Part shown: positions 1-64,000 of the stretch, one piece after another
Layout: every line of letters starts with the position of its first letter
Position numbering within the stretch: the first letter of the stretch is position 1
Notes under the pieces: generated by a model
The model's input: only the letters and a program-made list of their open reading frames with translations
What the model was told of the DNA's origin: nothing
Database searches by the model: none
Assembly: GCA_023954475.1 (NCBI GenBank)
Contig: JAMLHW010000013.1
Coordinates: forward strand, 1-64,000
DNA from: Anaerolineae bacterium
GTDB lineage: Bacteria > Chloroflexota > Anaerolineae > Promineifilales > Promineifilaceae
DNA: 64,000 nucleotides
Reading direction: 5' to 3'
Position numbers and translations under genes: made by a program

Positions 1-1300
1 CACGGACATCTGGCGCGTCCGCACTGCCTGGATCGGCCGGCAGCGCTGCCGCACCCGCTGCTTCGTTCTCTTCTTGTTTGCCCGGTGTCAATGCATCAAA
101 CAACTTGTCGGCCAATGTGCTGAGGAATCCCCATGCTTTGTACGGTGCCAACCCGATTAACGCGGCGACGACGATGGCAATGGTGATATTGCTCATGTCC
201 AGTACAAATGTCGTGCCGCTGACGGCGATGCTGATTGTCACCAGTGACAGGACGAATGTTACCAATAAGGCAATGATGGGCACGGCAAAGAGCAGGGCAA
301 CGCGCGGTCCAACGCTGTGTTTGAGGAAGCGGTCGTCGGCTAATTCGGCGCCGGTCTTGATAGCGAGGCGGATGAGGGTGGCGACGAGGGCGACGGACAA
401 TATTTCGATGTAGCGCAGATCAGGCTCTTCCCAGAAGTAGCGATTCGGCCGAATGAAAGTTGTCTCCAACGTTGCCAAAATGACACGCAGCGTCCCCCAT
501 TCCTCCGCGTCAGCCGCTTCCAGCGCTTCCGCAAACAACGCAGTGACCTCCAGTTGGCGCTGGGCATCAAACAGCGTCTGAGCTTCGTCACTGATCAACG
601 TTTCATAGACACCTTGCGCTGCCTCAATAGTGCCTGCCACCGTGTCCGCATCGGCAACAGCCTCCGCATCCTCCTCGGCCGCTACCGTTTCCGTGAGCGT
701 CGCACCAGCAGTGACAGCCGTTTCCGTGAGTGTGGTCGAGGCTGTGGGTGTGGACGACGTGGCATCTGCAGCTTCACCCGCTGCAATCAGTTGTTCGACA
801 TCACGCTGGGCTGTCGCAATCAAATTCGACAAGCCGTCATTGATGGGAACACGGCTTGGCCTGTTGGCATGCGTAACAATGTGACCAGTCACGATAGTCG
901 TCAGGATGACGAGAAGGGCAATGAGAAAGACAACGCCGCTGGTGCGCGAAATCTGATAACGAGAGACGAGATCGATGTTGACCGAAGCTGGTTCCAATGC
1001 CAGTTCGTCCTTGTCGTTGCGCTTGAGCGTCAGCGAAATCGGCTCCGGCTGGGTACAATTGGGATGATATGCGACCACACTGCAATTGCCGTTGAGCGGT
1101 TTATTCTCACTGTCCTGCGGCCAGTTGGTCACCGTGAATTTGAAGCGTCCATCGAGATCACTGTTCGTAAACAGCGGACCATAGTTGATCTCCTTGTCGT
1201 CAGCGTCGATGGCAGCACCCTGCAAGCGGATGGTGGTTCCCTGGAGTCGTTCTCTGGAGTCGGCATTACTGACTATGCCCTGAACCGTGAAATTGCCCAT
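1..1300 (-). CDS. Membrane protein with N-terminal beta domain, C-terminus outside the window (partial)
   Basis: An open frame runs on the minus strand from an ATG at 1300 to the window edge, about 433 codons with no stop. AGGGGG lies about six bases before the ATG and supports the start. Residues 1-105 look like a beta-rich regulatory or carboxypeptidase-like domain (starting MGNFTVQGIV). A hydrophobic segment follows near residues 123-145, then a long Ala/Thr/Glu-rich linker, then three further likely membrane segments in the last 150 residues and a charged tail. The arrangement suggests a membrane-anchored protein with a large loop, but I do not recognise the family and propose no function. 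The gene is transcribed away from its plus-strand neighbour. One copy of the window's palindrome lies in frame and encodes Ile-Arg-Pro-Asn. Confidence 0.75.
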   Translation of the reverse strand, partial: MGNFTVQGIVSNADSRERLQGTTIRLQGAAIDADDKEINYGPLFTNSDLDGRFKFTVTNWPQDSENKPLNGNCSVVAYHPNCTQPEPISLTLKRNDKDELALEPASVNIDLVSRYQISRTSGVVFLIALLVILTTIVTGHIVTHANRPSRVPINDGLSNLIATAQRDVEQLIAAGEAADATSSTPTASTTLTETAVTAGATLTETVAAEEDAEAVADADTVAGTIEAAQGVYETLISDEAQTLFDAQRQLEVTALFAEALEAADAEEWGTLRVILATLETTFIRPNRYFWEEPDLRYIEILSVALVATLIRLAIKTGAELADDRFLKHSVGPRVALLFAVPIIALLVTFVLSLVTISIAVSGTTFVLDMSNITIAIVVAALIGLAPYKAWGFLSTLADKLFDALTPGKQEENEAAGAAALPADPGSADAPDVR

Positions 1301-1526
1301 GTCAAACCCCCTGAATTGTGGTTACATCATGTCACGTAAATACAGTGTAGCATAGCTTCGGCCGAACTGGAAGCCCTGTTACCGCATGGCAGTGCAGTAG
1401 AATAAGTGTGGAGCACCTGACGGAAAAATGTGAAAGGTCAGGACGATCCGGGACATGACGATGAAATGTCGCATTCAGCGTGCGCTTGACATAAGATAGA
1501 TCTACGGCTACGGAGACGCCTGCAAC

Positions 1527-2066
1527 ATGACTGAACCCTTGATCCTGATTGCGTTGACAGAAGAGTTGGATGCGGCCACTCGCAGAGCCATCATTGACGT
1601 ATGCATCGCTGCCCACCAGGAACCCGACTTCGAGAACCTGTTCATCTATGCTCCAACGGGTGGAAGGCATTTCCTGGCCTACGACGGCGCGACATTGGTC
1701 AGTCACGCCAGCGTATCGACGCGCTGGCTGCAACCTGAAGGCCACCCGATCATGCGCACGGCCTATGTCGATGCGGTCGCGACGCTACCCGCCTATCAGG
1801 GACAGGGGTATGGCAGCGCTGTCATGCGTCAATTGGCGCGCAGCATTGATGATTATGCCATTGCCTGTCTGGAGACCGATCGGCCTGGTTTTTATGAGCG
1901 ATTGGGGTGGGAGGTGTGGCGTGGCTCGCTGGCTGGTCGCAGTGAGCGGGGGTTGGTTCCTACGCCTGAGCAAGAAGGGGTAATGGTGCTGCGTCTGCCG
2001 CACACGCCGCCGCTCAATTTGGATGCAGGGCTGACGATTGAGTGTCAGACGAGTCGCATCTGGTGA
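1527..2066 (+). CDS. GNAT acetyltransferase resembling aminoglycoside 2'-N-acetyltransferase AAC(2')-I
   Basis: This 179-residue protein is a GCN5-related N-acetyltransferase that would transfer acetyl from acetyl-CoA. The acetyl-CoA loop is QGQGYG near residues 91-96 after a beta strand (AYVDAVATLP). The tail (TPEQEGVMVLRLP, then LTIEC and a final TSRIW) resembles the C-terminal end of mycobacterial AAC(2')-Ic (TPDDDGTVFVLPI, with a final DVW). That match is from memory of the family, so the substrate is inferred. GGAG lies about 11 bases before the ATG. Residues 40-75 include a strand pair with LVSHASVSTRWL, typical of the fold. The gene stands alone between an oppositely oriented membrane protein and the iron-sulphur gene. 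A chromosomal housekeeping role is as likely as drug resistance. Confidence 0.75.
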   Translation: MTEPLILIALTEELDAATRRAIIDVCIAAHQEPDFENLFIYAPTGGRHFLAYDGATLVSHASVSTRWLQPEGHPIMRTAYVDAVATLPAYQGQGYGSAVMRQLARSIDDYAIACLETDRPGFYERLGWEVWRGSLAGRSERGLVPTPEQEGVMVLRLPHTPPLNLDAGLTIECQTSRIW

Positions 2067-2096
2067 TGGTCTGTGTGTTAAATTCGACAAAAACGA

Positions 2097-2102
2097 TAAA
2101 AT
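2097..2102 (+). promoter_or_regulatory. -10-like hexamer six bases before the start of the iron-sulphur gene
   Basis: TAAAAT is followed by exactly six bases and then the GTG start at 2109. No Shine-Dalgarno sequence is visible. The spacing places the transcription start on the start codon, suggesting a leaderless mRNA. No convincing -35 box is present. Confidence 0.45.
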
Positions 2103-2108
2103 CAACTT

Positions 2109-3536
2109 GTGAAAAGCCGCACAAGCCCTGACATATATCGGCCGAATCCTCGCTTCAACGTCCTGATGTGGCCGGGTATCGGCCGATTCCTGCGCTGGCG
2201 GTGGGGCCGGCTCACACTTCAAACCGTTACTCTGCTTGTTGCCGCTTTCGTCATCTACGACGGGCTGACCGGGCCACAACGCGCCGCTGACAACCTCGCC
2301 ACCGTCACCGTATGGCTGCACTATCGGGGCGTCCTTGTGCTGGGCCTGCTGCTCTTCGGCAATCTGTTGTGCATGAGCTGCCCGTTCACGTTGCCGCGTA
2401 CGCTGGCACGGCGCATTGCCGGTCGCGGTCGCCGCTGGCCGCAGGCACTGCGCAACAAATGGTTGGCTATCTGTGTTCTCATCGTCTACTTTTTCCTTTA
2501 CGAATGGCTCGATCTGTGGGCTAGCCCATGGTGGACGGCATGGATTGTCGTCGGCTATTTTAGTATGGCGTTTCTGCTCGAAGCGCTGTTTGCCGAATCG
2601 CCGTTCTGTAAATACATCTGCCCGTTGGGGACGTTTAACTTTGTCAGCAGTACCATCTCACCGACACAAATCACAATCATCCAACCCGATGTCTGTCGCA
2701 CCTGTGTCGGTAAAGAGTGTATCAACGGCTCGGCGCAGGTGCTTGGCTGCGGGACAGAACTGTTCGCGCCCCAAATCACCAGTAATCTCGACTGTACGCT
2801 GTGTCTCGACTGCGTTCGCGCCTGCCCTTATGAAAACGTGGCGCTGCCCTACCGTTCGCCCGTTCATGAAATCGCCCAGCCGGGTTCGTGGCCACGCCGT
2901 TGGGACGTGTCGCTGCTCGTCTGGATATTCGCGTTTGCCGGTTTAAGCAATGCGTTTGGTATGGTTCCGCCGGTGTTTGAGTTGCAATTATGGCTGGCCG
3001 GTGTCCTCAACACCACCAGTGAGTTTCTGGTTTTGCTGCTCATCTTTGGCTTCTTGAATGTACTGCTGCCGGTCGTGCTGGCGCTGCTGGTGGCATGGTC
3101 GAGTCGCGCAGTGGTAAAACGGAATGAGCCACTGCGCGTGTCTTTGGCGCGATTTACACCGGCACTGGTTCCAGTGGCATTTGCTGTCTGGCTGGCGCAT
3201 TATGGTTTTCATTTTGCTTCCGGTGCCCTCTCGATTGTGCCGGTTACCCAGAATTTCCTGCTTGATCACGGCGTTACACTGCTGGGTGAACCGGATTGGA
3301 TGCTGGCAGCAATTGTGCCAATGGGTTGGTTGCGGCCGTTGGAGATTGTCATCACGTTGATTGGGTTTGGTGTGAGTTTGTACGTGGTTGGCGAGATTGG
3401 GCGCAAGATTCGGCCGAAACCATTTCCTTTGATCGGTCAACTGCCGTGGGTGCTGATTCTGTTATTGATTGCGGCAGTCGGCATCATCTTGTTCAATCTG
3501 CCGATGGAAATGCGCGGCACGGTCTTTTTCAACTAA
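2109..3536 (+). CDS. Membrane-bound 4Fe-4S protein (NapH/CcoG-like polyferredoxin)
   Basis: This 475-residue protein combines eight or more hydrophobic segments with cysteine clusters typical of 4Fe-4S membrane electron carriers. CMSCP lies near residue 88, CKYICPLG near 167-174, CRTCVGKEC at 196-204, and a ferredoxin-like CTLCLDCVRACP at about 229-240. The CxxxCP pattern after a transmembrane helix is characteristic of the NapH/NosR/CcoG group, which passes electrons between quinols and periplasmic or cofactor-assembly partners. The partner here is unknown. The start is GTG at 2109 with no ribosome binding site but with a -10-like box six bases upstream. The following esterase starts 15 bases after the stop and is probably co-transcribed. 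Three TCGGCCGA copies lie in the gene, two of them in the first 80 bases. Confidence 0.75.
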   Translation: MKSRTSPDIYRPNPRFNVLMWPGIGRFLRWRWGRLTLQTVTLLVAAFVIYDGLTGPQRAADNLATVTVWLHYRGVLVLGLLLFGNLLCMSCPFTLPRTLARRIAGRGRRWPQALRNKWLAICVLIVYFFLYEWLDLWASPWWTAWIVVGYFSMAFLLEALFAESPFCKYICPLGTFNFVSSTISPTQITIIQPDVCRTCVGKECINGSAQVLGCGTELFAPQITSNLDCTLCLDCVRACPYENVALPYRSPVHEIAQPGSWPRRWDVSLLVWIFAFAGLSNAFGMVPPVFELQLWLAGVLNTTSEFLVLLLIFGFLNVLLPVVLALLVAWSSRAVVKRNEPLRVSLARFTPALVPVAFAVWLAHYGFHFASGALSIVPVTQNFLLDHGVTLLGEPDWMLAAIVPMGWLRPLEIVITLIGFGVSLYVVGEIGRKIRPKPFPLIGQLPWVLILLLIAAVGIILFNLPMEMRGTVFFN

Positions 3537-3551
3537 CGCAAGGAACTGTTG

Positions 3552-4433
3552 ATGGCGATTTTTCTGCTGGTTTTGACGATAACAGTACCGCTGCTGGCAT
3601 TGTGGTGGTGGCGCCGCCGGCAGCAGCAAAAGGTGCTGGCGTGTGTGCAGGTCGTGGAACTGCCGCCGGATACGGCTGGTGGTCGCCCGTTATGGGTTTA
3701 TCTGCCGCCGCACTACACCGCTGATACGCATGTTTATTATCCGCTACTGTTGGTCAACGACGGTCAGGATCGCAAGGCGTTGCAATTGCATGAGACGCTG
3801 GCTGAACTGAGTTGGCGAGGTGAGATTCGGCCGATTATTGTCGCTGCCATTCCCACTGACGAAAACCGATTGCATGAGTACGGCACGGCTATCGCGCCTA
3901 ATGCTCAGGGGCTAGGCAGTGATGCCAATGCTTATTCCGTTTATATTGTAAACGAGATATTGCCGTTGTTACAGAAATCTTATCGCGTTTCGGCCGAAGA
4001 CCAATCAGTCGCCTTCATTGGCGTCTCACTCGGTGGTCTGTCTGCCTTCGATATCGCCTGGCATCACCGCGACCGCTTCGGCATGGCTGGAGTTTTCTCC
4101 GGCTCGTTTTGGTGGCGTTCTGCACCAGACGAAACCGTCATTGCGCCGGACACATTGATTATGCACGAACAAGTGCGGCACAGCGCTAAAGTTGCCGGTT
4201 TTCGCGCCTGGTTTGAGGCGGGAACGCGGGACGAGCGCAATGATCGCGATAACAATGGCGTTATTGATGCGATTCAGGATACGCAGGAACTGATCGGTGA
4301 ACTGGAAGCCATCGGTTATGAGCGCGGCGAGGATGTCGTCTATGTTGAAGTTGAAGGGGGCCGCCATGACTACGATACATGGGCTGAGGTTTTGCCCGAG
4401 TTTCTGCGCTGGGCTTATCCGCCACGCAGTTGA
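3552..4433 (+). CDS. Membrane-anchored alpha/beta-hydrolase, esterase D / enterochelin-esterase family
   Basis: The protein has 293 residues from the ATG at 3552, which AAGGAA precedes by six bases. An N-terminal hydrophobic stretch (residues 2-18) followed by WWWRRRQQQ looks like a signal anchor, so the catalytic domain would be outside the membrane. The nucleophile elbow is GVSLGG near residue 157 (Ser). A C-terminal GGRHDYDTW near residue 270 supplies the catalytic His. These are features of the putative esterase family (PF00756), which includes Fes/IroE siderophore esterases and antigen-85-like acyltransferases. An Asp-rich stretch (DERNDRDNNG) near residue 224 could bind calcium. Substrate is unknown. 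Tight spacing to the iron-sulphur gene suggests co-expression; a link to iron is tempting but unproved. Confidence 0.75.
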   Translation: MAIFLLVLTITVPLLALWWWRRRQQQKVLACVQVVELPPDTAGGRPLWVYLPPHYTADTHVYYPLLLVNDGQDRKALQLHETLAELSWRGEIRPIIVAAIPTDENRLHEYGTAIAPNAQGLGSDANAYSVYIVNEILPLLQKSYRVSAEDQSVAFIGVSLGGLSAFDIAWHHRDRFGMAGVFSGSFWWRSAPDETVIAPDTLIMHEQVRHSAKVAGFRAWFEAGTRDERNDRDNNGVIDAIQDTQELIGELEAIGYERGEDVVYVEVEGGRHDYDTWAEVLPEFLRWAYPPRS

Positions 4434-4491
4434 CGCTCCGAACATGACCTCTTGAGACCTTAATTCTGAACAATTGCCACCAAAGCTGTTG

Positions 4492-4497
4492 TATAAT
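4492..4497 (+). promoter_or_regulatory. -10 box for the methyltransferase-nuclease operon
   Basis: A perfect TATAAT lies 39 bases before the ATG at 4537. A start of transcription near 4504 gives a leader of about 33 bases and rules out the TTG at 4474 as translation start. A matching -35 at normal spacing is not clear; TTGCCA at 4474-4479 is only 12 bases away. Confidence 0.5.
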
Positions 4498-4536
4498 CCC
4501 AATCAACGAAAGGCTATTCAACAAACAGAGGACTCA

Positions 4537-5907
4537 ATGGCAGCCAGATACAGGCAGCGTGCACTACCAGGTTTTGACAATATTCATCGACAAACACAAA
4601 ATAGATTGAATGGTGCAATCACAAACAATGACAATACCATTCGATCTGACGACCATGCTTTTCACGACTGGTATCGCTTTGTCTTGTCCTATCCCCCTCA
4701 CCTGGTACGTGATTACATACGTGATTTCGAATTAGGCTCAGATGATGTAATTCTCGATCCATTTTGTGGAACGGGAACAACAGTGGTTGAAGCCAAGCTG
4801 AATCAAATAATAGCGATTGGTGTTGAGGCTAACCCATTTCCTCACTTTGCATCCAGTGTCAAAGTTGAATGGGAGGTTGATCCAGCCGAGTTGCAGCAAT
4901 TGATTGAAGAGGTTGGTCGCGCAACAGACACTATTTTACAAGATCAAGGAATCAACGATGCCCAATTGACACACGATCCCAAAGTCAAGCTTCAAACACT
5001 TCCTCCTGCGGCGCATCGTGCTCTCATCAAAAACTCGATCAGCCCACTTCCCTTACACAAGACACTTGTTCTGCTTGATCAGCTCAATCAATATCAGAAC
5101 TCACCAGCATATGATTGCGGCATTCTTGCCCTGGGCAATGCACTCGTCTCACAAATCGGTAATTTGAAGTTTGGGCCAGAGGTTGGCGTCGGAAAAATAA
5201 AACAGGACGTGCCGGTGATTGCTCTGTGGCAGCAACAAATGCGCCAAATGGCACAGGATTTGAGCAGCATAGATCACGACAATTATCCGGTAGCACACAT
5301 CTATTTCGGTGATGCTCGTAAACTCAAAGAGTTAGTAGCTCCTAACTCGATTGATGCAGTCATCACATCTCCACCGTACCCAAACGAAAAAGATTATTCA
5401 CGCACAACGCGACTTGAGTCAGTCGTTTTGGGTTTTTTCACTGATATGAAGCAGTTACGCTCACACAAGAAGCGTCTATTACGATCAAATACACGGGGTG
5501 TTTACAAAGAAGATCGCGATCACTTGTGGGTACAAGATAATCAGCGCATTCAGCAATTGGCTCAGCAAATTGAGGATCGCAGAATTGAGCTTGGGAAAAC
5601 ATCCGGCTTTGAGAAACAGTATGCACGTGTAACGAAGCTTTATTTCGGCGGTATGGCAAAGCATCTGCATGAATTGAAGACTGTTTTAAGACCAGGAGCA
5701 AGGTTGGCCTATGTTGTCGGCGATCAAGCGTCCTATCTGCGTGTGATGATTCGAACAGGCGAGCTGATTGGCGAAATTGCGCAAGAAATTGGGTATGAAT
5801 TGGAGCGGATAGATTTGTTCAGAACCAGATTTGCGACTGCAACAGGGGCGGATTTGCGTGAAGAAGTAATCGTACTGCGTTGGCCAGGCAACATGGGAAA
5901 TGGTTGA
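4537..5907 (+). CDS. DNA methyltransferase (N4-cytosine or N6-adenine, SPPY motif), modification half of an R-M pair
   Basis: The protein is 456 residues from ATG 4537, with GAGGA a few bases upstream; an in-frame TTG at 4474 is less likely. The S-adenosylmethionine-binding motif I is DPFCGTGTT near residues 74-82. The catalytic motif IV is TSPPY near residue 277. SPPY is most often found in N4-cytosine enzymes but also occurs in N6-adenine ones. The roughly 200 residues between the motifs are presumably the target-recognition part. A PD-(D/E)XK-like protein starts two bases after the stop, so this is probably a complete restriction-modification unit. Base composition is visibly more A+T-rich than the flanks, and the gene contains no copy of TCGGCCGA, which supports recent transfer. 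The recognition sequence cannot be read from the gene. Confidence 0.85.
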   Translation: MAARYRQRALPGFDNIHRQTQNRLNGAITNNDNTIRSDDHAFHDWYRFVLSYPPHLVRDYIRDFELGSDDVILDPFCGTGTTVVEAKLNQIIAIGVEANPFPHFASSVKVEWEVDPAELQQLIEEVGRATDTILQDQGINDAQLTHDPKVKLQTLPPAAHRALIKNSISPLPLHKTLVLLDQLNQYQNSPAYDCGILALGNALVSQIGNLKFGPEVGVGKIKQDVPVIALWQQQMRQMAQDLSSIDHDNYPVAHIYFGDARKLKELVAPNSIDAVITSPPYPNEKDYSRTTRLESVVLGFFTDMKQLRSHKKRLLRSNTRGVYKEDRDHLWVQDNQRIQQLAQQIEDRRIELGKTSGFEKQYARVTKLYFGGMAKHLHELKTVLRPGARLAYVVGDQASYLRVMIRTGELIGEIAQEIGYELERIDLFRTRFATATGADLREEVIVLRWPGNMGNG

Positions 5908-5909
5908 GC

Positions 5910-6728
5910 ATGGGCAAATACGAACAAATCATCAATTGGATTTTTGCAAAAAACTATCATCATGGCGATGTCGTGGTTGCATTCAATCGGGATGAACTTG
6001 TTCAAGCATCGGATGCTCGAGGCTTTGCCCGCATAAAGAATTTGGGCGACATTCCATACGCATTTCGATTCCGGCGTGAATTGCCGGAATCCATTCAAAG
6101 CACAGCCCCTGAAGGAGCTGAATGGATTATTGTCGGCATGGGAATCGGTGAATACGCTTTTCGCCTGGCTTCCCCGGGCAAGATTGAACCCAGCCCTCAC
6201 TATTTCCCGATCGATCTACCGGATGCGACACCGGAAATTGTGCGTCACTATGCACCTGGTACCGATGAACAGGCACTTCTGACGCGTGCTCGCTACAATC
6301 GACTCGTGGATATTTTTACGGGATTGACCTGTTACTCTATACAAAACCACCTGCGGACGACGGTACAGGGCATCGGTCAAGTAGAAGTAGATGAAATCTA
6401 TGTCGGCATCAATAAGCGCGGCACACATTTTGTCTTGCCGTGTCAGGCAAAGTCACCAGGAGACAAGTTTGGCATTGTGCAGGTAATGCAAGACATCGCG
6501 CTGTGTAATGAGCGGTATCCCATGGCTATTTGTCGGCCGATTGCACTTCAATTCATGGGATCGGATCGCGTTGCTATCATTGAACTTGCTGTGCGTGAAG
6601 AAAATGACGTTTTGATGCTCAATATGGTTGATGAGAAGCATTATCGGTTGATTTCACGGAAAGACATATCGAACACAGAGCTTACGGTTCTCAAGGAAAG
6701 AGAAAGCAAGACAGCATATGGAAACTAA
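5910..6728 (+). CDS. Putative restriction endonuclease with PD-(D/E)XK-like core
   Basis: This 272-residue protein starts two bases after the methyltransferase stop and is almost certainly co-translated. I do not recognise a named family, but residues 155-180 hold an Asp-rich strand (EVDEIYVG), then a turn and HFVLPCQAK. The pattern D...QAK is the variant active site of PD-(D/E)XK nucleases in which Gln replaces the first acidic residue of the ExK element. Upstream residues 80-130 are a mixed region with GMGIGEYAF, and the tail is charged. Position next to a DNA methyltransferase is the main argument for restriction. One palindrome copy (GTCGGCCGAT near 6533) lies in the gene. It could instead be a regulatory or structural partner. 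Confidence 0.6.
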   Translation: MGKYEQIINWIFAKNYHHGDVVVAFNRDELVQASDARGFARIKNLGDIPYAFRFRRELPESIQSTAPEGAEWIIVGMGIGEYAFRLASPGKIEPSPHYFPIDLPDATPEIVRHYAPGTDEQALLTRARYNRLVDIFTGLTCYSIQNHLRTTVQGIGQVEVDEIYVGINKRGTHFVLPCQAKSPGDKFGIVQVMQDIALCNERYPMAICRPIALQFMGSDRVAIIELAVREENDVLMLNMVDEKHYRLISRKDISNTELTVLKERESKTAYGN

Positions 6729-6733
6729 CGGCG

Positions 6734-7402
6734 TTACACCGTCTCAGCGGCTGGGATAGAATGCAGTTGACGCCAGAAGGTAACGGCAAAGAGTGGGAAG
6801 CCAATCAGGAAATACAATCCACGCAGTTCAAACAGAATCCCCGGTAACGCGATGCCCAACGCACCGATCAGCGGAAATGACAGCATCAGCACTGCTATCA
6901 CCCAATTGAGTAACCGGTCGCGCGGCCACGCCAGACCAAATGCCGCAAACGTCACGAATGCCGCCATCCATTTTAGATAGGTGAGCATAATCAGCAGCGT
7001 ATAGGCCGGATCGATAAGGTCTGCACCGTTGCGTACGCTGGTGGCGTAGACGATGTAAAAACCGTTTTCACTGGCGTCAAACAGTGCCGTGAGCAGACCG
7101 GCTCCCAATCCAAGTAAGGCAAGAGGACGGGCTTGCCCGGACGTGAATGTGAACAGTCCGACGAAAACGACTGTGTAGCTGATGACGAACAGCGTATCGG
7201 CCGAAAAAAAGCGCAGCACCAACTCCGGATAGCGATTGATCGGCGCGAGGAAATCAGCCAACGGTCCCGGATATTGACTCATTTGAAAACCGCTGATGTC
7301 GTCTGGAACAGCCACGCCAAACCCCATTACCAACGCCGCGATAAACGCGACAATCGCCGCGAGCAGGGCTCCCTGATAGACAACTTGTTTTTGTGTCGTC
7401 AT
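6734..7402 (-). CDS. Polytopic membrane protein of unknown function
   Basis: The 222-residue protein has about six hydrophobic segments (roughly residues 10-31, 66-88, 92-112, 130-155, 165-185 and 190-212) and short loops. A segment near residue 30 reads VAVPDDISGFQMSQYPG, which would be the first external loop. It recalls the DUF4386-like proteins but the match is not firm. The gene converges with the nuclease gene, only five bases separating the two stops. The start ATG at 7402 lacks a Shine-Dalgarno sequence; TAGAAT ends six bases upstream of it, as at three other genes in the window. Confidence 0.65.
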   Translation of the reverse strand: MTTQKQVVYQGALLAAIVAFIAALVMGFGVAVPDDISGFQMSQYPGPLADFLAPINRYPELVLRFFSADTLFVISYTVVFVGLFTFTSGQARPLALLGLGAGLLTALFDASENGFYIVYATSVRNGADLIDPAYTLLIMLTYLKWMAAFVTFAAFGLAWPRDRLLNWVIAVLMLSFPLIGALGIALPGILFELRGLYFLIGFPLFAVTFWRQLHSIPAAETV

Positions 7403-7408
7403 TGTTCG

Positions 7409-7414
7409 ATTCTA
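7409..7414 (-). promoter_or_regulatory. -10-like hexamer six bases before the membrane-protein start
   Basis: On the minus strand TAGAAT, then CGAACA, then ATG at 7402. The exact six-base gap predicts a leaderless transcript. No good -35 box is visible. Confidence 0.4.
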
Positions 7415-7423
7415 CCCGTGGTG

Positions 7424-7984
7424 TTAATCTGTCGCGCCGACTAAACCCATTTTGTCAATGATGTTCTGCAACAGTTTGATCTGCTCATCCTGCTGCCTTA
7501 CCAGACTTTGCCACCGTTCTTCTCGAAGTTCATCCATCTTCACGTGCAGCGACATGATTTCGGCTTCAGATTTCAGGTTGACCTCAAAATCATTGATTGA
7601 TGCGATGCGATCTTTTTCAGATTGTCGATTTTGCGACATGAGGATAATCGGTGCCTGAATTGCCGCCAGCGTCGATAGCATTAGATTGAGTAAGATATAT
7701 GGATACGGATCAAAAGGTTGCTGGCCCACTTTTTTAAGCAACAGCGAGTTGAGCGCAATCCATGTGACGAGAAAAACCATGAAAAAGATCACAAACGGCC
7801 ACGAGCCGCCAAAAGATGCTACCCCATCCGCAACTCTGTCACCTAGTGTTTGCTGTGCGTCAAATTCCTTTTCGACGTTGCGGCTTACAAATTCACGTCG
7901 CAGTAGACGTTGCACGACGCGCCGTTCCGTGGTTGTAAGGTTATCCAGAGTCGTTGGGGATGTTGTGTTTTTATCACGCTTCAT
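7424..7984 (-). CDS. DUF1003 family membrane protein
   Basis: From ATG 7984, preceded by AGGAG eight bases upstream, the product is 186 residues. A longer frame to 8146 has no such signal. The central region (about residues 55-115) has two membrane helices separated by the short loop KKVGQQPFDPYPYILLNLML, the hallmark of DUF1003. The C-terminal 60 residues are a charged amphipathic coil (SLHVKMDELREERWQSL). The biochemical role is not established. The gene lies in the same orientation as the upstream M29 peptidase group but is separated from DUF2277 by 94 bases and has its own ribosome binding site. Confidence 0.85.
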   Translation of the reverse strand: MKRDKNTTSPTTLDNLTTTERRVVQRLLRREFVSRNVEKEFDAQQTLGDRVADGVASFGGSWPFVIFFMVFLVTWIALNSLLLKKVGQQPFDPYPYILLNLMLSTLAAIQAPIILMSQNRQSEKDRIASINDFEVNLKSEAEIMSLHVKMDELREERWQSLVRQQDEQIKLLQNIIDKMGLVGATD

Positions 7985-8078
7985 GAGCCGATCTCCTGAA
8001 CGAATAGTTCTCAAATGCCGACACAGTTTATTGTTATCACATGGGCACAGGTTTACTGCCGCGCTATGGTGCCAGGGC

Positions 8079-8279
8079 TCAACGCACTGTGAGATTATCG
8101 AACAGTGTTCGGGTAACAGCGGTAATATCAGCGATTGCCTGCTCAAAAGCAGCTTGATTCGCTTTTGATGGTTCGCGGTAACCGCTCACTTTGCGTACAA
8201 ATTGGCGTGCGGCGGCTTCCAATTCGGCGTCTGTCGGCGGTCGGTCAGGGTAACGGAGTTGTTTGATGCTGCGACACAT
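8079..8279 (-). CDS. DUF2277 small protein
   Basis: This 66-residue protein starts MCRSIKQLRYPDRPPTD and continues with AARQFVRKVSGYREPS and ANQAAFEQAI, all matching the DUF2277 pattern (MCRNIK, RKVSG, A-AF). A longer frame starting at 8507 only adds antisense sequence of the peptidase gene and is rejected. The gene follows the M29 aminopeptidase by 20 bases on the same strand and is probably in its operon. The conserved N-terminal Cys-Arg might bind metal or nucleic acid, but nothing is proved. Confidence 0.85.
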   Translation of the reverse strand: MCRSIKQLRYPDRPPTDAELEAAARQFVRKVSGYREPSKANQAAFEQAIADITAVTRTLFDNLTVR

Positions 8280-8299
8280 GAGATTGTGGATTTCGGATT

Positions 8300-9403
8300 T
8301 TAGACCGTGAAATGACCGTTTTCGTAGAACAGCGCGCCGTCGATGAAGATTTGGCCGCCGTTTTTCATGTCGTGAACCATATCCCAGTGCAGTTTGCTCT
8401 GGTTGACGCCACCGCTTTCGGGCAGACTCGCACCGATTGCCATGTGGATGGTGCCGCCTATTTTCTCGTCGAGCAGCGTGGAACCGGTGACGCGATCGAC
8501 GCCCCAATTGGTGCCGATGGCAAATTCGCCCATGCGCCGCGCCCCGTCGTCGAGATCGAGCTGGCTGAGTAGGAATTCTTCCCCGTGTTCGGCCGAAGCG
8601 TCGACGATCACGCCGTTTTCATAGCGGAATTTGACACCACGCACCTCTCGGCCGAATAAGATCGACCGCATATTGAACGCAACTGTACCATTTACGGAAT
8701 CTTCAATTGGTCCGGTAAAAATCTCGCCATCGGGAAAATTGAGATTGCCGTGACAACTAATCCATTTACGGCCACCAAAATCAAAGGATAAATCGATGCC
8801 CGGTCCTTTAACATTGGCATGTGATTTGGTGTCGAGATAGTCGGCCAGGCGCTGTTGTTTGTCGCGTACCTGTTCCCAATAGGCGACCGGATTATCGTGA
8901 TGCAGACCACACGCTTTGTAGAGAAATTCAGTATAGGCGTGAATTCCCATTTCGGTCTGTTGGGCTGCGGCGCTGGTCGGATAAGGCATCAAGCACCAAC
9001 GCAGTGACCCGTCGCTGATGCGTTCGATCAATTTGACTTGCAGTGGTCCCATCGCTTGTTGAAACCGCACCATCTTTTCGGCCGAAACACCTGTCATCGA
9101 CTTCGAATTGGTCGATGCTTCGATGTCGAGCATGACGTCAGCTTTTTCCAGAACGAATTCCAGCATCGGATTGCCATAGCTGAGTTGTTCGTCACCGGCG
9201 TTGTCGAAGAATAGTTCATTGAGACCGGGAATGTTGACATGGGTATAAGCATGGCCACCGCGCTTGATAACCGCTTCGAACAGCGCCTCGATCAGCGGAA
9301 TCGACGCCATGTTGCCACGAATGACGACGTAATCACCGGAGTTGATGGCGACAGAGTAATCGGTGATCACTTGTGCCAGTTTGCTTGCATAGTCAGTAAT
9401 CAT
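8300..9403 (-). CDS. M29 family metallo-aminopeptidase (AmpS/PepS/AmpT type)
   Basis: The 367-residue protein has the usual length of clan MQ thermostable aminopeptidases, which remove N-terminal residues using two metal ions. Recognisable parts are the N-terminal AINSGDYVVIRG, a middle GVKFRYENGVIVDASAEHGE near residue 255 with metal-binding Glu and His, and the C-terminal GTIHMAIGASLPESGG followed by LHWDMVHDM, which supplies the remaining His/Asp ligands. Its ATG overlaps the stop of the menaquinone methyltransferase gene by four bases (ATGA), so the two are translationally coupled. Three copies of the palindrome lie in the gene. Likely cytosolic, in peptide turnover. Confidence 0.92.
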   Translation of the reverse strand: MITDYASKLAQVITDYSVAINSGDYVVIRGNMASIPLIEALFEAVIKRGGHAYTHVNIPGLNELFFDNAGDEQLSYGNPMLEFVLEKADVMLDIEASTNSKSMTGVSAEKMVRFQQAMGPLQVKLIERISDGSLRWCLMPYPTSAAAQQTEMGIHAYTEFLYKACGLHHDNPVAYWEQVRDKQQRLADYLDTKSHANVKGPGIDLSFDFGGRKWISCHGNLNFPDGEIFTGPIEDSVNGTVAFNMRSILFGREVRGVKFRYENGVIVDASAEHGEEFLLSQLDLDDGARRMGEFAIGTNWGVDRVTGSTLLDEKIGGTIHMAIGASLPESGGVNQSKLHWDMVHDMKNGGQIFIDGALFYENGHFTV

Positions 9404-10143
9404 GTCTTTGCCTCGTTCGGTTCTGAGTCGGCGAACAGTGGTTTTCGGCCGAAATGCACCGCCACTGTCCCAAACATAAACAACTTGTACGCTACCTGTT
9501 CAAAACCACTCTCCTGCATCACCTTAGCCAGTGCATCCGGCGTCAGGAATTTTTGCGTGCTGTCCGGCAAATACCGGTAGGCATCACTTTCGCCAGTCAG
9601 CAATTTACCCAGTGTTGGAATGACTGTGTTTAGGTGAAAGAGAATAAATGGGCGTAGCACATTGCGTTTCGGCGGGCTGGAATCGAGGACGACAACCCGG
9701 CCACCGGGCTTTGTCACCCGCCACTGCTCGCGAAACGCCTGCGCCACATCAATGACGTTGCGCATCAAAAAGCCGGAAGTCACCGCATCAAAATAGTTGT
9801 CCGGAAAGGGCAGCGCCAGCGTGTCAGAGCCGACCCATTGAATGGGAGCACGTTCCGGATAGCTGTGCTTGCCCACCTGCATCATCTCAATCGTGAAATC
9901 GCCGCCGACGGCTTGTAGGTCAGGTGTGCGGCGCAGCCCCTCCCAGGCGATGTCGCCTGTACCGGTGGCAATATCGAGCAGGCGCCCTCCAGACGGCAAC
10001 TGCGCCTGGGCAATGACAACTTTACGCCAGTGAATGTCCTGGCCGAGCGTCATCGTGCGATTCATCAAGTCGTAGCGCCCGGCAATGCGGGCAAACATGT
10101 TCTGGACGTATTGTGCGCGTTCCTGTCCTTGTAAGTGAGCCAT
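9400..10143 (-). CDS. menG: Demethylmenaquinone / ubiquinone-type C-methyltransferase (MenG/UbiE)
   Basis: The 247-residue protein contains the UbiE/MenG signatures: FARIAGRYDLMNRTMTLG near residues 18-35, HWRK, the SAM site LLDIATGTGDIAW near 55-67, and a conserved middle with DAVTSGFLMRNV and PGGRVVVLD. It would methylate demethylmenaquinone in the last step of menaquinone synthesis; ubiquinone is unlikely in this type of organism. A related methyltransferase of unknown target remains possible because the sequence around the second UbiE signature is divergent. It is first in a minus-strand operon with the M29 peptidase and DUF2277. Confidence 0.82.
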   Translation of the reverse strand: MAHLQGQERAQYVQNMFARIAGRYDLMNRTMTLGQDIHWRKVVIAQAQLPSGGRLLDIATGTGDIAWEGLRRTPDLQAVGGDFTIEMMQVGKHSYPERAPIQWVGSDTLALPFPDNYFDAVTSGFLMRNVIDVAQAFREQWRVTKPGGRVVVLDSSPPKRNVLRPFILFHLNTVIPTLGKLLTGESDAYRYLPDSTQKFLTPDALAKVMQESGFEQVAYKLFMFGTVAVHFGRKPLFADSEPNEAKT

Positions 10144-10149
10144 GGCAAT

Positions 10150-10185
10150 GGAGAATTGTGAGTAGTCAGTGGTGTGTGGTGAATT
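10150..10185. repeat. Degenerate AGTGG-type short tandem repeats
   Basis: Between menG and ftsK lies TGTGAGTAGTCAGTGGTG followed by TGTGGTGAA. The units resemble those at 16233-16308 and 27286-27304, so they appear to be one family of dispersed short tandem repeats. Confidence 0.45.
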
Positions 10186-10221
10186 GGTCTTCGTGGCCGT
10201 ACTGTTTGCACGAGTCCCTTT

Positions 10222-12801
10222 TTACTCGCTCAAGGAATTCAGTTCGGGATCAGCAGGTGTTTTGGGAATGAGTACCTTACGAGCTTTGCTGGTTCCGGTA
10301 GGTGGGCCAATGATACCTTGATCTTCGAGCGCGTCCATGATGCGGGCTGAACGCGTGTAGCCAATGCGGAAACGGCGCTGCAGCATCGATGTCGATGCTT
10401 TTTGCGACTGACGGATGAAGTCGATCACTTCGGGCATCAACTCATCGACGGGATCGGCATTGGCGGCTTCCTGTTCCTGTCGAATCAGGTCTTCGAGCAG
10501 TGGTTGCTGTACGGTAGAAGGCGGTGGCGTTGCCGGTACGGTGCTGGATGCGATTGGAGTTGGTTCGGGCAGGCTGGATGTTTCGGCCGAAATTGGCTCA
10601 TCCTGCGCTGCATCTCCATTAGGCGTCACAGATGTCAATTCACTGCGCGGTTGCGCGGCAGCTTCCGTCACGCGATGGAAACGACGCGCCGTCTTCCAGT
10701 AATTGATCAGCTTGTTTAACTCTTCATCACTAACAAAGCATCCTTGCATACGTGCCGGAGCCGGCTTGTCCGGCATCTGGAAAAGCATATCGCCCTGGCC
10801 AAGCAGCCGTTCCGCGCCGGTCGAGTCCAGCACAACACGGCTGTCAGTTGCCGATGCGACGGCAAACGCGATGCGTGCCGGGAAGTTGGCCTTGATCAAG
10901 CCGGTGACCACATCGACAGACGGGCGCTGGGTCGAGAGAATCAGGTGAATACCCGTAGCGCGGGCCATCTGCGCCAGACGCGCGACCGCTTTTTCAGTCT
11001 GTTCCGGAGCCGTCATCATCAGATCAGCCAACTCATCGACAATGACGACGATATAAGGCAGTTTTTGTTTACCTTCTTTGAGCGCCTTGCGGTTGTAGCC
11101 GCCGATGTTGCGCGTGCCGACTTTGGCAAACAGGTCGTAGCGCTTGTCCATTTCTTTCATCGACCAGGAGAGGACACCGGGTACGCGTTCCATGTCGACG
11201 ACGACGGGTGCAGCGAGGTGTGGCACGCCGTTGTAACCGGTTAATTCAACGCGCTTCGGGTCCACCATGACCAGCCGTAAATCGTCCGGTGTGTTTTGCA
11301 GCAGTAGGCAGGCAATGATGCTGTTGACGCAGATAGATTTACCGGAACCGGTTGCGCCGGCGATGAGGAGATGCGGCATTTTGGTCAGATCGGCGGCAAT
11401 CGGCCGACCGGCGACATCCTGACCGAGTCCGATGCGGAGAGGTGAATTGATGCTGAGATATTCAGGCGACTCCATCACGTCGCGCAAGCTGACGAGTACC
11501 TTGTCCGGGTTGGGCACTTCGATGCCGATGTACCCTTTGCCCGGTACCGGGGCCTGGATACGGACGCTTTTGGCTGCCAGCGCTAAGGCCAGATCGTCAG
11601 CCAGTCCCGCGATTTTGCTGACTTTAACCTTCATCCGTTTGCCGCTCCGCGATTCGAGGTACATCGGCTCAACGCCGAACTGGGTTACGGTCGGGCCAAA
11701 ATTGGTATCGACGATTTTGCCGGGTGCGCCGAAGCTGGCGAGCGTGTGTTCGATGATGCGTGCCTGTTCGCGAATGACGTCGTTGTTCATCTCCGGGTCC
11801 GAGCCAACGACGAGCATGTCGCTCATCTGGGGTAAATCCCACTTGGCTTCATATCCTGCGCCCTGGGAATCGTAGACGATGGGTTCGGGGGCGGCGGCGG
11901 GTGCCGGGTCGGCCGAACGGCTTTTGCGTTTGTCGTTGATGACAGGAGGCGGTGGGGTAGTCGGTTCGGCCGAAAAATCACTGTCTTCATCCAAATCAGT
12001 TGCATCGGTCACACTTTCCGCAACAGGTTGCGCTGTGCGGACAGGGCGTCGCCTGCGGGTCGGGATGGGTGATTCGGCAGACGACTCGGCCGAAGGTTCC
12101 ATGTCGCGTGCCATTTGGCGTTGCGCGGCGCGCCGGCGACGGTTGTCCTGCATTTGCTGCCATAATTCGACAATGTCCTGGCGTGTGATGCCGGATAGCA
12201 GGACAACGCCGATTATGCCGACCACCAGGTAGAGGAAAAGCGCACCGACCGTGCCTAACAATCCGGCAAAGAGCCAGACGATGAAACCGCCTGTCAGGCC
12301 ACCGCCCACACGCAAACCCGCAAATTGCCAGACGTCGCTGAGCGATGTGATCACGGCGTTGTTCTGCGTCAGCACAAACTCAGTTGCCATGGCTTCAAAT
12401 GTGAAGAACAAGAGCAAGATGCCGACCACACGGCCCGCAGGCAATTGGGGTGCCTGCTCCATTCCCCAGAAAACCAGATAGAAGCCGAAGATTCCCAATG
12501 CGATGGGGATGGCATAGCCGCCCCAGCCAAATAAAAACAACAGTCCGTCTGATAACCATTGGGTCAATGATCCCTGCGACGGCGATAACATACTCAGAAT
12601 CAAGACGGCGGCAAAGAAGATGCCGACAATACCGACAATCAGTGTTTTTTGATAGACGTTGATTCGGAAAGAGGGCGTTGGCGATGGATTTTTGCGTTTG
12701 TTCGTCGCAGAACGGCGTCTGGTCGTGGTCGTTTTACGCGTGGAGGAACGACGTGTGCCGCCGCGAGTTGATTTGCCGGTTGTTGATGTTTTCTTGGTCA
12801 T
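10222..12801 (-). CDS. ftsK: DNA translocase FtsK/SpoIIIE
   Basis: The 859-residue protein is an ATP-driven double-stranded DNA pump acting at the septum in chromosome segregation. Residues 1-45 are a basic Thr/Ser/Arg-rich cytoplasmic start, followed by about four membrane helices to residue 205, an acidic linker (210-310), then the motor. Walker A is GATGSGKS near 480-488 and Walker B is IVVIVDELADLM near 575-587, followed by the MARATGIHLILSTQRPS box. The C-terminal gamma domain (about 770-850) has DFIRQSQKASTSMLQRRFRI and RIMDALEDQGIIGP, the winged-helix DNA reader of orienting sequences. A proline/serine/threonine linker separates motor and gamma domain. ATG 12801 has AGGAA upstream. Confidence 0.96.
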   Translation of the reverse strand: MTKKTSTTGKSTRGGTRRSSTRKTTTTRRRSATNKRKNPSPTPSFRINVYQKTLIVGIVGIFFAAVLILSMLSPSQGSLTQWLSDGLLFLFGWGGYAIPIALGIFGFYLVFWGMEQAPQLPAGRVVGILLLFFTFEAMATEFVLTQNNAVITSLSDVWQFAGLRVGGGLTGGFIVWLFAGLLGTVGALFLYLVVGIIGVVLLSGITRQDIVELWQQMQDNRRRRAAQRQMARDMEPSAESSAESPIPTRRRRPVRTAQPVAESVTDATDLDEDSDFSAEPTTPPPPVINDKRKSRSADPAPAAAPEPIVYDSQGAGYEAKWDLPQMSDMLVVGSDPEMNNDVIREQARIIEHTLASFGAPGKIVDTNFGPTVTQFGVEPMYLESRSGKRMKVKVSKIAGLADDLALALAAKSVRIQAPVPGKGYIGIEVPNPDKVLVSLRDVMESPEYLSINSPLRIGLGQDVAGRPIAADLTKMPHLLIAGATGSGKSICVNSIIACLLLQNTPDDLRLVMVDPKRVELTGYNGVPHLAAPVVVDMERVPGVLSWSMKEMDKRYDLFAKVGTRNIGGYNRKALKEGKQKLPYIVVIVDELADLMMTAPEQTEKAVARLAQMARATGIHLILSTQRPSVDVVTGLIKANFPARIAFAVASATDSRVVLDSTGAERLLGQGDMLFQMPDKPAPARMQGCFVSDEELNKLINYWKTARRFHRVTEAAAQPRSELTSVTPNGDAAQDEPISAETSSLPEPTPIASSTVPATPPPSTVQQPLLEDLIRQEQEAANADPVDELMPEVIDFIRQSQKASTSMLQRRFRIGYTRSARIMDALEDQGIIGPPTGTSKARKVLIPKTPADPELNSLSE

Positions 12802-12821
12802 CGCTCAAATGTTCCTGTGTC

Positions 12822-12827
12822 ATTATA
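12822..12827 (-). promoter_or_regulatory. -10 box upstream of ftsK
   Basis: A perfect TATAAT on the minus strand lies 20 bases before the ftsK ATG, with the AGGAA ribosome site between. The -35 region (TTTCAG-like) is weak. Confidence 0.5.
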
Positions 12828-13112
12828 GCAATTTCCCGGCTAATCTGAAAACCAGCCCCTGCGCCTTACGCATTTTAAGTACAGGCATTGCATACAGATG
12901 TGTCTGCCACAGTAAGATTGTCGCAATAATCTCACAAGTTTATGTAAGAAGTTCGTAAGTGATGCACAACAATTGCCGGTTAAACTGCTGCTTGTGACAC
13001 GAAAACAGGCTGCATTGCCGGATCCCCAGACGACGATCCCTGTCGTTGACCGGCGTGAGAATTTCGGCCGAAATCCAATCAGTCACAGAACAGTGAGACA
13101 AGAGGACAAACC
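12828..13112. other. Intergenic region between divergent ftsK and the adenylation-enzyme gene
   Basis: About 285 bases without a credible gene. It holds the ftsK promoter side at its left end, one TTCGGCCGAA near 13063-13072 and the ribosome site AGAGGA for the 13113 gene. Neither strand has a convincing second promoter or a structured element. Confidence 0.5.
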
Positions 13113-14837
13113 ATGAACCCATTACCGACTTTCGACATGTATCCGTTTGGCGTAGATGCGCCAACTATCCCCGTACGCTATCGGGATAAATCTGAACGCA
13201 ATCCATTTTTGCCGGCACAGGATCGTGGCTATCCGTCACCGACCGCTCGGCCCTTTGCCCGTTATGCCATGCGCAACCTGTCACCCATCGATCAGATATT
13301 GTTTGAGCGTTTTGGCAAAGGAGTTTCGGCCGAAGTGCCTTACGAAACGCTGCACAGCGCCTTTGAAGCCCATGCCGCGGCCCAGCCCCACGCCATCGCT
13401 GCACACCATCTCGATCAGTCGATCACCTACGGCGAACTTGACCGGCAAGCTAACCGCCTTGCGGCCACACTGGCCCGGCACGGTGTTGTGACCGGTGATA
13501 ATGTGGCCCTTTTTCTGCAACGCTCCATTCCGATGCTTGTCGGCATCATGGGCGCATTGAAAGCAGGCGCATCCTATGTGCCGCAACACGTCGGCGTTGC
13601 ACCAGAAGCGCACTTGAAATACGTCATCGAGACGGCAAAAACGAAGGTGATTCTCACGCTCTCGCACTTGCAACACCTCATTCCGGTTCCCGAAGGCCAC
13701 ACGGTCATTGCAGTTGATGAATTCATGCAGACGCCGTTTGCAGAAAACGACTTTATCGCGCCGTTTATGCCGGTTCAGCCGGTCAGCCGCGACAACATTT
13801 GCAACATCATTTTCACGTCCGGCACAACCGGCAATCCTAATGGCGTGCAAGTGACCCACGGCAATATCGGCAATATCGTGCTGACCGAGCCGGGTAATCT
13901 GGGTATGCGACCCGGCGTCAAGGTCGGGCAGATTTTGAGCATCGCTTTTGATATGGCCGCGTGGGAAATACTCGGCAGTCTGGGAAACGGCGCGACGCTG
14001 GTGATTCGCGGCAAAGAGTTTATGCAAGCTGTCAAGCAGGTTGATGTCGTCATTTCGACCCCGTCGATTTTGAGCACATTTGACGCTGACGCTGCGTACA
14101 ATGTCAAAGTGGTTGCCGTCGCCGGTGAGCCTTGCCCGCGTCCGTTGGCCGACAAATGGTCGCAATTCAGCACGTTTTATAACGCGTGTGGCCCGACTGA
14201 GACGACGATTGTCAATACGATGCAGGATTACAAACCGTGGCGCGAACGTCTGACGATTGGCGCACCGACGCCCAACAATACCGTTTACGTGCTGGATGAA
14301 AATTTGAAGCCGTGCGCGATTGGCGAGATCGGTGAAATGTGGGCGGGTGGCGATTGTGTTTCGGCCGGTTACATTGGCAACGATGATCTGACTGCAGCAC
14401 GCTATGTACCGGATCCGTTTCTCGGCGGTGGGCGCATGATGTTCCGCACACGTGATTTGGGGCGCTGGACAGCGTACGGTGAACTGGAGCATTTCGGCCG
14501 AACGGATGATCAGGTCAAAGTGCGTGGTTTTCGCGTTGAACTCGACTCGGTTTCAGGCGTGCTTGAAAACGTCGCACATTGTAAACGCGCTGTCACGCTC
14601 AAGCTGGACAGCCGCCATCTAGTCGGCTTTGTCAGTCCGTTGCGCGTCGATGTTGAAGCTGCAAAGCAGGCTGTTGCTGCTGCGCTGCCCTATTACTGCA
14701 CGCCGAAATTCATCGTCGCTTTGGAAGAACTGCCGATGACCAGCCGCGGCAAGATCGACAAGCGTCAATTGATGCAGCTGGCTGTTGAGTTGGATTCGGC
14801 CGAAAATCAGGAACAATTGGAGTCTGCGCCGTGTTAA
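13113..14837 (+). CDS. Stand-alone amino-acid-adenylation (NRPS-like A domain) enzyme
   Basis: The 574-residue protein is a member of the ANL adenylating superfamily. About 90 leading residues precede the domain. Core motifs: A3 FTSGTTGNPNG near 234-244 (the usual Lys of TGxPKG is Asn), A4 region SIAFDMAAWEILGSL, A5 NACGPTETT near 357, A7 FRTRDLGRW (usual RTGD is changed), A8 GRTDDQVKVRGFRVEL near 461-476, and A10 with RGKIDK near 545-550, which carries the catalytic Lys. No carrier-protein site (LGGxS type) follows, so the acyl-adenylate must be passed to something else. The next gene overlaps its end by seven bases. Substrate is not deducible by eye. AGAGGA precedes the ATG. Confidence 0.85.
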   Translation: MNPLPTFDMYPFGVDAPTIPVRYRDKSERNPFLPAQDRGYPSPTARPFARYAMRNLSPIDQILFERFGKGVSAEVPYETLHSAFEAHAAAQPHAIAAHHLDQSITYGELDRQANRLAATLARHGVVTGDNVALFLQRSIPMLVGIMGALKAGASYVPQHVGVAPEAHLKYVIETAKTKVILTLSHLQHLIPVPEGHTVIAVDEFMQTPFAENDFIAPFMPVQPVSRDNICNIIFTSGTTGNPNGVQVTHGNIGNIVLTEPGNLGMRPGVKVGQILSIAFDMAAWEILGSLGNGATLVIRGKEFMQAVKQVDVVISTPSILSTFDADAAYNVKVVAVAGEPCPRPLADKWSQFSTFYNACGPTETTIVNTMQDYKPWRERLTIGAPTPNNTVYVLDENLKPCAIGEIGEMWAGGDCVSAGYIGNDDLTAARYVPDPFLGGGRMMFRTRDLGRWTAYGELEHFGRTDDQVKVRGFRVELDSVSGVLENVAHCKRAVTLKLDSRHLVGFVSPLRVDVEAAKQAVAAALPYYCTPKFIVALEELPMTSRGKIDKRQLMQLAVELDSAENQEQLESAPC

Positions 14838-16222
14838 AGAGTTACTCAAACGTCAAGCTGCCCCGTCAAGAAGTCGATACAAAGCCAGCCTACAAAGTTG
14901 CCGATGACGGCTTGCCGCCTCAACAAAGTGCGCTGAGGCGCATCGGCAAGCGCCCTGAGATGATGCATTATAACCGGCTGATTGGGCTGGTGGCCTTGGT
15001 CAATGCTGTCGTTCTCATCATGGGTGTGACACGTGGTCGGTGGTTATCGGCCGATGGCATTGCATTGAATGCGTTGTCCAATCTCGTACTCGCCAACATC
15101 GCGCTGGCCATCTTGATCCGTCAGCAATACGTCATCAATTTCCTGTTCAAAGTGGCAACCAGCGTGCCAACCAGTTGGCCACTGGCAGTTCGCTGGACAT
15201 TGGGCAAGGTGTACCATTTTGGTGGCTTGCATGTCGGTGGCGCAGTTGTCGGAACGATGTGGTTTGCCGTCTTCGTCGTATCACTTGCCTATCAATGGCT
15301 TAACGGCTTACCCGGCGCGTCTCCGGCCATTCTCATTGTGACGAGCTTGCTGCTCGCCATCCTGATTTTCATGATCGCAATGTCGATGCCCAAGATGCGT
15401 GCCAGACATCACGATGGATTTGAACTGACCCATCGCTTCGGCGGCTGGGCGGCGCTGCTCCTGTTTTGGATTCAAACCATCCTGTTTATCAACTTGCAGC
15501 GCGGTGATGTGTCGTTGTCAATGGCTATCCTGACTGCGCCAACTGTGTGGGTTTTGTGTCTGGTTACATTCAGCATTGCGTTACCATGGCTGCGTTTGCG
15601 CAAAGTGCCGGTCGAAATCGAAACGCCGTCAAATCACGTCGCGTTGAGCAAGTTCGATTACGGCGTCACGCCATTCGCTGGCTCATCGACGACGATCAGC
15701 CGCAACCCGCTAATTGAATGGCATGCCTTTGCCAATGTGCCGTCGCCGAACGCAGAAGGATTCCGTCTGACCATTTCCCGCGCGGGTGATTGGACCGGCG
15801 ACCTGATCGATGACAAACCGTCGCATGTGTGGGTGAAAGGGATTCCGACGGCCGGTGTGGGCAACATCGACAAATTGTTCAAGCGCGTTGTGTGGGTTGC
15901 AACCGGCAGTGGCATTGGGCCATGTTTGCCTCATTTGCTGGCAGGCGATACGCCGTCGCGCCTCGTCTGGTCAACACGCTCGCCGCGTGCCACCTATGGC
16001 GATGCGTTGGTCGATGAAATTATCGCCGTCCAGCCTGATGCCATCATCTGGGATACAAACGAGAATGGGCGTCCTGATTTGGTCAAGCTGGCGTACAGAG
16101 CATACGAGGAATTCGACGCGGAAGCGGTGATCTGTATTTCAAACAAGAAGCTCACATGGCAGGTGGTTTACGGCATGGAAAGCCGTGGCATTCCGGCTTA
16201 CGGAGCGATTTGGGATTCATAA
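14831..16222 (+). CDS. Integral membrane protein with C-terminal dinucleotide-binding-like domain, coupled to the adenylation enzyme
   Basis: The 463-residue product begins at GTG 14831, inside the end of the previous gene, with GGAG 10 bases upstream. Six hydrophobic segments lie between residues 45 and 255 (for example LIGLVALVNAVVLIMG and ILIVTSLLLAILIFMIAMSM). The soluble tail has HAFANVPSPNAEGFRLTISR (FAD-binding-like beta barrel region), HVWVKGIPTAGVG and VVWVATGSGIGPCLPHLLA near 352-370, which resemble the FAD and NAD(P) parts of ferredoxin-reductase-like proteins. Together this looks like a ferric-reductase or NADPH-oxidase-like membrane flavoprotein, but I see no clear paired haem His pattern. 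Overlap implies a shared pathway with the adenylation enzyme, perhaps reduction of an activated acid. Confidence 0.7.
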   Translation: MLKSYSNVKLPRQEVDTKPAYKVADDGLPPQQSALRRIGKRPEMMHYNRLIGLVALVNAVVLIMGVTRGRWLSADGIALNALSNLVLANIALAILIRQQYVINFLFKVATSVPTSWPLAVRWTLGKVYHFGGLHVGGAVVGTMWFAVFVVSLAYQWLNGLPGASPAILIVTSLLLAILIFMIAMSMPKMRARHHDGFELTHRFGGWAALLLFWIQTILFINLQRGDVSLSMAILTAPTVWVLCLVTFSIALPWLRLRKVPVEIETPSNHVALSKFDYGVTPFAGSSTTISRNPLIEWHAFANVPSPNAEGFRLTISRAGDWTGDLIDDKPSHVWVKGIPTAGVGNIDKLFKRVVWVATGSGIGPCLPHLLAGDTPSRLVWSTRSPRATYGDALVDEIIAVQPDAIIWDTNENGRPDLVKLAYRAYEEFDAEAVICISNKKLTWQVVYGMESRGIPAYGAIWDS

Positions 16223-16232
16223 ATCAGGGATC

Positions 16233-16308
16233 GGTGGGCGGTGGACAGTGGACAGTGATCAAATTGGTCGCTCGCCTCTGACCACTCACCACTGGCCACT
16301 TACCACTG
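16233..16308. repeat. Short tandem AGTGG-type repeats in inverted arrangement
   Basis: The left arm is GGTGGGCGGTGGACAGTGG with ACAGTG following; the right arm from 16278 reads GACCACTCACCACTGGCCAC then TTACCACTGG, which is its imperfect reverse complement. The block fills the gap between the membrane protein and the enoyl-CoA hydratase and could form a hairpin. Similar units occur at 10150 and 27286. Confidence 0.6.
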
Positions 16309-16317
16309 GAGAAACAA

Positions 16318-17082
16318 ATGTCTATTGAAATTGAACGCTATGATCGGGTTGTGCTGGTGCGCTTGAATCGGCCGAAAACCCTCAACGCCTTGAACTCAGA
16401 CATGATGTGTCAGATTGTGACTACACTGGAATCGCTGGATCGCGATCCGTCGGTGGGCTGCTTTGTCATCACTGGCAATGAACGTGCGTTCGCTGCCGGT
16501 GCCGATATCAAAGAATTGGCGCACAAGTCGTATATCGATCTGTTCCATGAAGATTACTTCGTCACGTGGGAACGGTTTACGGCACTGCGCACACCGAAGG
16601 TCGCGGCGGTTTCGGGTTATGCGCTGGGCGGCGGGTGTGAACTGGCGCTGATGTGCGACGTGATCTACGCTTCCGAAACGGCCAAATTTGGTCAACCGGA
16701 GATCAAGCTGGGTTTGACACCCGGTATGGGTGGCTCACAGCGGCTGACGAAACTGATCGGTAAGGCAAAAGCGATGGATATGGTGTTGACCGGACGGATG
16801 ATGGACGCGGAGGAAGCGGAACGGGCAGGGTTAGTGGCGCGGGTGTTTTCGGCCGAAACATTTATGGCTGACGTACTCGACAATGCCCAAACCATCGCCT
16901 CATACAGCAAAGTGGCTGCCATTGCCAATCGCGAAGCGGTCGAACGGGCGCAAGAAACGAGTTTGCGTGAAGGATTGCTGTTTGAGCGCCGCACCTACCA
17001 TGCATTGTGGGCGACGCGAGACGCCAATGAAGGAATGCAGGCATTTATCGAGAAGCGGAAACCGGTTTTTGTAAACCAATAA
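16318..17082 (+). CDS. Enoyl-CoA hydratase / crotonase family protein
   Basis: The 254-residue protein has the normal crotonase length. It would hydrate trans-2-enoyl-CoA in beta-oxidation. Visible motifs: N-terminal LNRPKTLNALNSDM, the oxyanion-hole stretch AAGADIKEL near residue 60-68, ALGGGCELALMCD near 103-115 with the first catalytic Glu, and FGQPEIKLGLTPGMGGSQRL near 124-143 with the second Glu. Both acids of true hydratases are present. GGAG lies shortly before the ATG. It follows the adenylation and membrane genes on the same strand after a repeat block, so co-transcription is possible but unproved. A bidirectional terminator follows the stop. Confidence 0.92.
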   Translation: MSIEIERYDRVVLVRLNRPKTLNALNSDMMCQIVTTLESLDRDPSVGCFVITGNERAFAAGADIKELAHKSYIDLFHEDYFVTWERFTALRTPKVAAVSGYALGGGCELALMCDVIYASETAKFGQPEIKLGLTPGMGGSQRLTKLIGKAKAMDMVLTGRMMDAEEAERAGLVARVFSAETFMADVLDNAQTIASYSKVAAIANREAVERAQETSLREGLLFERRTYHALWATRDANEGMQAFIEKRKPVFVNQ

Positions 17083-17097
17083 AGTGAAAACAAAAAA

Positions 17098-17132
17098 GCC
17101 GATGCCGGCACATAGGCCGGTATCGGCTCTTC
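17098..17132. terminator. Bidirectional Rho-independent terminator between convergent genes
   Basis: An 11-bp stem (GCCGATGCCGG at 17098-17108, CCGGTATCGGC at 17117-17127, one G-T pair) with an eight-base loop has an A tract to its left and a T-rich tail to its right. It sits between the enoyl-CoA hydratase (ends 17082) and the minus-strand gene ending at 17166, and can serve both. Confidence 0.8.
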
Positions 17133-17165
17133 TTTACTTGCTGCAGGCGCAGTAATGTGGCGTCG

Positions 17166-17708
17166 TCACACGTCGGTAGGTGCCTTGCGTCCTGTCAGGA
17201 AGCCGCCTTGATACGCAATTGCAACGCCGGCAAGTACGAGGGCGAGGAGTGTGCCTGCTGCCCCTTCCAGGAATGAAAACCAGTCTGACAGACCGCGTGT
17301 GACGAGTAATCCGCCGATCAATCCTGCCAGAATAATCATCGCCCAATCCTTAAAGCGCTGGATAAGGACTAATCCAATGAAGCCACCGATGACAACGAGC
17401 AGCCAGTCGATCAAGCCATTGTCAAGTTGAAAGAGATCGAGGAAACCCAAGACAATCGCAGCACCGGCCAATGCGCCAATGACCAGCAGGACGATGTTGA
17501 TGATCCCTTTGGCAAAGGCCGCACCGAAAAATCCCAAAATGGCGAGCAGAACAGGAATCAACAGAGTGAGCAGCGAGTCAGTCGAATCGGGGAACAAGCG
17601 TAACAGACCGACTCCGAGCAGCGCACCGACTGCTGCACCCAGTACGGCGAGCCGATTACCAAACATCAAGACTGCCACACCGATAGCGATAACTAAAATA
17701 GGGAACAT
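17166..17708 (-). CDS. Polytopic membrane protein, DUF4203/TMEM198-like
   Basis: The 180-residue product is almost entirely hydrophobic with six to seven short helices and Gly-rich turns (GNRLAVLGAAVGALLG, FGAAFAKGIINIVLLVIGAL, IGGFIGLVLIQRFKDWAMII). The repeated small-residue helices recall TMEM198/DUF4203 proteins, but the assignment is loose. GAGGT lies seven bases before ATG 17708. No catalytic residues are evident. The next gene on the strand (GlsB-like) begins upstream at 18107, with 132 bases between. Confidence 0.7.
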   Translation of the reverse strand: MFPILVIAIGVAVLMFGNRLAVLGAAVGALLGVGLLRLFPDSTDSLLTLLIPVLLAILGFFGAAFAKGIINIVLLVIGALAGAAIVLGFLDLFQLDNGLIDWLLVVIGGFIGLVLIQRFKDWAMIILAGLIGGLLVTRGLSDWFSFLEGAAGTLLALVLAGVAIAYQGGFLTGRKAPTDV

Positions 17709-17840
17709 TGCTTATACCTCGCAATACAAAATCAATTAGGCGTACCAGAATGGGGTCTGCGCTAACAACTTAGTCATTCGGCCGAAAACTCAAGCGAAAA
17801 GCCGACCGTCAGTGCATCCCCCATGATAAGCCTATCATAC

Positions 17841-18107
17841 TTATGCTGCACGCCTTTTTGCAATGAATCCAACAATTGCCAGCAGCACAATTGCGCCGAT
17901 TACTGCCACAATAAAGCTCGTAATATTGAAACCTTCGGTACTACCGCCGATCAAACCGTATAGCCAACCTCCGATAAACGCGCCGACTATGCCAACCACA
18001 ACATTGGCAACCAGCCCCATGCTTGCGTTTTGCTTCATAATGATGCTGGCAACCCAGCCCGCCAGCCCGCCGAAAATGATCCAACTGATAATATTGACAA
18101 TGTCCAT
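17841..18107 (-). CDS. GlsB/YeaQ/YmgE family stress-response membrane protein
   Basis: This 88-residue protein has three hydrophobic helices with the family pattern IIFGGLAGWVASIIMK near residues 10-25, NVVVGIVGAFIGGWLYGLI in the middle and AIVLLAIVGFIAKRR at the end. Members are small inner-membrane proteins linked to stress in other bacteria; they are sometimes called transglycosylase-associated. AGAGG precedes the ATG. The function here is unknown. Confidence 0.92.
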   Translation of the reverse strand: MDIVNIISWIIFGGLAGWVASIIMKQNASMGLVANVVVGIVGAFIGGWLYGLIGGSTEGFNITSFIVAVIGAIVLLAIVGFIAKRRAA

Positions 18108-18301
18108 TTCTCATCCTCTTTGTTGTTGGTCACGCCGTTTCAAGATGTGACGGTTAGTAGATTCAATCTCTATAACACCCATTATCTGCACAAGCTACGC
18201 AACTGCTCAATATTACGCCTTCAGCACCGATCACCGCTCGCCGATTGCACGCGACCGGTATTGTTTTACCCAAAAGTGAGGCACGGGGCGTATTTGGTAC
18301 G

Positions 18302-18330
18302 TTGGCAGATACTGGTTACGCGCCTACAAT
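18302..18330 (+). promoter_or_regulatory. Sigma-70-type promoter for the phosphofructokinase gene
   Basis: TTGGCA at 18302-18307, a 17-base spacer and TACAAT at 18325-18330. A transcript from about 18337 would have a leader near 42 bases containing the AGGAGAG ribosome site before ATG 18379. Confidence 0.7.
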
Positions 18331-18378
18331 AAACTCATTGCGAAAAGTGACAAGCAATCATCGATAGGAGAGCACGAC

Positions 18379-19497
18379 ATGAAATCAATCGGAATCTTGA
18401 CTGCCGGTGGTGACAGCCCGGGCCTCAATGCAGCCATTCGTGGCGTCGGCAAAGCGGCTCTCGACCGCAACATGCAGGTGCTTGGCTTTCTGGACGGCTT
18501 TCGCGGATTGATGGAGAATCGCTTCATCCGCTTGAACAAAACTAATTTGTCCGGCATTCTCACGGTCGGCGGCACGATTTTGGGTACGAGTCGTGACAAA
18601 CCGAATCGCATGCCCATTGGTGGGCAGAAAATGGATATGACGGCGGTCATGATCGAGAATTATCACAAGCACCACCTCGATTGCCTCGTCTGCCTGGGCG
18701 GAGGCGGTACACAAAAGAATGCGTATCGTTTGATGCAGGCAGGAATAAATGTGGTCACCATGCCCAAGACGATCGACAATGATGTGTTTGGCACAGATGT
18801 GACGTTTGGCTTTGATACGGCTTTGGGCATTGCAACGGAAGCGATTGACCGATTGCACAGTACGGCACACAGTCACCATCGCATCATTGTGGTTGAAATT
18901 ATGGGCCATAATACCGGATGGTTGACGTTAGGTTCCGGCATTGCCGGGGGTGCGGATGTCATTCTCATCCCCGAGATCCCGTTTTTTGTCAATGTTGTCG
19001 CGGCGGCGATTGAAAAACGCAGTCGGTCGGGCCAGCGGTTCAGTATTGTGGCTGTGGCAGAGGGTGCGATGTCGGATGAAATTGCCGGCGATTATTACGA
19101 TGCATTAGCTCGCAAAAAAGCAGCCAAGAACAAGAAAGCGCGCAAAAAGGCTTCGGCCGAATTGAATGCGGTCGAAGAACGGCGCAAAGGGCATACATTG
19201 CGTCTGTCGCGCAAGTTGGAAGAATTGACCGGTCTGGAATCACGCGTGACGATTTTGGGGCATGTACAGCGCGGTGGAACGCCGTCTGCCGCTGATCGCT
19301 TGCTGGCAACACGACTGGGCACGGCTTGTGCCTATTTCATCGATACAGAGCAGTTCGGTGTAATGGTTGCGGCGTGCGGTGATGGTGCTCAGGCCGTGCC
19401 GCTGGAAGATGTTGTCGGCCGACGCAAATCGGTGCCGCTGGATCATCCGTGGATCAAGAGTGCCCGTTCTTTGGGCACGAGTTTAGGTGATGTGTAA
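18379..19497 (+). CDS. pfkA: 6-phosphofructokinase (group III-like, unusual nucleotide-site residues)
   Basis: The 372-residue protein phosphorylates fructose 6-phosphate in glycolysis. Motifs: [18 protein letters not shown] near residues 5-22, [10 protein letters not shown] near 106-115, PKTIDND near 128-134, MGHNTGWL and [14 protein letters not shown]. In Escherichia coli PfkA the matching stretch is GGDGS; here the Asp is Gly, and the position before TIDND is Lys. A Gly at the residue equivalent to 104 usually goes with ATP use and a Lys at 124 with the group III/PPi branch, so phosphoryl donor is uncertain. A Lys-rich insertion (about residues 241-264) with [19 protein letters not shown] is odd and contains a palindrome copy. 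The LLM oxidoreductase gene follows by 12 bases. Confidence 0.92.
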
Positions 19498-19509
19498 GGA
19501 ATGGTGCGA

Positions 19510-20379
19510 ATGAAGATAGGTGTTATTTTTCCACAGATTGAGTTTGGTACCGATCCGGCGTTGATTCGGGAATATGCTGTTTCGGCCGAAAAGCTGGGGT
19601 ACTCCCATATTCTGGCCTACGATCACGTTCTCGGCGTTAACCCCGAACGCCCCGGTAATTGGCAAGGCCCGTACACCTACGAAGACCCGTTCTGGGAACC
19701 ATTCGTCCTCTTCAGCTACATGGCTGCTGTGACGCATACCATCGAGTTTACAACCGGCATTATCATTGCACCGCAGCGCCAGACTGCGTTGCTCGCCAAA
19801 CAAGCCGCCACGCTCGATGCTATTAGTGGTGGTCGATTGCGTCTTGGTATTGGGACAGGTTGGAACAAACCGGAATATATCGCGCTCAATCAGGATTTCC
19901 ATACACGTGGCAAGCGCTCGGAAGCGCAAATCGATCTGATGCGCAAGCTGTGGACGCAGCGCCTGGTGACTGTGAAAGATGAATGGCACGACATTCCCGA
20001 CATGGGTTTGCTGCCAATGCCGGTGCAGCGACCGATCCCGATCTGGCTCGGTGGCGCAGCCGATCCGGTCATTCGGCGCGTGGCAAAAATGGCAGACGGC
20101 TGGATTCCGTTTTTCCGCAGACCCCAATCGGCCGAATCGTACCTGGCAAAACTGGACGGTTATCTGGCTGAATATGGTCGCAACCGCGCTGATATCGGCA
20201 TCGAAGCGATCATTAATTTCAAAGACGGTAATCGCCGGCAGTGGCGTGACCTGATCGCCCAATGGGAGGCGTTGGGGATCACCCATCTGGTATTGCACAC
20301 CATGGGAATTGGGCTGGATTCGGCCGAAAAACATATCGCCGCCATCCACGAATTCGCAGAGGCGGCGATAGATTCATAA
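19510..20379 (+). CDS. LLM-class (luciferase-like) F420-dependent oxidoreductase
   Basis: From ATG 19510 the protein is 289 residues; AAGGA lies nine bases upstream, whereas an ATG at 19501 would touch it. The TIM-barrel family pattern is clear: KIGVIFPQIEFG at the start, GYSHILAYDHVLG, a helix with AKQAATLDAISGGRLRLGIG near 97-116, WNKPEY, and PIPIWLGGAADPVIRRVA near 180-197. LLM proteins use F420 or FMN to oxidise or reduce small substrates; the specific reaction is unknown. The PFK gene is close upstream and probably shares its promoter. Three palindrome copies encode Ser-Ala-Glu in frame. Confidence 0.88.
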   Translation: MKIGVIFPQIEFGTDPALIREYAVSAEKLGYSHILAYDHVLGVNPERPGNWQGPYTYEDPFWEPFVLFSYMAAVTHTIEFTTGIIIAPQRQTALLAKQAATLDAISGGRLRLGIGTGWNKPEYIALNQDFHTRGKRSEAQIDLMRKLWTQRLVTVKDEWHDIPDMGLLPMPVQRPIPIWLGGAADPVIRRVAKMADGWIPFFRRPQSAESYLAKLDGYLAEYGRNRADIGIEAIINFKDGNRRQWRDLIAQWEALGITHLVLHTMGIGLDSAEKHIAAIHEFAEAAIDS

Positions 20380-20405
20380 TCTGCTTGCAGTTGACTCGTC
20401 AAAAG

Positions 20406-23400
20406 CTATTCGATTGTCAATACCCCACCCGCTGATCGGCCGAATACCTCAGGGAAGAATTCCTGCCGCGCCGTCGCCGGCATTACTTGAAACTCACCGG
20501 GAATAACCGGTTGCAAGTAATACGTGTACTGATACGTTCCGGCGGGAAGATACGCCGAACTAAACACAACCTTCTCATCACGGAATTCGATGCCATTAAA
20601 GTACCACCAGCCCCAATATCCGTAACTGTAAGGTGCCGGCTGATCATTACCCGGTTCAAATGCCGTCGATGATGTCTCCAGATTAGGATCAATCGCCTCC
20701 GCACCAGCCGGTAGCGGGTCTTCAATGACCGCGTACGTTAGATCATTAGGCGCGACAATCGTCAGTTCGACACGCACCTGCTGATCAGATGTGACGGTCG
20801 TGATTGGCTCGCAGGTTTCTGTGAGCGGATCGCATGCTGCATCAAAGTATTGACGTGACACCACAATGCCGCGCTCGACCGGGTCCACTTGGTTGGCGTC
20901 GAGGAAGGCGTTGAGATGCGCCGTGTAGTAGAGCACCCCGTCACCCGCGCTGCGCTGAATGTCGAGATAGTTCAACTCGTCGATCAACATCTCGTCGATG
21001 GGAATGGTGACCAAATCGGCACGTGCGACATCAGCCGGTGTGAATTGGCCCTCGGCAACGGGTTCGAAGTTCATCGCCACAGCATAATCGTATGCGGCGT
21101 CGAGTTCACCGGTTGCGGTCATCACATCAGTCAACGCCAACATGCTCCACGCACCTTCGTGCAGTGTGGGCCAGTAGACTAATTCACGTGCCGACATCAA
21201 CCAGCGCACGGCATTGCTGATGATGGTATTGTCGGGATCGACAGTCGCCAGTGCATCGATGACCATCGCTGTGCCGCGCACATCACTGCTCAGGTTGTCC
21301 CAGTCAGGCATCTGGTCTTCCCAATGCGCGCCGGTTGCGCTGAGAATGACGCTGTTGTTGAGGTCTGAAAGCAGGATATCCTGATTGCTGTCGCTGCCGA
21401 TTGCGGCGTATGCGGAGAGCATGAGTGCTTTGGCGTACGGGTCGAGCAAGTCGCGTGTCGTGTCAAACAGTTCGTCGAGGTCGGCGCCCACGTCTTCGCC
21501 TGCTGTGGCGAGAACGTAGAGATAGAAAGCCTGCCGGTTGGCGTCGGATGTGGTTTTAAGTGTTTCGGCCGAAACCAACGCCCGATCCACGAATGCGATG
21601 CCATCTGTAATCACCTTATCTGAGACATCATAGCCCGCTTCATCAGCCTTCAGCAAAGCGAATAGCACATAAGCGCTCAGGTATTCGTCTGTTTCCGGAC
21701 TGCCGCACCAACTCCAGCCACCATTGCTGTGTTGAGTCTCTTCGATTGTTGCGATTTGTAGCGGAATTTGCGCATCGAGGTCAGCCTGTAGCAGTACATC
21801 GCTAAAGCTCAGATCGCGCAGTGCCAGCGCCATGGCTGAATTGGGCAACAGGTAGCTGGCGGCGACATGGGCACATTGGTACAGTGCATCCTGCTCGTAT
21901 TTGAGCGCTTCGAGGCCATCGAGAATTCCGGATGCCAGCGATGCATTCAGCCGCAGCTTGACATCGCCAATGCGTGTGTCAGTGATCGGTGGCAGCAAGA
22001 TTGCTTCGACACGACGTCCTTCCTGGTCAAAGCTGCCTGCAGTTGCCGTAAAGTCTGATGCATCAAAGCGGTAGACGGGTAATGGTTCACCCCGGCTGAC
22101 AGTCGGCTTGCTCGCGTCGCTGTACTCGCCGGCATCGACACTGAAGACGAGATCAGATTCATCGACATCCAGCACCGTAACCGGCCAGCGCACTGCTTCG
22201 CCGCTGTGCGCGGGAATGGTCACGCTGATTGTTTGCGATGCAGCCGTCGGGTCGTCGGTAAAGATCAAACCGGTCGCTTCCAGCGTCACAGCCGCTTCAA
22301 CCGGCGCATCGGTATTGTTATTGACCACCGCACCGAGCGAAACTTGGTCACCGACAGTGAAGAATCGCGGCGTAATCGGCCGAATCAGGACCGGTTTCGT
22401 GGCGATAATGTCTACATCATCCTGGCCTACGAGCGTATCGACGGTCGCCGCTTTGGCGCTCAACCGCCACGTCGTCAGATTGTCCGGCAAGTCAACGGTA
22501 ACAGTCGCCTGTCCTGCTCCGTCTGTTGTCAGGCGCGGCTCCCAATATGCTGTATCGCGGAAATCCTGACGCACGCCGTCACTGCCTTCTTCCGAGCGCA
22601 GGGCGAGCGATTCAGCCGCCACATCGCCACCACCGCCACCGCCACCGTACCCGCCCAGATTGGACGGTTCGGTGATTGCCAGGCCCTCACCGGAATAAAG
22701 GATACCTGAGCCAATTTGGCTGCGATAAGGTTGGCGAGAGTAGAAAGCTTCGAGAATATCCGGTGCATTATCGGGTTTGAGCTGCAGTACGGCCAGATCG
22801 ACCATTGCCAGTGAGAAATCGGCCGAAACCGGATTGCCGTCCGCGTCTGTAATGGTGATGTCGTATGTCACGTCAGCGCCGGGCGAGACCACATCTTGAT
22901 CGGGACTGAGTGCCAATTCGAGGCGCAGACCTTCCGGCGAAACGGGAATTTCGGTGATGCCCAGACGCATATCGGCCCACGGGCGATCACTGTCGTCGAC
23001 CGGTTTGATGGCGACAATGGTGACGAATACGTTCGGCGCATAATCGGCCGAAAGCGGCAATTCGAGCACCGTGCTGCCGTCAACTGTAATCAGCCGTTCC
23101 TCGATTTGCTCGCCGCGCTCAATGACCAGCCACGCTGTAATCGGTTCCGGGAACGGTGATTGCACGAGTATGCGTGCCGTATCGCCGACTTTGTATTCCT
23201 GTTGATCCGCAACGAGCGTCATTTTGCGATCTTGCGGATCGAAGCGCCACGCTGCGTACCCCTCTTCCATCACCCAGAAATCGAGATTGCTGACCTGCGT
23301 GCGACCGCCACTATCGGTCACGGTGGCTTCAGCGACATAGCTGCCGCCTTTGTCCGGCACGAACGTTGCCGTTGCGGCACCGTTGCTGTCCGTGGTTACG

Positions 23401-26400
23401 GCGACACGCGCCACTTCCGTGTCTACCGGTTCCCAGTACACTTGACTGGGATTGAAGTCGTCGCGAATACTGCGCCATTCACGCTCGTAGAAAACAACTT
23501 CTACTGCTGCATTGGGTACGATGTCGCCGTTCCAGTCAACGGTGCGTAGTTCGACTTCCGTTTCTGTTTCGGCCGCAGCGATCGGCTGCGCCATGCCGAT
23601 GCCGACATAGGTTTCAGCCGCGTGTTGTACAGCCGTTGTCCGTGCGCTGGTCAAGAAACCGGTCAGATCAGTGACGGTGGCTTCGAACATCAGATTACGG
23701 CTGCCTTCCGGCATGGCAGCAAGCGCATCGGCCGAAATGTCGACAACGAGTTGGCCGTTGCCGTCCGTTTTGCCCATACCGTCGGCAATCCATTGAGAAC
23801 TGGAAACACCAATCCCGATGAACGGGTTCCACGGCTGATACGCACTGGGCGCAAAACTGTACTGGTAGTTGCCGGTGTCCAGGTAATATGGCTCACTCGA
23901 CAAAGACCAGGTCACGTCGAGATCGGCCGCCGGGCCGCCGAAGAAGTAGCTGACATCGACGGTGAATTGCGCCGGTTCGCCGCGCAGACCTTCGTCAACC
24001 GCTGCCGTGGAGGTCACGAGAATTTCCGGTGCCCGGTATTCGGCAACGGTGAACTCGCGATTTGAGTTGTAGTCAAAGTCGGGTGAGTCGATGATGATGT
24101 TGTACGTGCCGAGTGTGGCGTTTTCGGGAACAATGTATTCGGCCGAAAAGCCGCCGTTCTCATCCATCACGACTTCAATCGCTTCTTCTTGCGTTGCATT
24201 TTCCGTGTAACTGTAAGCGGGCAATAGTTTGAGTGTTACATCAGATAGATCCGGTTGTCCGTAGCGGCCGTAATTGGTTGCACGCAAGACGCCGCGAATG
24301 TTGACCGTATCGCCGGGCCGGTAAATGGGCCGGTCGGTGTAGATGTAAGCGTAATAGGGGCGCTCATCCTCCCAACCATAGGTAATGCCAAATTGCCACG
24401 GTTCGACAGACAAACTCCATTGACTGCTGCCTGCGCCAAAACCAGGCTCGCCCGGCGTGCCGGCGACGGCTAGCGTGCCGCTGTTGCGACCATTTTCAGA
24501 TTTTGCCAATGTTGCCAGCCCGTCATTGTCGGTTGTCGCCGAGCCGATGTTCACACCGTCATAGTAAAAAGCGATGTTGAGACCGGCACTCGGTTCGCCG
24601 CTTTCCAGATCAGTTGCCCAGACATGGACATGATTAAACGTTTCTTTAACCACCAGATTGGTATCGGCGACGATCAGCAAGTTGCGCGGATACTGCCAGT
24701 AATAGGCGTTTTCACCCAATTCCGGTGCATCGATATCGAGCAGATAGACACCGGTGGGCAGCACACCGCCATCAGTCGCCAACTCGATTGACTGGCTGCC
24801 CAGTTCGTCTTCAATCGAGCTGACACTGTAAGACCACTCACCTATAGGGTCGGTCGGCGCTACATCGGGATCGTTCACCTGATAGGGTTGACCGAGGAGA
24901 TTAGCCGGAATCGCACCGTCAAAATCGTATAGACTGACATCAAAACCGGAAACGCGTCGATAAACCACATCGACAATAGATGGAAAACTGGTGCTCAATT
25001 GGCTTACATTGGGCGGTAGGTTGAATGTTGCTAACGGCTCATAATCGGCCGTTGTAAACGACCACATATAATCTTCACCCATTTTGTTGCCGTAAATGTC
25101 TTCGACATCGCCTGAAAGCGTAACCTCATACGTTGTGTTGCGTTCCAGCAGCGTGTTGATGAACATGAACTGGCTTTCGGGCCAGAAATCGATTCTGTAT
25201 CCGTCGAGCGGCTCCGGTGAAATGGTGATGCTGTTCTCCAGCGTGTCGCCATTCATCGGCGAGACAAAGGTGATGTTGATACCGTTCCACGATGCGCCCG
25301 TTTCACGATTGCGTGGGTACGTTTCGTCGACGCCGGGATACGGATAGGTTGTCATGCGTGCGTTGGCGGAGCGTGCCAGTGTCGCGCCGCTTGCCGATGT
25401 TGCGGAGTCATCGACATCGATGCGATAGGTTGTTTCCAGTGCGAAGCTCGGGTCGGGAATGAGCATCATGACCCGATCCCCATCGCGCCACGCAACTATG
25501 TATTCGGCCGAAGGCGTCATTGTCACAGCCGCTTCAGTCGTAGTGCGATCCATCGGCATGTTAAATGTGATCGAAATGGGCTGAGTCGGATCGAGTTGCG
25601 ACGGGTCGCCATCGTGTTCAAACTTGACCACGCTCGGTGGCGCAGTGGTAAACGTCGTGACATGGTCTTCAGCCAATACGCTGCCGACCACATCTTCCAG
25701 CCCGGCGTTGACGGTGACGGAGTACTCCGTGCCACCGTCGAAACCGTTGTCCGGCACAAAGCGGTAGATGCTCGTCGATATCCACTCACCGCTACCGGCT
25801 GTATCTGGTTCGATGGTAAGCGGCTGCGGCAAGTCCTCCTGCTGTGCTGTTGTTACCAGTGGCACGACGGGGCGGTTAAACATAACGGTGATGGCACCGT
25901 CGGCCTGTACGTCTTCTGTGCTGTCGGCCGGGATGACCTGGCTGACATCGAGATAGCCGACGGTTCGGAAATTGAGGCGCAGCGCATCTTGCAACAGCTT
26001 GCCGTTTTGTCCGCGTGCGGTTTCGCCGACGGTGACCTGGTAGAGGCGGGCACGGCCTAATTTGTCGGCCGGTGTGTAGATCAGGGTGTCGTCGCCCGTC
26101 CAGGTGAAGGCACCTTCGACCGGTTCGGCCGATTCTTCACTCTCTGCACCATCCACATCTGTTTCGGCAACTGCGGCGACGGCAAATGCGGATTCGACCG
26201 AAGTGCGATCCATGGGCTGATCAAAGCGCAGCGTGATCGCGCCGTCCAATGTCACCTGTTCACCGGGCAGCGGGCTGCTGTAGACGAGCTGAGGGGGCCA
26301 ATCGGCTATGACAGCCGTTTCCGGCGCGTTGGATTCTGTATCAGTGTTTTCGGCCGATGCCGGCTCGTCTGGTGTCGCAACGTCAGTCGTGCGATCCTCG

Positions 26401-26510
26401 GACGCTGGTGGGGTTGCTGACGGTGTCGCATCTTCACGCGCACACGCTATCAGCGCGATTAACAACGCCAACATCACTATCAAGCTGGTTCCAAAATGGC
26501 GTTTCTGCAT
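20406..26510 (-). CDS. Giant lipoprotein, bacterial alpha-2-macroglobulin family, with SbsA-type Ig-like repeats
   Basis: From ATG 26510, with AAGGAG nine bases upstream, the protein is 2034 residues. A lipoprotein signal ends at Cys23 in LIAC. A Thr/Ser/Glu-rich linker leads to about four Ig-like (Big_5) domains with FDQPMDRTSVE, FNRPVVP, FNMPMDRTT and FVSPMNGDTLE. Macroglobulin (MG) domains follow with TDRPIYRPGDTVNIRG near residue 650. A Gly run GGYGGGGGGGD near 1290 precedes FRDTAYWEPRL near 1316 and LPDNLTTWRLSAKA, the A2M domain. The helical thioester domain has YQCAHVAASY near 1542, where active members have CxEQ, so the trap cannot form a thioester. Likely an outer-surface protease inhibitor or structural protein. 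Confidence 0.88.
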   Translation of the reverse strand: MQKRHFGTSLIVMLALLIALIACAREDATPSATPPASEDRTTDVATPDEPASAENTDTESNAPETAVIADWPPQLVYSSPLPGEQVTLDGAITLRFDQPMDRTSVESAFAVAAVAETDVDGAESEESAEPVEGAFTWTGDDTLIYTPADKLGRARLYQVTVGETARGQNGKLLQDALRLNFRTVGYLDVSQVIPADSTEDVQADGAITVMFNRPVVPLVTTAQQEDLPQPLTIEPDTAGSGEWISTSIYRFVPDNGFDGGTEYSVTVNAGLEDVVGSVLAEDHVTTFTTAPPSVVKFEHDGDPSQLDPTQPISITFNMPMDRTTTEAAVTMTPSAEYIVAWRDGDRVMMLIPDPSFALETTYRIDVDDSATSASGATLARSANARMTTYPYPGVDETYPRNRETGASWNGINITFVSPMNGDTLENSITISPEPLDGYRIDFWPESQFMFINTLLERNTTYEVTLSGDVEDIYGNKMGEDYMWSFTTADYEPLATFNLPPNVSQLSTSFPSIVDVVYRRVSGFDVSLYDFDGAIPANLLGQPYQVNDPDVAPTDPIGEWSYSVSSIEDELGSQSIELATDGGVLPTGVYLLDIDAPELGENAYYWQYPRNLLIVADTNLVVKETFNHVHVWATDLESGEPSAGLNIAFYYDGVNIGSATTDNDGLATLAKSENGRNSGTLAVAGTPGEPGFGAGSSQWSLSVEPWQFGITYGWEDERPYYAYIYTDRPIYRPGDTVNIRGVLRATNYGRYGQPDLSDVTLKLLPAYSYTENATQEEAIEVVMDENGGFSAEYIVPENATLGTYNIIIDSPDFDYNSNREFTVAEYRAPEILVTSTAAVDEGLRGEPAQFTVDVSYFFGGPAADLDVTWSLSSEPYYLDTGNYQYSFAPSAYQPWNPFIGIGVSSSQWIADGMGKTDGNGQLVVDISADALAAMPEGSRNLMFEATVTDLTGFLTSARTTAVQHAAETYVGIGMAQPIAAAETETEVELRTVDWNGDIVPNAAVEVVFYEREWRSIRDDFNPSQVYWEPVDTEVARVAVTTDSNGAATATFVPDKGGSYVAEATVTDSGGRTQVSNLDFWVMEEGYAAWRFDPQDRKMTLVADQQEYKVGDTARILVQSPFPEPITAWLVIERGEQIEERLITVDGSTVLELPLSADYAPNVFVTIVAIKPVDDSDRPWADMRLGITEIPVSPEGLRLELALSPDQDVVSPGADVTYDITITDADGNPVSADFSLAMVDLAVLQLKPDNAPDILEAFYSRQPYRSQIGSGILYSGEGLAITEPSNLGGYGGGGGGGDVAAESLALRSEEGSDGVRQDFRDTAYWEPRLTTDGAGQATVTVDLPDNLTTWRLSAKAATVDTLVGQDDVDIIATKPVLIRPITPRFFTVGDQVSLGAVVNNNTDAPVEAAVTLEATGLIFTDDPTAASQTISVTIPAHSGEAVRWPVTVLDVDESDLVFSVDAGEYSDASKPTVSRGEPLPVYRFDASDFTATAGSFDQEGRRVEAILLPPITDTRIGDVKLRLNASLASGILDGLEALKYEQDALYQCAHVAASYLLPNSAMALALRDLSFSDVLLQADLDAQIPLQIATIEETQHSNGGWSWCGSPETDEYLSAYVLFALLKADEAGYDVSDKVITDGIAFVDRALVSAETLKTTSDANRQAFYLYVLATAGEDVGADLDELFDTTRDLLDPYAKALMLSAYAAIGSDSNQDILLSDLNNSVILSATGAHWEDQMPDWDNLSSDVRGTAMVIDALATVDPDNTIISNAVRWLMSARELVYWPTLHEGAWSMLALTDVMTATGELDAAYDYAVAMNFEPVAEGQFTPADVARADLVTIPIDEMLIDELNYLDIQRSAGDGVLYYTAHLNAFLDANQVDPVERGIVVSRQYFDAACDPLTETCEPITTVTSDQQVRVELTIVAPNDLTYAVIEDPLPAGAEAIDPNLETSSTAFEPGNDQPAPYSYGYWGWWYFNGIEFRDEKVVFSSAYLPAGTYQYTYYLQPVIPGEFQVMPATARQEFFPEVFGRSAGGVLTIE

Positions 26511-26774
26511 GTCAATCTCCTTCAAAATACGCTTCAAGTTGCCTGTTTCCAGTGTAAATGGCTTCAAATTCATTGTCGCATAAACGGCATGCTTTGCATA
26601 GCCGACAAGCTACCGTCATAGCAACTATTTAACGTCGATTTCGGCCGAAATGTTCCAATCGGACGGGATATTGGTGTCTAGTTTTTGGAGTGCCGGATTA
26701 TGCTGCCTAAAACCGTTTGCCTCATGGCTCTATTGTCTTTCCCATGGACAGTGCATGCCGGACACGATGTGTCA

Positions 26775-26803
26775 TTGTGTTTGCCCAGTGACATTGTTAT
26801 AAT
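26775..26803 (+). promoter_or_regulatory. Promoter giving a leaderless tadA transcript
   Basis: TTGTGT at 26775-26780, a 17-base spacer, and TATAAT at 26798-26803, then exactly six bases before GTG 26810. The transcription start would fall on the start codon. No Shine-Dalgarno sequence is present. Confidence 0.7.
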
Positions 26804-26809
26804 GGGCGC

Positions 26810-27289
26810 GTGAGTGAACAGGACGTTACCAATCAGGAAGATGAACGCTGGATGCGGCTGGCATTGGCGCAGGCGCAGCAGGCAGTGGTACTCGGCGAAG
26901 TGCCGGTAGGTGCTGTGGCTGTACTCAATGGCGCTGTCATCGGAGCAGGTTTCAATCGCAAAGAAAGCGACCTCGATCCGATGGCTCACGCAGAGATGCT
27001 GGCGCTCAGGCAAGCCGCAGCACATGTCGGCAACTGGCGCTTAATCGGGGTCACGCTTTACTGCACGCTGGAGCCGTGCCCGATGTGTGCCGGAGCCATG
27101 ATTCAAGCACGACTGGCACGGTTGGTGTACGGTGGACGAGATACGCGCTTTGGCGCAGACGGCTCGATTGTCGATGTCCTGCGCGAACCGCAGTTTAACC
27201 ATCGCGTTGCCGTCACGACCGGCGTTCTGGAAGATGAAGCCGTTGCATTGTTGCAACAATTCTTTCAACAACTGCGTACCAGAAACTGA
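26810..27289 (+). CDS. tadA: tRNA-specific adenosine deaminase
   Basis: The 159-residue protein converts adenosine 34 of tRNA-Arg(ACG) to inosine. The zinc site is complete: HAE at residues 60-62 (His ligand and catalytic Glu) and PCPMC with Cys90 and Cys93. Other family parts are ALAQAQQAVVLGEVPVGAV near the start and GRDTRFGADGS after the second zinc motif. Length is normal. The GTG start has no ribosome site and lies six bases after a TATAAT box, which predicts a leaderless mRNA. A tRNA-Ser gene follows by 25 bases on the same strand. Confidence 0.93.
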   Translation: MSEQDVTNQEDERWMRLALAQAQQAVVLGEVPVGAVAVLNGAVIGAGFNRKESDLDPMAHAEMLALRQAAAHVGNWRLIGVTLYCTLEPCPMCAGAMIQARLARLVYGGRDTRFGADGSIVDVLREPQFNHRVAVTTGVLEDEAVALLQQFFQQLRTRN

Positions 27290-27304
27290 TCGCTGTTCAC
27301 TGAC
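27286..27304. repeat. Single degenerate unit of the AGTG-type repeat
   Basis: The reverse complement, TCAGTGAACAGCGATCAG, resembles ACAGTGGACAGTGATCA at 16245-16261. It overlaps the end of tadA. Confidence 0.4.
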
Positions 27305-27314
27305 AACTAAACGA

Positions 27315-27401
27315 GGAGAGGTGCCGGAGTGGACGATCGGGGTGCTCTCGAAAAGCATTGTGGCCTTGCGGTCACCGTGGGTTCGAATCCCACCCTCTCC
27401 G
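27315..27401 (+). tRNA. tRNA-Ser(CGA)
   Basis: An 87-base cloverleaf: acceptor GGAGAGG with CCTCTCC, a D stem CCG/CGG, anticodon stem GTGCT/AGCAT around loop CTCGAAA (anticodon CGA, reading UCG), a long variable arm characteristic of class II tRNAs, and T stem GTGGG/CCCAC around TTCGAAT. The discriminator is G at 27401 as in serine tRNAs. CCA is not encoded. UCG is the codon produced when the palindrome is read as TCG-GCC-GAA. Confidence 0.95.
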
Positions 27402-27412
27402 CCTTAATTGAC

Positions 27413-27438
27413 AAGACATCCGCACGGGTGTCTTTTTT
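27413..27438 (+). terminator. Rho-independent terminator after tRNA-Ser
   Basis: Stem AAGACATCC (27413-27421) pairs with GGGTGTCTT (27426-27434) across a GCAC loop, with one T-G pair, followed by a run of T to 27438. Confidence 0.85.
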
Positions 27439-27520
27439 ATTTGCGACCATCTGACGAATTCGGCCGAATCCGGTATCATCCCGATTCCTGATCAACGATG
27501 GAGAGAAGAGAGCGAGTTAC

Positions 27521-28231
27521 ATGACCGATAAAAATCCGAATACCAGCCAGAGCAGGCAGGTACGCCGCACGCACAGCCAACGGCAGCGCCGACGCGCCCT
27601 GCTGATCGGCAGTGGTGCCGTGCTATTGTTGATCATCGTCATTGCCGCCGCCGTGTTTTACAGCCGATCCCAGCAGCCACCAACCGGTGGATGGGATGAT
27701 TTCACCGCCATCGTTCCCCTTGGCGATCCCGATGCCGCCGTCAACGTCATCTTGTTTTGCGATTATGCTAACGCAGCGTGTCGCGGCTGGCACAACGCCG
27801 GTTACTGGCAGCAAATGCAGGAACGCTTTGGCGAAGATCAACTCGTCTTCATCTACCGCCATTTTCCGGACGAGCAGAACGAGCAATCGCTGCTTGCCGC
27901 CGAAGCTGCGCAATGTGCGGCCGATCAGGATGCGTTTTGGGCTTACCACGATGCGATTATGACCGAAACGGAAATCGACGGCATGACTGAGAGCCGTCTC
28001 AAACGCATTGCGGCTGATTTGGGGCTGGATCGCAGCACGTTTAACCGCTGCCTCACGGCGGGTAAGTATGCCGACTATGTGATTGATGATAAGCGTGTTG
28101 GGCAGGAAAATGGCGTCGATGTGCCGCCGTTTGCATTTGTCAACGGGCTGCCGACGGATCCCAACCCCATTTTCTTGATGACGGAGATTCAGGCTAACCT
28201 GGCCGTCGATGCCGGGGATTCGGCCGAATAG
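27521..28231 (+). CDS. Membrane-anchored DsbA-fold (thioredoxin-like) protein lacking CxxC
   Basis: The 236-residue protein has a basic N-terminus (RQRRRALLIG), one membrane helix at about 26-47, and a periplasm-side domain of the thioredoxin_4/DsbA-like group. The region that normally reads FSDFQCPYC is FCDYANAAC near residues 79-87, so the first active-site Cys is Asn and only the second remains; an extra Cys occurs four residues earlier in sequence position. VPPFAFVNG near 205 is the cis-Pro loop region. It may therefore not be a normal thiol oxidase and could be a chaperone-like or isomerase-like variant. GGAGAG precedes the ATG. The DUF1684 gene follows by 53 bases. Confidence 0.8.
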   Translation: MTDKNPNTSQSRQVRRTHSQRQRRRALLIGSGAVLLLIIVIAAAVFYSRSQQPPTGGWDDFTAIVPLGDPDAAVNVILFCDYANAACRGWHNAGYWQQMQERFGEDQLVFIYRHFPDEQNEQSLLAAEAAQCAADQDAFWAYHDAIMTETEIDGMTESRLKRIAADLGLDRSTFNRCLTAGKYADYVIDDKRVGQENGVDVPPFAFVNGLPTDPNPIFLMTEIQANLAVDAGDSAE

Positions 28232-28284
28232 CTGCCTGTGCAACCTGTTGTGTTCGAATCAATTCGGCCGAAACGAGGAAAATC

Positions 28285-28815
28285 ATGGATCAAGTAACCC
28301 AATTCCGCCGCGAAATTGATGACTTCATGAAAAACCATCCGCAGTCACCCCTCGATCCGCAGCAGCGCCGGGCGTTTAGCGGTCTCAACTACTATGACGA
28401 TGACGAAGCATTCGTGTTTGAGGTCGATGTAACGCGCTTACCGAACGATGAACTGGAGTTGTCGATTCCGACCAGTACGGGTGACAATCAAATTTACCGT
28501 CGCTGGGGCACATTCAAGTTCTCCGTTGACGGTCAAGAAGCCCGGTTGACCATTCTCAGTGACCGTGCGGGAACTGATTTTTTCCTGCCGTTCCGCGACG
28601 CGACCAGCGGCAACGAAACGTACGGCGCAGGCCGTTATCTTGATAATCACCGCCCCGGCTTGCACCGTCTGGGTGCAACGCGCTTCGAGATCGATTTCAA
28701 CTTCGCCTACAATCCTTATTGTGCCTACAGTCCGTATTACAGTTGTCCGCTGCCACCGGCCGAGAATTGGCTCAAAGTGCCGATCCGTGCCGGTGAAAAG
28801 GATATTCAGCTATAG
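28285..28815 (+). CDS. DUF1684 family protein
   Basis: The 176-residue protein carries the DUF1684 pattern: FSGLNYYDDDEAF near residue 33, FLPFRDATSGNETYGAGRYL near 96-115, DFNFAYNPYCAYSP and SCPLPPAENWLKVPIRAGEK at the end. The conserved Asn/Cys/Tyr-rich end is the diagnostic part. Its biochemical role is not established. GAGGAAAATC directly precedes the ATG, and a palindrome copy overlaps this leader at 28262-28271. It probably shares a transcript with the DsbA-fold gene. Confidence 0.9.
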   Translation: MDQVTQFRREIDDFMKNHPQSPLDPQQRRAFSGLNYYDDDEAFVFEVDVTRLPNDELELSIPTSTGDNQIYRRWGTFKFSVDGQEARLTILSDRAGTDFFLPFRDATSGNETYGAGRYLDNHRPGLHRLGATRFEIDFNFAYNPYCAYSPYYSCPLPPAENWLKVPIRAGEKDIQL

Positions 28816-28926
28816 TGGCGCGGTAGAATTGACCGTCGGCAAGCGTCGCCATAGCTCATGAGGATGTTGGGTGTTTCGGCCGAAAAAATCCTCACATCTC
28901 ACCTGAAAACCACTTCACAAGCCAAT

Positions 28927-28958
28927 CTATATATGTTACTATGTACTTACGTATATAG
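28927..28958. promoter_or_regulatory. Imperfect 32-bp palindrome upstream of the toxin-antitoxin operon (candidate operator)
   Basis: The outer arms CTATATA and TATATAG match perfectly, and several inner bases match symmetrically (GTTAC...TTAC region). It lies 38 bases before the antitoxin start. Phd/YefM antitoxins repress their own promoters by binding such AT-rich palindromes, so this is the probable operator. Confidence 0.5.
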
Positions 28959-28995
28959 TTTGACGAAAGGCTTTCTACTAAACGAGATGAGAATT

Positions 28996-29277
28996 ATGCA
29001 AAAAATCATTGGTGTGACTGAAATTCAACGCCGTTTTCGATCTGTTTTCGACGATGTTGTTTCCATGCATGTTCCGTATGTGCTGACGCGCAACAGCCGC
29101 CCGGAAGCGGTGCTGATTTCTTATGAAGAGTTCTTGCGCTATCAGGAGTTGGAAGAAAGTCAGGTATTGTTGCGCTTTGACAAGTTGGTCAATCGCATGG
29201 TTGCCCAGAATGCAGCGTACAGCGACGAAGAAGTGGCTGCCGATGTCGCAGCAGCACGGGCTGAGATCGAGCGTTGA
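28996..29277 (+). CDS. Antitoxin of the Phd/YefM type
   Basis: From ATG 28996 the protein is 93 residues; ATG 28987 is an alternative three codons earlier. The start MQKIIGVTEIQRRFRSVFDD and PYVLTRNSRPEAVLISYEEF are characteristic of the Phd/YefM fold: an N-terminal DNA-binding half that forms a dimer, and a C-terminal Glu/Ala-rich tail (DEEVAADVAAARAEIER) that would neutralise the toxin. The toxin gene overlaps its stop by one base (TGATG). A long palindrome upstream is the likely autoregulatory site. Confidence 0.85.
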   Translation: MQKIIGVTEIQRRFRSVFDDVVSMHVPYVLTRNSRPEAVLISYEEFLRYQELEESQVLLRFDKLVNRMVAQNAAYSDEEVAADVAAARAEIER

Positions 29278-29708
29278 TGCGAAACGCTCGCGTCGTTGTC
29301 GATACCAACATTTTGGTCAGTGGCATCATTAAGCCGTCTGGTTTGACAGGCGCCGTGCTGCGCCAGCTACGTGACGGCAACTTTACCATCCTCTACGCTC
29401 CGGTACTGCTCGATGAGTTGGTCGATGTCCTCAACCGTCCGCGTATCTGTGACAAGTACCGGATTGCGCACGAAGACATCAAGACGATTGTGGCGTTGGT
29501 CATGTTGCGCGGTGAGGGTGTGACGCCAGACCGTAAAATATCAGTCTGCCGCGATCCTAAAGATGACATGTTTCTCGAAATTGCTGTGGCTGGAGATGCC
29601 GATGTCATCGTCAGCGGGGATGAGGATTTGCTCGTGCTCAATCCGTTTGAAGGGATTCAAATTGTGGCGCCACGAGATTTTCTGCACATGCTGCATGACA
29701 GAGCATGA
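29277..29708 (+). CDS. PIN-domain toxin (COG1569 type ribonuclease)
   Basis: From ATG 29277 the product is 143 residues. The PIN fold is shown by VVVDTNILVSG near residues 6-16 with the first acidic residue, ELVDVLNRPRI with a Glu near 44, and CRDPKDDMFLEIAVAGDADVIVSGDEDLL near 95-125 with the remaining Asp residues. CRDPKDD is typical of the COG1569 group of toxins. It would cleave RNA when released from the antitoxin. It sits directly upstream (about 440 bases) of the large helicase operon, which fits a defence-island setting. Confidence 0.88.
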   Translation: MRNARVVVDTNILVSGIIKPSGLTGAVLRQLRDGNFTILYAPVLLDELVDVLNRPRICDKYRIAHEDIKTIVALVMLRGEGVTPDRKISVCRDPKDDMFLEIAVAGDADVIVSGDEDLLVLNPFEGIQIVAPRDFLHMLHDRA

Positions 29709-30147
29709 CAAACCTCGTCCATGATCTACGGCTTGTGAGCTATTTGCAAAGTGCCAAATTTTGTCGATTTTCGGCCGATAGTATGCAAAATCGATGCACT
29801 ATGGGATAAACGGCTGAAAGTTGGCTGATTATTGAGTTTGTGGAAGGGGGAAATCGGCCGAAATGACAGCAAACCCAAATAGCACGTCGTTAAATATGCA
29901 TTTAGTGACGTCGGTCTTGTTAACACACTTGGAATGTGAGATCGTTGTTCGAGAACACACCGGCAAGATTCTGCACTTGAATGGAAGATTGAGCTTGGAT
30001 TAGGGGGCGTTTTGATAGTAGTGATTACGCCTGATATACTCTGGAAACCGTGCATAAGGTACTGAACGTTTTCTGCGGCAAAACCATTGACAATCGGCTC
30101 CCACCGACCCTAGCAGGTGTTGGTGATAGCAACATCTAGGAAGGGCA
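29709..30147 (+). other. Intergenic region leading to the helicase operon
   Basis: These 439 bases contain no credible gene. Two palindrome copies lie near 29771 and 29852. The region ends with a promoter (30012-30040), a leader of about 100 bases and the ribosome site AGGAAGGG. No terminator for the toxin gene is evident. Confidence 0.6.
30012..30040 (+). promoter_or_regulatory. Sigma-70-type promoter of the three-gene helicase operon
   Basis: TTGATA at 30012-30017, a 17-base spacer, and TATACT at 30035-30040, preceded by TGA. A transcript would begin near 30047 and carry a leader of about 100 bases. This is one of the best promoter matches in the window. Confidence 0.7.
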
Positions 30148-32220
30148 ATGGGACGTATCACATACGAGCAATGGAATGATGCAATCGCATACAAGCTATT
30201 TTGTCCAGAAAATCGAGGTCGACCAGTTTACCTTCAGGTTGATGATGACTTGCTGGCAGAAGTCGGCGCAGAGTTCGGATTAGACCCAACCGCTAGTCGC
30301 AACAGCTTCATTCGTGCCGTTCGCACTCGTGCGGCGCTTGATCGGATGCCTTTGAAAAAGTTCTTCCATCTTCGAGTGTGGGAAAATGATACTTCACTGC
30401 CACCGCCATTTATCGGTTTTCTGGGTTTGTGCGTGCTCGCGGCCTTTGATATGGAAAGAGATGCGAGCAAAGGTATTTCGGCCGCTAATTACTATGCCCG
30501 GTTCGAGGATTTGCTGGGTGCAAGACGGCCGCCTAAGTTTGACGATGTGCACGAGTTGTGGGAGCGGCTCAATCGGTGGTTGGATGAAGATTTGAATGGC
30601 AAGTTCGGCCGATCCACAGCCCGTTATGTAAATCACAAACATGTCGGCTACCCGATTTCACAAGCCTTGGTGCGCCAGACGGATCGCAACAAACTGCCTC
30701 TTTTTTATGAGCGGTGTGGGTTGCAGCCAAATGAGGCAGATCTGCGCGTAGACTTCATCCAATCTGAGCTAGAACAGTGGAGCCAATTGTCCACATTTCC
30801 GTTTGATCAAAGGTTCAAGCGAATATTTGAACGTGAAGATAGCGGCACCATTCGTCAGGTTGCCGAGATGGTTCTGGCCGAATACCAAGTGTGGGATGGA
30901 CGTTCAGTGGAGGAAATTCGGGACGGGGTAGTTTCAGCAGAAATCACTCTTCACTTCGAACCTGATTACGATACCTGCCACCTGTCACTGATCCCACCTG
31001 CATTTAGTCGCAACCATACATGCCTCCCTGAAGGTCGCTACCGGCACGATCGGCTACATTACCAATTAGACCACGATGCGTTCACAGATGAATGGTTTGA
31101 GCCATTGTCTAGCAAGCCATTCTTGCAAATGGTTTTCGCGGGGCAGCCTATTGAGCTTCACCACCAGCAGTACAAGCTGTGGTTCAAGCCAAAACCCGTT
31201 TTGTTATTCCGCAAAGATGACGGGACATTAGGTCACTGGATTTATGCGGCTAGTCGGCCAGAGTTGAAGACATCGTATCAACTCATGTGCCAACCTGAGC
31301 TTTTGCCATGCCTCAAAGAGCATTTGCAGACATGCGCCGAGTTCGAGGGCGAGATTGTGTTGACCAATCCTCTTCTTCAAGGATGGGTTTGGCTACGTGA
31401 TGTCACTTTTGTGCGCCAAACACCAACAGATGATGAACGATTACAGACCGTGGTGCCAAAGCCGCCACATGTTTCGCTCAGTTTGATCGGTGGGCTGAAA
31501 TTGGGTCGCGGGCGTTATCTACAAGGGGGCGAACCCAAACTCAGCGTCAAAGGATTGCAGCAATCAACAATGTTATTTGTCGATGATATTGCCTATGGCG
31601 AGATTGAGCCGACCAATGGTGAAGTTGATTTGGTGGAACTTGGTCTGTCAGCTGGCACCCATCGTTTTCAGATTGGCAAAGATGGGACACAACGCCAATT
31701 TCATATCGTCAAATCGGGTCATCAACCTATAACGACTACCCCACTCGGACATGTTCTGGGGCAAGAAAAAGAGGGAATACAACCCATTCGGTTTGGCTTA
31801 TCGATGGTACCGGAAAACGTGGAACCCACAACCATTTATGTATCAGGGGCGAAAACAGTTGGGGGTAATCAGGTTTCGCTAGCTATTACTCATCCTGTTT
31901 GGGTTACGTGTGGAAGCTATACGCGGTGTTTTATACTCGGTCGATCCCCTCACCAAATTGTCGAGCATCGTCTGCCAAACAGCAACAGCAAACAAAGTAT
32001 TATTTTCCCCGTTCTGTTCAAGCCGCAATGGATTTTGTACGCTCAAGGCAACAAGTGTCGTGTGGAAGCGATTGGTAGCCCAGCACCTCCAACAAAACCG
32101 ATTGCGGCACATGAGAATCACCGCAAGTGGGCGGTGTGGGTGCGTAACGCAAAACCACCCAAGAAGCGACTGGGTCGCATCTGGCAAACGTATTGTAAGG
32201 TGGCAAAGGGAATTCGATGA
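30148..32220 (+). CDS. Unrecognised 690-residue protein, first gene of the helicase operon
   Basis: I do not recognise a family. The start reads YEQWNDAIAYKLF and RPVYLQVDDDLLAEVG. An alpha-rich N-terminal part (about residues 1-250) has SRNSFIRAVRTRAAL and FIGFLGLCVLAAFDM. The middle and C-terminal parts are beta-rich (LIGGLKLGRGRYLQGG near 455, TMLFVDDIAYGEIE near 475, GTHRFQIGKDGTQRQFHIVK near 510), suggesting Ig-like or sandwich domains. No nuclease, methyltransferase or P-loop motif is evident. It is expressed from its own promoter and the next gene starts inside its stop (ATGA), so the partners are stoichiometrically linked. In type III Druantia a large protein, DruH, precedes DruE; this gene and the next may fill that place. 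Confidence 0.75.
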   Translation: MGRITYEQWNDAIAYKLFCPENRGRPVYLQVDDDLLAEVGAEFGLDPTASRNSFIRAVRTRAALDRMPLKKFFHLRVWENDTSLPPPFIGFLGLCVLAAFDMERDASKGISAANYYARFEDLLGARRPPKFDDVHELWERLNRWLDEDLNGKFGRSTARYVNHKHVGYPISQALVRQTDRNKLPLFYERCGLQPNEADLRVDFIQSELEQWSQLSTFPFDQRFKRIFEREDSGTIRQVAEMVLAEYQVWDGRSVEEIRDGVVSAEITLHFEPDYDTCHLSLIPPAFSRNHTCLPEGRYRHDRLHYQLDHDAFTDEWFEPLSSKPFLQMVFAGQPIELHHQQYKLWFKPKPVLLFRKDDGTLGHWIYAASRPELKTSYQLMCQPELLPCLKEHLQTCAEFEGEIVLTNPLLQGWVWLRDVTFVRQTPTDDERLQTVVPKPPHVSLSLIGGLKLGRGRYLQGGEPKLSVKGLQQSTMLFVDDIAYGEIEPTNGEVDLVELGLSAGTHRFQIGKDGTQRQFHIVKSGHQPITTTPLGHVLGQEKEGIQPIRFGLSMVPENVEPTTIYVSGAKTVGGNQVSLAITHPVWVTCGSYTRCFILGRSPHQIVEHRLPNSNSKQSIIFPVLFKPQWILYAQGNKCRVEAIGSPAPPTKPIAAHENHRKWAVWVRNAKPPKKRLGRIWQTYCKVAKGIR

Positions 32221-33104
32221 ACGGTAGTTTGCTACTCTTTTACCTAAGCGAAGTTGGCAATGGAAAGTGGACGCGATTTACAGATGCCCTTGAGGTTGTG
32301 GACGCACGTTGGGGACACTCAACTCATGCCCGGCAATTGAGTATGTTGGGGCATGTGGAATTCGATTTTTGGCACAAGCCACGTATCCGTTGGGCGATCT
32401 GCCAACCTACTTTGGCATGGTTACCAGAGAGAAACGTAAAGAGGCATCGCGCTGTTTTATGTGGCCTCCGCACAGAACCATTTTTGGAAACGCTACGTTA
32501 TCACGCAGCGGTATTGGATTGCGCGCTTGAGATAGTGCCGCAACGACACAACCCAGATGCCATTTTTGTGCAAGCCGGAGAACAATATCAATTGAATCAA
32601 TTGGCAGAAGCGATGCAGTTTGCCAATGAACCGCAATCGGCCGAACGCCTCGCCGAATGTATCCCGCACCTCAACGCTTATCGCCACTTGTGTGAAACAC
32701 GACCAGAGCCGCAGGGGTATGGGATTCGTTATTTTGATGGACAATCGTTGCGGTGGGTTGAGGTGGAAAAATCGGCCGAAAATGGCCTGTATGAATATAT
32801 GATGGTCGATGGGTCAAGAACTTACTGCTACAAAAAGGAGTATGTGTTTACAAAGGTTCCCCGCGATATGGGGCTGTATATGTGGCTCGCCGATGAACGC
32901 AGACAAATTTTACAATACGACACAATCGCACAAACATTGACTGTTCCCCGCTTTGCCGTTTTGCCAACCCTGCTGGCAAGAGCGGCGACTTTGTGCAGTG
33001 GTCTGTTGCCCAAACTGGTCGAAAATACATTTGTCTATCAGAATACTCCAGCACCCGTTGCCTATAACATTATGATCAAACTCAATCAGGTGGTGATGGC
33101 ATGA
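32217..33104 (+). CDS. Unrecognised 295-residue protein, second gene of the helicase operon
   Basis: No family recognised. The protein has LSMLGHVEFDFW near residue 40, WAICQPTLAWLPE near 59, and AVLCGLRTEPFLETLRYHAA near 77, a compact start that looks like a winged-helix or small alpha/beta domain. A middle part has YGIRYFDGQSLRWVEVEK, and a C-terminal helix-rich part has RFAVLPTLLARAATLCSGL. There are no visible catalytic motifs. Its ATG overlaps the 690-residue gene by four bases, and the helicase gene overlaps its own end by four, so it is a fixed member of the complex or pathway. Two palindrome copies lie in the gene (32637 and 32772). Confidence 0.75.
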   Translation: MNGSLLLFYLSEVGNGKWTRFTDALEVVDARWGHSTHARQLSMLGHVEFDFWHKPRIRWAICQPTLAWLPERNVKRHRAVLCGLRTEPFLETLRYHAAVLDCALEIVPQRHNPDAIFVQAGEQYQLNQLAEAMQFANEPQSAERLAECIPHLNAYRHLCETRPEPQGYGIRYFDGQSLRWVEVEKSAENGLYEYMMVDGSRTYCYKKEYVFTKVPRDMGLYMWLADERRQILQYDTIAQTLTVPRFAVLPTLLARAATLCSGLLPKLVENTFVYQNTPAPVAYNIMIKLNQVVMA

Positions 33105-36100
33105 ATGATCCGCAAGCTGTTTTTGAGAGCCTACGCAAACACTATATGATGTATATAGAGAGTCGTTTTCATTTGCGCCACCCTTTGCTGCGCACAGAGC
33201 GACAAGCCCTGCTTAATCAAGACAGGCGCCTTTTCCGTAAACCCGCTATCGAATTTGTGCCACCGTTTGTCTCATCTGGCAAAGCAATGAGCGAAGCATG
33301 TAAGGACATCGACTCATTACCTGATGATTTGGGTGAATTCGCGGCACAGGGTCTATTTCCTGCTGACTGGAAACTGCACCAACATCAGTTTGAAGCGATT
33401 GAGCAATCGCAGCATAAACATGTTGTGATTACTGCGGGAACAGGGTCTGGCAAGACGGAATCGTTCTTGATTCCCGCAGTCGCACAGCTTTTGAAGGAGT
33501 CGCAAAAGTGGCCTAACTTTCAGGCGCGTGATTGGAAATGGTGGGGCAGCACTAGCCGTAAATGGCAACGTGGGAATGAATCGGCCGATCGCAAACCTGC
33601 CATCCGCACCCTTATTTTGTACCCGATGAATGCGTTGGTGGAAGATCAGATGCAGCGGTTGCGCGTTGCGCTAGACAGTGATGATGTGCGTGCCTGGTTA
33701 GACAACCATCGTGGAGGCAATCGGTTTTATTTTGGCCGCTACACAGGCCAAACCCCTGTTTCTGGTCAAGAATACAGAGAGCGAGACGGCAAACAGTTTC
33801 TTGACAAGAGCAAAATTCAAAAGTTGCGCGACGAGCTCAAAGACATTGAGCGCACAATGCAAGCAATTGACCGCGAAATTACCAACGCTCAAACGGATGA
33901 CGAACGTAAAGCTGCAATGGAAAAACGTGCCTTCTTCTCGCGCCTGGATGTGGGTGGCGCAGAAATGCTCACGCGCTGGGATATGCAAAGCCATCCGCCC
34001 GACATCCTGATCACCAATTACAGCATGTTGAACATTATGCTGATGCGCAATCAGGAAGAAAAGATGATCGAGAAAACGCGAGATTGGATCGCATCTGATC
34101 CCAACCATATTTTCACGCTGGTCATCGACGAGTTGCACATGTATCGTGGCACACAGGGGACAGAAGTCGCCTATCTTATCCGCAAATTGTTGCTTCGGTT
34201 GGGGTTGTGGGAGCGTCTTGATCAGGTGCGCTTTATTGCCGCCAGTGCGTCGTTGGAAGAAGATGAAAGCAGTCGGAAATATCTGAGCGAGTTTTTTGGG
34301 GTGGATGGTTCGGCTGAATTCTTCGATATTATCGATGGTGAACGCGACCTACCACCTGGGCCAGTAACTGCTGACCTAAGCCAACATGCCGCCGCATTTG
34401 CTGAGTTTTATGATTCGGCCGATTCACAAGATGCAATTCCTACACTGCTCCAAAACCTATCACTGACCACCAACGAAACCGACTACGCCCATCAGTTGGG
34501 CGACGTTCTTTCACAACTATATTGCCCTGCTCAACTGCTCCACATTTGCCAAAAGGACGGCAATCTACGCACTATTTTGCTGGACGAATTGGCACAACAA
34601 CTTTTCGGAGACCACGCGCAACGGGACGAAGCAACCTACGGCGTTCTCCGCGCCCTCACCGATGCCCGCCAGAAAAATGCACTGTTGTTACCAATGCGCG
34701 TCCACTACTTTTTCCGCAGTATGTTGGGCATTTACGCTTGCTCCAACCCCAACTGTACGGCGGTCGATCCACAGTTCATTGACCCCGCGCATCCACGCCC
34801 TGTCGGCAAGCTGTACAACCAACCACGCATCTTATGCGAGTGTCAAAAAGGGCGTGTGCTGGAACTGCTCTACTGTCAAACGTGTGGTGAGGTTTATTTG
34901 GGCGGCTACAAAGTCGATGATGGCAACGGAAACTGGATGCTGTTCCCCGATCTGCCCGATTTTGAGCAACTGCCCGATGTGCCACACTTCGACAAAAAAG
35001 CGCACAATTACCTACTTTATTGGCCACAACAGCCCTCAAAAGACCGAACAAAATGGCCGCAACTACCCAAGCGCAAAGATGAACCGAAGCGAATGAGCGA
35101 CCTAAACTGGAATCGAGGGGCATTCAGCTTCTGCTTTCAACCTGTATCTTTGCAATATGGCACTGCCAAAATCACAGTGTATCGTTCAGGCCGAAGTTCA
35201 CCCACAGGCTGGATGTATGATGTAAAGGCCAAACACGAGTACGAGGCAGAATTGGCATCAATGCCGCCGTTCCCCATCGTGTGTCCGCATTGTGGTCATG
35301 ATCGTGAAGGCTCATCAAAACGCAAGAACAAGCCAAACCTGTCGATTACTGACAGTCGCGTAACGCGCTCACCGATTGGCTATCAAGTGACTGGTTTTGC
35401 AAAGCTCAATCAAGTGTTGGCAGATGCATTGTTACGGAATCTGACGCAAGATCATCGCAAGCTGGTGCTGTTTTCAGACAGCCGTCAGGACGCGGCGAAA
35501 TTGTCGGCGGGTATTGATCTCAATCATTATCTCGACTTAATTCGGCAATTTATTGCAGGCGTTTCGGCCGATCTCGATCAGCAAATCCAAGCCACCATCA
35601 AGTTTATTAACGGTGAGAAAACAAGCGTAGAAGAACGCCAACTGGCACGCCGCTATCGTGCAGAACACGGTGACGAGTACGATGCGCTCGAAGCGGTTGC
35701 TTATGAAGAAGCAACCCCCACACAGGAGAAATTAGCACAAGAAGTACACAACAGCCTGGGGGCGGCACTGCCAATGGCTGAAGTGCGCCGTAAGGTTGAG
35801 CAATACCTTGTGTCTCTGGGCATCAACCCCGCCGGCCCCCATATCGGCTTGCAATCGTATGAAATTCGCGGCACCAAATCTGCTTTCTCATGGCACACTT
35901 TGTATGATTTTGACAGGAACCCGATCGGCCGACGCAGAACGCTCGAAGATGAAGCCGTCGCACTTCTTGAGAGCATCCGCGACAAATTGTCCGAAAATAT
36001 CGTTCAGGTTCTTTTCACTGGGATGCAAGGTACATTTGAGCAATTAGGCTTGGGCTACGGAACGATCAAAGAGCCTGAAAACTTCACAACCCTCTCTAAA

Positions 36101-38797
36101 GGACTCGATCCCGATTTGGTCTTGCAAGTGTGCAATGCTATTGTACGCATTTTGGGAATGCGCTACCGCTTCCGAGATTTATTTTGGGCGACTGAACGAC
36201 AAAACCAACCCGCTTACCTGACCACCTATCTGGCGGCTGTCAGTCTTCACAACGGGATTGATGCCACCAAGTTAGCAAATGTCGTCTGGGAGATTTTGGC
36301 ACAATGTGGCGTAACAGGTCACTTGGTTGATCCAAACCAAATTCGTGTCCAACTCGCAGACCCAGATAATGGGCTCGTATGGCAATGCCCGAACTGTTTG
36401 CGTCCTCATTTGCATAATGCAGGGGGTATTTGCACAGGGTCAGATTGCGCCCAACCGCTTTCTTCACCTATTCCGCTCAATACGTTCAAATTTAGTGAGC
36501 AACGTGCATACTATGAATATCTCGCCAGCGACGAGGCGGGACAGGCGTTTCGTTTGCATTGCGAGGAGTTGACGGGACAAACCAATCGCGATGATTCGCG
36601 GGATCGCCAACGCTGGTTTCAAGAAGTGTTTTTGACAGAAGGTGAGCGCGAAAATCCGCTAGTGAATGGGGTTGATTTGTTGAGCGTGACGACGACGATG
36701 GAAGCAGGGGTCGATATTGGGTCGTTGTTAGGGGTTATGATGGGCAACATGCCGCCGATGCGCTTTAACTACCAACAGCGCGTTGGCCGTGCGGGCCGTC
36801 GCGGCGCCGGCATGTCGGTGGCATTGACAATTTGTCGTGGGCGCAGTCACGATGATTTTTACTTTCAACACATCGACCGAATCACGTCTGACCCGCCGCC
36901 TCAGCCGTATCTCGACATGAAGCGTGAGGAGATTCTGCGGCGGGCGTTAGCGGCCGAAATTCTTCGTCAGGCATTCCAAACCGTCGAATTTACCGATCAC
37001 GAACCCAACACCAACGTTCACGGGCAATTTGGAACAACCGATGGCTGGTACGAACACGATGATCGACAAAGTGACATCGAAGCGTGGTTGACTACCTCTG
37101 AGCGAAATGTACGTTCCGTTCTAGATGCACTCCTACGACAAACCGCACTCAGGGAGCATCAAAATACATTGGTTGATTACATCACAAATCCTGACAATCT
37201 CTTTGCTGAACTGGATAGAATCGCCCAAGATGAAACATTGCACCAGCAAGAAGTAAGCGAGCGCCTCGCCAATCAGGGCATCTTGCCAATGTTCGGTTTC
37301 CCCACCAAAGTCCGCAATCTGTACCACGAACGCCCCTTGAAAAACATCAGCAAGTGGCCGCCCACACGTGGCACCGTTGACCGTGATCTCGGCATTGCAA
37401 TTAGCCAATTTGCCCCTGGCTCAGAAACGGTCAAAGATAAGGCGATTTTAACTGCTATTGGTGTTGCCAACTTTATTCCGCGTGGTGATGTCGAGCCTGA
37501 TCCCAACCCACTCGGCGAACCGATAGAAGTTGGCATTTGTGACAAATGCAAGTCCGTTCACAAGGAACCAACAGAGGGGGATTGCCCGACATGTTCGGCC
37601 GAGGAATATGTCATTTTCACCATCAGCGAACCGCGAGGCTTTATCACCGACTGTTCCAAAGGGCGACCGTTCGATGGCTACTTTGAATGGGTTCCCAACG
37701 CGACACGACCGCGCATGTTAACGGCAGATGTTGATGATTGGCAAGATGTTGACAATGCGAATGTGCGCCTCTGGTCGAAAAGTCCGAACGATATTTACAC
37801 CATCAATACCAATAATGGTGAGCAATTTGCCTTCCGTCACTTGGACGACAAAAATGGTAAAAATCGCGTTGATCTCAATTGTTGGGTAGTCAAAGAAGCA
37901 TTGCTAGACAGCGATCAGATACAAGGATGGGCGCAAATTCACGGTAGCAGGATTCCAGATTCCGAACCAGAGATGCGCTCGCTAGCAGCGATCAACAAGA
38001 CCGATGTTTTGCTCATCGGGATTGATAACAAGCCAGATCTATCGCAACTCGATTTGAGTTTGATTACGGAGCGGGAGGGGCATCCACAAGTTGTTGCCAG
38101 CCGTCGGGCGGCATGGTATTCGTTCGCTTTTTATCTGCGCAGTGCGGCTGCCAAGGTGTTAGATATCGATCCCAATGAGTTACAGGCAGGATTGCGAACG
38201 GTGGAGAAGGATGGCGTGGTTTCGGCCGAAATTTTCCTCGCCGATACTCTACAAAGCGGCGCAGGCTACGCAACCTATCTTGGTCGCCCCACTGTTTTCT
38301 ACGAATTGTTGGAATATATGCTAGCTGACAATGGGTACAACTTGCGTTCGCATGGCGATGGCAACTGTGACAGTGCCTGCTACGATTGTCTCAAAGATTA
38401 CAGCAATATGGCGTATCATGGCTTGCTCGATTGGCGGTTAGCCCTCGACATGACCCATCTCGCTTTCCTCGATCCAGCACAATATACAGGTTCCCTAATC
38501 GACATTATCAACCTGTCGGGCTATTGGGAAACCAAGCTGGCCGGGTTGGCACAACGCTTCTGCGATGACTTCACTGACTTTGAGGTGTGTAAATTTGGAG
38601 CATTGTATGGGGTTAAATCGGCAATGAAAGGATTTGCGATTGTGCATCCACTCTGGTATGTGAATGCGCCGGTGATTATTGAGACGCAGAGGGAGGCACG
38701 ACGGATGGGAATCGGCCGATTTGGTATTGTAGACATTTTTGAGGTAGATCGTAGACCAGCCAAGGTTTTAGCTGAACAAGTCGGCAAATGGGCGTAA
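33101..38797 (+). CDS. Giant DEAD/DEAH-type helicase with DUF1998-like C-terminus (DruE-like)
   Basis: The 1898-residue protein is a superfamily 2 helicase. Motif I is TAGTGSGKTE near residues 111-120, motif Ia LILYPMNALVEDQM, Ib ILITNYSMLN near 300, motif II VIDELHMYRG near 341-350, motif III AASASLEE. The second RecA half carries VLFSDSRQDAAKL near 787, TTTMEAGVDIG near 1198 and QQRVGRAGRRGAG near 1223-1235. Large insertions contain four paired-Cys knuckles (near 547-600, 728, 1095-1115 and 1480-1498). The tail has TLQSGAGYATYL near 1716 and CDSACYDCLKDY near 1755, the Cys pattern of DUF1998. Length and domain order resemble DruE of Druantia. DrmA or BREX helicases are alternatives. Confidence 0.9.
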   Translation: MNDPQAVFESLRKHYMMYIESRFHLRHPLLRTERQALLNQDRRLFRKPAIEFVPPFVSSGKAMSEACKDIDSLPDDLGEFAAQGLFPADWKLHQHQFEAIEQSQHKHVVITAGTGSGKTESFLIPAVAQLLKESQKWPNFQARDWKWWGSTSRKWQRGNESADRKPAIRTLILYPMNALVEDQMQRLRVALDSDDVRAWLDNHRGGNRFYFGRYTGQTPVSGQEYRERDGKQFLDKSKIQKLRDELKDIERTMQAIDREITNAQTDDERKAAMEKRAFFSRLDVGGAEMLTRWDMQSHPPDILITNYSMLNIMLMRNQEEKMIEKTRDWIASDPNHIFTLVIDELHMYRGTQGTEVAYLIRKLLLRLGLWERLDQVRFIAASASLEEDESSRKYLSEFFGVDGSAEFFDIIDGERDLPPGPVTADLSQHAAAFAEFYDSADSQDAIPTLLQNLSLTTNETDYAHQLGDVLSQLYCPAQLLHICQKDGNLRTILLDELAQQLFGDHAQRDEATYGVLRALTDARQKNALLLPMRVHYFFRSMLGIYACSNPNCTAVDPQFIDPAHPRPVGKLYNQPRILCECQKGRVLELLYCQTCGEVYLGGYKVDDGNGNWMLFPDLPDFEQLPDVPHFDKKAHNYLLYWPQQPSKDRTKWPQLPKRKDEPKRMSDLNWNRGAFSFCFQPVSLQYGTAKITVYRSGRSSPTGWMYDVKAKHEYEAELASMPPFPIVCPHCGHDREGSSKRKNKPNLSITDSRVTRSPIGYQVTGFAKLNQVLADALLRNLTQDHRKLVLFSDSRQDAAKLSAGIDLNHYLDLIRQFIAGVSADLDQQIQATIKFINGEKTSVEERQLARRYRAEHGDEYDALEAVAYEEATPTQEKLAQEVHNSLGAALPMAEVRRKVEQYLVSLGINPAGPHIGLQSYEIRGTKSAFSWHTLYDFDRNPIGRRRTLEDEAVALLESIRDKLSENIVQVLFTGMQGTFEQLGLGYGTIKEPENFTTLSKGLDPDLVLQVCNAIVRILGMRYRFRDLFWATERQNQPAYLTTYLAAVSLHNGIDATKLANVVWEILAQCGVTGHLVDPNQIRVQLADPDNGLVWQCPNCLRPHLHNAGGICTGSDCAQPLSSPIPLNTFKFSEQRAYYEYLASDEAGQAFRLHCEELTGQTNRDDSRDRQRWFQEVFLTEGERENPLVNGVDLLSVTTTMEAGVDIGSLLGVMMGNMPPMRFNYQQRVGRAGRRGAGMSVALTICRGRSHDDFYFQHIDRITSDPPPQPYLDMKREEILRRALAAEILRQAFQTVEFTDHEPNTNVHGQFGTTDGWYEHDDRQSDIEAWLTTSERNVRSVLDALLRQTALREHQNTLVDYITNPDNLFAELDRIAQDETLHQQEVSERLANQGILPMFGFPTKVRNLYHERPLKNISKWPPTRGTVDRDLGIAISQFAPGSETVKDKAILTAIGVANFIPRGDVEPDPNPLGEPIEVGICDKCKSVHKEPTEGDCPTCSAEEYVIFTISEPRGFITDCSKGRPFDGYFEWVPNATRPRMLTADVDDWQDVDNANVRLWSKSPNDIYTINTNNGEQFAFRHLDDKNGKNRVDLNCWVVKEALLDSDQIQGWAQIHGSRIPDSEPEMRSLAAINKTDVLLIGIDNKPDLSQLDLSLITEREGHPQVVASRRAAWYSFAFYLRSAAAKVLDIDPNELQAGLRTVEKDGVVSAEIFLADTLQSGAGYATYLGRPTVFYELLEYMLADNGYNLRSHGDGNCDSACYDCLKDYSNMAYHGLLDWRLALDMTHLAFLDPAQYTGSLIDIINLSGYWETKLAGLAQRFCDDFTDFEVCKFGALYGVKSAMKGFAIVHPLWYVNAPVIIETQREARRMGIGRFGIVDIFEVDRRPAKVLAEQVGKWA

Positions 38798-38804
38798 GTG
38801 GGTG

Positions 38805-39185
38805 TTAAGATTCAGTGTAATCGTTCCACAACTGACTAGACTCGTGATTAGCCTTGTATGTCAGGCTTTCTGCAATCAACTTGTCAATCCGCTGCTCATT
38901 GGCGGGTCGCCAGCCCAACATGTAAGGCACAGACGTGTCGTAGAAACGTTTCTCTTCCAGATATTCGAGCAACTCATCCTTCAACTCACACCTGACGACA
39001 AATTGGTCTGCGAAGTAGTCACGCTCACGGAAATAACGCGCCCAAAAAAGGCGATGTAACCCAGACACCCAGGCCGCCACCGGCAAACGAGAGCTGGAAA
39101 AAGAGCAGGTTGTTGACCATCGAGAAAAATGTTTCGGCCGATCGGCATCCAAACTCCCTGGACTGAGCACGCACAAATCGGTCTG
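38805..39185 (-). pseudogene. Truncated, frameshifted remnant, perhaps of an M48-like membrane peptidase
   Basis: Two frames on the minus strand together make one coherent fragment. The first, from about 39185 to a stop at 39025, reads SAETFFSMVNNLLFFQLSFA then GGGLGVWVTSPF; the second, from about 39045 to 38805, reads FWARYFRERDYFADQFVV and later DTSVPYMLGWRPANEQRIDK. Removing one base from the A6 run at 39044-39049 joins them. RDYFADQF resembles the third zinc-ligand region of M48 peptidases, but no HExxH is present because the 5' part is missing. The fragment lies between the helicase operon (eight bases away) and a glycosyltransferase gene. Confidence 0.6.
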
Positions 39186-39188
39186 AGG

Positions 39189-40772
39189 CTAAGCCGGTGG
39201 CAGAGCAAAAATGTGAATTGTCGGCCCTGACCGCATCAACGACGGTTCTATTGTCACAAGCGGGGTCAACGTAGCCAGCAACTCGTTGTAAAATGCAGCT
39301 TCCGTCACATAGCGTTCCGGCTCTGCCAAAAACCGATCATACATAGCACTTGATATGACGAGGTAAGCGATGCCGTCACGGCGATAATCGTCTACTGTGT
39401 GTTCTTCTTGCCCCAGAGCAAAGACCGCCAACTCATCATACAGGCCGGGATCGAGCGGCGCACCGTATCGTTCCTGTGCAATGCGCGTGCCTGGCTCAAT
39501 GTGGTTCTGAATCCACTCACGTGCCAGCAAGTTGGTGGTCGGCTGCTGGTGGCGGATGGTCATCAGGGTTGTTCGGTACACCGGTAAAAGTAGTATCAAA
39601 GCCGTTAGCAGCAGTGTCACGTAACGCGTTCGCCGTTCGGGCCAGTGGTATTGGGCTGCTGCCAACCGCACGCCCTCGACGATGCCGACGGCGGCCAACA
39701 GTGACAACAGCGGATGCAGCGGCAATAGCCAGCGTAGCCAATGCAGCGCATGCAGCGTTATCTCGATCATGTAGAGGGGGATAAACGCGAAGACGACCAG
39801 CCGCGTCGTCGTGCGGCGCGTGAATAAAAATACCGTGCCGACAACGGCTGCGAGCATAATCGGCCAGGGTTGTACTTGCCATAACGTACGTGAAAGATAC
39901 CACCACAAATTGCCGACGGGTGATAGTCCGTCCGCTCCCGGATGGACGGAGCGATTTTCCAGGGCCAGATTTTGCCACGCGGTTGCGAAATCGAGGAAGA
40001 AGTAGGGGGTCGTAAACGCGAAAGCCAATCCGATAGCGACCAGGCCCAGGATGCAATTTAGCACTTTTCGGTAGGGTATTTCGGCCGAATTTCGCCACGC
40101 ACGCCACACAATCACACCGTCAGCCAGCAACAACACACCGACTAGCGGTGCCAGCGAATACTTCGTCGACAATCCCAATCCGATAGCGATTCCAGCCCCA
40201 AGCTGATTGCGCCAGGACGCATTCTCCAGCAAGCGTGCGATCATCAACAAACTCAATACAACAAAAAATACTGATGCACTGTCCGTGCGCACCCATTTGG
40301 CGTGGTTGAGCATTGCAGCGTTGAGCAAAAACAACGTGCCCGCCAGCAGCCCAATCGGTGCATCGTACAAGCGTCGGCCGAGTCGGTATGTCAGATAAGT
40401 CGCGCCGATGCCGAAGATGACCGCGATCACCCGTCCCGCCATAAAAAAAGGTGCACTGTTTTCCTCAAACAAGATGCTTATCGCCGGATTGGCGTGAAAC
40501 AACACCCCGTCATACAGGGTGACGTAGCCGAGGTGTATCACCAGCGCCAGTGGATAGACAAGCGTTGAGCCGGGATGACCAAACCAGCCCGGGTTCAAAT
40601 CGCCGGTAGCAACGATAGCCATCGCTCGTGGTACGAACGCGCTCTCGTCAACCAAAGGTATATAGGGCAATTCACGGCGCAAACCGAGAAAATGCAGGGT
40701 GACGGCCAGGAGTAGAAGCAGAAACAGGCCGGTAGCCAAACGCGTTGGTCTCAAGGCTGCCGCACTTTTCAT
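39189..40772 (-). CDS. GT39-type membrane glycosyltransferase (PMT_2 family)
   Basis: The 527-residue protein has a basic start, about ten membrane helices and an acidic VDES at residues 41-44 in the first outer loop, the usual catalytic site of polyprenol-phosphate-sugar-dependent transferases. FGHPGSTLVYPLALVIHL and a loop with ARLYDAPIGLL-like sequence follow. The last 130 residues are a soluble outer domain with LLAREWIQNHIEPGTRIAQE and RYGAPLDPGLYDELA. It would transfer a sugar from a lipid carrier outside the cytoplasmic membrane; acceptor unknown. No Shine-Dalgarno sequence is clear at 40772, so the start may differ. It precedes the pseudogene on the same strand. Confidence 0.82.
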   Translation of the reverse strand: MKSAAALRPTRLATGLFLLLLLAVTLHFLGLRRELPYIPLVDESAFVPRAMAIVATGDLNPGWFGHPGSTLVYPLALVIHLGYVTLYDGVLFHANPAISILFEENSAPFFMAGRVIAVIFGIGATYLTYRLGRRLYDAPIGLLAGTLFLLNAAMLNHAKWVRTDSASVFFVVLSLLMIARLLENASWRNQLGAGIAIGLGLSTKYSLAPLVGVLLLADGVIVWRAWRNSAEIPYRKVLNCILGLVAIGLAFAFTTPYFFLDFATAWQNLALENRSVHPGADGLSPVGNLWWYLSRTLWQVQPWPIMLAAVVGTVFLFTRRTTTRLVVFAFIPLYMIEITLHALHWLRWLLPLHPLLSLLAAVGIVEGVRLAAAQYHWPERRTRYVTLLLTALILLLPVYRTTLMTIRHQQPTTNLLAREWIQNHIEPGTRIAQERYGAPLDPGLYDELAVFALGQEEHTVDDYRRDGIAYLVISSAMYDRFLAEPERYVTEAAFYNELLATLTPLVTIEPSLMRSGPTIHIFALPPA

Positions 40773-40814
40773 AACTGGTGCTGAGTCGTCCTCCTGAGGC
40801 GCTGAGCAGTCGCG

Positions 40815-42068
40815 CTATTTTGTCACTTGTGCCGGGATTGGCGCGTTTTGGGGTTCCCACTGCCACGAAGCGGGCAAATCGACTAAACCGGCCGGGTCTT
40901 GAATGGCGGTTGAGATGACGCGGAAACGGTAGGCGCGTGCGTGGCTGTCATAGGCCTGCGGACGGAGACTGTCGTGAATCTCGGCCGACAGATCATAAAC
41001 GCCGTTGAGCAGAGAAAGCTGTTCGATGTGATAGCGAACAACACCTTCTCCGGAGACCAGTTCGATAGTGTCGCCGGCAATGCGGTTATTGGAGCCGGTG
41101 ATGTGGATGCCGTCGCTGCGGTGAATGGCGATACCGAATTCCGGTTTGCGTATCGGCCGATGGGCGACGACCTGTATTTCAATCGTGAGTGGCTCTCCGT
41201 AGTAAAACGTGTCTGTTACCTTACCGGCACCATTGAGAAAGCGCACGCCGACGATTTCGATGTCATCATTGCCGTTGGATTGTGGTTGTGTCGGCCCCGA
41301 TGCGGCCAATTCCTTTTGTGTGGCACGCCGGCTGATATGCGTCAGATAGCGGCGAATTGTCTCATCCGCAGGCCCCATTTCCTGCAAACGGCCGTCATCC
41401 ATCCAGACCAACTGATCGCAAACCATCTGCATTGTTTTCAGATGGTGGCTGACAATGACAATGGTCACACCGCTGTCGCGCAGGCGCAGGATGTGATCGA
41501 TGCACTTTTCCTGGAACGCCTGATCGCCGACTGCCAGGATTTCATCGACCAGCAACAAATCGGGGTCGCAATGGACGGCCACGCTGAAGCCGAGGCGCAT
41601 GTACATACCGGAGGAGTAATGTTTGACCGGCATGTCGATGAATGTGTTAAGGCCGGAAAACGCGACAATATCATCAAAGCGGTCGATGATTTCCTGTTTA
41701 GTCAGCCCGAGTACAGAGCCGTTGAGAAAAACGTTCTCGCGCCCGGTGAGGTCAGGGTGAAATCCGGCTCCCAGTTCGAGCAGTGCGCTGACACGTCCGC
41801 CGACGTAGACGTCACCCGACGTAGGCCGCAAGATGCGGGTAGCCAGTTTGAGGAGGGTGCTTTTACCGCTGCCGTTGCGGCCGATAATGCCCACACTCTG
41901 TCCCGGTTCAACGGTGAACGAGACGCCACGCACCGCCCACAGAAATTCTTCTTCTGTTTTACGCATGAAGCGTGCCGTAATTGAATCCCATACCGAACGG
42001 GATTGATCATGGGTGAACAAAAACCGTTTGCTCACATTGTCAAAGCGCAGCACACCTTTTCCGGTCAT
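40815..42068 (-). CDS. ABC transporter ATPase for polysaccharide/teichoic-acid export (Wzt/TagH type)
   Basis: The 417-residue protein has an ABC domain (about residues 1-240) with Walker A IIGRNGSGKSTLL near 61-73, signature HYSSGM near 150 and Walker B LLLVDEILAVGD near 170. The C-terminal 170 residues (from about VGVRFLNGAGKV) form the Wzt_C-like beta domain that reads the terminal group of an exported glycan. A matching permease (Wzm) is not seen in the window. The gene begins four bases after the coiled-coil gene, in a minus-strand run with two membrane glycosyltransferases, which suggests a glycan export unit. The chain length and sugar are unknown. Confidence 0.88.
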   Translation of the reverse strand: MTGKGVLRFDNVSKRFLFTHDQSRSVWDSITARFMRKTEEEFLWAVRGVSFTVEPGQSVGIIGRNGSGKSTLLKLATRILRPTSGDVYVGGRVSALLELGAGFHPDLTGRENVFLNGSVLGLTKQEIIDRFDDIVAFSGLNTFIDMPVKHYSSGMYMRLGFSVAVHCDPDLLLVDEILAVGDQAFQEKCIDHILRLRDSGVTIVIVSHHLKTMQMVCDQLVWMDDGRLQEMGPADETIRRYLTHISRRATQKELAASGPTQPQSNGNDDIEIVGVRFLNGAGKVTDTFYYGEPLTIEIQVVAHRPIRKPEFGIAIHRSDGIHITGSNNRIAGDTIELVSGEGVVRYHIEQLSLLNGVYDLSAEIHDSLRPQAYDSHARAYRFRVISTAIQDPAGLVDLPASWQWEPQNAPIPAQVTK

Positions 42069-42072
42069 AAGC

Positions 42073-42738
42073 TTAACGGTTGCGCTGCTCTACGGCTTGC
42101 AGGCGCACCGCTATTGATTCTAACAAATCATCAATGGCGGCGAAAGTCGCCGTTTCACTGCTCTGCTGAAGTTGCAGCAACCCGGTGTGCAGCTCATCGG
42201 TCAATGTGTCGTCTTCGATGGCCGTCAAGCGGTTTTCAAGCTGTCGCAAACGAGCGACGGCGGCGTTGTTAAAGTTGTTTTGGCGGTGGCGCATCCGGTC
42301 GGCAAACGGGCCGGCGGCAATACGGTTCCAGAGCGAACGTATACCGACGATAACCGGCCCGATGATGGGAATGGACGATTGGAAGGGTTGTGGCTCAATG
42401 ATCGGTGATTGCGTACCGGTTGTGTCACGTGCCGCTGTGTGAATCAGGGTGCGTAGGTTGGCGACGAGGGTTTGTCGGGATTCGGCCGAAACCGGCTCCG
42501 ATCGCTGTTCCAAAAGCTGCGGCAGCGTCTGCCAAAGAGACCAATACGCCAGGCGCACGGCGCGGCGCTCAGTTTCATTGACAGTTGACAGCCATGCGGC
42601 TTCAGTGGAAAAAGTAGTTGCCGACAATTCATCCAACGCGGCGTGGAGGAGCAACTGTTGCCAGCGATCAGTATGGTAGCGGTGCAACTCTGCCGCAGTT
42701 GGGTGTTCCGGCGCCCTGTTATGCTCGTTTGGTGCCAT
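42073..42738 (-). CDS. Unknown helical protein linked to the Wzt-like ATPase
   Basis: From ATG 42738, one base after the previous stop, the product is 221 residues. A longer frame to 42813 is antisense overlap and is rejected. The sequence is helix-rich with Gln/Glu-heavy amphipathic segments (TERRAVRLAYWSLWQTLPQL near 62-80, ARLRQLENRLTAIEDDTL near 170) and a more hydrophobic middle (SIPIIGPVIVGIRSLW near 123). It resembles coiled-coil proteins found beside polysaccharide exporters and may organise glycosyltransferases. I do not recognise a named family. It is co-transcribed with the ATPase. Confidence 0.7.
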   Translation of the reverse strand: MAPNEHNRAPEHPTAAELHRYHTDRWQQLLLHAALDELSATTFSTEAAWLSTVNETERRAVRLAYWSLWQTLPQLLEQRSEPVSAESRQTLVANLRTLIHTAARDTTGTQSPIIEPQPFQSSIPIIGPVIVGIRSLWNRIAAGPFADRMRHRQNNFNNAAVARLRQLENRLTAIEDDTLTDELHTGLLQLQQSSETATFAAIDDLLESIAVRLQAVEQRNR

Positions 42739-42739
42739 G

Positions 42740-44266
42740 TTAACCGCTACCGTCAGGTTCCGAACCGGTGTCAACGCGCCACAGCCGGATGATGACGCCA
42801 CAACACAGTGCAACGAGCACGGTGACGATCACCCAAACGAGTAATTCGGTGCGCAACGTGGGTATGTTGTGCTGCCATTTCCATAGAGGGGATTCTCCTT
42901 GCACGATGATTGTCGGCAGGTCGGGGATATGTGCGAGCAGGGATCGGCCGAATTCCGTCCATGTCGTCTCCTCCCATGTATAGGTCGGTGCCATACTGGT
43001 CACTCTGCCGCCCAACTCTTCGGGAATGCCGAATGCTAATAGAATCCATTGATGCACGATCAACAGTGCTGCCAGAAGACCGCCAACCCAAACGCGGAGT
43101 CGCGGCGCCAACGCAGCCAGGAGTGCTGTGTAGCCAAGCGCCCAAATAGGTAGCTCGCTTGTGAAGCGCCTTGGACCATAGCCACCGCCGCCAAACCAGT
43201 CACGCGTGCTGGCGTTGACGTACAGGGCCAGCAGCAAGACGACGAATAGCGGCACGACGAGGTACGGATTCTTGCGGGCCAAGAGCAGCAGTCCGATGAG
43301 GGCGGGCAGAGCCACCGGCATCCACGGCAATAAACCGCGAAAGGGCGAAAAGAGGGTGGGCAGCAGCCAAAGAGGGCGGTAATCGACGTAGAAATCGCCC
43401 TGTGGAATCGTCAGCCACGAGTCGAAGTAGACTTTCCACAGAACCAATTGAATGGAAAAGACGAGTAACAAGCTGCCGGCAGTAAGCAGCAAGGAGATCG
43501 CTGCCGGGCGCAATGCCTGACGTTTTTCTGCTCCGGGTTGCCGCCACCACCACCATAAGACGGACAGGCCGGGCAAGACGACGTAGATGGCGTGCTGCCA
43601 ACGCACGAGCATTGAGAAACCGAGTAATCCGCCCATGACCAGCGCCGCGCGGGGTTGCATCGGCTTGTCATAGGAGCGCCACCACCACAAGAAGCAGAGT
43701 GTGACGATGAAGGCTGACGCGGCATGTGAGTAGAAACCGTTGTGGAACTGGTAATGCAACAACGGCGTGGTGAACATCAATGTCAGCACGCCGATAATGG
43801 CAGACGACCAGTTGAAATACGCAGTGAGTCGACGGTAAAGTAACAGGAAAGCGATCAGGACCAGGAGTGCTGAGATGAGTGCCGCTCCGGTAATGAAGGG
43901 CACTTCGTAGCCGGTCAGTGAGCCGGGATCGACGAGAAACAATTCGGCCGAACGCGCCAGCGCCAGCCACGGTACCCAAAACAGCGCTGCGCCCAGTGCA
44001 AATGTGTTTTGTAAATGGCCGGTCGTGGTGAGATCGGTGTGGAATTGTTTGCTGGTAAAGTGCTCGCCTCCGGTTGGATAGGCCAGAACGATGTCGTTGA
44101 CCAGGTTGATATCACCGTCGAACACCAGTGAACGGGCATATGAGTAGTAGAAGGCTGCATCCCATGTCGGCGCTTTGGGATAGTAGAGCAAAATTGCCTG
44201 CAGCAGAAATACACCGCCTATCAGGAGTGCGCCAATGGTTAGCTTGGACGGTCGGCCGATTTTCAT
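42740..44266 (-). CDS. Polytopic membrane protein, glycosyltransferase family 39-like
   Basis: The 508-residue protein has about eleven hydrophobic segments. The first outer loop holds TWDAAFYYSYARSLVFDGD near residue 35-53, with acidic residues in the place of the GT39/ArnT/PMT catalytic Asp, and then NDIVLAYPTGGEHFTSKQ. FQFHNGFYSHAASAF-like sequence follows near 185. It would use a polyprenol-linked sugar at the outer face, though catalysis is inferred only from topology. It starts the run that continues into the coiled-coil protein and the Wzt-like ATPase. A 12-bp inverted repeat lies upstream of its start. Confidence 0.72.
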   Translation of the reverse strand: MKIGRPSKLTIGALLIGGVFLLQAILLYYPKAPTWDAAFYYSYARSLVFDGDINLVNDIVLAYPTGGEHFTSKQFHTDLTTTGHLQNTFALGAALFWVPWLALARSAELFLVDPGSLTGYEVPFITGAALISALLVLIAFLLLYRRLTAYFNWSSAIIGVLTLMFTTPLLHYQFHNGFYSHAASAFIVTLCFLWWWRSYDKPMQPRAALVMGGLLGFSMLVRWQHAIYVVLPGLSVLWWWWRQPGAEKRQALRPAAISLLLTAGSLLLVFSIQLVLWKVYFDSWLTIPQGDFYVDYRPLWLLPTLFSPFRGLLPWMPVALPALIGLLLLARKNPYLVVPLFVVLLLALYVNASTRDWFGGGGYGPRRFTSELPIWALGYTALLAALAPRLRVWVGGLLAALLIVHQWILLAFGIPEELGGRVTSMAPTYTWEETTWTEFGRSLLAHIPDLPTIIVQGESPLWKWQHNIPTLRTELLVWVIVTVLVALCCGVIIRLWRVDTGSEPDGSG

Positions 44267-44322
44267 GCTGTTTCAATATCAAACCAGGTCACTATTTGCA
44301 TATGGTGTAGCCGGGGCAAACG

Positions 44323-44371
44323 ACCTGGCAAATTGAAGCCTTCACTTGTGTGTTTGGGAAATTTGCCAGGT
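44323..44371. repeat. Perfect 12-bp inverted repeat between the glycosidase-like and membrane transferase genes
   Basis: ACCTGGCAAATT (44323-44334) and AATTTGCCAGGT (44360-44371) are separated by 25 bases. There is no T run on either side, so it is not a classical terminator. A third partial copy (ACCAGGT) lies near 44283. Confidence 0.6.
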
Positions 44372-44408
44372 ATGTTGCCGTTCGGCCGAAGTGCGTGCAG
44401 ATCGCTGC

Positions 44409-46004
44409 CTATTTGCGCAGAACGACCGGCATGACGACCGGGGTATCGTCGATCAAGAATGTGCCCGTGCCGACATTGTCACTGAGGTTAGTCTCGCCCG
44501 CAACCGGCGTGACGCGCACCCAAAAATTGTAGAAGCCAAGCCCTAGATTAGCCCAGGTTGTGCTGACAGTTGCCCGGGATCGGGCGCAACCACGCAGTCC
44601 ATCCGGAATGGTGACGGCACCGCCGATGGGTTGCGTCAGTGCTGCATCTTTGTAGAAGCGCACGGTGATTGGGCCTGTAACCATTTGTGTGCCGTTGTTG
44701 CGAATTTCGGCCGAAAGCTGCACATCCGCTTCGGCCGAAACAATTGGCCCAATCGAGCTTGACACACGTCCGACCAACAGATTCTTATTATATGAATTGG
44801 TATCAATGAAATCCTGATAGGATAGTCCGAGTTGGCTCAACGTCGTGAAGTCATCCTCCAGCAAGTTGCTGCCCCAGCCAATCGATGTTGAAAACATGCT
44901 AAACCACATCCATTGCTGTACCAAGCGGTTATTGTCAAGTGGATAACCCAGACTGGGATCGGCAGCGGTTTTGAGATATGACACCGATGCATCCATAAAA
45001 TCGTTGATGCGATCGATGGTAAATTGTTGCCCAAACTCATCGAGAAATGGTGTGCCACTGGGATACGTCGGTGAAAACAGGCTGGAAAATTCAGACAAGA
45101 TCAGGGGCTTGTTCTGCTGCCCGTGCTCTTTCATCCAGGTGCGCATGGCGACAACCTGATCCATAAAAATGCCAATGTCGTCGTGTTCAGCAATGCAATA
45201 GACATTGTCCTGGCTGCATTCAGATGGTGTGGCGGCACTGCGTTTCGCCAGCGCCGGGTCAGTTCCCAAAGCAATGCTGGCAATGCCGTTGGCGTTGCCG
45301 TTTTTATCTGCTTCCGCGAGGATGTAAATATGCATGTTCCAGACATCAACCGGGATGGTCGTGCCGTATTTGCCGATGTAGCTGTCCCAAACAATGTCCA
45401 GATATTGGAGGCGACCCGGCGTTACCTGGACGAGACCGGCTATGGCAACTTGTGCCGTCGGATCGATTTGTTTGATGAAGTGATACGTGTCGTGATACGC
45501 TTCAGCATAGACATCAGGAAACGTGTCGTCTTGGATGCTTTCAGTTGAACCGGGATCAGGGCCGCGATCAGGTTCGTTGCCAACCAGCCAGAGCGCGCCG
45601 GGATTTGCTTCCACCAGGTCTCCCAGACCCGCGTCTGTCAGTGGAGGAGAAATGGTAAATGTGGGCAGGTAAAGGCCGGAAGGCGTTTTGTCCTGCCTGA
45701 CGCGGATGACGTGTGCGAATTCGGCATTGTTGGACGGCATGACCGATGTGTTGGCGGTGAAATTTAGAAACCAGCCGAGGTCAAGCGTCGATATTCCGGA
45801 AACGCCCTCTTCCAATGTGGCCCCATAACGGCAATTAGCAACCTCTGCGGTTGGTGTGTAGTTACCGGTAATCAGATTGGAAGCAGCTGCGTTACTGACT
45901 GCTGCCGGCTTTCCATCATCGCTGGATACCAGAGTTGTCGAACTCACCATGAATAATAAAAACGCACCAGCCAATAATATTAAATAACCCATCTTTGTTT
46001 TCAT
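44409..46004 (-). CDS. Secreted glycoside-hydrolase-like protein, copy 1 of a tandem pair
   Basis: The 531-residue product has a signal sequence (residues 1-25, MKTKMGYLILLAGAFLLF) and a TIM-barrel-like domain. VGNEPDRGPDPG near residue 140-150 has the Asn-Glu-Pro of the acid/base Glu of clan A enzymes, and ILSEFSSLF near 303 has the second Glu. The C-terminal 130 residues (from about SAEADVQLSAEIRNNGTQM) are a CARDB-like beta domain, probably for substrate or surface binding. Two palindrome copies 25 bases apart near 44707 and 44732 both encode Ser-Ala-Glu here. The neighbour at 46210-47775 is a clear paralogue. Substrate unknown; plant or microbial polysaccharide is a guess. Confidence 0.8.
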   Translation of the reverse strand: MKTKMGYLILLAGAFLLFMVSSTTLVSSDDGKPAAVSNAAASNLITGNYTPTAEVANCRYGATLEEGVSGISTLDLGWFLNFTANTSVMPSNNAEFAHVIRVRQDKTPSGLYLPTFTISPPLTDAGLGDLVEANPGALWLVGNEPDRGPDPGSTESIQDDTFPDVYAEAYHDTYHFIKQIDPTAQVAIAGLVQVTPGRLQYLDIVWDSYIGKYGTTIPVDVWNMHIYILAEADKNGNANGIASIALGTDPALAKRSAATPSECSQDNVYCIAEHDDIGIFMDQVVAMRTWMKEHGQQNKPLILSEFSSLFSPTYPSGTPFLDEFGQQFTIDRINDFMDASVSYLKTAADPSLGYPLDNNRLVQQWMWFSMFSTSIGWGSNLLEDDFTTLSQLGLSYQDFIDTNSYNKNLLVGRVSSSIGPIVSAEADVQLSAEIRNNGTQMVTGPITVRFYKDAALTQPIGGAVTIPDGLRGCARSRATVSTTWANLGLGFYNFWVRVTPVAGETNLSDNVGTGTFLIDDTPVVMPVVLRK

Positions 46005-46067
46005 GTTTAGTGTAGGCTCCTGTTACAGTGTGTCAAATCGTTACGATACAATCAGTTTGAATACAGA

Positions 46068-46094
46068 CCCGGCACATGTTTGATGCGTGCCGGG
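46068..46094 (-). terminator. Hairpin downstream of the upstream glycosidase-like gene
   Basis: CCCGGCAC (46068-46075) and GTGCCGGG (46087-46094) form an eight-bp G+C-rich stem with an 11-base loop. On the minus strand it follows the stop of the 46210-47775 gene; the T run after it is weak (TCTGTATTC), so termination is likely but not certain. Confidence 0.5.
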
Positions 46095-46209
46095 CCTGTT
46101 GTCAAAGTTGGTTTTGTCCAGCTAGGGATTCGGCCGAAATCAGTTCAGGCCTTCTGTCGGTCGAGACAGTCTCAACTGACGCCGCTATTACTGTGCGTCC
46201 ACCACTGGC

Positions 46210-47775
46210 TCATCGGGTTGCAACTGGCAGATAGGTAGGACTTTCGTCGAGAATAAACGTGCCACTACGGACGTTGTCACTCAAATCGTCCTCGTCAGAG
46301 GCTTCAACCACTTTAACCCAATACGTATAAATGCCCGGTGTCAGATTGGGCCATGTTGTCGTTGCGTTGAGCGACTCGCGGGCACAGCCGCCCAGATCAG
46401 GCGTGATGACGACCGGATCGCCAATCATCTGGGTCAGTGCCGCATTTTTGTAAAACTGCACTGTGATGGAGGCAGTTTGCTTGCGCGCGCCTTTGTTATG
46501 AATATCGGCCGAAAGCAATACATCTGCCTTACCGCTGGAAAAGGTGCCGACATGATGAGACAAATTACCCACAAGTAAATCGGCGTTGTACGGATCGTCA
46601 TGGATGTGATCGCGATACGTTTGTCCCAACCAATTCAGCGTCGATTTGTCAGACTGGAGCAGATTACTGCCCCAGCCGGTGCGTTCAGAATGCATGCTAA
46701 ACCACATCCACTGCTGTACCAGGCGGTAATCATCATATTCATAGCCCAGATTGGGATCAGTTGTGTTGCTCATGTAATCGACTGTCGCATCCATGAACTC
46801 TTTGATGCGTGCGATTGTAAATTGATTGCCGTATTCATCCAGGAAGGGATCGCCGTCCGCTTTTAGCGGTGAGTACAGACTGGAAAATTCAGAAAGGATC
46901 AGCGGTTTATTCTGTTGCCCATGCGCTTTCATCCATTCGCGCATGGCAACAACCTGTTCTGCAAACCGGTCAATATTATCGTGTTCTGCAATACAATAAA
47001 CTTGGTCTAAACTGCATTCGCTGGCTGTGCCACTGCGTTTCCCCAGCGCCGGATCGGTTCCCAGAGCGACATTGGCGGTATCGTTTGGATTGCCGTATCG
47101 GTCTGTTTCTGAAAGAACGTAGAGGTGCATGTTGAAAACGTCAACCGGCATCGGATGTCCGTACAAATCGCGATAGGTATCCCAGACGATGTCCAAATAT
47201 TGGAGACGACCTGGCGTTACCTGCACCAGACCGGCAATAGCAACTTCGGCCGAAGGGTCGCGCTCTTTGATATAGTAATAAGCATCGTGATATGCTTGCG
47301 CATATATTTCGGGAAATGTGTCGTCTTGTTTTCTGATTAATGAGCCGGGATCAGGGCCGCGGTCCGGTTCGTTACCTATCAGATAGAGGCCACCGGGATG
47401 ATCGTCAATGACTTGTCCAAGCCCACCGTCAGTTAGGGGAGGTGAAATGCGGTAGGTGGAAAGATAAACACCTGTATCGGTCTTGTCCTGACTGACGCGA
47501 ATGCCATGAGCATATTCCGCGCCGTTAGTAGGTACAATCGTTGGCGAAGCGTAGAAATCGAGGTACCAGCCGGCACCCAGTTCTTCAAATCCTGACTCAC
47601 CTGCGGTCAGGGTCGCACCGTAGCGACAGTTGGCAATGTCACTTTCGGGTGCTGCGTACACGGTCGAACGCGAAATTGTATTTTCGGCCGAATTAGAGGC
47701 AAAACCGTGAGCAGTTGTTACAACCAGTACAAATCCCAACAGCAACATCATCGTGTAAAGAACTTTTAAGCGCAT
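46210..47775 (-). CDS. Secreted glycoside-hydrolase-like protein, copy 2 of a tandem pair
   Basis: The 521-residue protein has a signal peptide (MRLKVLYTMMLLLGFVLVV), the same barrel as its neighbour with IGNEPDRGPDPG near residue 133-144 and ILSEFSSLYSP near 295, and the same CARDB-like tail (LLSADIHNKGARKQTASIT). AAGGAG lies eight bases before ATG 47775. Conserved stretches shared by the two copies include QYLDIVWD, VNLIKQ-like helices and AHGQQNKPL. The pair has clearly arisen by duplication, but the copies differ widely outside these motifs, so it is old. It is the first gene of this minus-strand set. Confidence 0.8.
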   Translation of the reverse strand: MRLKVLYTMMLLLGFVLVVTTAHGFASNSAENTISRSTVYAAPESDIANCRYGATLTAGESGFEELGAGWYLDFYASPTIVPTNGAEYAHGIRVSQDKTDTGVYLSTYRISPPLTDGGLGQVIDDHPGGLYLIGNEPDRGPDPGSLIRKQDDTFPEIYAQAYHDAYYYIKERDPSAEVAIAGLVQVTPGRLQYLDIVWDTYRDLYGHPMPVDVFNMHLYVLSETDRYGNPNDTANVALGTDPALGKRSGTASECSLDQVYCIAEHDNIDRFAEQVVAMREWMKAHGQQNKPLILSEFSSLYSPLKADGDPFLDEYGNQFTIARIKEFMDATVDYMSNTTDPNLGYEYDDYRLVQQWMWFSMHSERTGWGSNLLQSDKSTLNWLGQTYRDHIHDDPYNADLLVGNLSHHVGTFSSGKADVLLSADIHNKGARKQTASITVQFYKNAALTQMIGDPVVITPDLGGCARESLNATTTWPNLTPGIYTYWVKVVEASDEDDLSDNVRSGTFILDESPTYLPVATR

Positions 47776-47975
47776 ATATAGGACTCCTTATCTGTGTTTT
47801 CCGCCAGTCTCGTCTTGCGATAAACTGTCCGGAGCGGCTCATTTTTTACCAGAACTCTAAGTAAAATCAAACGATATTGGTAGAATTGCCACGTAATCTA
47901 ACCACCCTCTTTGGCAGATTAGAGTCGACCAAGTACAGTTCACGACCGCCAAACCGGGCGGGATTACAAGCAACT

Positions 47976-50405
47976 ATGGATCAAAAATCACTGCATACCC
48001 TTGAATATCACAAAATCCTGGCGCGCCTTGCCGAACACACCGGCTTCAGCGCCGGTCGCGATCTTGCCCTGGCCCTGCAGCCGACTACCGAAGTAGCTTT
48101 GGCACGCTTGTGGCAGGCAGAGACGCGTGAAGCACGCGCACTGTTTGACAGTGATGCCGACATCACGATTGGCGGCGCGCGTGACGTACGCACCGCAGTC
48201 GAGCGCACTGAACGCGGCTATGTTTTGGGCACGGATGAGTTTCTGGCTGTCAAAAACACGCTAATCGCGGCTCGCACATTGCGTCGCAAACTGTTGCGGC
48301 TTGAAGATAGTTCGCCGCATTTGGCCGATATTGCCGCGCAGATCGAAGAATGTCCCGGTCTTGTTGCAGCCATCACGAATACGATTGACGATCAGGGTGA
48401 GGTGCTGGATAGCGCCAGTCCGGCATTGGCGCGTATACGCCGTGATTTGAGTCTGGCTTACAATCGCTTGCAGGACAAACTGCGCACATTGCTCAACAGC
48501 AGCAACGGACAATATTTGCAGGAGCCGATCATTACGTTGCGAGCCGGGCGGTATGTCGTGCCCCTGCGTGCAGAGCACAAGGGGCGGATCAAGGGTGTTG
48601 TCCATGACCAGAGCGGCAGTGGGGCGACATTGTGGATTGAACCGCTGTTTACCGTGGAGTTGAACAACCAATACCGATCATTGCAAATCCAGGAGGCCAA
48701 GGAAATCGAACGGATTCTGGGCGAGCTTTCGGCCGATATTGCGCAGCAAGGCGAGGTTATCAAACGGGTTGTCAATTGCATGGCCGAACTCGATCTCATC
48801 TTTGCCCGTGCCCGTTTCGCTGCTGCACTGGATGGCGTCGAACCGCAATTCGTCGATTGGAAACCGGCCAAAGCTCCGAATCGGCCGAAACACCACAACA
48901 AGCGCCCGGTAGACGACACCGTACCATTCGTCATGCATCCCGGCTCCACACTCTGGATTCGCGCCGCGCGCCATCCGCTGCTCGATCCGGGCACAGTTGT
49001 CCCTACCGATTTTCTCGTCGACGACGACATATTTATCGTGTTGATTACTGGACCCAATACGGGTGGCAAGACAGTCAGCCTGAAAAACCTCGGTCTGATG
49101 GTACTCATGGCGCAGTCTGGCCTGCACTTGCCGGCTGTCGATGCCCGGTTAACAGTATTTGATGATGTTTTCGCCGATATTGGCGATGAACAATCCATTG
49201 AGCAGAGCTTATCGACGTTTTCAGGACATATCACCAACATCGTGCGCATTCTCGAACGCGTTGACGAGCGGTCACTTGTGCTGTTTGACGAGTTAGGCTC
49301 CGGCACCGATCCGGCCGAAGGCGCAGCCATTGCCCAGGCGATCACCAGCTATTTGCGCGACAAAGGCGCGACAACGTTTGTCGCCACCCATTATCCCGAA
49401 CTCAAACTGTACGCGAATCAGACACCGGGCGCGACGAATGCGTCGTTATTGTTTGACATCGACACCTTGTCGCCAACGTACGAGATGATCATTGGCATTC
49501 CAGGGAAATCAAATGCGCTGGCTATTGCCCGCCGCTTGGGTCTTGACGACGGCATTTTGGATGAGGCGATGGTGTTACTGGGCGGTGATACGACACAAAC
49601 TGAGGCGTTGCTCGAATCGATTCACACGATTCGGGAGAAAATTGTCTCAGAAGAGGCGGCGACACGGGTTGCATTGCGTTCGGCCGAACAGGAACGGGAT
49701 GTCTTGTTGACGCGCTTGGAACAGATAGATGCAGAGCGCCGTGAAATTCTCAACAACGCCCGCCGCCAGGCAGAAGAAGAACTGGAAGCGGTGCGTGAAG
49801 AAATCCGTTTGGCACGTCGACAGATTCGCGAAGCCGCTTCGCTCAATGCATTGAAAAAAACCGGCCAACTCATTGAAGCGATCCAGGATGAGATTCCGGA
49901 CACCGTCGAACCGACTCCGATGCCGGATCGGCAGCCATCGTGGAAGCAGCAGCGTGCATTGCAGCCGGGCGATACAGTCTACGTCAAAACGTTGCAGACC
50001 ACGGGCGAAATCATCGAGGTAGACCGCAAAAGCGCCGCCGTTGCTGTAGGGCGGTTGCATACACGCGTCGACATAGCCGATTTGCAGTTGCGTGAACGTG
50101 TCGAGGAAGAACCGACTGTCGAATTAGGTATATCATCGTCACCAGCCAGACCATCCGTGAAAATGGAACTCGACTTGCGTGGACAGCGGGTTGAAGCCGG
50201 ACTGGCGCGGTTAGAGCAGTATCTGGATACGGCATCTTTGTCGGGATTGCCATTTGTGCGCATTATCCACGGCAAGGGTACTGGCGCTTTGCGCAAAGCG
50301 GTGCGCCAGGCGCTGAGTACAAGTCGTTATGTCTCTTCGTGGGAAGAAGGGAGAGAAGGGGAAGGTGATGCCGGCGTGACGGTGGCGCATTTGCGGCACA
50401 GTTAG
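47976..50405 (+). CDS. mutS2: MutS2 endonuclease/ATPase with Smr domain
   Basis: From ATG 47976 the protein is 809 residues, close to the usual 780-800; a start at TTG 47877 would add 33 unmatched residues. MutS2 acts on branched DNA and on stalled or collided ribosomes. Visible parts are the start LHTLEYHKILARLAEHTGF, the core LYNRLQDKLRTLL-like helix, Walker A GPNTGGKT near 358, Walker B LVLFDELGSGTDPAEGAA near 430, a long coiled coil (Arg/Glu-rich, 520-640) and the C-terminal Smr nuclease with LDLRGQRVEAGLARLEQYL near 732-750 and IHGKGTGALR near 770. Palindrome copies lie near 48729, 48881 and 49680. Confidence 0.95.
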   Translation: MDQKSLHTLEYHKILARLAEHTGFSAGRDLALALQPTTEVALARLWQAETREARALFDSDADITIGGARDVRTAVERTERGYVLGTDEFLAVKNTLIAARTLRRKLLRLEDSSPHLADIAAQIEECPGLVAAITNTIDDQGEVLDSASPALARIRRDLSLAYNRLQDKLRTLLNSSNGQYLQEPIITLRAGRYVVPLRAEHKGRIKGVVHDQSGSGATLWIEPLFTVELNNQYRSLQIQEAKEIERILGELSADIAQQGEVIKRVVNCMAELDLIFARARFAAALDGVEPQFVDWKPAKAPNRPKHHNKRPVDDTVPFVMHPGSTLWIRAARHPLLDPGTVVPTDFLVDDDIFIVLITGPNTGGKTVSLKNLGLMVLMAQSGLHLPAVDARLTVFDDVFADIGDEQSIEQSLSTFSGHITNIVRILERVDERSLVLFDELGSGTDPAEGAAIAQAITSYLRDKGATTFVATHYPELKLYANQTPGATNASLLFDIDTLSPTYEMIIGIPGKSNALAIARRLGLDDGILDEAMVLLGGDTTQTEALLESIHTIREKIVSEEAATRVALRSAEQERDVLLTRLEQIDAERREILNNARRQAEEELEAVREEIRLARRQIREAASLNALKKTGQLIEAIQDEIPDTVEPTPMPDRQPSWKQQRALQPGDTVYVKTLQTTGEIIEVDRKSAAVAVGRLHTRVDIADLQLRERVEEEPTVELGISSSPARPSVKMELDLRGQRVEAGLARLEQYLDTASLSGLPFVRIIHGKGTGALRKAVRQALSTSRYVSSWEEGREGEGDAGVTVAHLRHS

Positions 50406-50455
50406 CACTAGTATAAGCAAGTCAGATTGGTGTGCAATTTCTTACACAACACCAA

Positions 50456-50484
50456 TTGAATGGGCATTACGGCTATGCTACACT
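50456..50484 (+). promoter_or_regulatory. Promoter giving a leaderless TPR-gene transcript
   Basis: TTGAAT at 50456-50461, a 17-base spacer, and TACACT at 50479-50484. Exactly six bases separate it from ATG 50491, and no Shine-Dalgarno sequence is visible. The predicted transcript starts on the ATG. Confidence 0.65.
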
Positions 50485-50490
50485 GTTGCT

Positions 50491-50976
50491 ATGAACGAGA
50501 ATATTGCCTATCAAAAAGCGATGGTTTTATTTGAGCGTGCTTTCCGGCAGCAGATGCGTGGTGAGTTCGGCGATGCTGTCGAACTGTACGAAAGCTCGTT
50601 GCTGTTGCACCCAACGGCCGAAGCGCACACGTATCTGGGCTGGACTTATGGCATGATGGGTCGTCTGGATCGGGCGATTGAGGAATGCGAAAAGGCAATC
50701 GTCATTGATCCGACGTATGGCAATCCATACAACGATATTGGCTCGTATTTGATTGAGAATGGAGAGTGGGAGGAAGCTGTTTCCTGGCTGGAGAAGGCTT
50801 TGGTTGCGGAGCGCTATGAAACACCGCAGTTTGCCCTTATCAATTTGGGGCGTGTCAATACGCATTTCGGCCGATACCGCACTGCACTTGACTATTATGA
50901 CGAAGCATTGGCAGTCGACCCGTTGAACCGCATGGCGCTCAATCTCAAATATACATTACTGGGTAGACTCAATTAA
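50491..50976 (+). CDS. Tetratricopeptide-repeat protein
   Basis: The 161-residue protein consists of about four TPR units: ALFERAFRQQMRGEFGDAVELYESSLLL-type first helix pair, then AEAHTYLGWTYGMMGRLDRA, NPYNDIGSYLIENGEWEEA and ALINLGRVNTHFGRYRTAL, the last with an FGR encoded by the palindrome copy near 50867. TPRs mediate protein contacts; no catalytic domain or signal peptide is present. The start ATG 50491 is predicted to be leaderless. The partner is unknown. Confidence 0.88.
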   Translation: MNENIAYQKAMVLFERAFRQQMRGEFGDAVELYESSLLLHPTAEAHTYLGWTYGMMGRLDRAIEECEKAIVIDPTYGNPYNDIGSYLIENGEWEEAVSWLEKALVAERYETPQFALINLGRVNTHFGRYRTALDYYDEALAVDPLNRMALNLKYTLLGRLN

Positions 50977-51025
50977 TACAACTCAGAATCCGTGTTTCTG
51001 ACGAGACTCGGTTTTCTGTAACCTG

Positions 51026-52318
51026 CTATAACTCAGACAGTGTGGTGGACTCAGCGTCAGCCGCACGGTTTTTCTTTGTTGCGACCAGCCACGCTGCCAG
51101 AGCAACACCCCACACCAGCCACGCCATATCAGCCGTGCGCGATGCCCATACCGGCGCATCGAGCAGACCATGTGTCAGCATGGCAAGCTGACTGAGCAAC
51201 AAGCCTGCACCAATGCCTGCCTGGATGGCGTCGTTTGATTTTCGGCCGAATTGATACAAGCGCCAGGTGACTGCAATCACAATAAACAAAGTTGCCAACC
51301 AGCCGATCAAGCCGGGTAAGCCCAGGTCGACGCCAACCTGCAAAACCAGATTGTGAGCGTGAGGAATAGAGCCGGGTGGCGCGAGAAAAAACGGGTAGAG
51401 TATGTCAGCGACCGTGCCGAACATGCCCATGCCAATGCCGGTGATCGGAAAATCCTCCAGCATGTAGAGCGCTCGCGACCAGATTTCGAGACGACCTGAC
51501 AGGGATGATATGTCACCGCCAACAGCTAACTGATTGAGTATCGTCGTCGGTCCTACGGCTACGATGACGGCAACGCCCCCTACGAGCGCCAACGGCACAA
51601 TCCACCACAAGCGCGGCCAACGCAAAGCGATCAATACCACCAGAACGACGCCCAGAGCTAACAACGCGCCACGCGATGTTAGCAAGACGACCATACCGCC
51701 TACTGCGCCTGTGACCAGCAGCAGCAACAGGCGTTCCCACCACGCCAGCGACGAAAACGCAAACAACAGGAGTGCAACCGGCAGCGGAAAGAGCAGTACC
51801 AACACGCCGGCCATAATATTCGCATTGACGCCATCTGCAATCAGCACGGGGAGTGCCGGCAATGGGCGCAAGGCGATGCTGAGTAAAGCTGTGCGGTCGG
51901 TGACGGCCAGCGGTGTCAGCAGTGCAAGGCCCAGTCCAGCCAAAGCCAGCAAGATAACGACCACGTGAACGCGGCTTGCCGTGCTGCTCCAGTGGACGAC
52001 GGCATAGAGTGCCAACAATCCCAGTGCAAGCTGCCAGGCGACCGGAATCGTAATAGTGTGATCGGCCGATGCCCACAGCGAAACCGGAATCGCCAGCGCC
52101 ACCGGCACAAGCGCCCAATCGGCCGGTGTGCCGTGCCACAATTTGCGCGTTGCCAGCCAGCGCAACGGCCAAAACAGCGCAGCTAGCAGTACAGCGACCG
52201 GTGTAAAGCGCGGTTCAGCAACGCTGAGCGCAACGCCGCCCAGAACGATCCACAGTTCGGTATCGAGCAAACGGGCTGGAAGTCCACGTCGCGTGGGTTG
52301 GTCAGGGTGCGTGGTCAT
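51026..52318 (-). CDS. O-antigen ligase/polymerase-like (Wzy/WaaL/PglL type) membrane protein
   Basis: The 430-residue protein has about eleven hydrophobic segments and a large loop near residues 265-330 with SGRLEIWSRALYMLEDFPIT and IPHAHNLVLQVGVDLGLPGL, the pattern (R..W..A, HNL..Q) of the Wzy_C family. Members join glycan units or attach glycans to lipid A or protein from a lipid carrier. Its ATG overlaps the next upstream gene by four bases. The cluster context (bacillosamine pathway genes on the same strand) makes it a candidate protein O-glycan ligase or polymerase. A TCGGCCGA pair lies near 52062. Confidence 0.85.
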   Translation of the reverse strand: MTTHPDQPTRRGLPARLLDTELWIVLGGVALSVAEPRFTPVAVLLAALFWPLRWLATRKLWHGTPADWALVPVALAIPVSLWASADHTITIPVAWQLALGLLALYAVVHWSSTASRVHVVVILLALAGLGLALLTPLAVTDRTALLSIALRPLPALPVLIADGVNANIMAGVLVLLFPLPVALLLFAFSSLAWWERLLLLLVTGAVGGMVVLLTSRGALLALGVVLVVLIALRWPRLWWIVPLALVGGVAVIVAVGPTTILNQLAVGGDISSLSGRLEIWSRALYMLEDFPITGIGMGMFGTVADILYPFFLAPPGSIPHAHNLVLQVGVDLGLPGLIGWLATLFIVIAVTWRLYQFGRKSNDAIQAGIGAGLLLSQLAMLTHGLLDAPVWASRTADMAWLVWGVALAAWLVATKKNRAADAESTTLSEL

Positions 52319-53349
52319 GAGGCAAACGGAGATGAAACGAGCAAGGCCAGATAGATGTGTCGGTTTTGTCTGGTGCGGAAGTCGTAGCCTGCCAGGATGC
52401 GGTCGAGCGTCACGTATCTCGCCAGCAATTTCCTGCGCGTGCGTGACGGCTGCAGCGCGGTCAGGGCGGATGCGACATCGGGCAAGCCGAAGATGGCGTC
52501 GGCGTAGTGCAGGCTCAACCAGATGGGAACGGCGATGCGCCAGCGCAGTGCACGGTCGGCCAGGGCGGCCCAGTCAATGGCATATTTCCGCGCAGTGAGG
52601 GCGATGTCGAGTAAGCCACGCAGGGCGGCCATGCAGAACTGGTTGCTGACGGCCAGGTGGGCGGCGACGTGGAGGATCATATCTTCGGCCGACATGCGAT
52701 AAGCGGAAGTAACAGCCAGCACAATCCCACGTCGGCGTGCCCAAATTGCATCCAAATCGACGCGGGCAGTTTTTTGTAGAACGATGCCGGTAAACGGATT
52801 TGTGTGCAATTCCAAGCCGCCAATTGACCAGCCCGGCAAGTTGAATTTGATTTTGCCGGTGGCTGATAAGGAAAGTAGGTCAGATCGCCCACGGTTGGTG
52901 TGATGAAAGCCGGATGCTGCCAGATGCTCAATGCTACGCTGCATCGTCTCTGCACGCAACCATATGTCGATATCAGACATCGTGCGCAATGCGCGATCGT
53001 GATACACGTCCAGGGCCAGTGCCGCCCCTTTGAGCAAGACACATTCGATGTCGGCAGCGTTCAGCACCGCCAATAGTTTCTCCAATGACTGAAAATAGAG
53101 ATCGTTTTCGGCCGAAGCCAATGCCACATCAATGCGCAATGCTTGCGCCAACTCCGGCCAACTTTCACTGTAGCAATCAGCAGCAAATGGACCAATACCC
53201 TGCGAAATCAACCACGTCACCAGTGGCTCTAAAACCATGTCATGCTTTAAGCGCGCCGTACTAGAGGCCGGTTCGCCGAATGCTCTGAGAAAAGACAAAG
53301 CCGTAGCTTGATCAGGCCACGGCATTAATACTGAAGTATCGGTTGACAT
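52315..53349 (-). CDS. Nucleotidyltransferase-fold protein (PF14907-like) of glycan clusters
   Basis: From ATG 53349 the product is 344 residues; a longer TTG start at 53367 is possible. The family signature is KGAALALDVYHDRALRTMSD followed by IDIWLR near residues 104-130 and SGFHHTNRGRSDLL; the Asp pair matches the NTP_transf_5 active site. Members occur in exopolysaccharide clusters and resemble polymerase-beta-type nucleotidyltransferases, but their reaction is unknown. It overlaps the ligase-like gene downstream by four bases. AACGACGC before the start offers no clear ribosome site. Confidence 0.82.
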   Translation of the reverse strand: MSTDTSVLMPWPDQATALSFLRAFGEPASSTARLKHDMVLEPLVTWLISQGIGPFAADCYSESWPELAQALRIDVALASAENDLYFQSLEKLLAVLNAADIECVLLKGAALALDVYHDRALRTMSDIDIWLRAETMQRSIEHLAASGFHHTNRGRSDLLSLSATGKIKFNLPGWSIGGLELHTNPFTGIVLQKTARVDLDAIWARRRGIVLAVTSAYRMSAEDMILHVAAHLAVSNQFCMAALRGLLDIALTARKYAIDWAALADRALRWRIAVPIWLSLHYADAIFGLPDVASALTALQPSRTRRKLLARYVTLDRILAGYDFRTRQNRHIYLALLVSSPFAS

Positions 53350-53410
53350 GTGTATAGCGTCGTTCAAGGACTACACACCTCTTCTAAAGGCTTGTTGGCT
53401 CAGCTATCAT

Positions 53411-55375
53411 TCAGTGCGCTGTATTCCAGATTTTAGCCGTAGAAAGTGGAGCAGGCTCATCTATAACTACCTTGGCCGAAGATGCAATGACTTCTTGCGA
53501 CACGCTATTGTTGAGTTGTGGGACGATTGGCGCGAATTCCGCAATTAACTGCTCAAACGCATGGACAATTGCAGCCCGATCGTCCTTTGCAGCTGCATCA
53601 AGTAGAGTTGATAGTGACGTTTCCAGATTTTTCGGAATAAAGCTACTGGCGTTGCTGGCAATAAATAGTTTGGCATGGCGCGTGCGATTATACACTTCGC
53701 CCGGCACAAACAATTCTTCGTACAATTTTTCGCCTGGTCGTGGACCGGTAAAGACTATGTCGATGTCGCGACCAACTTCAAGCCCGGAGAGTTCAATCAG
53801 GTCGCGAGCCAAATCGACGATCTTGACCGGATCGCCCATGTCGAGGACAAACACCTCACCACCGCTTCCCAAGACGGACGCTTGCAACACGAGTTGTACC
53901 GCTTCCGGTATCGTCATGAAGAACCGGCTCATCTCGGGATCGGTAACGGTGACGGGGCCACCGGCGGCGATTTGACGCTGAAAGGTGAGTACGACGCTGC
54001 CACGACTGCCAAGAACGTTGCCAAAACGTACGGCGACGAACGGTTTGCCTGACTTTTGAGCCGCTTTGTGCACCAGTAATTCAGCCACTCGTTTGCTAGC
54101 CCCCATGATACTCGTGGGGTTGACTGCCTTATCTGTCGAAATCATGACGAATTGGTCAACGTCAGCATCTAGTGCTGCATTGAGCACGTTTTGCGTGCCC
54201 TGTACATTGTTTGTCACGGCTTCAGCCGGATTCAGTTCCATCAATGGCACATGTTTGTGGGCTGCTGCGTGAAAGACGATATTCGGCCGATATTCTTGAA
54301 ATACCATATCGATTCGATCGGCAAAACGAACATCTGCAATAACTGCACTGATTGCCGATGTCTGTGCGCCCTGTCGTGATAACCGGCTCATTTCATGATA
54401 AATATCGAATATCGAATTCTCGCCGTGACCGACAATGACAAGGTGTGCAGGCTGGCAGCGCATAATTTGACGGCACAATTCGCTGCCGATTGAGCCACCG
54501 CCACCTGTTACCAACACAGTCTTACCACGCAATAACGATTGGACAGCTTCCGTATCGATTTCTATCGGCTGCCGGCGCAGCAAATCCTCAATCTGAACAT
54601 CGCGCAACTGATTTACACTGACTTGCCCGCTGAGGAGTTCATATACGCCGGGCATCGTCTTGGTAGGCACGCGCAATTTCTCGCAACTTTGTACGATCTC
54701 ACGAATCACTTTGCCCGGTGCAGTTGGTATGGCAATGATAACTTGCTCAATCCCATATTTGGTTATCAATTGGGGCAATGTACGCCGGTTGCCCATCACC
54801 AGTATGCCGTGTATCTTGACCCCTAGTTTTGACGGATCGTCGTCAACGAACCCCACAGGAATGATGCCCAGTTGCGCATTTCGTTGTAACTCACGCACAA
54901 TCAGTGACCCGGCATCACCAGCGCCGACAATGAGTACGCGCTTGAACGTCGCCCCCTTGGCAAGAGGGCGAGGACGATTGCTCAAGCGTACCATCAAGCG
55001 TGGGCCGGCTGTTGCACCAATAGCAAGCAGGAGAAATATGAAAGGTATTGAGCGCGGAATATTAATCTCAATTGGCAGAGCCAGAATCGTGACATAACTA
55101 GTGGCAGAGGCAACCACCGTGGCCAGCGTGACGGCCCCGAGGAGCAGCATTAACTCGTTCACCGAAGCATAGCGCCAGAAACGAGCGTAAATGCCTTGCC
55201 AACGGAAAACAACCGTGACGATGACAACAGCCGTTGGTGCAAAGACGATGAAACTGGGCCAGAAAATGTGCAGGTTGAATTGTTCCAGCCGCAAGACGTA
55301 GCTGAAATAAGAAGCGAGAAAGACGAGAATGATGTCGAGTAGAAAAAAGTGCCTGTTGCGTAAATGTGTAGTCAT
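53411..55375 (-). CDS. pglF: UDP-GlcNAc 4,6-dehydratase of the FlaA1/WbpM/PglF type
   Basis: The 654-residue protein has about four membrane helices in its first 110 residues, a nucleotide-binding domain (about 140-260) with VLIVGAGDAGSLIVREL, and an SDR dehydratase domain with VLVTGGGGSIGSELCRQI near 286-303, NVVFHAAAHKHVPLME-like sequence, STDKAVNPTSIMGASKR near 414-430 with the catalytic Lys, and RFGNVLGSRGS. It would convert UDP-GlcNAc to the 4-keto-6-deoxy sugar, the first step to bacillosamine or FucNAc. The symbol is used because pglE-D-C-like genes follow on the same strand. WbpM-type product variants are possible. Confidence 0.9.
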   Translation of the reverse strand: MTTHLRNRHFFLLDIILVFLASYFSYVLRLEQFNLHIFWPSFIVFAPTAVVIVTVVFRWQGIYARFWRYASVNELMLLLGAVTLATVVASATSYVTILALPIEINIPRSIPFIFLLLAIGATAGPRLMVRLSNRPRPLAKGATFKRVLIVGAGDAGSLIVRELQRNAQLGIIPVGFVDDDPSKLGVKIHGILVMGNRRTLPQLITKYGIEQVIIAIPTAPGKVIREIVQSCEKLRVPTKTMPGVYELLSGQVSVNQLRDVQIEDLLRRQPIEIDTEAVQSLLRGKTVLVTGGGGSIGSELCRQIMRCQPAHLVIVGHGENSIFDIYHEMSRLSRQGAQTSAISAVIADVRFADRIDMVFQEYRPNIVFHAAAHKHVPLMELNPAEAVTNNVQGTQNVLNAALDADVDQFVMISTDKAVNPTSIMGASKRVAELLVHKAAQKSGKPFVAVRFGNVLGSRGSVVLTFQRQIAAGGPVTVTDPEMSRFFMTIPEAVQLVLQASVLGSGGEVFVLDMGDPVKIVDLARDLIELSGLEVGRDIDIVFTGPRPGEKLYEELFVPGEVYNRTRHAKLFIASNASSFIPKNLETSLSTLLDAAAKDDRAAIVHAFEQLIAEFAPIVPQLNNSVSQEVIASSAKVVIDEPAPLSTAKIWNTAH

Positions 55376-55394
55376 ATCTGCCGACCTGACTCAG

Positions 55395-56555
55395 CTATAC
55401 TGCCGAGGATTCTAGTTTGATACTGATGTCTCGAAGCAGTGCAACAATGCGTTGCAAATCCGCTTTTTCCAGAGCTGTACCTGAGGGTAGACACAGTCCG
55501 TTCTCGAAAAATGACTCGGCTACCTGCCCGTTGAACGATTCATATTGAGCAAATACTGGCTGCAAATGCATGGGCTTCCATACGGGACGTGATTCGATAT
55601 TTGCGGTTTCAAGCGCCATGCGAACCGTCTCGCGATCAACGCCAAACTGCTCGGGGTCAATGCTGATGACAGTGAGCCAGCGGTTCGCATGTCCCCAATT
55701 TGCTTCGGGCATAAAGCTGATACCCGGTAGATGGGCGAGGTTTTCGTAATAAAAGTCGTGAATCCAGCGCTTTTTCTGGACGCGATCATCGAGGACACGC
55801 AACTGGCCTCGGCCGATTCCGGCCAGAACGTTGCTGAGTCTGTAATTGTAGCCGATTTCGGAATGTTGATAATGCGGTGCGGGGTCACGGGCTTGTGTGG
55901 CGAGCTTGCGGGCGTGGTCGATGAGTGCTTTATCGTCCGATACGAGCATACCACCACCGGACGTAGTGATAATCTTATTGCCGTTAAACGAAAAAATGCC
56001 GGCTTTGCCGATAGTTCCTGTATGGCGATTTTTATACGTTGCGCCAAGTGACTCGGCTGCGTCTTCTACTACGGGAATACCATATGCATTGCATGCCGTC
56101 ATGATCGCGCCCATGTCAGCACTTTGTCCATAAAGATGGACGACAACGACAGCTTTGGGCAATCGGCCGATACGCGCCCGTTGTTCTAATGCGTCACGCA
56201 ACAACCTTGCATCCATATTCCACGACGCATCACAATCGATAAAGACCGGTTTTGCGCCCAAATAAATGATTGGATTGACACTGGCGCTAAATGTCAGTGT
56301 TGAAACAAAAACCTCGTCACCCAGCCCGACACCGATGAGTTGCAATGCCAGATGAATGCCTGCTGTACCTGAACTGAGGGCACATGCATGCTGAGCACCC
56401 GTATACTCGCAAATTTCGCGTTCGAAAGCTGTGACATGGGGCCCAACCGGCGCGATCCAGTTGGTATCGAATGCTTCCTGGACGAACTGCTGCTCCAGTC
56501 CGGACATGTGTGGTGGAGAGAGGTAGATGCGGGAGGAATGATTATGGTTTTTCAT
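55395..56555 (-). CDS. pglE: PLP-dependent sugar aminotransferase (DegT/DnrJ/EryC1, PglE type)
   Basis: The 386-residue protein belongs to the sugar aminotransferases that add an amino group from glutamate to the 4-keto sugar. PALHLALQLIG-like sequence follows CALSSGTAGIHLALQLIGVG near 58-77; the PLP Lys is in FSFNGNKIITTSGGGMLV near 185-202, and DAAESLGATY precedes it. YNYRLSNVLAGIGRGQL near 233 is also typical. Its ATG overlaps the acetyltransferase gene by four bases. With the dehydratase it would make UDP-4-amino-4,6-dideoxy-GlcNAc. FucNAc4N-type products are alternative. Confidence 0.9.
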   Translation of the reverse strand: MKNHNHSSRIYLSPPHMSGLEQQFVQEAFDTNWIAPVGPHVTAFEREICEYTGAQHACALSSGTAGIHLALQLIGVGLGDEVFVSTLTFSASVNPIIYLGAKPVFIDCDASWNMDARLLRDALEQRARIGRLPKAVVVVHLYGQSADMGAIMTACNAYGIPVVEDAAESLGATYKNRHTGTIGKAGIFSFNGNKIITTSGGGMLVSDDKALIDHARKLATQARDPAPHYQHSEIGYNYRLSNVLAGIGRGQLRVLDDRVQKKRWIHDFYYENLAHLPGISFMPEANWGHANRWLTVISIDPEQFGVDRETVRMALETANIESRPVWKPMHLQPVFAQYESFNGQVAESFFENGLCLPSGTALEKADLQRIVALLRDISIKLESSAV

Positions 56556-57166
56556 GGTGAAAGCTGTTGTGCGGGAACACCGATAACGGTTTGGCGAGGC
56601 ATGACATCACGGTGAACTACGGCCCCTGCACCGACAATTGACCATGCGCCGACGGTTCTTTGTGGCAATATGACGCCACCGATGCCCACGAGTACGCCTT
56701 CGCCAATTGTGACATCACCACCTAGATGACACCCAGGAGCAATATGGGCGAAATCTCCAATCAAGTTGTGGTGGTCGATAGTAGCGCCGGTGTTGATGAT
56801 TGCGGATCGGCCTATTCGGCTGCCGGTGTTAACAACCGCGTTGGCGCAAATAATGGTGCCAGCACCGATTGCGACATCATGGGCGATGGTGGCGCGTGGG
56901 TGAATGGCGGTGATGATCTTTTCCTGTGCAAGTTGCAAGTGCAGTGAGGAACGGATGAAGTTGTTGCCAATGGCGATAACAATGCCATCGTATGCGACAC
57001 GTGTGCGCTCGGCAACATGACCCACAACCGGGCAACCTAGAAATCGCCTACCGTGCAGTTCTGAATTGTCGTCTACGAACGCTATAGGTGTTAAGGCGTC
57101 CATATGAAAGAGGATGTCGGCAACAACCTGGCCGTGTCCACCAGCACCAACAATGAGTACGTGCAA
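56552..57166 (-). CDS. pglD: Sugar O/N-acetyltransferase of the NeuD/PglD left-handed-helix family
   Basis: The 204-residue protein has an N-terminal Rossmann-like part (LIVGAGGHGQVVADIL near residues 4-19) and a left-handed beta helix with hexapeptide repeats (about 90-190: ATIAHDVAIGAGTIICANAV, GRSAIINTGATIDHHNLIGD). The His in DHHNLIGD is the candidate catalytic base. PglD acetylates the 4-amino group to give UDP-diacetylbacillosamine. Start is TTG 57166, three bases after the sugar-transferase stop; the surrounding gene order makes this credible. The specific substrate is inferred from context. Confidence 0.88.
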   Translation of the reverse strand: MHVLIVGAGGHGQVVADILFHMDALTPIAFVDDNSELHGRRFLGCPVVGHVAERTRVAYDGIVIAIGNNFIRSSLHLQLAQEKIITAIHPRATIAHDVAIGAGTIICANAVVNTGSRIGRSAIINTGATIDHHNLIGDFAHIAPGCHLGGDVTIGEGVLVGIGGVILPQRTVGAWSIVGAGAVVHRDVMPRQTVIGVPAQQLSP

Positions 57167-57169
57167 GTT

Positions 57170-57778
57170 TTATAATTCTCCGGTAAATTTTTCTGCCGTT
57201 GCCTGTCCAGGCTGGCTGATGGCGTCGCGTTTTAGCGTTTTCCAGATAGTCAGAAGTAGTATTTTGGCATCGAGTCGGAAGGTCAAATTGTCGACATACC
57301 AGACATCCAGGGCGAATTTATCCTGCCACTGTAAGGCGTTGCGTCCATTTACTTGTGCCCATCCGGTGATGCCTGGCAAAACGTCGTGCCGTCGCATTTG
57401 TTCCGGCGTGTATTTGTCTAGATACTCCATGAGAAGCGGCCGCGGCCCGACCAAGCTCATGTCACCTTTTAGCACATTCCAAAGCTCGGGCAATTCATCC
57501 AAGCTGGTTGAACGCAAGAATCGGCCGAATGGCGTCAGTCTAGCACTGTCTGAAAGTAATTGACCTGACTCGTCGCGTGCATTTGTCATTGTGCGAAACT
57601 TGAAAACGACAAATGGCTTGCCATGTAGTCCTGGACGACGTTGTGAAAACAGGACAGGTGCACCCAATCCTAGACGAACGAGTAGGGCTAGCAACGCCAG
57701 CAACAAGCTGAACACAATGAGCAGGACAGTGGCTGTGAATATATCAAACAGTCGTTTGCCGTAGTTACGATAGAGCAT
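57170..57778 (-). CDS. pglC: Undecaprenyl-phosphate sugar phosphotransferase (PglC/WcaJ type)
   Basis: From ATG 57778 the product is 202 residues, the short form of the family with one membrane anchor (residues 9-30, LFDIFTATVLLIVFSLLLAL). Signatures: APVLFSQRRPGLHGKPF near 42-58, VFKFRTM, FLRSTSLDELPELWNVLKG near 92-110 with DELPELWNV, MSLVGPRPLLMEYL and ITGWAQVNGRN. It would move a phosphosugar, probably diacetylbacillosamine-phosphate here, to the lipid carrier. The frame from 57892 reads antisense sequence of the GT4 gene and is rejected. It overlaps the GT4 gene's stop by 14 bases. Confidence 0.92.
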   Translation of the reverse strand: MLYRNYGKRLFDIFTATVLLIVFSLLLALLALLVRLGLGAPVLFSQRRPGLHGKPFVVFKFRTMTNARDESGQLLSDSARLTPFGRFLRSTSLDELPELWNVLKGDMSLVGPRPLLMEYLDKYTPEQMRRHDVLPGITGWAQVNGRNALQWQDKFALDVWYVDNLTFRLDAKILLLTIWKTLKRDAISQPGQATAEKFTGEL

Positions 57779-58928
57779 TGTTACTTTGAGCTTGGTAAAA
57801 GTTCGCCCAATTGCGCCAAATTTGATCGTTAGCAAATTCAGAGACAACGCGGTCTCGTGCTGCTGTTGCCAATGCGCAATGCATAGTTTCATCTGTTAGT
57901 ACAGTCAGTAATGCTTGTGCTAGCTTATGGGAATCGCCCGGTGCAACGAGTATGCCAGTTTTACCATTGATTACGGCGTCCCTTGTACCAGTCACATCAA
58001 ATCCGACTGTTGGCACACCGGATGCTGCTGCTTCTAACGGTACATTGGGGAATCCTTCGCGATGTGAAGGAAAGGCCAGAACACGCATCACCTTGTAGTA
58101 TGGTGTTGGATCGTTAACATAACCAGTTGTGATGATCTGAGGATGACTGTGTATTCGCTCTAAAGTGGCAAGTGATAGATTGTCTCCGCGCTCGAATGGG
58201 CCGATTAACAATAATATCGCGTTGGAAATTTGTGTTGTAACGTGTGTGAAGGCGTCGATCAACTCGGGAATGCCTTTGTCGATCGTAAGCCGTCCAACAA
58301 AACCGATGATCGGGGCATTGGCGGCAACATTGAGCGTGTGTTTGATGTGGGCGGCTTCATCATCTACGGCTGTGTCCGGTCGATAGCGGTCGACATCAAC
58401 GCCATTGCTGGAGCCACTGCCTAACACCAGCAGTTTTTCGACCGAAGCTAAACCCAATCGAGCACATTCATCGCGCAAGCTTTGGCTGTTACATATGACG
58501 AAATGGGCACAGGCGGATGCCAACCGTTCTGTTGTCACCAGCAGATGGTATTGCCAGCCCGATGTTGTCTCCATCCGCAAACCGCGTAGTTGGTAGATGC
58601 GCACTGGAATACGGTTTAGCCACGCAGCGATCATGCCTAGTAAGCCAGCTTTGGGTGTGCCGGCATTGACGATGTGCGGCTTGAGCCGACGCAGGATTAA
58701 GAACAGTCGCCACAAGGATACGATATCGTGCAAGGGATTGATTTCGCGGGTCATGGGGATGCCAATGACTTTGATACCTTCGCGTTGCGCTACTTGTTGC
58801 AATGATTCGTCAGGTGAAACGATCAGCGTGACGTCAAATCCATACGTGCACATGGAGCGTAGTTGTCCACGTAGCAGGGTGTTCGCTGTAAGCGGCACGG
58901 TGACGATATAGACGAGACGAGTGGTCAT
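57765..58928 (-). CDS. GT4 family glycosyltransferase (PglA-like)
   Basis: The 387-residue protein has the GT-B fold. N-terminal GFDVTLIVSPDE and IVNAGTPKAGLLGMIAAWLN near 78-100 form the acceptor side. The donor half has IIGFVGRLTIDKGIPELIDA near 205-225, and FPSHREGFPNVPLEAAASGV near 288-307 with the EX7E pattern (EGFPNVPLE). PglA adds the second sugar to lipid-linked diacetylbacillosamine in Campylobacter; position next to the PglC-type gene suggests the same step. The sugar donor is not deducible. Start ATG 58928. Confidence 0.88.
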   Translation of the reverse strand: MTTRLVYIVTVPLTANTLLRGQLRSMCTYGFDVTLIVSPDESLQQVAQREGIKVIGIPMTREINPLHDIVSLWRLFLILRRLKPHIVNAGTPKAGLLGMIAAWLNRIPVRIYQLRGLRMETTSGWQYHLLVTTERLASACAHFVICNSQSLRDECARLGLASVEKLLVLGSGSSNGVDVDRYRPDTAVDDEAAHIKHTLNVAANAPIIGFVGRLTIDKGIPELIDAFTHVTTQISNAILLLIGPFERGDNLSLATLERIHSHPQIITTGYVNDPTPYYKVMRVLAFPSHREGFPNVPLEAAASGVPTVGFDVTGTRDAVINGKTGILVAPGDSHKLAQALLTVLTDETMHCALATAARDRVVSEFANDQIWRNWANFYQAQSNNALS

Positions 58929-58934
58929 GCGTAT

Positions 58935-60377
58935 TTAGCAAACGGATTCGGGATGAGTTTGCAATTGTAAACGTTGCTTCTCTTCCGCCGGTAATGCACA
59001 AATGACATACTTGAACTTGTTGTTGGGACCACGTTCAATCTGTGAGACGTACTCGATTTGTAGTTTAACGACATTTCCCAAGCGGTTGCGCAAATCTTCA
59101 TACAATGGTTCTAAGTGAGATTCTTCAAACAGTTCAGGGTCAGGAACAAGTCGAATAATGATACTATCGATGTCATATTGGATAATCTGTGCTTCACGAA
59201 TACTTCCGGGAAAGACTTTAACGGCTTGGCTGAGACGGCCAACCCAGCCACGATCTCGTGTATAAAGCATATCGTCCATTCGGCCGATTATTGACTTGAC
59301 ACGTGGCATATGACGACCACAAGCACACAGCTCATCCGTATCAAGAATGGCTGCGTCGCGGATGCGGTAACGTATCAATGGCATGGCGCGGGTCGCAAAA
59401 CTCGTCACAATCATCTCAGCCGGTTCACCAGGAGTTGCGTCGCTGGCATCAGGTCGTAGAAATTCAAATATGCCGGACTCCGGATTGATGTGCAAAGAGC
59501 CCTCTTCACATTCCGTGATCAGTGGTGCCGATTCTGACGACCCATAATAATTATGAACATGAACGCAAAAGACTTTTTCAATAGTATGGCGTTGATAATC
59601 GTGCAGTGTTTCGGCAGTTGTCAGAATAGTCTGGGGTTGTAAGGTAGTAGGGTGACCATTTTCTTCCATCCAGCGGGCGACAACGTATAGGGCAGACGGG
59701 TATCCTTCGAGAAATTTCGGCCGAAAGCGAGCCATTCTATCGACGATGCGTGGTATATTTTCCGGAGTGAGATGATAACTGGATACGACCATTTGACGGC
59801 CCGGCAAGTTGAAACGCCACAATGTGCCACTTGCCTTGCCGCGCGGAATTATCAAACTGCCGCCAAATGAAACGACTCGATCTCCTTCCTGGACACCGGC
59901 CCAACGTCTCTGTCGTTCCAATAGCGCCATGCGTTCCCGAAAGTCATCAATTTGCATGAAATGTGTCAATGGTGTGCCGGTCGAACCACTGGTATGTGCC
60001 TCAATCAATTGTTTGCGCGGCCATCGCGTGGCGATACAACGATCTAATTCGACACGCAATGTGTCCTTTTCGAGAAATGGTAGTTGTTTTACATTTGTGA
60101 TTTCTTCTGCCACAATGCCCTGTGCCCGATAACTATCGCGAAAATGGGGCACATACTCCATGCTGTGCGCGACGAGCTGGCGAAGGCGACGCAATTGATA
60201 AGCTTCAAATGCTTTTGTGCTCCATCGCTCACTTTCCGCAAAATAGCACACCCAATCGTGCCAATTCCCCCCATATCGCTGGCGGTGACGCTGCCACCCA
60301 TAACCGGATACCATCGCATTTTGCAGCCACACGGGACCACGATCGTACAATTTCTTCAGAGGGCCTTTGGTAGCCAT
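58935..60377 (-). CDS. PaaK/CapK-like adenylate-forming ligase of a glycan cluster
   Basis: The 480-residue protein resembles phenylacetate-CoA ligase. Visible are TSGSTGTPLTHFM near 135-147 (P-loop-like TSGSTG), FSGSLIIPRG-like sequence near 175, EGYPSALYVVARWME, and YYGSSESAPLITECEEG near 275-290, which is the A5-type motif. PaaK-like enzymes in polysaccharide clusters (CapK family) are thought to activate an acyl substituent for transfer to a sugar. No CoA or acceptor can be assigned. It begins three bases after the deacetylase stop, on the same strand. Confidence 0.8.
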   Translation of the reverse strand: MATKGPLKKLYDRGPVWLQNAMVSGYGWQRHRQRYGGNWHDWVCYFAESERWSTKAFEAYQLRRLRQLVAHSMEYVPHFRDSYRAQGIVAEEITNVKQLPFLEKDTLRVELDRCIATRWPRKQLIEAHTSGSTGTPLTHFMQIDDFRERMALLERQRRWAGVQEGDRVVSFGGSLIIPRGKASGTLWRFNLPGRQMVVSSYHLTPENIPRIVDRMARFRPKFLEGYPSALYVVARWMEENGHPTTLQPQTILTTAETLHDYQRHTIEKVFCVHVHNYYGSSESAPLITECEEGSLHINPESGIFEFLRPDASDATPGEPAEMIVTSFATRAMPLIRYRIRDAAILDTDELCACGRHMPRVKSIIGRMDDMLYTRDRGWVGRLSQAVKVFPGSIREAQIIQYDIDSIIIRLVPDPELFEESHLEPLYEDLRNRLGNVVKLQIEYVSQIERGPNNKFKYVICALPAEEKQRLQLQTHPESVC

Positions 60378-60380
60378 GAT

Positions 60381-61562
60381 TTAGCCTCTATGCAGTGTGC
60401 GTTTGAACGCTGTGACAACACGATTAGTTTGGGCAACAGCTTGTGTGCCCAATGCGGAAGGCGTGCGTTTGCCCTGTGCGCGTTCAATCTGACCGCGAAA
60501 CATTCTGTATTTGGCACCTTCATAACGCTTGTTACCAAACCAACTGCTGACACGCGAGGTGTGCGAGGGATCGTTTCCGGGACGATTTAGTGCCGTGCCT
60601 TTTGTCGTTGCCAGGTAACCGTTTTCCAATGCAATGCGCCGTGCCAGCGGATCTTCACCACCACCCGGCCAACAAATGAAACGCACCTCTTTATTCAGCG
60701 CATTTTCAATTGCGTGTTTGCTGCCGACGACTTCATCATATAAACGGTGCTCACGCTCTTTGTCGGTTTCATAACGACCTGTATCACCGTATTCATTACG
60801 AAAATCCGCTGCCGTTGCTACTAGCGTGGATCGCCACTGGGGTTCATCAAAAAAAGCGCGGCCCCCAGCAGTTTCGACTATCTCAACTAACGTGTGCGTC
60901 AGTTTGTCGTCGGGTAGATAGCGACGCGACGGTATTGATTTGCCGAAAGCGTATACAGGTGTGCCGTACGGAACAGCAGTCTCGTCGAAAGATTGATGCC
61001 AAAATGGTTTTGTGTCCGGGTACGCGTTCCATATCAGCCATTGGTATGAATCACCAGGATGATGAAAGTCAACAATCTTATCGCTTGTAGGGTACCATGT
61101 ATGCGTCATGGCATGGGATTGAATGTCGACAAGCCCAGAGGCTTCCATGGCACGCATCTCAGACCACGACAAATAGCCCCACCATTCCAATTCGTCATGT
61201 TGGACGCTACCGTTCCATACATCTTCCAGCGTTGGCCGAATAATGTCACGCGGATCGACAAATTCCGGATTGACGTAGATTGTGAATTTGAAGCCGTATT
61301 TGCAAGCTAGGGGCCAAACAATGACCCAATTGTCAAGAAAACCGTCGTCAAACGTCAACGCGATTTCCGGTCTGGTGGGTGTGCGGTTGCCGGCCACATA
61401 GTCGTAGACATCCTGAAGAAACACCGTTTCCAGATCATATGCCTGCAATATGTGAATTTGTCTCTCAAAAATGTGTTGGGGCAGGGTCAAGAATGATTTA
61501 GGGCGTATCTGTTTGTGATCGCCGATGCTGTGGTAATAGATGACGGGAATGGCAAGTGACAC
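60381..61562 (-). CDS. Polysaccharide deacetylase (NodB/CE4 type)
   Basis: From GTG 61562, with GAGGT six bases upstream, the product is 393 residues; a TTG at 61574 is possible. The CE4 signature TFDDGFLDN near residue 68-76 holds the first metal Asp, and QSHAMTHTWYP near 148-158 supplies the His pair. A long central region (about 160-300) and a C-terminal FICWPGGGEDPLARRIALEN complete the fold. CE4 enzymes remove N- or O-acetyl groups from polysaccharides. It lies between the PaaK-like and GT4 genes, so it probably modifies the same glycan. No signal peptide is evident, so action may be cytoplasmic or at a membrane anchor. Confidence 0.85.
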   Translation of the reverse strand: MSLAIPVIYYHSIGDHKQIRPKSFLTLPQHIFERQIHILQAYDLETVFLQDVYDYVAGNRTPTRPEIALTFDDGFLDNWVIVWPLACKYGFKFTIYVNPEFVDPRDIIRPTLEDVWNGSVQHDELEWWGYLSWSEMRAMEASGLVDIQSHAMTHTWYPTSDKIVDFHHPGDSYQWLIWNAYPDTKPFWHQSFDETAVPYGTPVYAFGKSIPSRRYLPDDKLTHTLVEIVETAGGRAFFDEPQWRSTLVATAADFRNEYGDTGRYETDKEREHRLYDEVVGSKHAIENALNKEVRFICWPGGGEDPLARRIALENGYLATTKGTALNRPGNDPSHTSRVSSWFGNKRYEGAKYRMFRGQIERAQGKRTPSALGTQAVAQTNRVVTAFKRTLHRG

Positions 61563-61570
61563 TGCGTACC

Positions 61571-62644
61571 TCAAATTGAATGGTGTAGGGCGTATTCAAA
61601 CGCTGTCAGGTGCTGCTCGATCATGCTTTGCATGGTGTGGTGTTGCATGACGTGTTGGCGACCTGCTTCACCCAATTGATGCCGCAATTCGGCCGAATTC
61701 AACAGGCGTTGCAGCGCTTGAGTCAGTCCATCGACATCTCCTGGTGCAACCAACAATCCGGTGCGCTCATGATCGATCAGCTCCGGGACGCCGCCGACGC
61801 GCGTTCCAATTACCGGGAGTCCAGCACGCATCCCTTCCAGAATTGATGTGGGCATGCCTTCACGCGACACGGTTGGCAATGCCATGATGTCGGCAGTTGC
61901 CAGATAATTGTGTACGTCCGGAACATACCCTGTCCAGAAAAATGTGTCTGCGAGACCGCGCCGGGCCATTTCCTCAAAAAACGCGCCATCAGTCATATCG
62001 CGTCCCAGCAAGACAGCTTTTAATGTTGGAAATTGCGCACGTAACCGCTGTACCGCTTGCAGCAACAGCGCTTGACCTTTTAGCGGTCTGATATTAGCAA
62101 CACAGACAATGCGTGGTGTGCCCATTTCAGGGAGACAGTGTGCGGCAGTCACGTTGATGATAACAGGTTCAATGCCATTATACGCAACGAATAATTTGTC
62201 TTGCGGAATTTTTGCTTGCTCATGAAGAACGGTTGCTGTTTGCTGGGAGTTTGTGATGTAGGCTTGTAGCCAGTGCTTGTCGAGACGGCGACCAATCTGG
62301 TTGATGCGCCGCGTACCGGAGCCGCGTTCTGCGCCTACCGTTGCCCTGACACCTGCACGTCGAGCGGCTATGGCCCAAGGTATCGGCCGAATCTGCCCGA
62401 ACATGTAAACAACATCCGGCTTGTCTGCACGGATAATATGTTGCAGTTGGCGCAACTGCATTGGCCCTACAACGCGAACCGGTATGCTCAGTGGTTTGAG
62501 CATTTCTCTCAAAGCGGGATTGTCGCCATTGGCCAGGATGACCGAACACCGTAAGGGATGGGGGTGAGCCTGGGCCATCAAGCGCACCATGGAGCGCTCC
62601 GCACCACCAATACCCTGTCCGGCAAACAGAAAACATATTTTCAT
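61571..62644 (-). CDS. GT4 family glycosyltransferase
   Basis: The 357-residue protein starts KICFLFAGQGIGGAERSMVR, the GGAER motif of many sugar transferases near residues 12-18. The donor half has RIVCVANIRPLKGQALLLQA near 178-200, PTVSREGMPTSILEGMRAGLP near 259-279 with EGMPTSILE, and LLVAPGDVDGLTQAL. The ATG overlaps the upstream gene's stop by four bases. Sugar and linkage are unknown. Confidence 0.88.
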   Translation of the reverse strand: MKICFLFAGQGIGGAERSMVRLMAQAHPHPLRCSVILANGDNPALREMLKPLSIPVRVVGPMQLRQLQHIIRADKPDVVYMFGQIRPIPWAIAARRAGVRATVGAERGSGTRRINQIGRRLDKHWLQAYITNSQQTATVLHEQAKIPQDKLFVAYNGIEPVIINVTAAHCLPEMGTPRIVCVANIRPLKGQALLLQAVQRLRAQFPTLKAVLLGRDMTDGAFFEEMARRGLADTFFWTGYVPDVHNYLATADIMALPTVSREGMPTSILEGMRAGLPVIGTRVGGVPELIDHERTGLLVAPGDVDGLTQALQRLLNSAELRHQLGEAGRQHVMQHHTMQSMIEQHLTAFEYALHHSI

Positions 62645-63912
62645 GTGCTGACTTGATTGGTGGTTTGAGCTTCGTACAATTCCTGTACAAAAGACAACAA
62701 GCGCTCGGCGTGTCTATGGCGATTAAAGCATTCTTTGCCGCAGAGCCATCCCTGTCTTCCAATTCTGGCAGTCAATTCAGGATTATCAATAGCGTTGGCA
62801 ATGATTGTGGCTGCTGCTTCGGAATCACCAGAGGGAAATAAAAAGGCGTTGACACCGTTGCGCAAATAATGGGCTATATCGCCTACATCGGCAGCAAAAA
62901 CCGGTTTGCCGTTCTTGAGATATTCAACAAGACGGGTAGGAAAAGAGCACACTTCGGTTGCAGCATTCCGACGTGTCAGTAATAGTCCATCAGCTTCGAG
63001 CATTAATTGTTGCAAGTGCTTGTCATCGACGGCACCATGTAACATCACATGTTGCCCTAGCAACGGGTTTTGACGGATCTTATCCGCAAATTGTGCACCG
63101 ACAGCGTGCGCATCGTATCGGCCGATGATGTTGAGCGTGAAGTCCTTTTTGCGTTGAGCTAAATGCTCTGCAATTCCAATTAGTTGCTCAGGTGCATCTC
63201 TTGGAATCAAGCTACTCACTGTTGTTAACTGAAACGGTCGATGGTCTGTACGTGTCCGTGATTCGTTTGGTACACTCCAGTCTTCGATTGAAGGTATGAC
63301 AATTGTATTAGCACAACCTTGTTCGCGATACAGTTTCTCTAAACAATGCGTAATGGTGATCACGCCATCAAACTTTTGTGGCATCAATGTCTCGCCTACC
63401 ATCCAATCCCAATAGACCGGATTGAGCTTGCCGCCACGTCCGCTAAACTGACCAGACAATTCAGTGACATCTAAAACCGTGATGACGTTGTAGCGTTTGC
63501 ATAAGCTTATTAGCGGTAGAAGCATGGCAGCATTGCGACCATATCCAATCAGCATATCGAAGTTGCTATGAGCGAATTGCTTGCCTAATCTACGATATGT
63601 CGATGGTACTGAACCATAAAGACCGGCAAGCCATCGCATCTGATTCTGGATACGTTTTACAGTGCCTTTAGCAGAGGGCTTTAGATCAAAAAGCGCCATA
63701 TGTTCATGCTTGACGAACTTTAACTCACCATCAGTGTCATTAGCATGCGCGAGCATTGGGGCCATTGAATAAACGGAGACTTGCGCACCGACTTCATACA
63801 AGCCAAGTGCAAGATTGCGTATCCGTGCCGCTGCGGCACTACCCGATGGAAATGGAAAATGCCCCACTATTGCAATGTTTACTTCTGCAACGTTTACTTC
63901 TCGATTACTCAT
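62641..63912 (-). CDS. GT4-like glycosyltransferase
   Basis: From ATG 63912 the product is 423 residues; the longer frame from 63960 runs inside the previous gene and is rejected because an eight-base overlap (ATGAGTAA) fits translational coupling. N-terminal NIAIVGHFPFPSGSAAAARI gives the GT-B opening. The donor part has LNIIGRYDAH-type sequence and PTRLVEYLKNGKPVFAADVGD near 310-330 with a weak EX7E equivalent. Several leading helices suggest a fuller acceptor domain. Substrate unknown; context is the same glycan cluster. Confidence 0.8.
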   Translation of the reverse strand: MSNREVNVAEVNIAIVGHFPFPSGSAAAARIRNLALGLYEVGAQVSVYSMAPMLAHANDTDGELKFVKHEHMALFDLKPSAKGTVKRIQNQMRWLAGLYGSVPSTYRRLGKQFAHSNFDMLIGYGRNAAMLLPLISLCKRYNVITVLDVTELSGQFSGRGGKLNPVYWDWMVGETLMPQKFDGVITITHCLEKLYREQGCANTIVIPSIEDWSVPNESRTRTDHRPFQLTTVSSLIPRDAPEQLIGIAEHLAQRKKDFTLNIIGRYDAHAVGAQFADKIRQNPLLGQHVMLHGAVDDKHLQQLMLEADGLLLTRRNAATEVCSFPTRLVEYLKNGKPVFAADVGDIAHYLRNGVNAFLFPSGDSEAAATIIANAIDNPELTARIGRQGWLCGKECFNRHRHAERLLSFVQELYEAQTTNQVST

Positions 63913-64000
63913 TCGCGAAAAAATAGGATTCCAGCTCTTTTCGCAGTTGCCGACGATCAACTGCTGTTAAGGGGATCATCTTCTGCTGCGTTTTATGCAG
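63905..64000 (-). CDS. C-terminal end of an upstream minus-strand gene (partial)
   Basis: An open frame of 31 codons enters from the right edge and stops at 63905-63907 with TAA. The last residues read VDRRQLRKELESYFFANE. Its stop overlaps the glycosyltransferase start by eight bases (ATGAGTAA), a typical coupling overlap. The fragment is too short to assign. Confidence 0.6.
   Translation of the reverse strand: MHKTQQKMIPLTAVDRRQLRKELESYFFANE

Follow-up and report, generated by a model that had tools for sequence, protein, structure and literature searches.

The window, a stretch of 64,000 nucleotides from an Anaerolineae contig, harbors a three-gene operon on the forward strand. The first gene (13113..14837, + strand) encodes A, a stand-alone NRPS-type adenylation enzyme of 574 aa with matches to AMP-binding and TIGR01733, and the second (14831..16222, +), which has a GTG start, encodes B, a six-helix membrane oxidoreductase of 463 aa with a predicted NADPH-oxidase/ferric-reductase fold. 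As judged by the ORF coordinates, the two genes overlap by exactly 7 bases (14831..14837, +), in agreement with the initial annotation of this DNA, and the overlap is consistent with coupled translation. That annotation had taken the pair as the unit; both genes were confirmed, but it had overlooked a third, ECH (16318..17082, +), which begins after a gap of 95 bases and encodes an operon-specific copy of an enoyl-CoA hydratase (crotonase). On the 3' side of ECH lies a terminator-like hairpin (17097..17128, +) of 13 pairs with a U-rich tail; it is by far the longest stem in the region, where the number of terminator-like structures is close to shuffle expectation, and it probably marks the end of the operon. 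Further along on the minus strand (20406-26573), the window encodes an alpha-2-macroglobulin-like bacterial protein of 2055 aa with Big_5 repeats.

In domain searches, A matched AMP-binding with an E value of 1.2e-66 and TIGR01733, the model for NRPS-type amino-acid adenylation, with 317.8 bits, a slight margin over the curated cut-off of 317.4, and its nearest solved structures are the A domains of linear gramicidin and gramicidin synthetase. The core motifs were as initially described: A5, A8 and A10 are intact, with retention of the catalytic Lys547, A3 is FTSGTTGNPNGV, with Asn243 where lysine is usual, and A7 reads FRTRDLGRW. The altered A3 lysine is real but not peculiar to the window gene, with asparagine at this position in 22/22 A relatives; likewise, most of these 22 relatives carry TRDL in A7, with arginine in place of the usual glycine. 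As judged by the aligned sequences, both changes are signatures of the family rather than quirks of a single gene. One might surmise from these substitutions that A no longer adenylates and has become a sensor or regulatory subunit of a membrane oxidase; however, the A10 lysine, A5, A8 and the substrate Asp and Trp residues are invariant (K547, D280 and W284 in 22/22 relatives) and the pocket code is conserved, and we regard such a role as very improbable. A degenerate adenylation domain was also considered, and ruled out by the invariant catalytic residues.

The pocket code of PheA is DAWTIAAICK. Reading by eye against the known PheA motifs, we obtained the code DMWIAAAIVK for the window protein and a nearly uniform DMWIAA[S/A/C/G]I[V/I]K across the family. 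Bacterial A thus has in common with the PheA and LgrA A domains the fold, the core motifs and the Asp/Trp/Lys pocket residues, and differs from them in the absence of a carrier or condensation domain, in the asparagine of A3 and in its code (DMWIAAxIVK vs. that of PheA). Three A members have a cysteine at the PheA 322-equivalent, a position at which cysteine has also been reported for TmpB (PMC4804170). Given the invariant catalytic residues together with the conserved pocket code, A is most likely a working enzyme with one substrate, and the near uniformity of the code suggests that this substrate is one amino acid conserved across phyla.

A had been described as carrier-less, and so it proved: the domain search returned AMP-binding only, with neither a thiolation nor a condensation domain, no carrier domain was found on the contig of A, and all 15 PP-binding matches in the genome sit on other contigs. 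The carrier and condensation domains that accompany the A domain of a canonical NRPS module are accordingly missing here. Away from the operon, on contigs C20 (222185-234167) and C25 (150577-158872), the host does possess two NRPS loci of the ordinary, carrier-containing kind, and there is ample precedent for in-trans loading by lone A domains; A could therefore be an in-trans loader of a carrier encoded elsewhere, with B and ECH tailoring the carrier-bound residue. We consider this rather unlikely, as no carrier was seen among the neighbors examined across loci (part of them family-searched), no carrier gene accompanies the operon in its moves between phyla, and the linker of fused A-B proteins, from A10 to the first helix, spans only ~50 residues and contains no carrier.

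When B alone was compared with Pfam, NCBIfam and PDB sequences, there was no significant match; among its relatives, 4/23 matched Ferric_reduct (best E 2.6e-5), and the profile of the B family matched the FAD region of NOX2 weakly (E 0.007). Structural modeling was more informative. An AlphaFold2 model of B, built from 23 sequences of its own family (pLDDT 86.7), displayed six main membrane helices (46-67, 79-95, 118-157, 165-185, 194-223 and 237-254) and a two-lobed C-terminal domain comprising an FAD lobe and an NAD(P) lobe. This model superimposed on SpNOX (8qt6) with Z 23.2 over 364 residues (rmsd 4.3, 12% identity) and on NOX2 (8wej) with Z 22.4 over 403 residues (rmsd 3.6), and Foldseek hits to NADPH oxidases reached E values down to 5.8e-13. 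The GSGIGP motif occupies residues 359-364 and is invariant in 23/23 family members, as is a large share of the C-terminal lobe across the family. The six helices and GSGIGP tail of the initial annotation were hence borne out, by helix prediction and by these residues, and the FAD/NAD-binding domain that it had suggested looking for was found in the model. Based on this model, B belongs to the NOX/ferric-reductase fold class, having the whole fold in common with SpNOX, NOX2 and ferric reductase, namely a six-helix part together with the FAD and NADPH lobes, while being too distant for most Pfam matches. The initial annotation had also allowed for B being a transporter without a redox fold; this candidate was ruled out by the complete NADPH-oxidase fold with its FAD and NAD(P) lobes.

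Inspection of the haem sites, also suggested at the outset, gave a divided answer. The membrane domain of B does harbor four invariant histidine residues, and only these: H129 and H134 in helix 3 and H194 and H201 in helix 5, with spacings of 5 and 7. In contrast, the histidine pairs are H101/H115 and H209/H222 in NOX2 and H69/H83 and H129/H142 in SpNOX, 14 apart in TM3 and 13 apart in TM5. The corresponding +14 and +13 outer-haem positions of B are taken up by L/V/I/M/T and V/A/I/T, adjoining the invariant W144 and W213, and the B family thus lacks conserved outer-haem histidines and, with them, the two bis-histidine haem sites of NOX. H201 fell on H209 of NOX2, an inner-haem ligand, in a weak alignment in which the membrane part contributed only 3.4 bits; an hhalign comparison between the B family and local ferric-reductase proteins produced no usable alignment, and a MAFFT alignment with a genomic ferric reductase (L048) was gappy, with TM5 shifted by three residues. 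From the histidine pattern we infer that B probably holds a single haem on the cytosolic side, with no conserved outer haem.

ECH was found directly downstream of B in 23/23 A-B loci with a long enough contig, a count that leaves out L005 and L011, whose contigs end too soon; in L020 it was located by tblastn. Both catalytic glutamates of a crotonase, E108 and E128, are present and invariant (19/19), and the nearest PDB entries are EchA8 and the mitochondrial hydratase. Across the family and its phyla the operon copies are 56-76% identical vs. at most 48% for the next ECH paralogue of the host, and the operon copy was again the best match in three further hosts (58-70%). In addition, when the distance matrices of the three genes were compared, they were correlated (r 0.64-0.76, 0/5000 permutations). 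Since ECH is closer across phyla than to its paralogues and the matrices are correlated, we conclude that A, B and ECH travel together. In Bacteroidota loci, a DUF6733-family protein follows ECH (L006:8279-9007, also L008, L009, L010 and L013).

Among the 26 B loci counted for gene order (the window, L002-L025 and L031), which stem from Chloroflexota, Bacteroidota, Gammaproteobacteria, Betaproteobacteria and Calditrichota, A lies directly upstream of B in 25. In four Bacteroidota loci, from Splendidivirga and three Aquimarina, A and B form one ORF of 1003-1019 aa, a fusion state that changes twice on the tree; an AlphaFold2 model of the fused protein had good domains but a pTM of 0.55, a caveat on their relative arrangement. 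The initial annotation had proposed a coupling between a carrier-less adenylation enzyme and a flavin/NAD(P) redox protein of the membrane, to be judged by whether the pair co-occurs elsewhere or is never conserved together; the pair is conserved, and fused in Bacteroidota. An isolated oddity of one genome was ruled out by the 26 loci in several phyla. The operon is nevertheless rare and patchy: a genome scan yielded 23 loci, from Chloroflexota, Bacteroidota, Pseudomonadota and Calditrichota. There were 2 clear cases among 301 Chloroflexota genomes (host included), and the operon was present in 5/59 relatives and in 1/274 genomes of Grimontia's class, namely the centre genome itself. On a tree in which many forks are weak, Chitinophagales/Lewinella and one Calditrichia were placed among Chloroflexota, and Aliikangiella (Gammaproteobacteria) was paired with Splendidivirga (Bacteroidota), a pattern that fits horizontal transfer. 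We also noticed, upstream of the A-B-ECH operon of a Chloroflexales MAG, a second, contig-truncated B (L007:2-760) with 70% identity to window B. In the complete genome of Aliamphritea spongicola (L023:6001-8149), B, ECH and several neighbors are frameshifted, reflecting either decay or sequencing error.

B is also found by itself. L021 has B with neither A nor ECH, and stand-alone relatives without ECH are found on plasmids of Pantoea piersonii (L037:9100-10275, 48%) and Calothrix (L038:6475-7767, 30%), both annotated as hypothetical, with an HlyD-type secretion gene following the Calothrix copy. Together with the complete NOX fold, these stand-alone genes would be in keeping with B as a bacterial NADPH oxidase or ferric reductase engaged in extracellular superoxide formation or metal reduction, with A and ECH making an unrelated product and sharing only the operon. 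However, the histidine spacings of 5 and 7 in place of 14 and 13, the outer-haem positions without histidine across the family, and the near-constant adjacency of A and B, culminating in their fusion, make such an extracellular oxidase a quite unlikely explanation.

We favor instead a pathway in which the three proteins act on one compound, although the order A, then B, then ECH is a proposal to which we would give somewhat less than an even chance. Based on the family fold, the Asp235-type and Lys517-type residues and the conserved code, A would activate an amino acid, probably a hydrophobic one, as an aminoacyl-adenylate. Recognizing that a carrier is absent and a CoA-type enzyme present, we surmise that the activated acyl group may be used directly or handed to CoA. 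B, as suggested by its NOX fold, the invariant histidines near the cytosolic end and GSGIGP, would then move a hydride from NAD(P)H to FAD and pass electrons on to a putative haem near the cytosolic face. As the outer-haem histidines are not conserved, the acceptor is probably a substrate at the inner side of the membrane rather than external O2 or iron. ECH may subsequently hydrate or dehydrate the resulting acyl-CoA, and the likely end product is a modified molecule derived from an amino acid, regarded in fungi as a developmental signal. Two-electron chemistry on an acyl group by a single-haem enzyme has no close precedent, which counts against this mechanism, and it is speculative that ECH would act on an aminoacyl-CoA.

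The initial annotation could name no standard pathway that couples an acyl-adenylate to a membrane redox protein. The combination is in fact known in fungi, in TmpL, TmpB and ChNPS12 (PMC2766074, PMC4804170, PMC2823734). TmpL of Alternaria brassicicola and Aspergillus fumigatus (1025 and 994 aa) comprises an AMP-binding domain, six transmembrane domains and an FAD/NAD(P) domain with GSGIGP, has no thiolation or condensation domain, binds flavin in its C-terminal part as shown by UV-visible spectrum, and was reported from filamentous fungi only (PMC2766074). The same arrangement is seen in TmpB of A. nidulans (PMC4804170), giving sizes of 1025/994/989 aa for the group (PMC2766074; PMC4804170), and in the ChNPS12 homologues (PMC2823734); lone bacterial A domains (Hahella, Salinispora) nest in the ChNPS12 clade, with no mention of a reductase in the passages concerned (PMC2823734). 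An enoyl-CoA hydratase/isomerase gene sits beside tmpB and is conserved among Aspergilli (PMC2766074, PMC4804170, PMC2823734). In the bacterial proteins we find the same features: an NRPS-type A domain N-terminal of the membrane part, six helices and then an FAD/NAD(P) domain with GSGIGP, as judged by the AlphaFold2 model and the motif, and no thiolation or condensation domain. Our literature search, which covered few subscription journals, found no description of a bacterial TmpL-type version and no identification of the product of fungal TmpL/TmpB. The suggestion of an undescribed small-molecule route thus stands insofar as the route looks unsolved, but not as an architecture without precedent. 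In our view, the A-B architecture itself is not new, and its bacterial occurrence is real, conserved and under-described; the operon, in family identity and as an operon unit, is very probably the bacterial, usually split counterpart of TmpL/TmpB (NPS12), a likeness drawn from architecture, motif, size and published text rather than from alignment.

This correspondence matters for several reasons. TmpL/TmpB is needed for normal sporulation of A. nidulans, and two fungal pathogens depend on it for their redox balance; the bacterial operon corrects the view of the architecture as one of filamentous fungi only. Its occurrence, with ECH as a third conserved gene, in the culturable marine genera Grimontia, Aquimarina, Aliikangiella and Pleionea offers a simpler system for the search for substrate and product. 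We further speculate, with considerable doubt, that the three genes constitute a mobile cross-kingdom pathway of amino-acid activation, a single-haem NOX-like step and a hydratase, leading without a carrier to an undescribed signaling or protective metabolite, that it entered fungi in the form of a fused gene, and that the conserved bacterial compound is the same as or near the TmpL/TmpB signal of fungi.

Among the fungal systems, TmpA of A. nidulans is a reductase without an A domain, and in this respect resembles stand-alone B of L021, Pantoea and Calothrix; TmpA works with the separate 4CL-like AfeA, whereas no such partner was seen beside the bacterial stand-alone B genes. Fungal TmpL/TmpB is linked to conidiation and redox balance and reported solely in filamentous fungi, in contrast to the bacterial version, in which A and B are usually two overlapping or adjacent genes with ECH in the same operon. 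Both tmpB and bacterial B have an enoyl-CoA hydratase gene alongside, and TmpL, TmpB and ChNPS12 share with bacterial A-B a carrier-less layout of ~1000 aa made up of an A domain, six helices and an FAD/NAD(P) domain with GSGIGP.

Follow-up and report, generated by a model that had tools for sequence, protein, structure and literature searches.

A three-gene operon of an Anaerolineae bacterium is very probably a complete Druantia type IV system

Background

A three-gene operon ending in a helicase gene of unusual length lies within the 64,000-nucleotide stretch of Anaerolineae DNA analyzed here (the window), and the question it raises is whether it encodes a new kind of defense system or one that has already been described. 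A preliminary description of the locus had placed it with the DruE-centered Druantia phage-defense systems, as a candidate new subtype or a related new system in which two unrecognized proteins accompany the helicase.

Druantia type I has DruA to DruD beside DruE1, type II consists of DruM, DruF, DruG and DruE, and type III of DruH and DruE. Type IV was described in 2021 from genome comparisons in the PADLOC paper (PMC8565338), which in the text available defines it as DruE, DruF and DruL without DruM and DruG, and counts 168 instances in 11 phyla. The systems tested in the same portion of that paper were Zorya III, Hachiman II and Lamassu II. In the accessible text of the literature searched, mostly without subscription journals, no phage-defense test of type IV was found; in the same search, DruF was named beside DruF/DruL domain terms only in the PADLOC paper.

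Operon structure and the DruE helicase

The three genes are co-directional on the forward strand at 30148-38797 and encode, in order, proteins of 690 (druF, 30148..32220), 295 (druL, 32217..33104) and 1898 amino acids (druE, 33101..38797, a YprA-like SF2 helicase). Both junctions are ATGA overlaps, as had been described. The promoter that had also been proposed was not established. A promoter-like site, TTGATA-17-TATACT (30012..30040, forward strand), matches 10 of 12 consensus positions and has TG preceding the second hexamer, but such sites are fewer across the 9.65-kb region (five) than in shuffled sequence (10.7, sd 3.2).

Comparison of the helicase with profile models, a check that the preliminary description had proposed, identified DruE4 (PADLOC model PDLC00051) as the best match, with 1846.6 bits over residues 1-1891 of 1898. 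The DruE2, DruE1 and DruE3 models scored 1682.8, 740 and 404.4 bits, and the matches to DrmA (41.5 bits), DpdJ (76.1 bits) and BrxHI (28.5 bits) were all partial. The protein did not group with any non-defense family. Residues 111-120 (TAGTGSGKTE) form a Walker A motif, the DELH box noted earlier is at D343-H346, and a motif VI-like QQRVGRAGRR lies at residues 1225-1234; the helicase motifs are conserved at 95% or more over 69 alignment rows. There is a Pfam DEAD match, and the DUF1998-like tail was recovered as a match to the MrfA zinc-binding (MZB) domain at residues 1678-1764 (E = 1.4e-5; 26.1 bits against a Pfam cut-off of 24.2). Cysteine clusters are indeed present, but the four knuckles originally counted were too few: nine pairs or clusters are conserved in at least 80% of the 69 rows. 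In the PDB, the relative 9wae covers residues 3-1897 (E = 7e-175).

Assignment to Druantia type IV

Both of the partner proteins thought to be unrecognized have models in PADLOC-DB. The 690-residue protein matched DruF4 (PDLC00054, E = 4.5e-47) over residues 4-688, and the 295-residue protein matched two DruL4 models, PDLC00056 (E = 2.1e-34, residues 37-280) and PDLC00057 (E = 7.1e-34, residues 1-293 of 295). The locus thus contains a full-length DruE, DruF, and DruL in place of DruM and DruG, in a trio that is conserved among relatives, and on sequence grounds druF-druL-druE is very probably a complete type IV system encoded in a single operon. Its Druantia-like character, centered on DruE and directed to phage defense, is supported by homology, with DruE4, DruF4 and DruL4 the best or near-best matches. 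The operon belongs to an established type of system and is not a new one; it is a well-formed type IV representative from a further host lineage.

A genuinely new subtype, or a related new defense system, would fit the absence of any Pfam family for DruF and DruL, for which NCBIfam gave a single chance-level match (E = 0.037; for DruF, neither database gave a match at E ≤ 0.1), and would also fit their strong divergence among relatives, with mean column identities of 16% and 17%. However, existing type IV models match all three proteins nearly over their full lengths, and this gene combination, according to the PADLOC text available, had already been published as a type (PMC8565338), making such a reading highly improbable.

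The line between types II and IV is thin at the protein level and rests on gene content, because DruE2 is close behind DruE4 and the DruF2 score equals that of DruF4. The partial DruF2 match (PDLC00023) had E = 9.8e-48 over residues 5-261, and two long DruF2 models matched DruL with their C-terminal parts. These similarities are what would be expected of a type II system reduced by the loss of druM and druG, as is the presence in 38 of 87 loci, within the DNA examined per locus, of a gene from a C5-methylase cluster whose representative matched MTase_II best and DruM2 next. Such a reduction nevertheless appears improbable. DruE4 exceeds DruE2 by 164 bits here, with the opposite ranking in a related locus (L113; DruE2 2051.5, DruE4 1282.8), and neither druM nor druG, both of which type II requires, was matched among the 10 neighbouring genes. 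Furthermore, the DNA examined around the operons of the nearest relatives (L031, L032, L033 and L048) shows no linked methylase, though in L031 and L032 this DNA is cut at the upstream edge.

Other systems are more distant. The models for DruA to DruD and for DruH matched neither DruF, DruL nor the 10 neighbors, and the DruE1 and DruE3 scores are low. Type III nevertheless shares a YprA-type DruE and an accessory protein predicted to contain an Ig-like domain (DruF in this operon, DruH in type III). According to the part of the type III study available, its DruE carries PLD nuclease domains (PMC13192584), whereas no conserved acidic residues were found in the C-terminal domain of this DruE over the 69 rows. 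A YprA-family helicase with zinc-binding modules is common to ARMADA, DISARM and Dpd as well (PMC12458937), but no full-length DrmA, DpdJ or BrxH helicase of the DISARM, Dpd or BREX kind was found here.

Conservation and gene content of related loci

Examination of related loci, which the preliminary description had suggested as a check, showed that druF and druL were both present in 75 of the 77 loci whose sequence extends 2.5 kb or more upstream of druE; nine of 86 loci had less and were set aside. One of the 75, L070, has druL apart and on the other strand. The operon is therefore beyond chance, given this recurrence and the extent of the helicase profile match. In 58 of the 66 unfused same-strand loci the trio is contiguous, with gaps of less than 100 nt and the same F-L-E order as in the window. 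The nearest relatives are 45-52% identical in DruE, 38-42% in DruL and 32-34% in DruF; apart from sequence, the operon differs from many relatives in having no DruK or methylase gene adjoining it. The two loci of the 77 that lacked the full pair of druF and druL were L112 and L113. In L112 the druE product scored 1223.9 bits with DruE4 and 1196.5 with DruE2, DruF was weak and DruL was absent, so not every close relative, by its sequence, fits type IV.

DruF and DruL are fused in nine of the 86 loci (one, L045, confirmed with PADLOC), which suggests that the two proteins work as a unit. The relatives often have linked methylase, Vsr, DruK or Septu-like genes. A weakly DpdA-like match (E = 4.5e-6) and a BrxC-like match (22.1 bits, just under the Pfam cut-off of 22.2) were also found among them; each of these neighbor clusters takes its name from a single representative. 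The methylase and the DpdA-like/BrxC-like module did not overlap in any of eight cases (Fisher p = 0.0086), but this was not accepted as independent evidence of mutual exclusion, as every row bearing the module belongs to a single clade of 22 rows, in a quick tree that carried long-branch warnings. In four Poribacteria loci a DruC-like gene sits between druF and druL. One representative matched DruC1 over 22-318 (E = 1.3e-20), yet it also matched several coiled-coil models, and this identity was not built on.

An operon for a DNA-repair helicase of the YprA/MrfA type, playing no part in defense, would account for the MZB domain shared with MrfA and for the distant PDB match of DruE to the YprA structure 6znp (E = 1.2e-6). 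It is very hard to reconcile with the size of the helicase, its full-length DruE match and its partners, all of which are those of Druantia, and with the defense-related genes linked in relatives. The distribution is also patchy: among the 59 genomes searched, druL was found in exactly three, including the genome studied here, and druE above 1700 bits in the same three. In two relatives the flanking genes have remained close neighbors with no druFLE operon between them.

Predicted structures of DruF and DruL

Structure models are now available for DruF and DruL, which PADLOC lists as being of unknown function. The AlphaFold2 model of DruF (mean pLDDT 85.4, pTM 0.66) predicts a helical N-terminal region (residues ~1-260), an alpha/beta region (~261-440), an Ig/FnIII-like beta-sandwich (~441-525), a beta-rich region (526-645) and C-terminal helices. 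Its fold matches were weak: none had Z ≥ 8, the highest value being Z = 7.8 (rmsd 2.3), and they extended over some 75 residues, for the most part within 441-524. The Ig/FnIII-like domain is therefore a weak prediction. The DruL model (pLDDT 95.4, pTM 0.92) has a predicted winged-helix-like N-terminal part (~1-100) followed by an alpha/beta remainder. The top fold matches were DNA-binding regulators (HxlR, RosR, YodB, MarR) at Z 5.0-5.6, rmsd 3.1-8.1 and 72-89 residues, below the level trusted by the tool, so that the winged-helix-like start of DruL is likewise weakly predicted. Large parts of both models were barely covered by the fold lists. Foldseek against the PDB gave no match for either model at E ≤ 0.001, and PDB sequence searches gave best E values of 0.98 (single sequence) and 0.25 (profile) for DruF, and 0.99 and 0.012 for DruL.

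Proposed mechanism

How a Druantia system without an evident nuclease stops phage is the question raised by this operon. In the type III study (PMC13192584), in the portion available, the DruE helicase has a preference for DNA that is forked or carries a 3' tail, and the likely sensor is DruH, which has Ig-like domains. By analogy with that work and from the structure models, the central, DNA-processing role would fall to DruE, which would load onto 3' single-stranded or branched DNA of the phage and unwind this DNA. DruF and DruL would act as one unit, since they are fused in some loci, and would sense infection, contact DNA or both, and license DruE. The phage genome would then be blocked, or passed to a nuclease encoded outside the operon. 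These steps are put forward tentatively, at somewhat below even chances; a type IV druFLE operon working in this general way is the likely overall explanation of the data.

Elsewhere, type IV loci carry additional modules, such as the PD-(D/E)XK nuclease DruK, a C5 methylase or Vsr. It is possible, though rather doubtful, that the three-gene core has no nuclease of its own, with a sensor-like DruF, bearing its Ig-like domain, and a winged-helix-like, DNA-contacting DruL licensing DruE, which would translocate and either block the phage DNA or supply it to nucleases of the host. Killing (DruK) and self-marking (the C5 methylase) would then be optional plug-ins swapped by lineage, and the weakly DpdA-like and BrxC-like module may be the alternative self-marking plug-in of one clade.

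Somewhat less probable still is that DruF or DruL hides an unrecognized nuclease and that the core cuts DNA itself. The middle of DruF (261-440) had no convincing fold match, in a region barely covered by the comparison, and type III DruH, assigned only to the poorly characterized YjiT family, proved to have nuclease activity according to the text available (PMC13192584). Against this, no nuclease-like set of conserved residues was found in DruF, DruL or the DruE C-terminus over the 69 rows: in DruF none of the residues D, E, H, K and R reaches 80%, and in DruL no D or E does, although the alignment may be imperfect at such divergence.

The proposed sensor role of DruF was further considered using pairwise identities among 69 druFLE trios, including that of the window. 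For the 1701 pairs with DruE identities of 0.3-0.4, median identities were 0.36 for DruE, 0.21 for DruL and 0.18 for DruF, and thus DruF and DruL diverge more than DruE, resembling the relation of DruH to DruE in type III. The first Ig-like segment of DruF had a median of 0.19 in this band, not below that of the whole protein. For the 518 pairs in the 0.4-0.55 band, this segment ranked as the best conserved part (0.25). On these grounds the idea of DruF as a sensor resembling DruH, with an Ig region that evolves fast, was rejected, and the analogy between DruF and DruH is weakened because this region evolves no faster than the rest of DruF. A sensor role for DruF may still be inferred by analogy with type III.

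Genomic surroundings

The toxin-antitoxin pair reported upstream is real and lies outside the Druantia core: a Phd/YefM-type antitoxin (28858..29277, forward strand; PF02604, E = 7.9e-12) is followed by a PIN_3-domain toxin (29274..29708, forward strand; PF13470, E = 6e-21). The gene remnant reported downstream is plausible, as the reverse-strand ORF at 38805..39176 matched only positions 159-262 of the 278 in the Caps_synth profile (PF05704, E = 1.5e-4), but at 21.7 bits the match is below the Pfam cut-off of 24.5; the ORF, at the operon's right edge, is probably what is left of the C-terminal part of a capsular polysaccharide synthesis gene. Model scans of the ten neighboring genes found no DruM, DruG, DruH, DruK, methylase or other Druantia component, nor did they show a PglX-like methylase or a BrxHII-like helicase linked to the operon. 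The search for mobile-element ends around the operon found only short, imperfect repeats. Integration at the tRNA-Ser gene (27315-27403) is unsupported, as DsbA-like, DUF1684 and toxin-antitoxin genes lie between it and the operon.

Elsewhere in the host genome, a 178-aa ORF (G000:C21) weakly matched the DruK profile (E = 1.8e-11, positions 136-260 of 347), and a C5 methylase is encoded at G000:C20:410607, unlinked to the operon; two overlapping ORFs downstream of the methylase gene matched no PADLOC model at E ≤ 1e-5. Neither the weakly matching ORF nor the unlinked methylase was taken as evidence of a partner for druFLE. The genome also contains 7,668 copies of the palindrome TCGGCCGA, an octamer that is hugely over-represented. 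As a bolder extension of the proposed mechanism, this octamer could be a candidate self mark in the host.

Identity of the operon

The operon in the window is Druantia type IV. It is of an ordinary kind and adds one member to a type that has already been described. It consists of druF (30148-32220, 690 aa), druL (32217-33104, 295 aa) and druE (33101-38797, 1898 aa), all on the + strand and positioned exactly as in the preliminary description, with an ATGA overlap at both the druF/druL and the druL/druE junction. Pfam identified DEAD (helicase) and MZB (MrfA zinc-binding) domains in the DruE protein and had no matches to the DruF and DruL proteins; none of the three matched NCBIfam over the curated cut-offs.

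Types were assigned with the PADLOC-DB 2.0 models. The DruF protein matched DruF4 (E=4.5e-47, residues 4-688), the DruL protein matched DruL4 (E=7.1e-34, residues 1-293), and the DruE protein matched DruE4 with 1846.6 bits over residues 1-1891, compared with 1682.8 for DruE2, 740 for DruE1 and 404.4 for DruE3. The DruE models discriminate between types, because they placed a control locus, L113, in type II (2051.5 for DruE2 vs 1282.8 for DruE4); the druE of a second locus, L112, was almost tied, at 1223.9 (DruE4) vs 1196.5 (DruE2). In the available part of the PADLOC paper, type IV is defined as DruE, DruF and DruL with neither DruM nor DruG, which belong to type II, 168 instances in 11 phyla are reported, and the experiments are on Zorya III, Hachiman II and Lamassu II, with Druantia IV not among them (PMC8565338). 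The proposal of a Druantia operon was thus supported by the three type IV matches and the linked gene trio, but its novelty was not, since this combination had already been defined, and the two partner proteins thought to be unrecognised are both named by PADLOC-DB 2.0.

The promoter proposed upstream was present as a promoter-like site with 10/12 matches (30012-30040), although such sites were not enriched in the region (5 vs 10.7 expected). The upstream toxin-antitoxin pair proved to be Phd/YefM and PIN_3, while the supposed gene remnant downstream resembled the C-terminal part of a capsule-synthesis gene but fell below the Pfam cut-off. Among the ten neighbouring genes, PADLOC models found no Druantia components and Pfam no DNA methylase; two had generic matches to other defence models.

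Conservation of the gene trio

Seven aligned DruE sequences were used to scan contigs of GTDB-species genomes, and 512 relatives were found. The best 80 of these and 6 from viral contigs gave 86 loci for comparison, nine of which had less than 2.5 kb upstream of druE and were excluded from the co-occurrence count. Co-occurrence of the three genes, suggested earlier as a check, was conserved: druF and druL were both present in 75 of the 77 druE loci with enough upstream DNA, the exceptions being L112 and L113. The genes were contiguous, with gaps below 100 nt, in 58 of the 66 loci with three separate same-strand genes; F and L formed a single ORF in 9 of the 86 loci, and in the one fusion checked (L045) both parts were confirmed by PADLOC. 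In L070, druL lay apart on the opposite strand.

Across 59 genomes, the window's own included, druL occurred in exactly the three with a druE above 1700 bits (the window's own, G024 and G029), and 30 others had partial helicase matches only (best E=7.8e-16). Judged by length and match position, the contigs of loci L033 and L031 are identical to G024:C100 and G029:C496, and therefore these loci are not independent of this count. A sample of 400 genomes from the phylum, among them the window's own, contained 13 with a DruE4 model match at E<=1e-100, whatever their Druantia type.

Conserved residues and predicted structures

The SF2 motifs and Cys clusters of DruE were intact and showed at least 95% conservation across 69 rows. 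Its C-terminus (1790-1898) retained HPLW, F and RRP and had no acidic residue at >=70%, which is consistent with the inactivated Vsr domain of types I and II reported in the accessible part of PMC12458937. DruE residues 3-1897 aligned with PDB 9wae (1970 aa, 'Helicase'; E=7e-175), and there was a partial match to PDB 9tu7 (2108 aa).

No D, E, H, K or R was conserved at 80% in DruF, and no D or E in DruL. The AlphaFold2 model of DruL was confident (pLDDT 95.4); its first 100 residues resembled winged-helix regulators (Z 5.0-5.6) and residues 58-140 eIF1 (Z 4.9). The DruF model was fair (pLDDT 85.4), and its residues 441-525 formed an Ig/FnIII-like domain (Z up to 7.8); all of these similarities were under the tool's trust level. 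For type III, the available text of PMC13192584 reports unwinding of 3'-tailed and forked DNA by DruE, and gives DruH, a protein with Ig-like domains, as the likely sensor. DruF and DruL may act as one functional unit that would detect infection or make contact with DNA and would license DruE; the DNA might then be blocked, or handed to a nuclease encoded outside the operon. DruF did not evolve faster in its Ig-like segment than in the rest of the protein, which counts against part of this model.

Genomic neighbourhood and history

Neighbouring genes were named by Pfam, except for the alpha-2-macroglobulin-like protein and TadA, which were named by eye from the sequence. The gene order in the related genome G008 (L129) was alpha-2-macroglobulin-like, TadA, DUF1684, one 529-aa ORF, and then relatives of the window's 508-aa and 521/531-aa proteins and Wzt-like ABC protein. 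A second genome, G018 (L130), had TadA, a DsbA-like gene and DUF1684, two ORFs away from the 521/531-aa relative, Wzt and the 842-aa relative. Druantia was absent from this junction in both genomes. The window segment 28858-38797 (~9.9 kb), with the toxin-antitoxin pair and Druantia, sits at the same junction, which fits acquisition as an insert; no notable flanking repeats or tRNA end were found around it. The junction is not seen in the remaining five relatives that were examined: in L127, L132 and L133 the contig stops shortly after DUF1684, and L128 and L131 have different neighbours. The window's alpha-2-macroglobulin-like gene (2055 aa, 20406-26573, minus strand) adjoins TadA, as it also does in 3 of the 7 relatives' stretches examined.

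This lineage has probably carried the operon for some time, because the octamer TCGGCCGA, typical of this host, occurs in the operon's 8,650 bp at near genome density (10 copies, compared with 7,668 in the 5.12-Mb genome), whereas 0 copies were counted in the stretches homologous to the operon in L031, L032 (druE only), L033 and L048.

This genome-wide octamer was itself the most unusual thing seen, outside the Druantia finding. The palindrome had 91 copies in the window vs 1.54 expected in shuffles, its reversed control had 125 in the genome, and 39 relatives had 0 to 1,326 copies. It resembles cyanobacterial HIP1; the accessible part of a HIP paper (PMC4390886) mentions neither CGGCCG nor Chloroflex. 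The genome yielded one C5 methylase, which heads an overlapping three-ORF operon (428, 793 and 300 aa; G000:C20:410568-415127, equivalent to L135:5569-10128) whose two partner ORFs had no PADLOC match at E<=1e-5.

Accessory genes around related loci

Accessory genes were counted in 87 loci, window included, with each gene cluster named from one representative. Members of a C5-methylase cluster were found in 38 loci. A PD-(D/E)XK nuclease cluster (DruK by PADLOC) was represented in 22 loci, and in 19 of these the gene immediately followed druE; where the downstream sequence reached 1.2 kb or more, DruK was present in 22 of 67 loci. Fifteen loci had a member of a Vsr cluster, and 8 had a module that combines a BrxC-like ATPase, an unknown protein and a GNAT/DpdA-like protein. 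None of these was present in the window, and 31 of the 87 loci, several of them short contigs, had none within the sequence covered. In a quick DruE tree the window grouped with L031, L033 and L048 (SH-aLRT 99) and then with L032 (100), all Chloroflexota; DruK was present in L031 and L032 (L032:5505-6680) and absent in L033 and L048. Within the literature searched, no paper names both Druantia and DruK.

The eight module loci (L056, L058, L064, L070, L073, L076, L103 and L114) all fell in one clade, most with a short DruF and a long DruL, and the module never occurred together with the C5-methylase cluster in the 87 loci. The BrxC-like match of its ATPase was just under the Pfam cut-off, the unknown protein was ~280 aa, and the GNAT protein, in 7 of the 8, had a weak DpdA-like match. 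Four Poribacteria loci (L069, L075, L086 and L100) had an extra gene between druF and druL, whose representative matched both the type I protein DruC (E=1.3e-20) and coiled-coil families. In five Streptomyces loci (L051, L052, L054, L066 and L082) druE was followed by a gene pair, the representatives of which matched PADLOC PDC-M01A (also Septu PtuA-like) and PDC-M01B.
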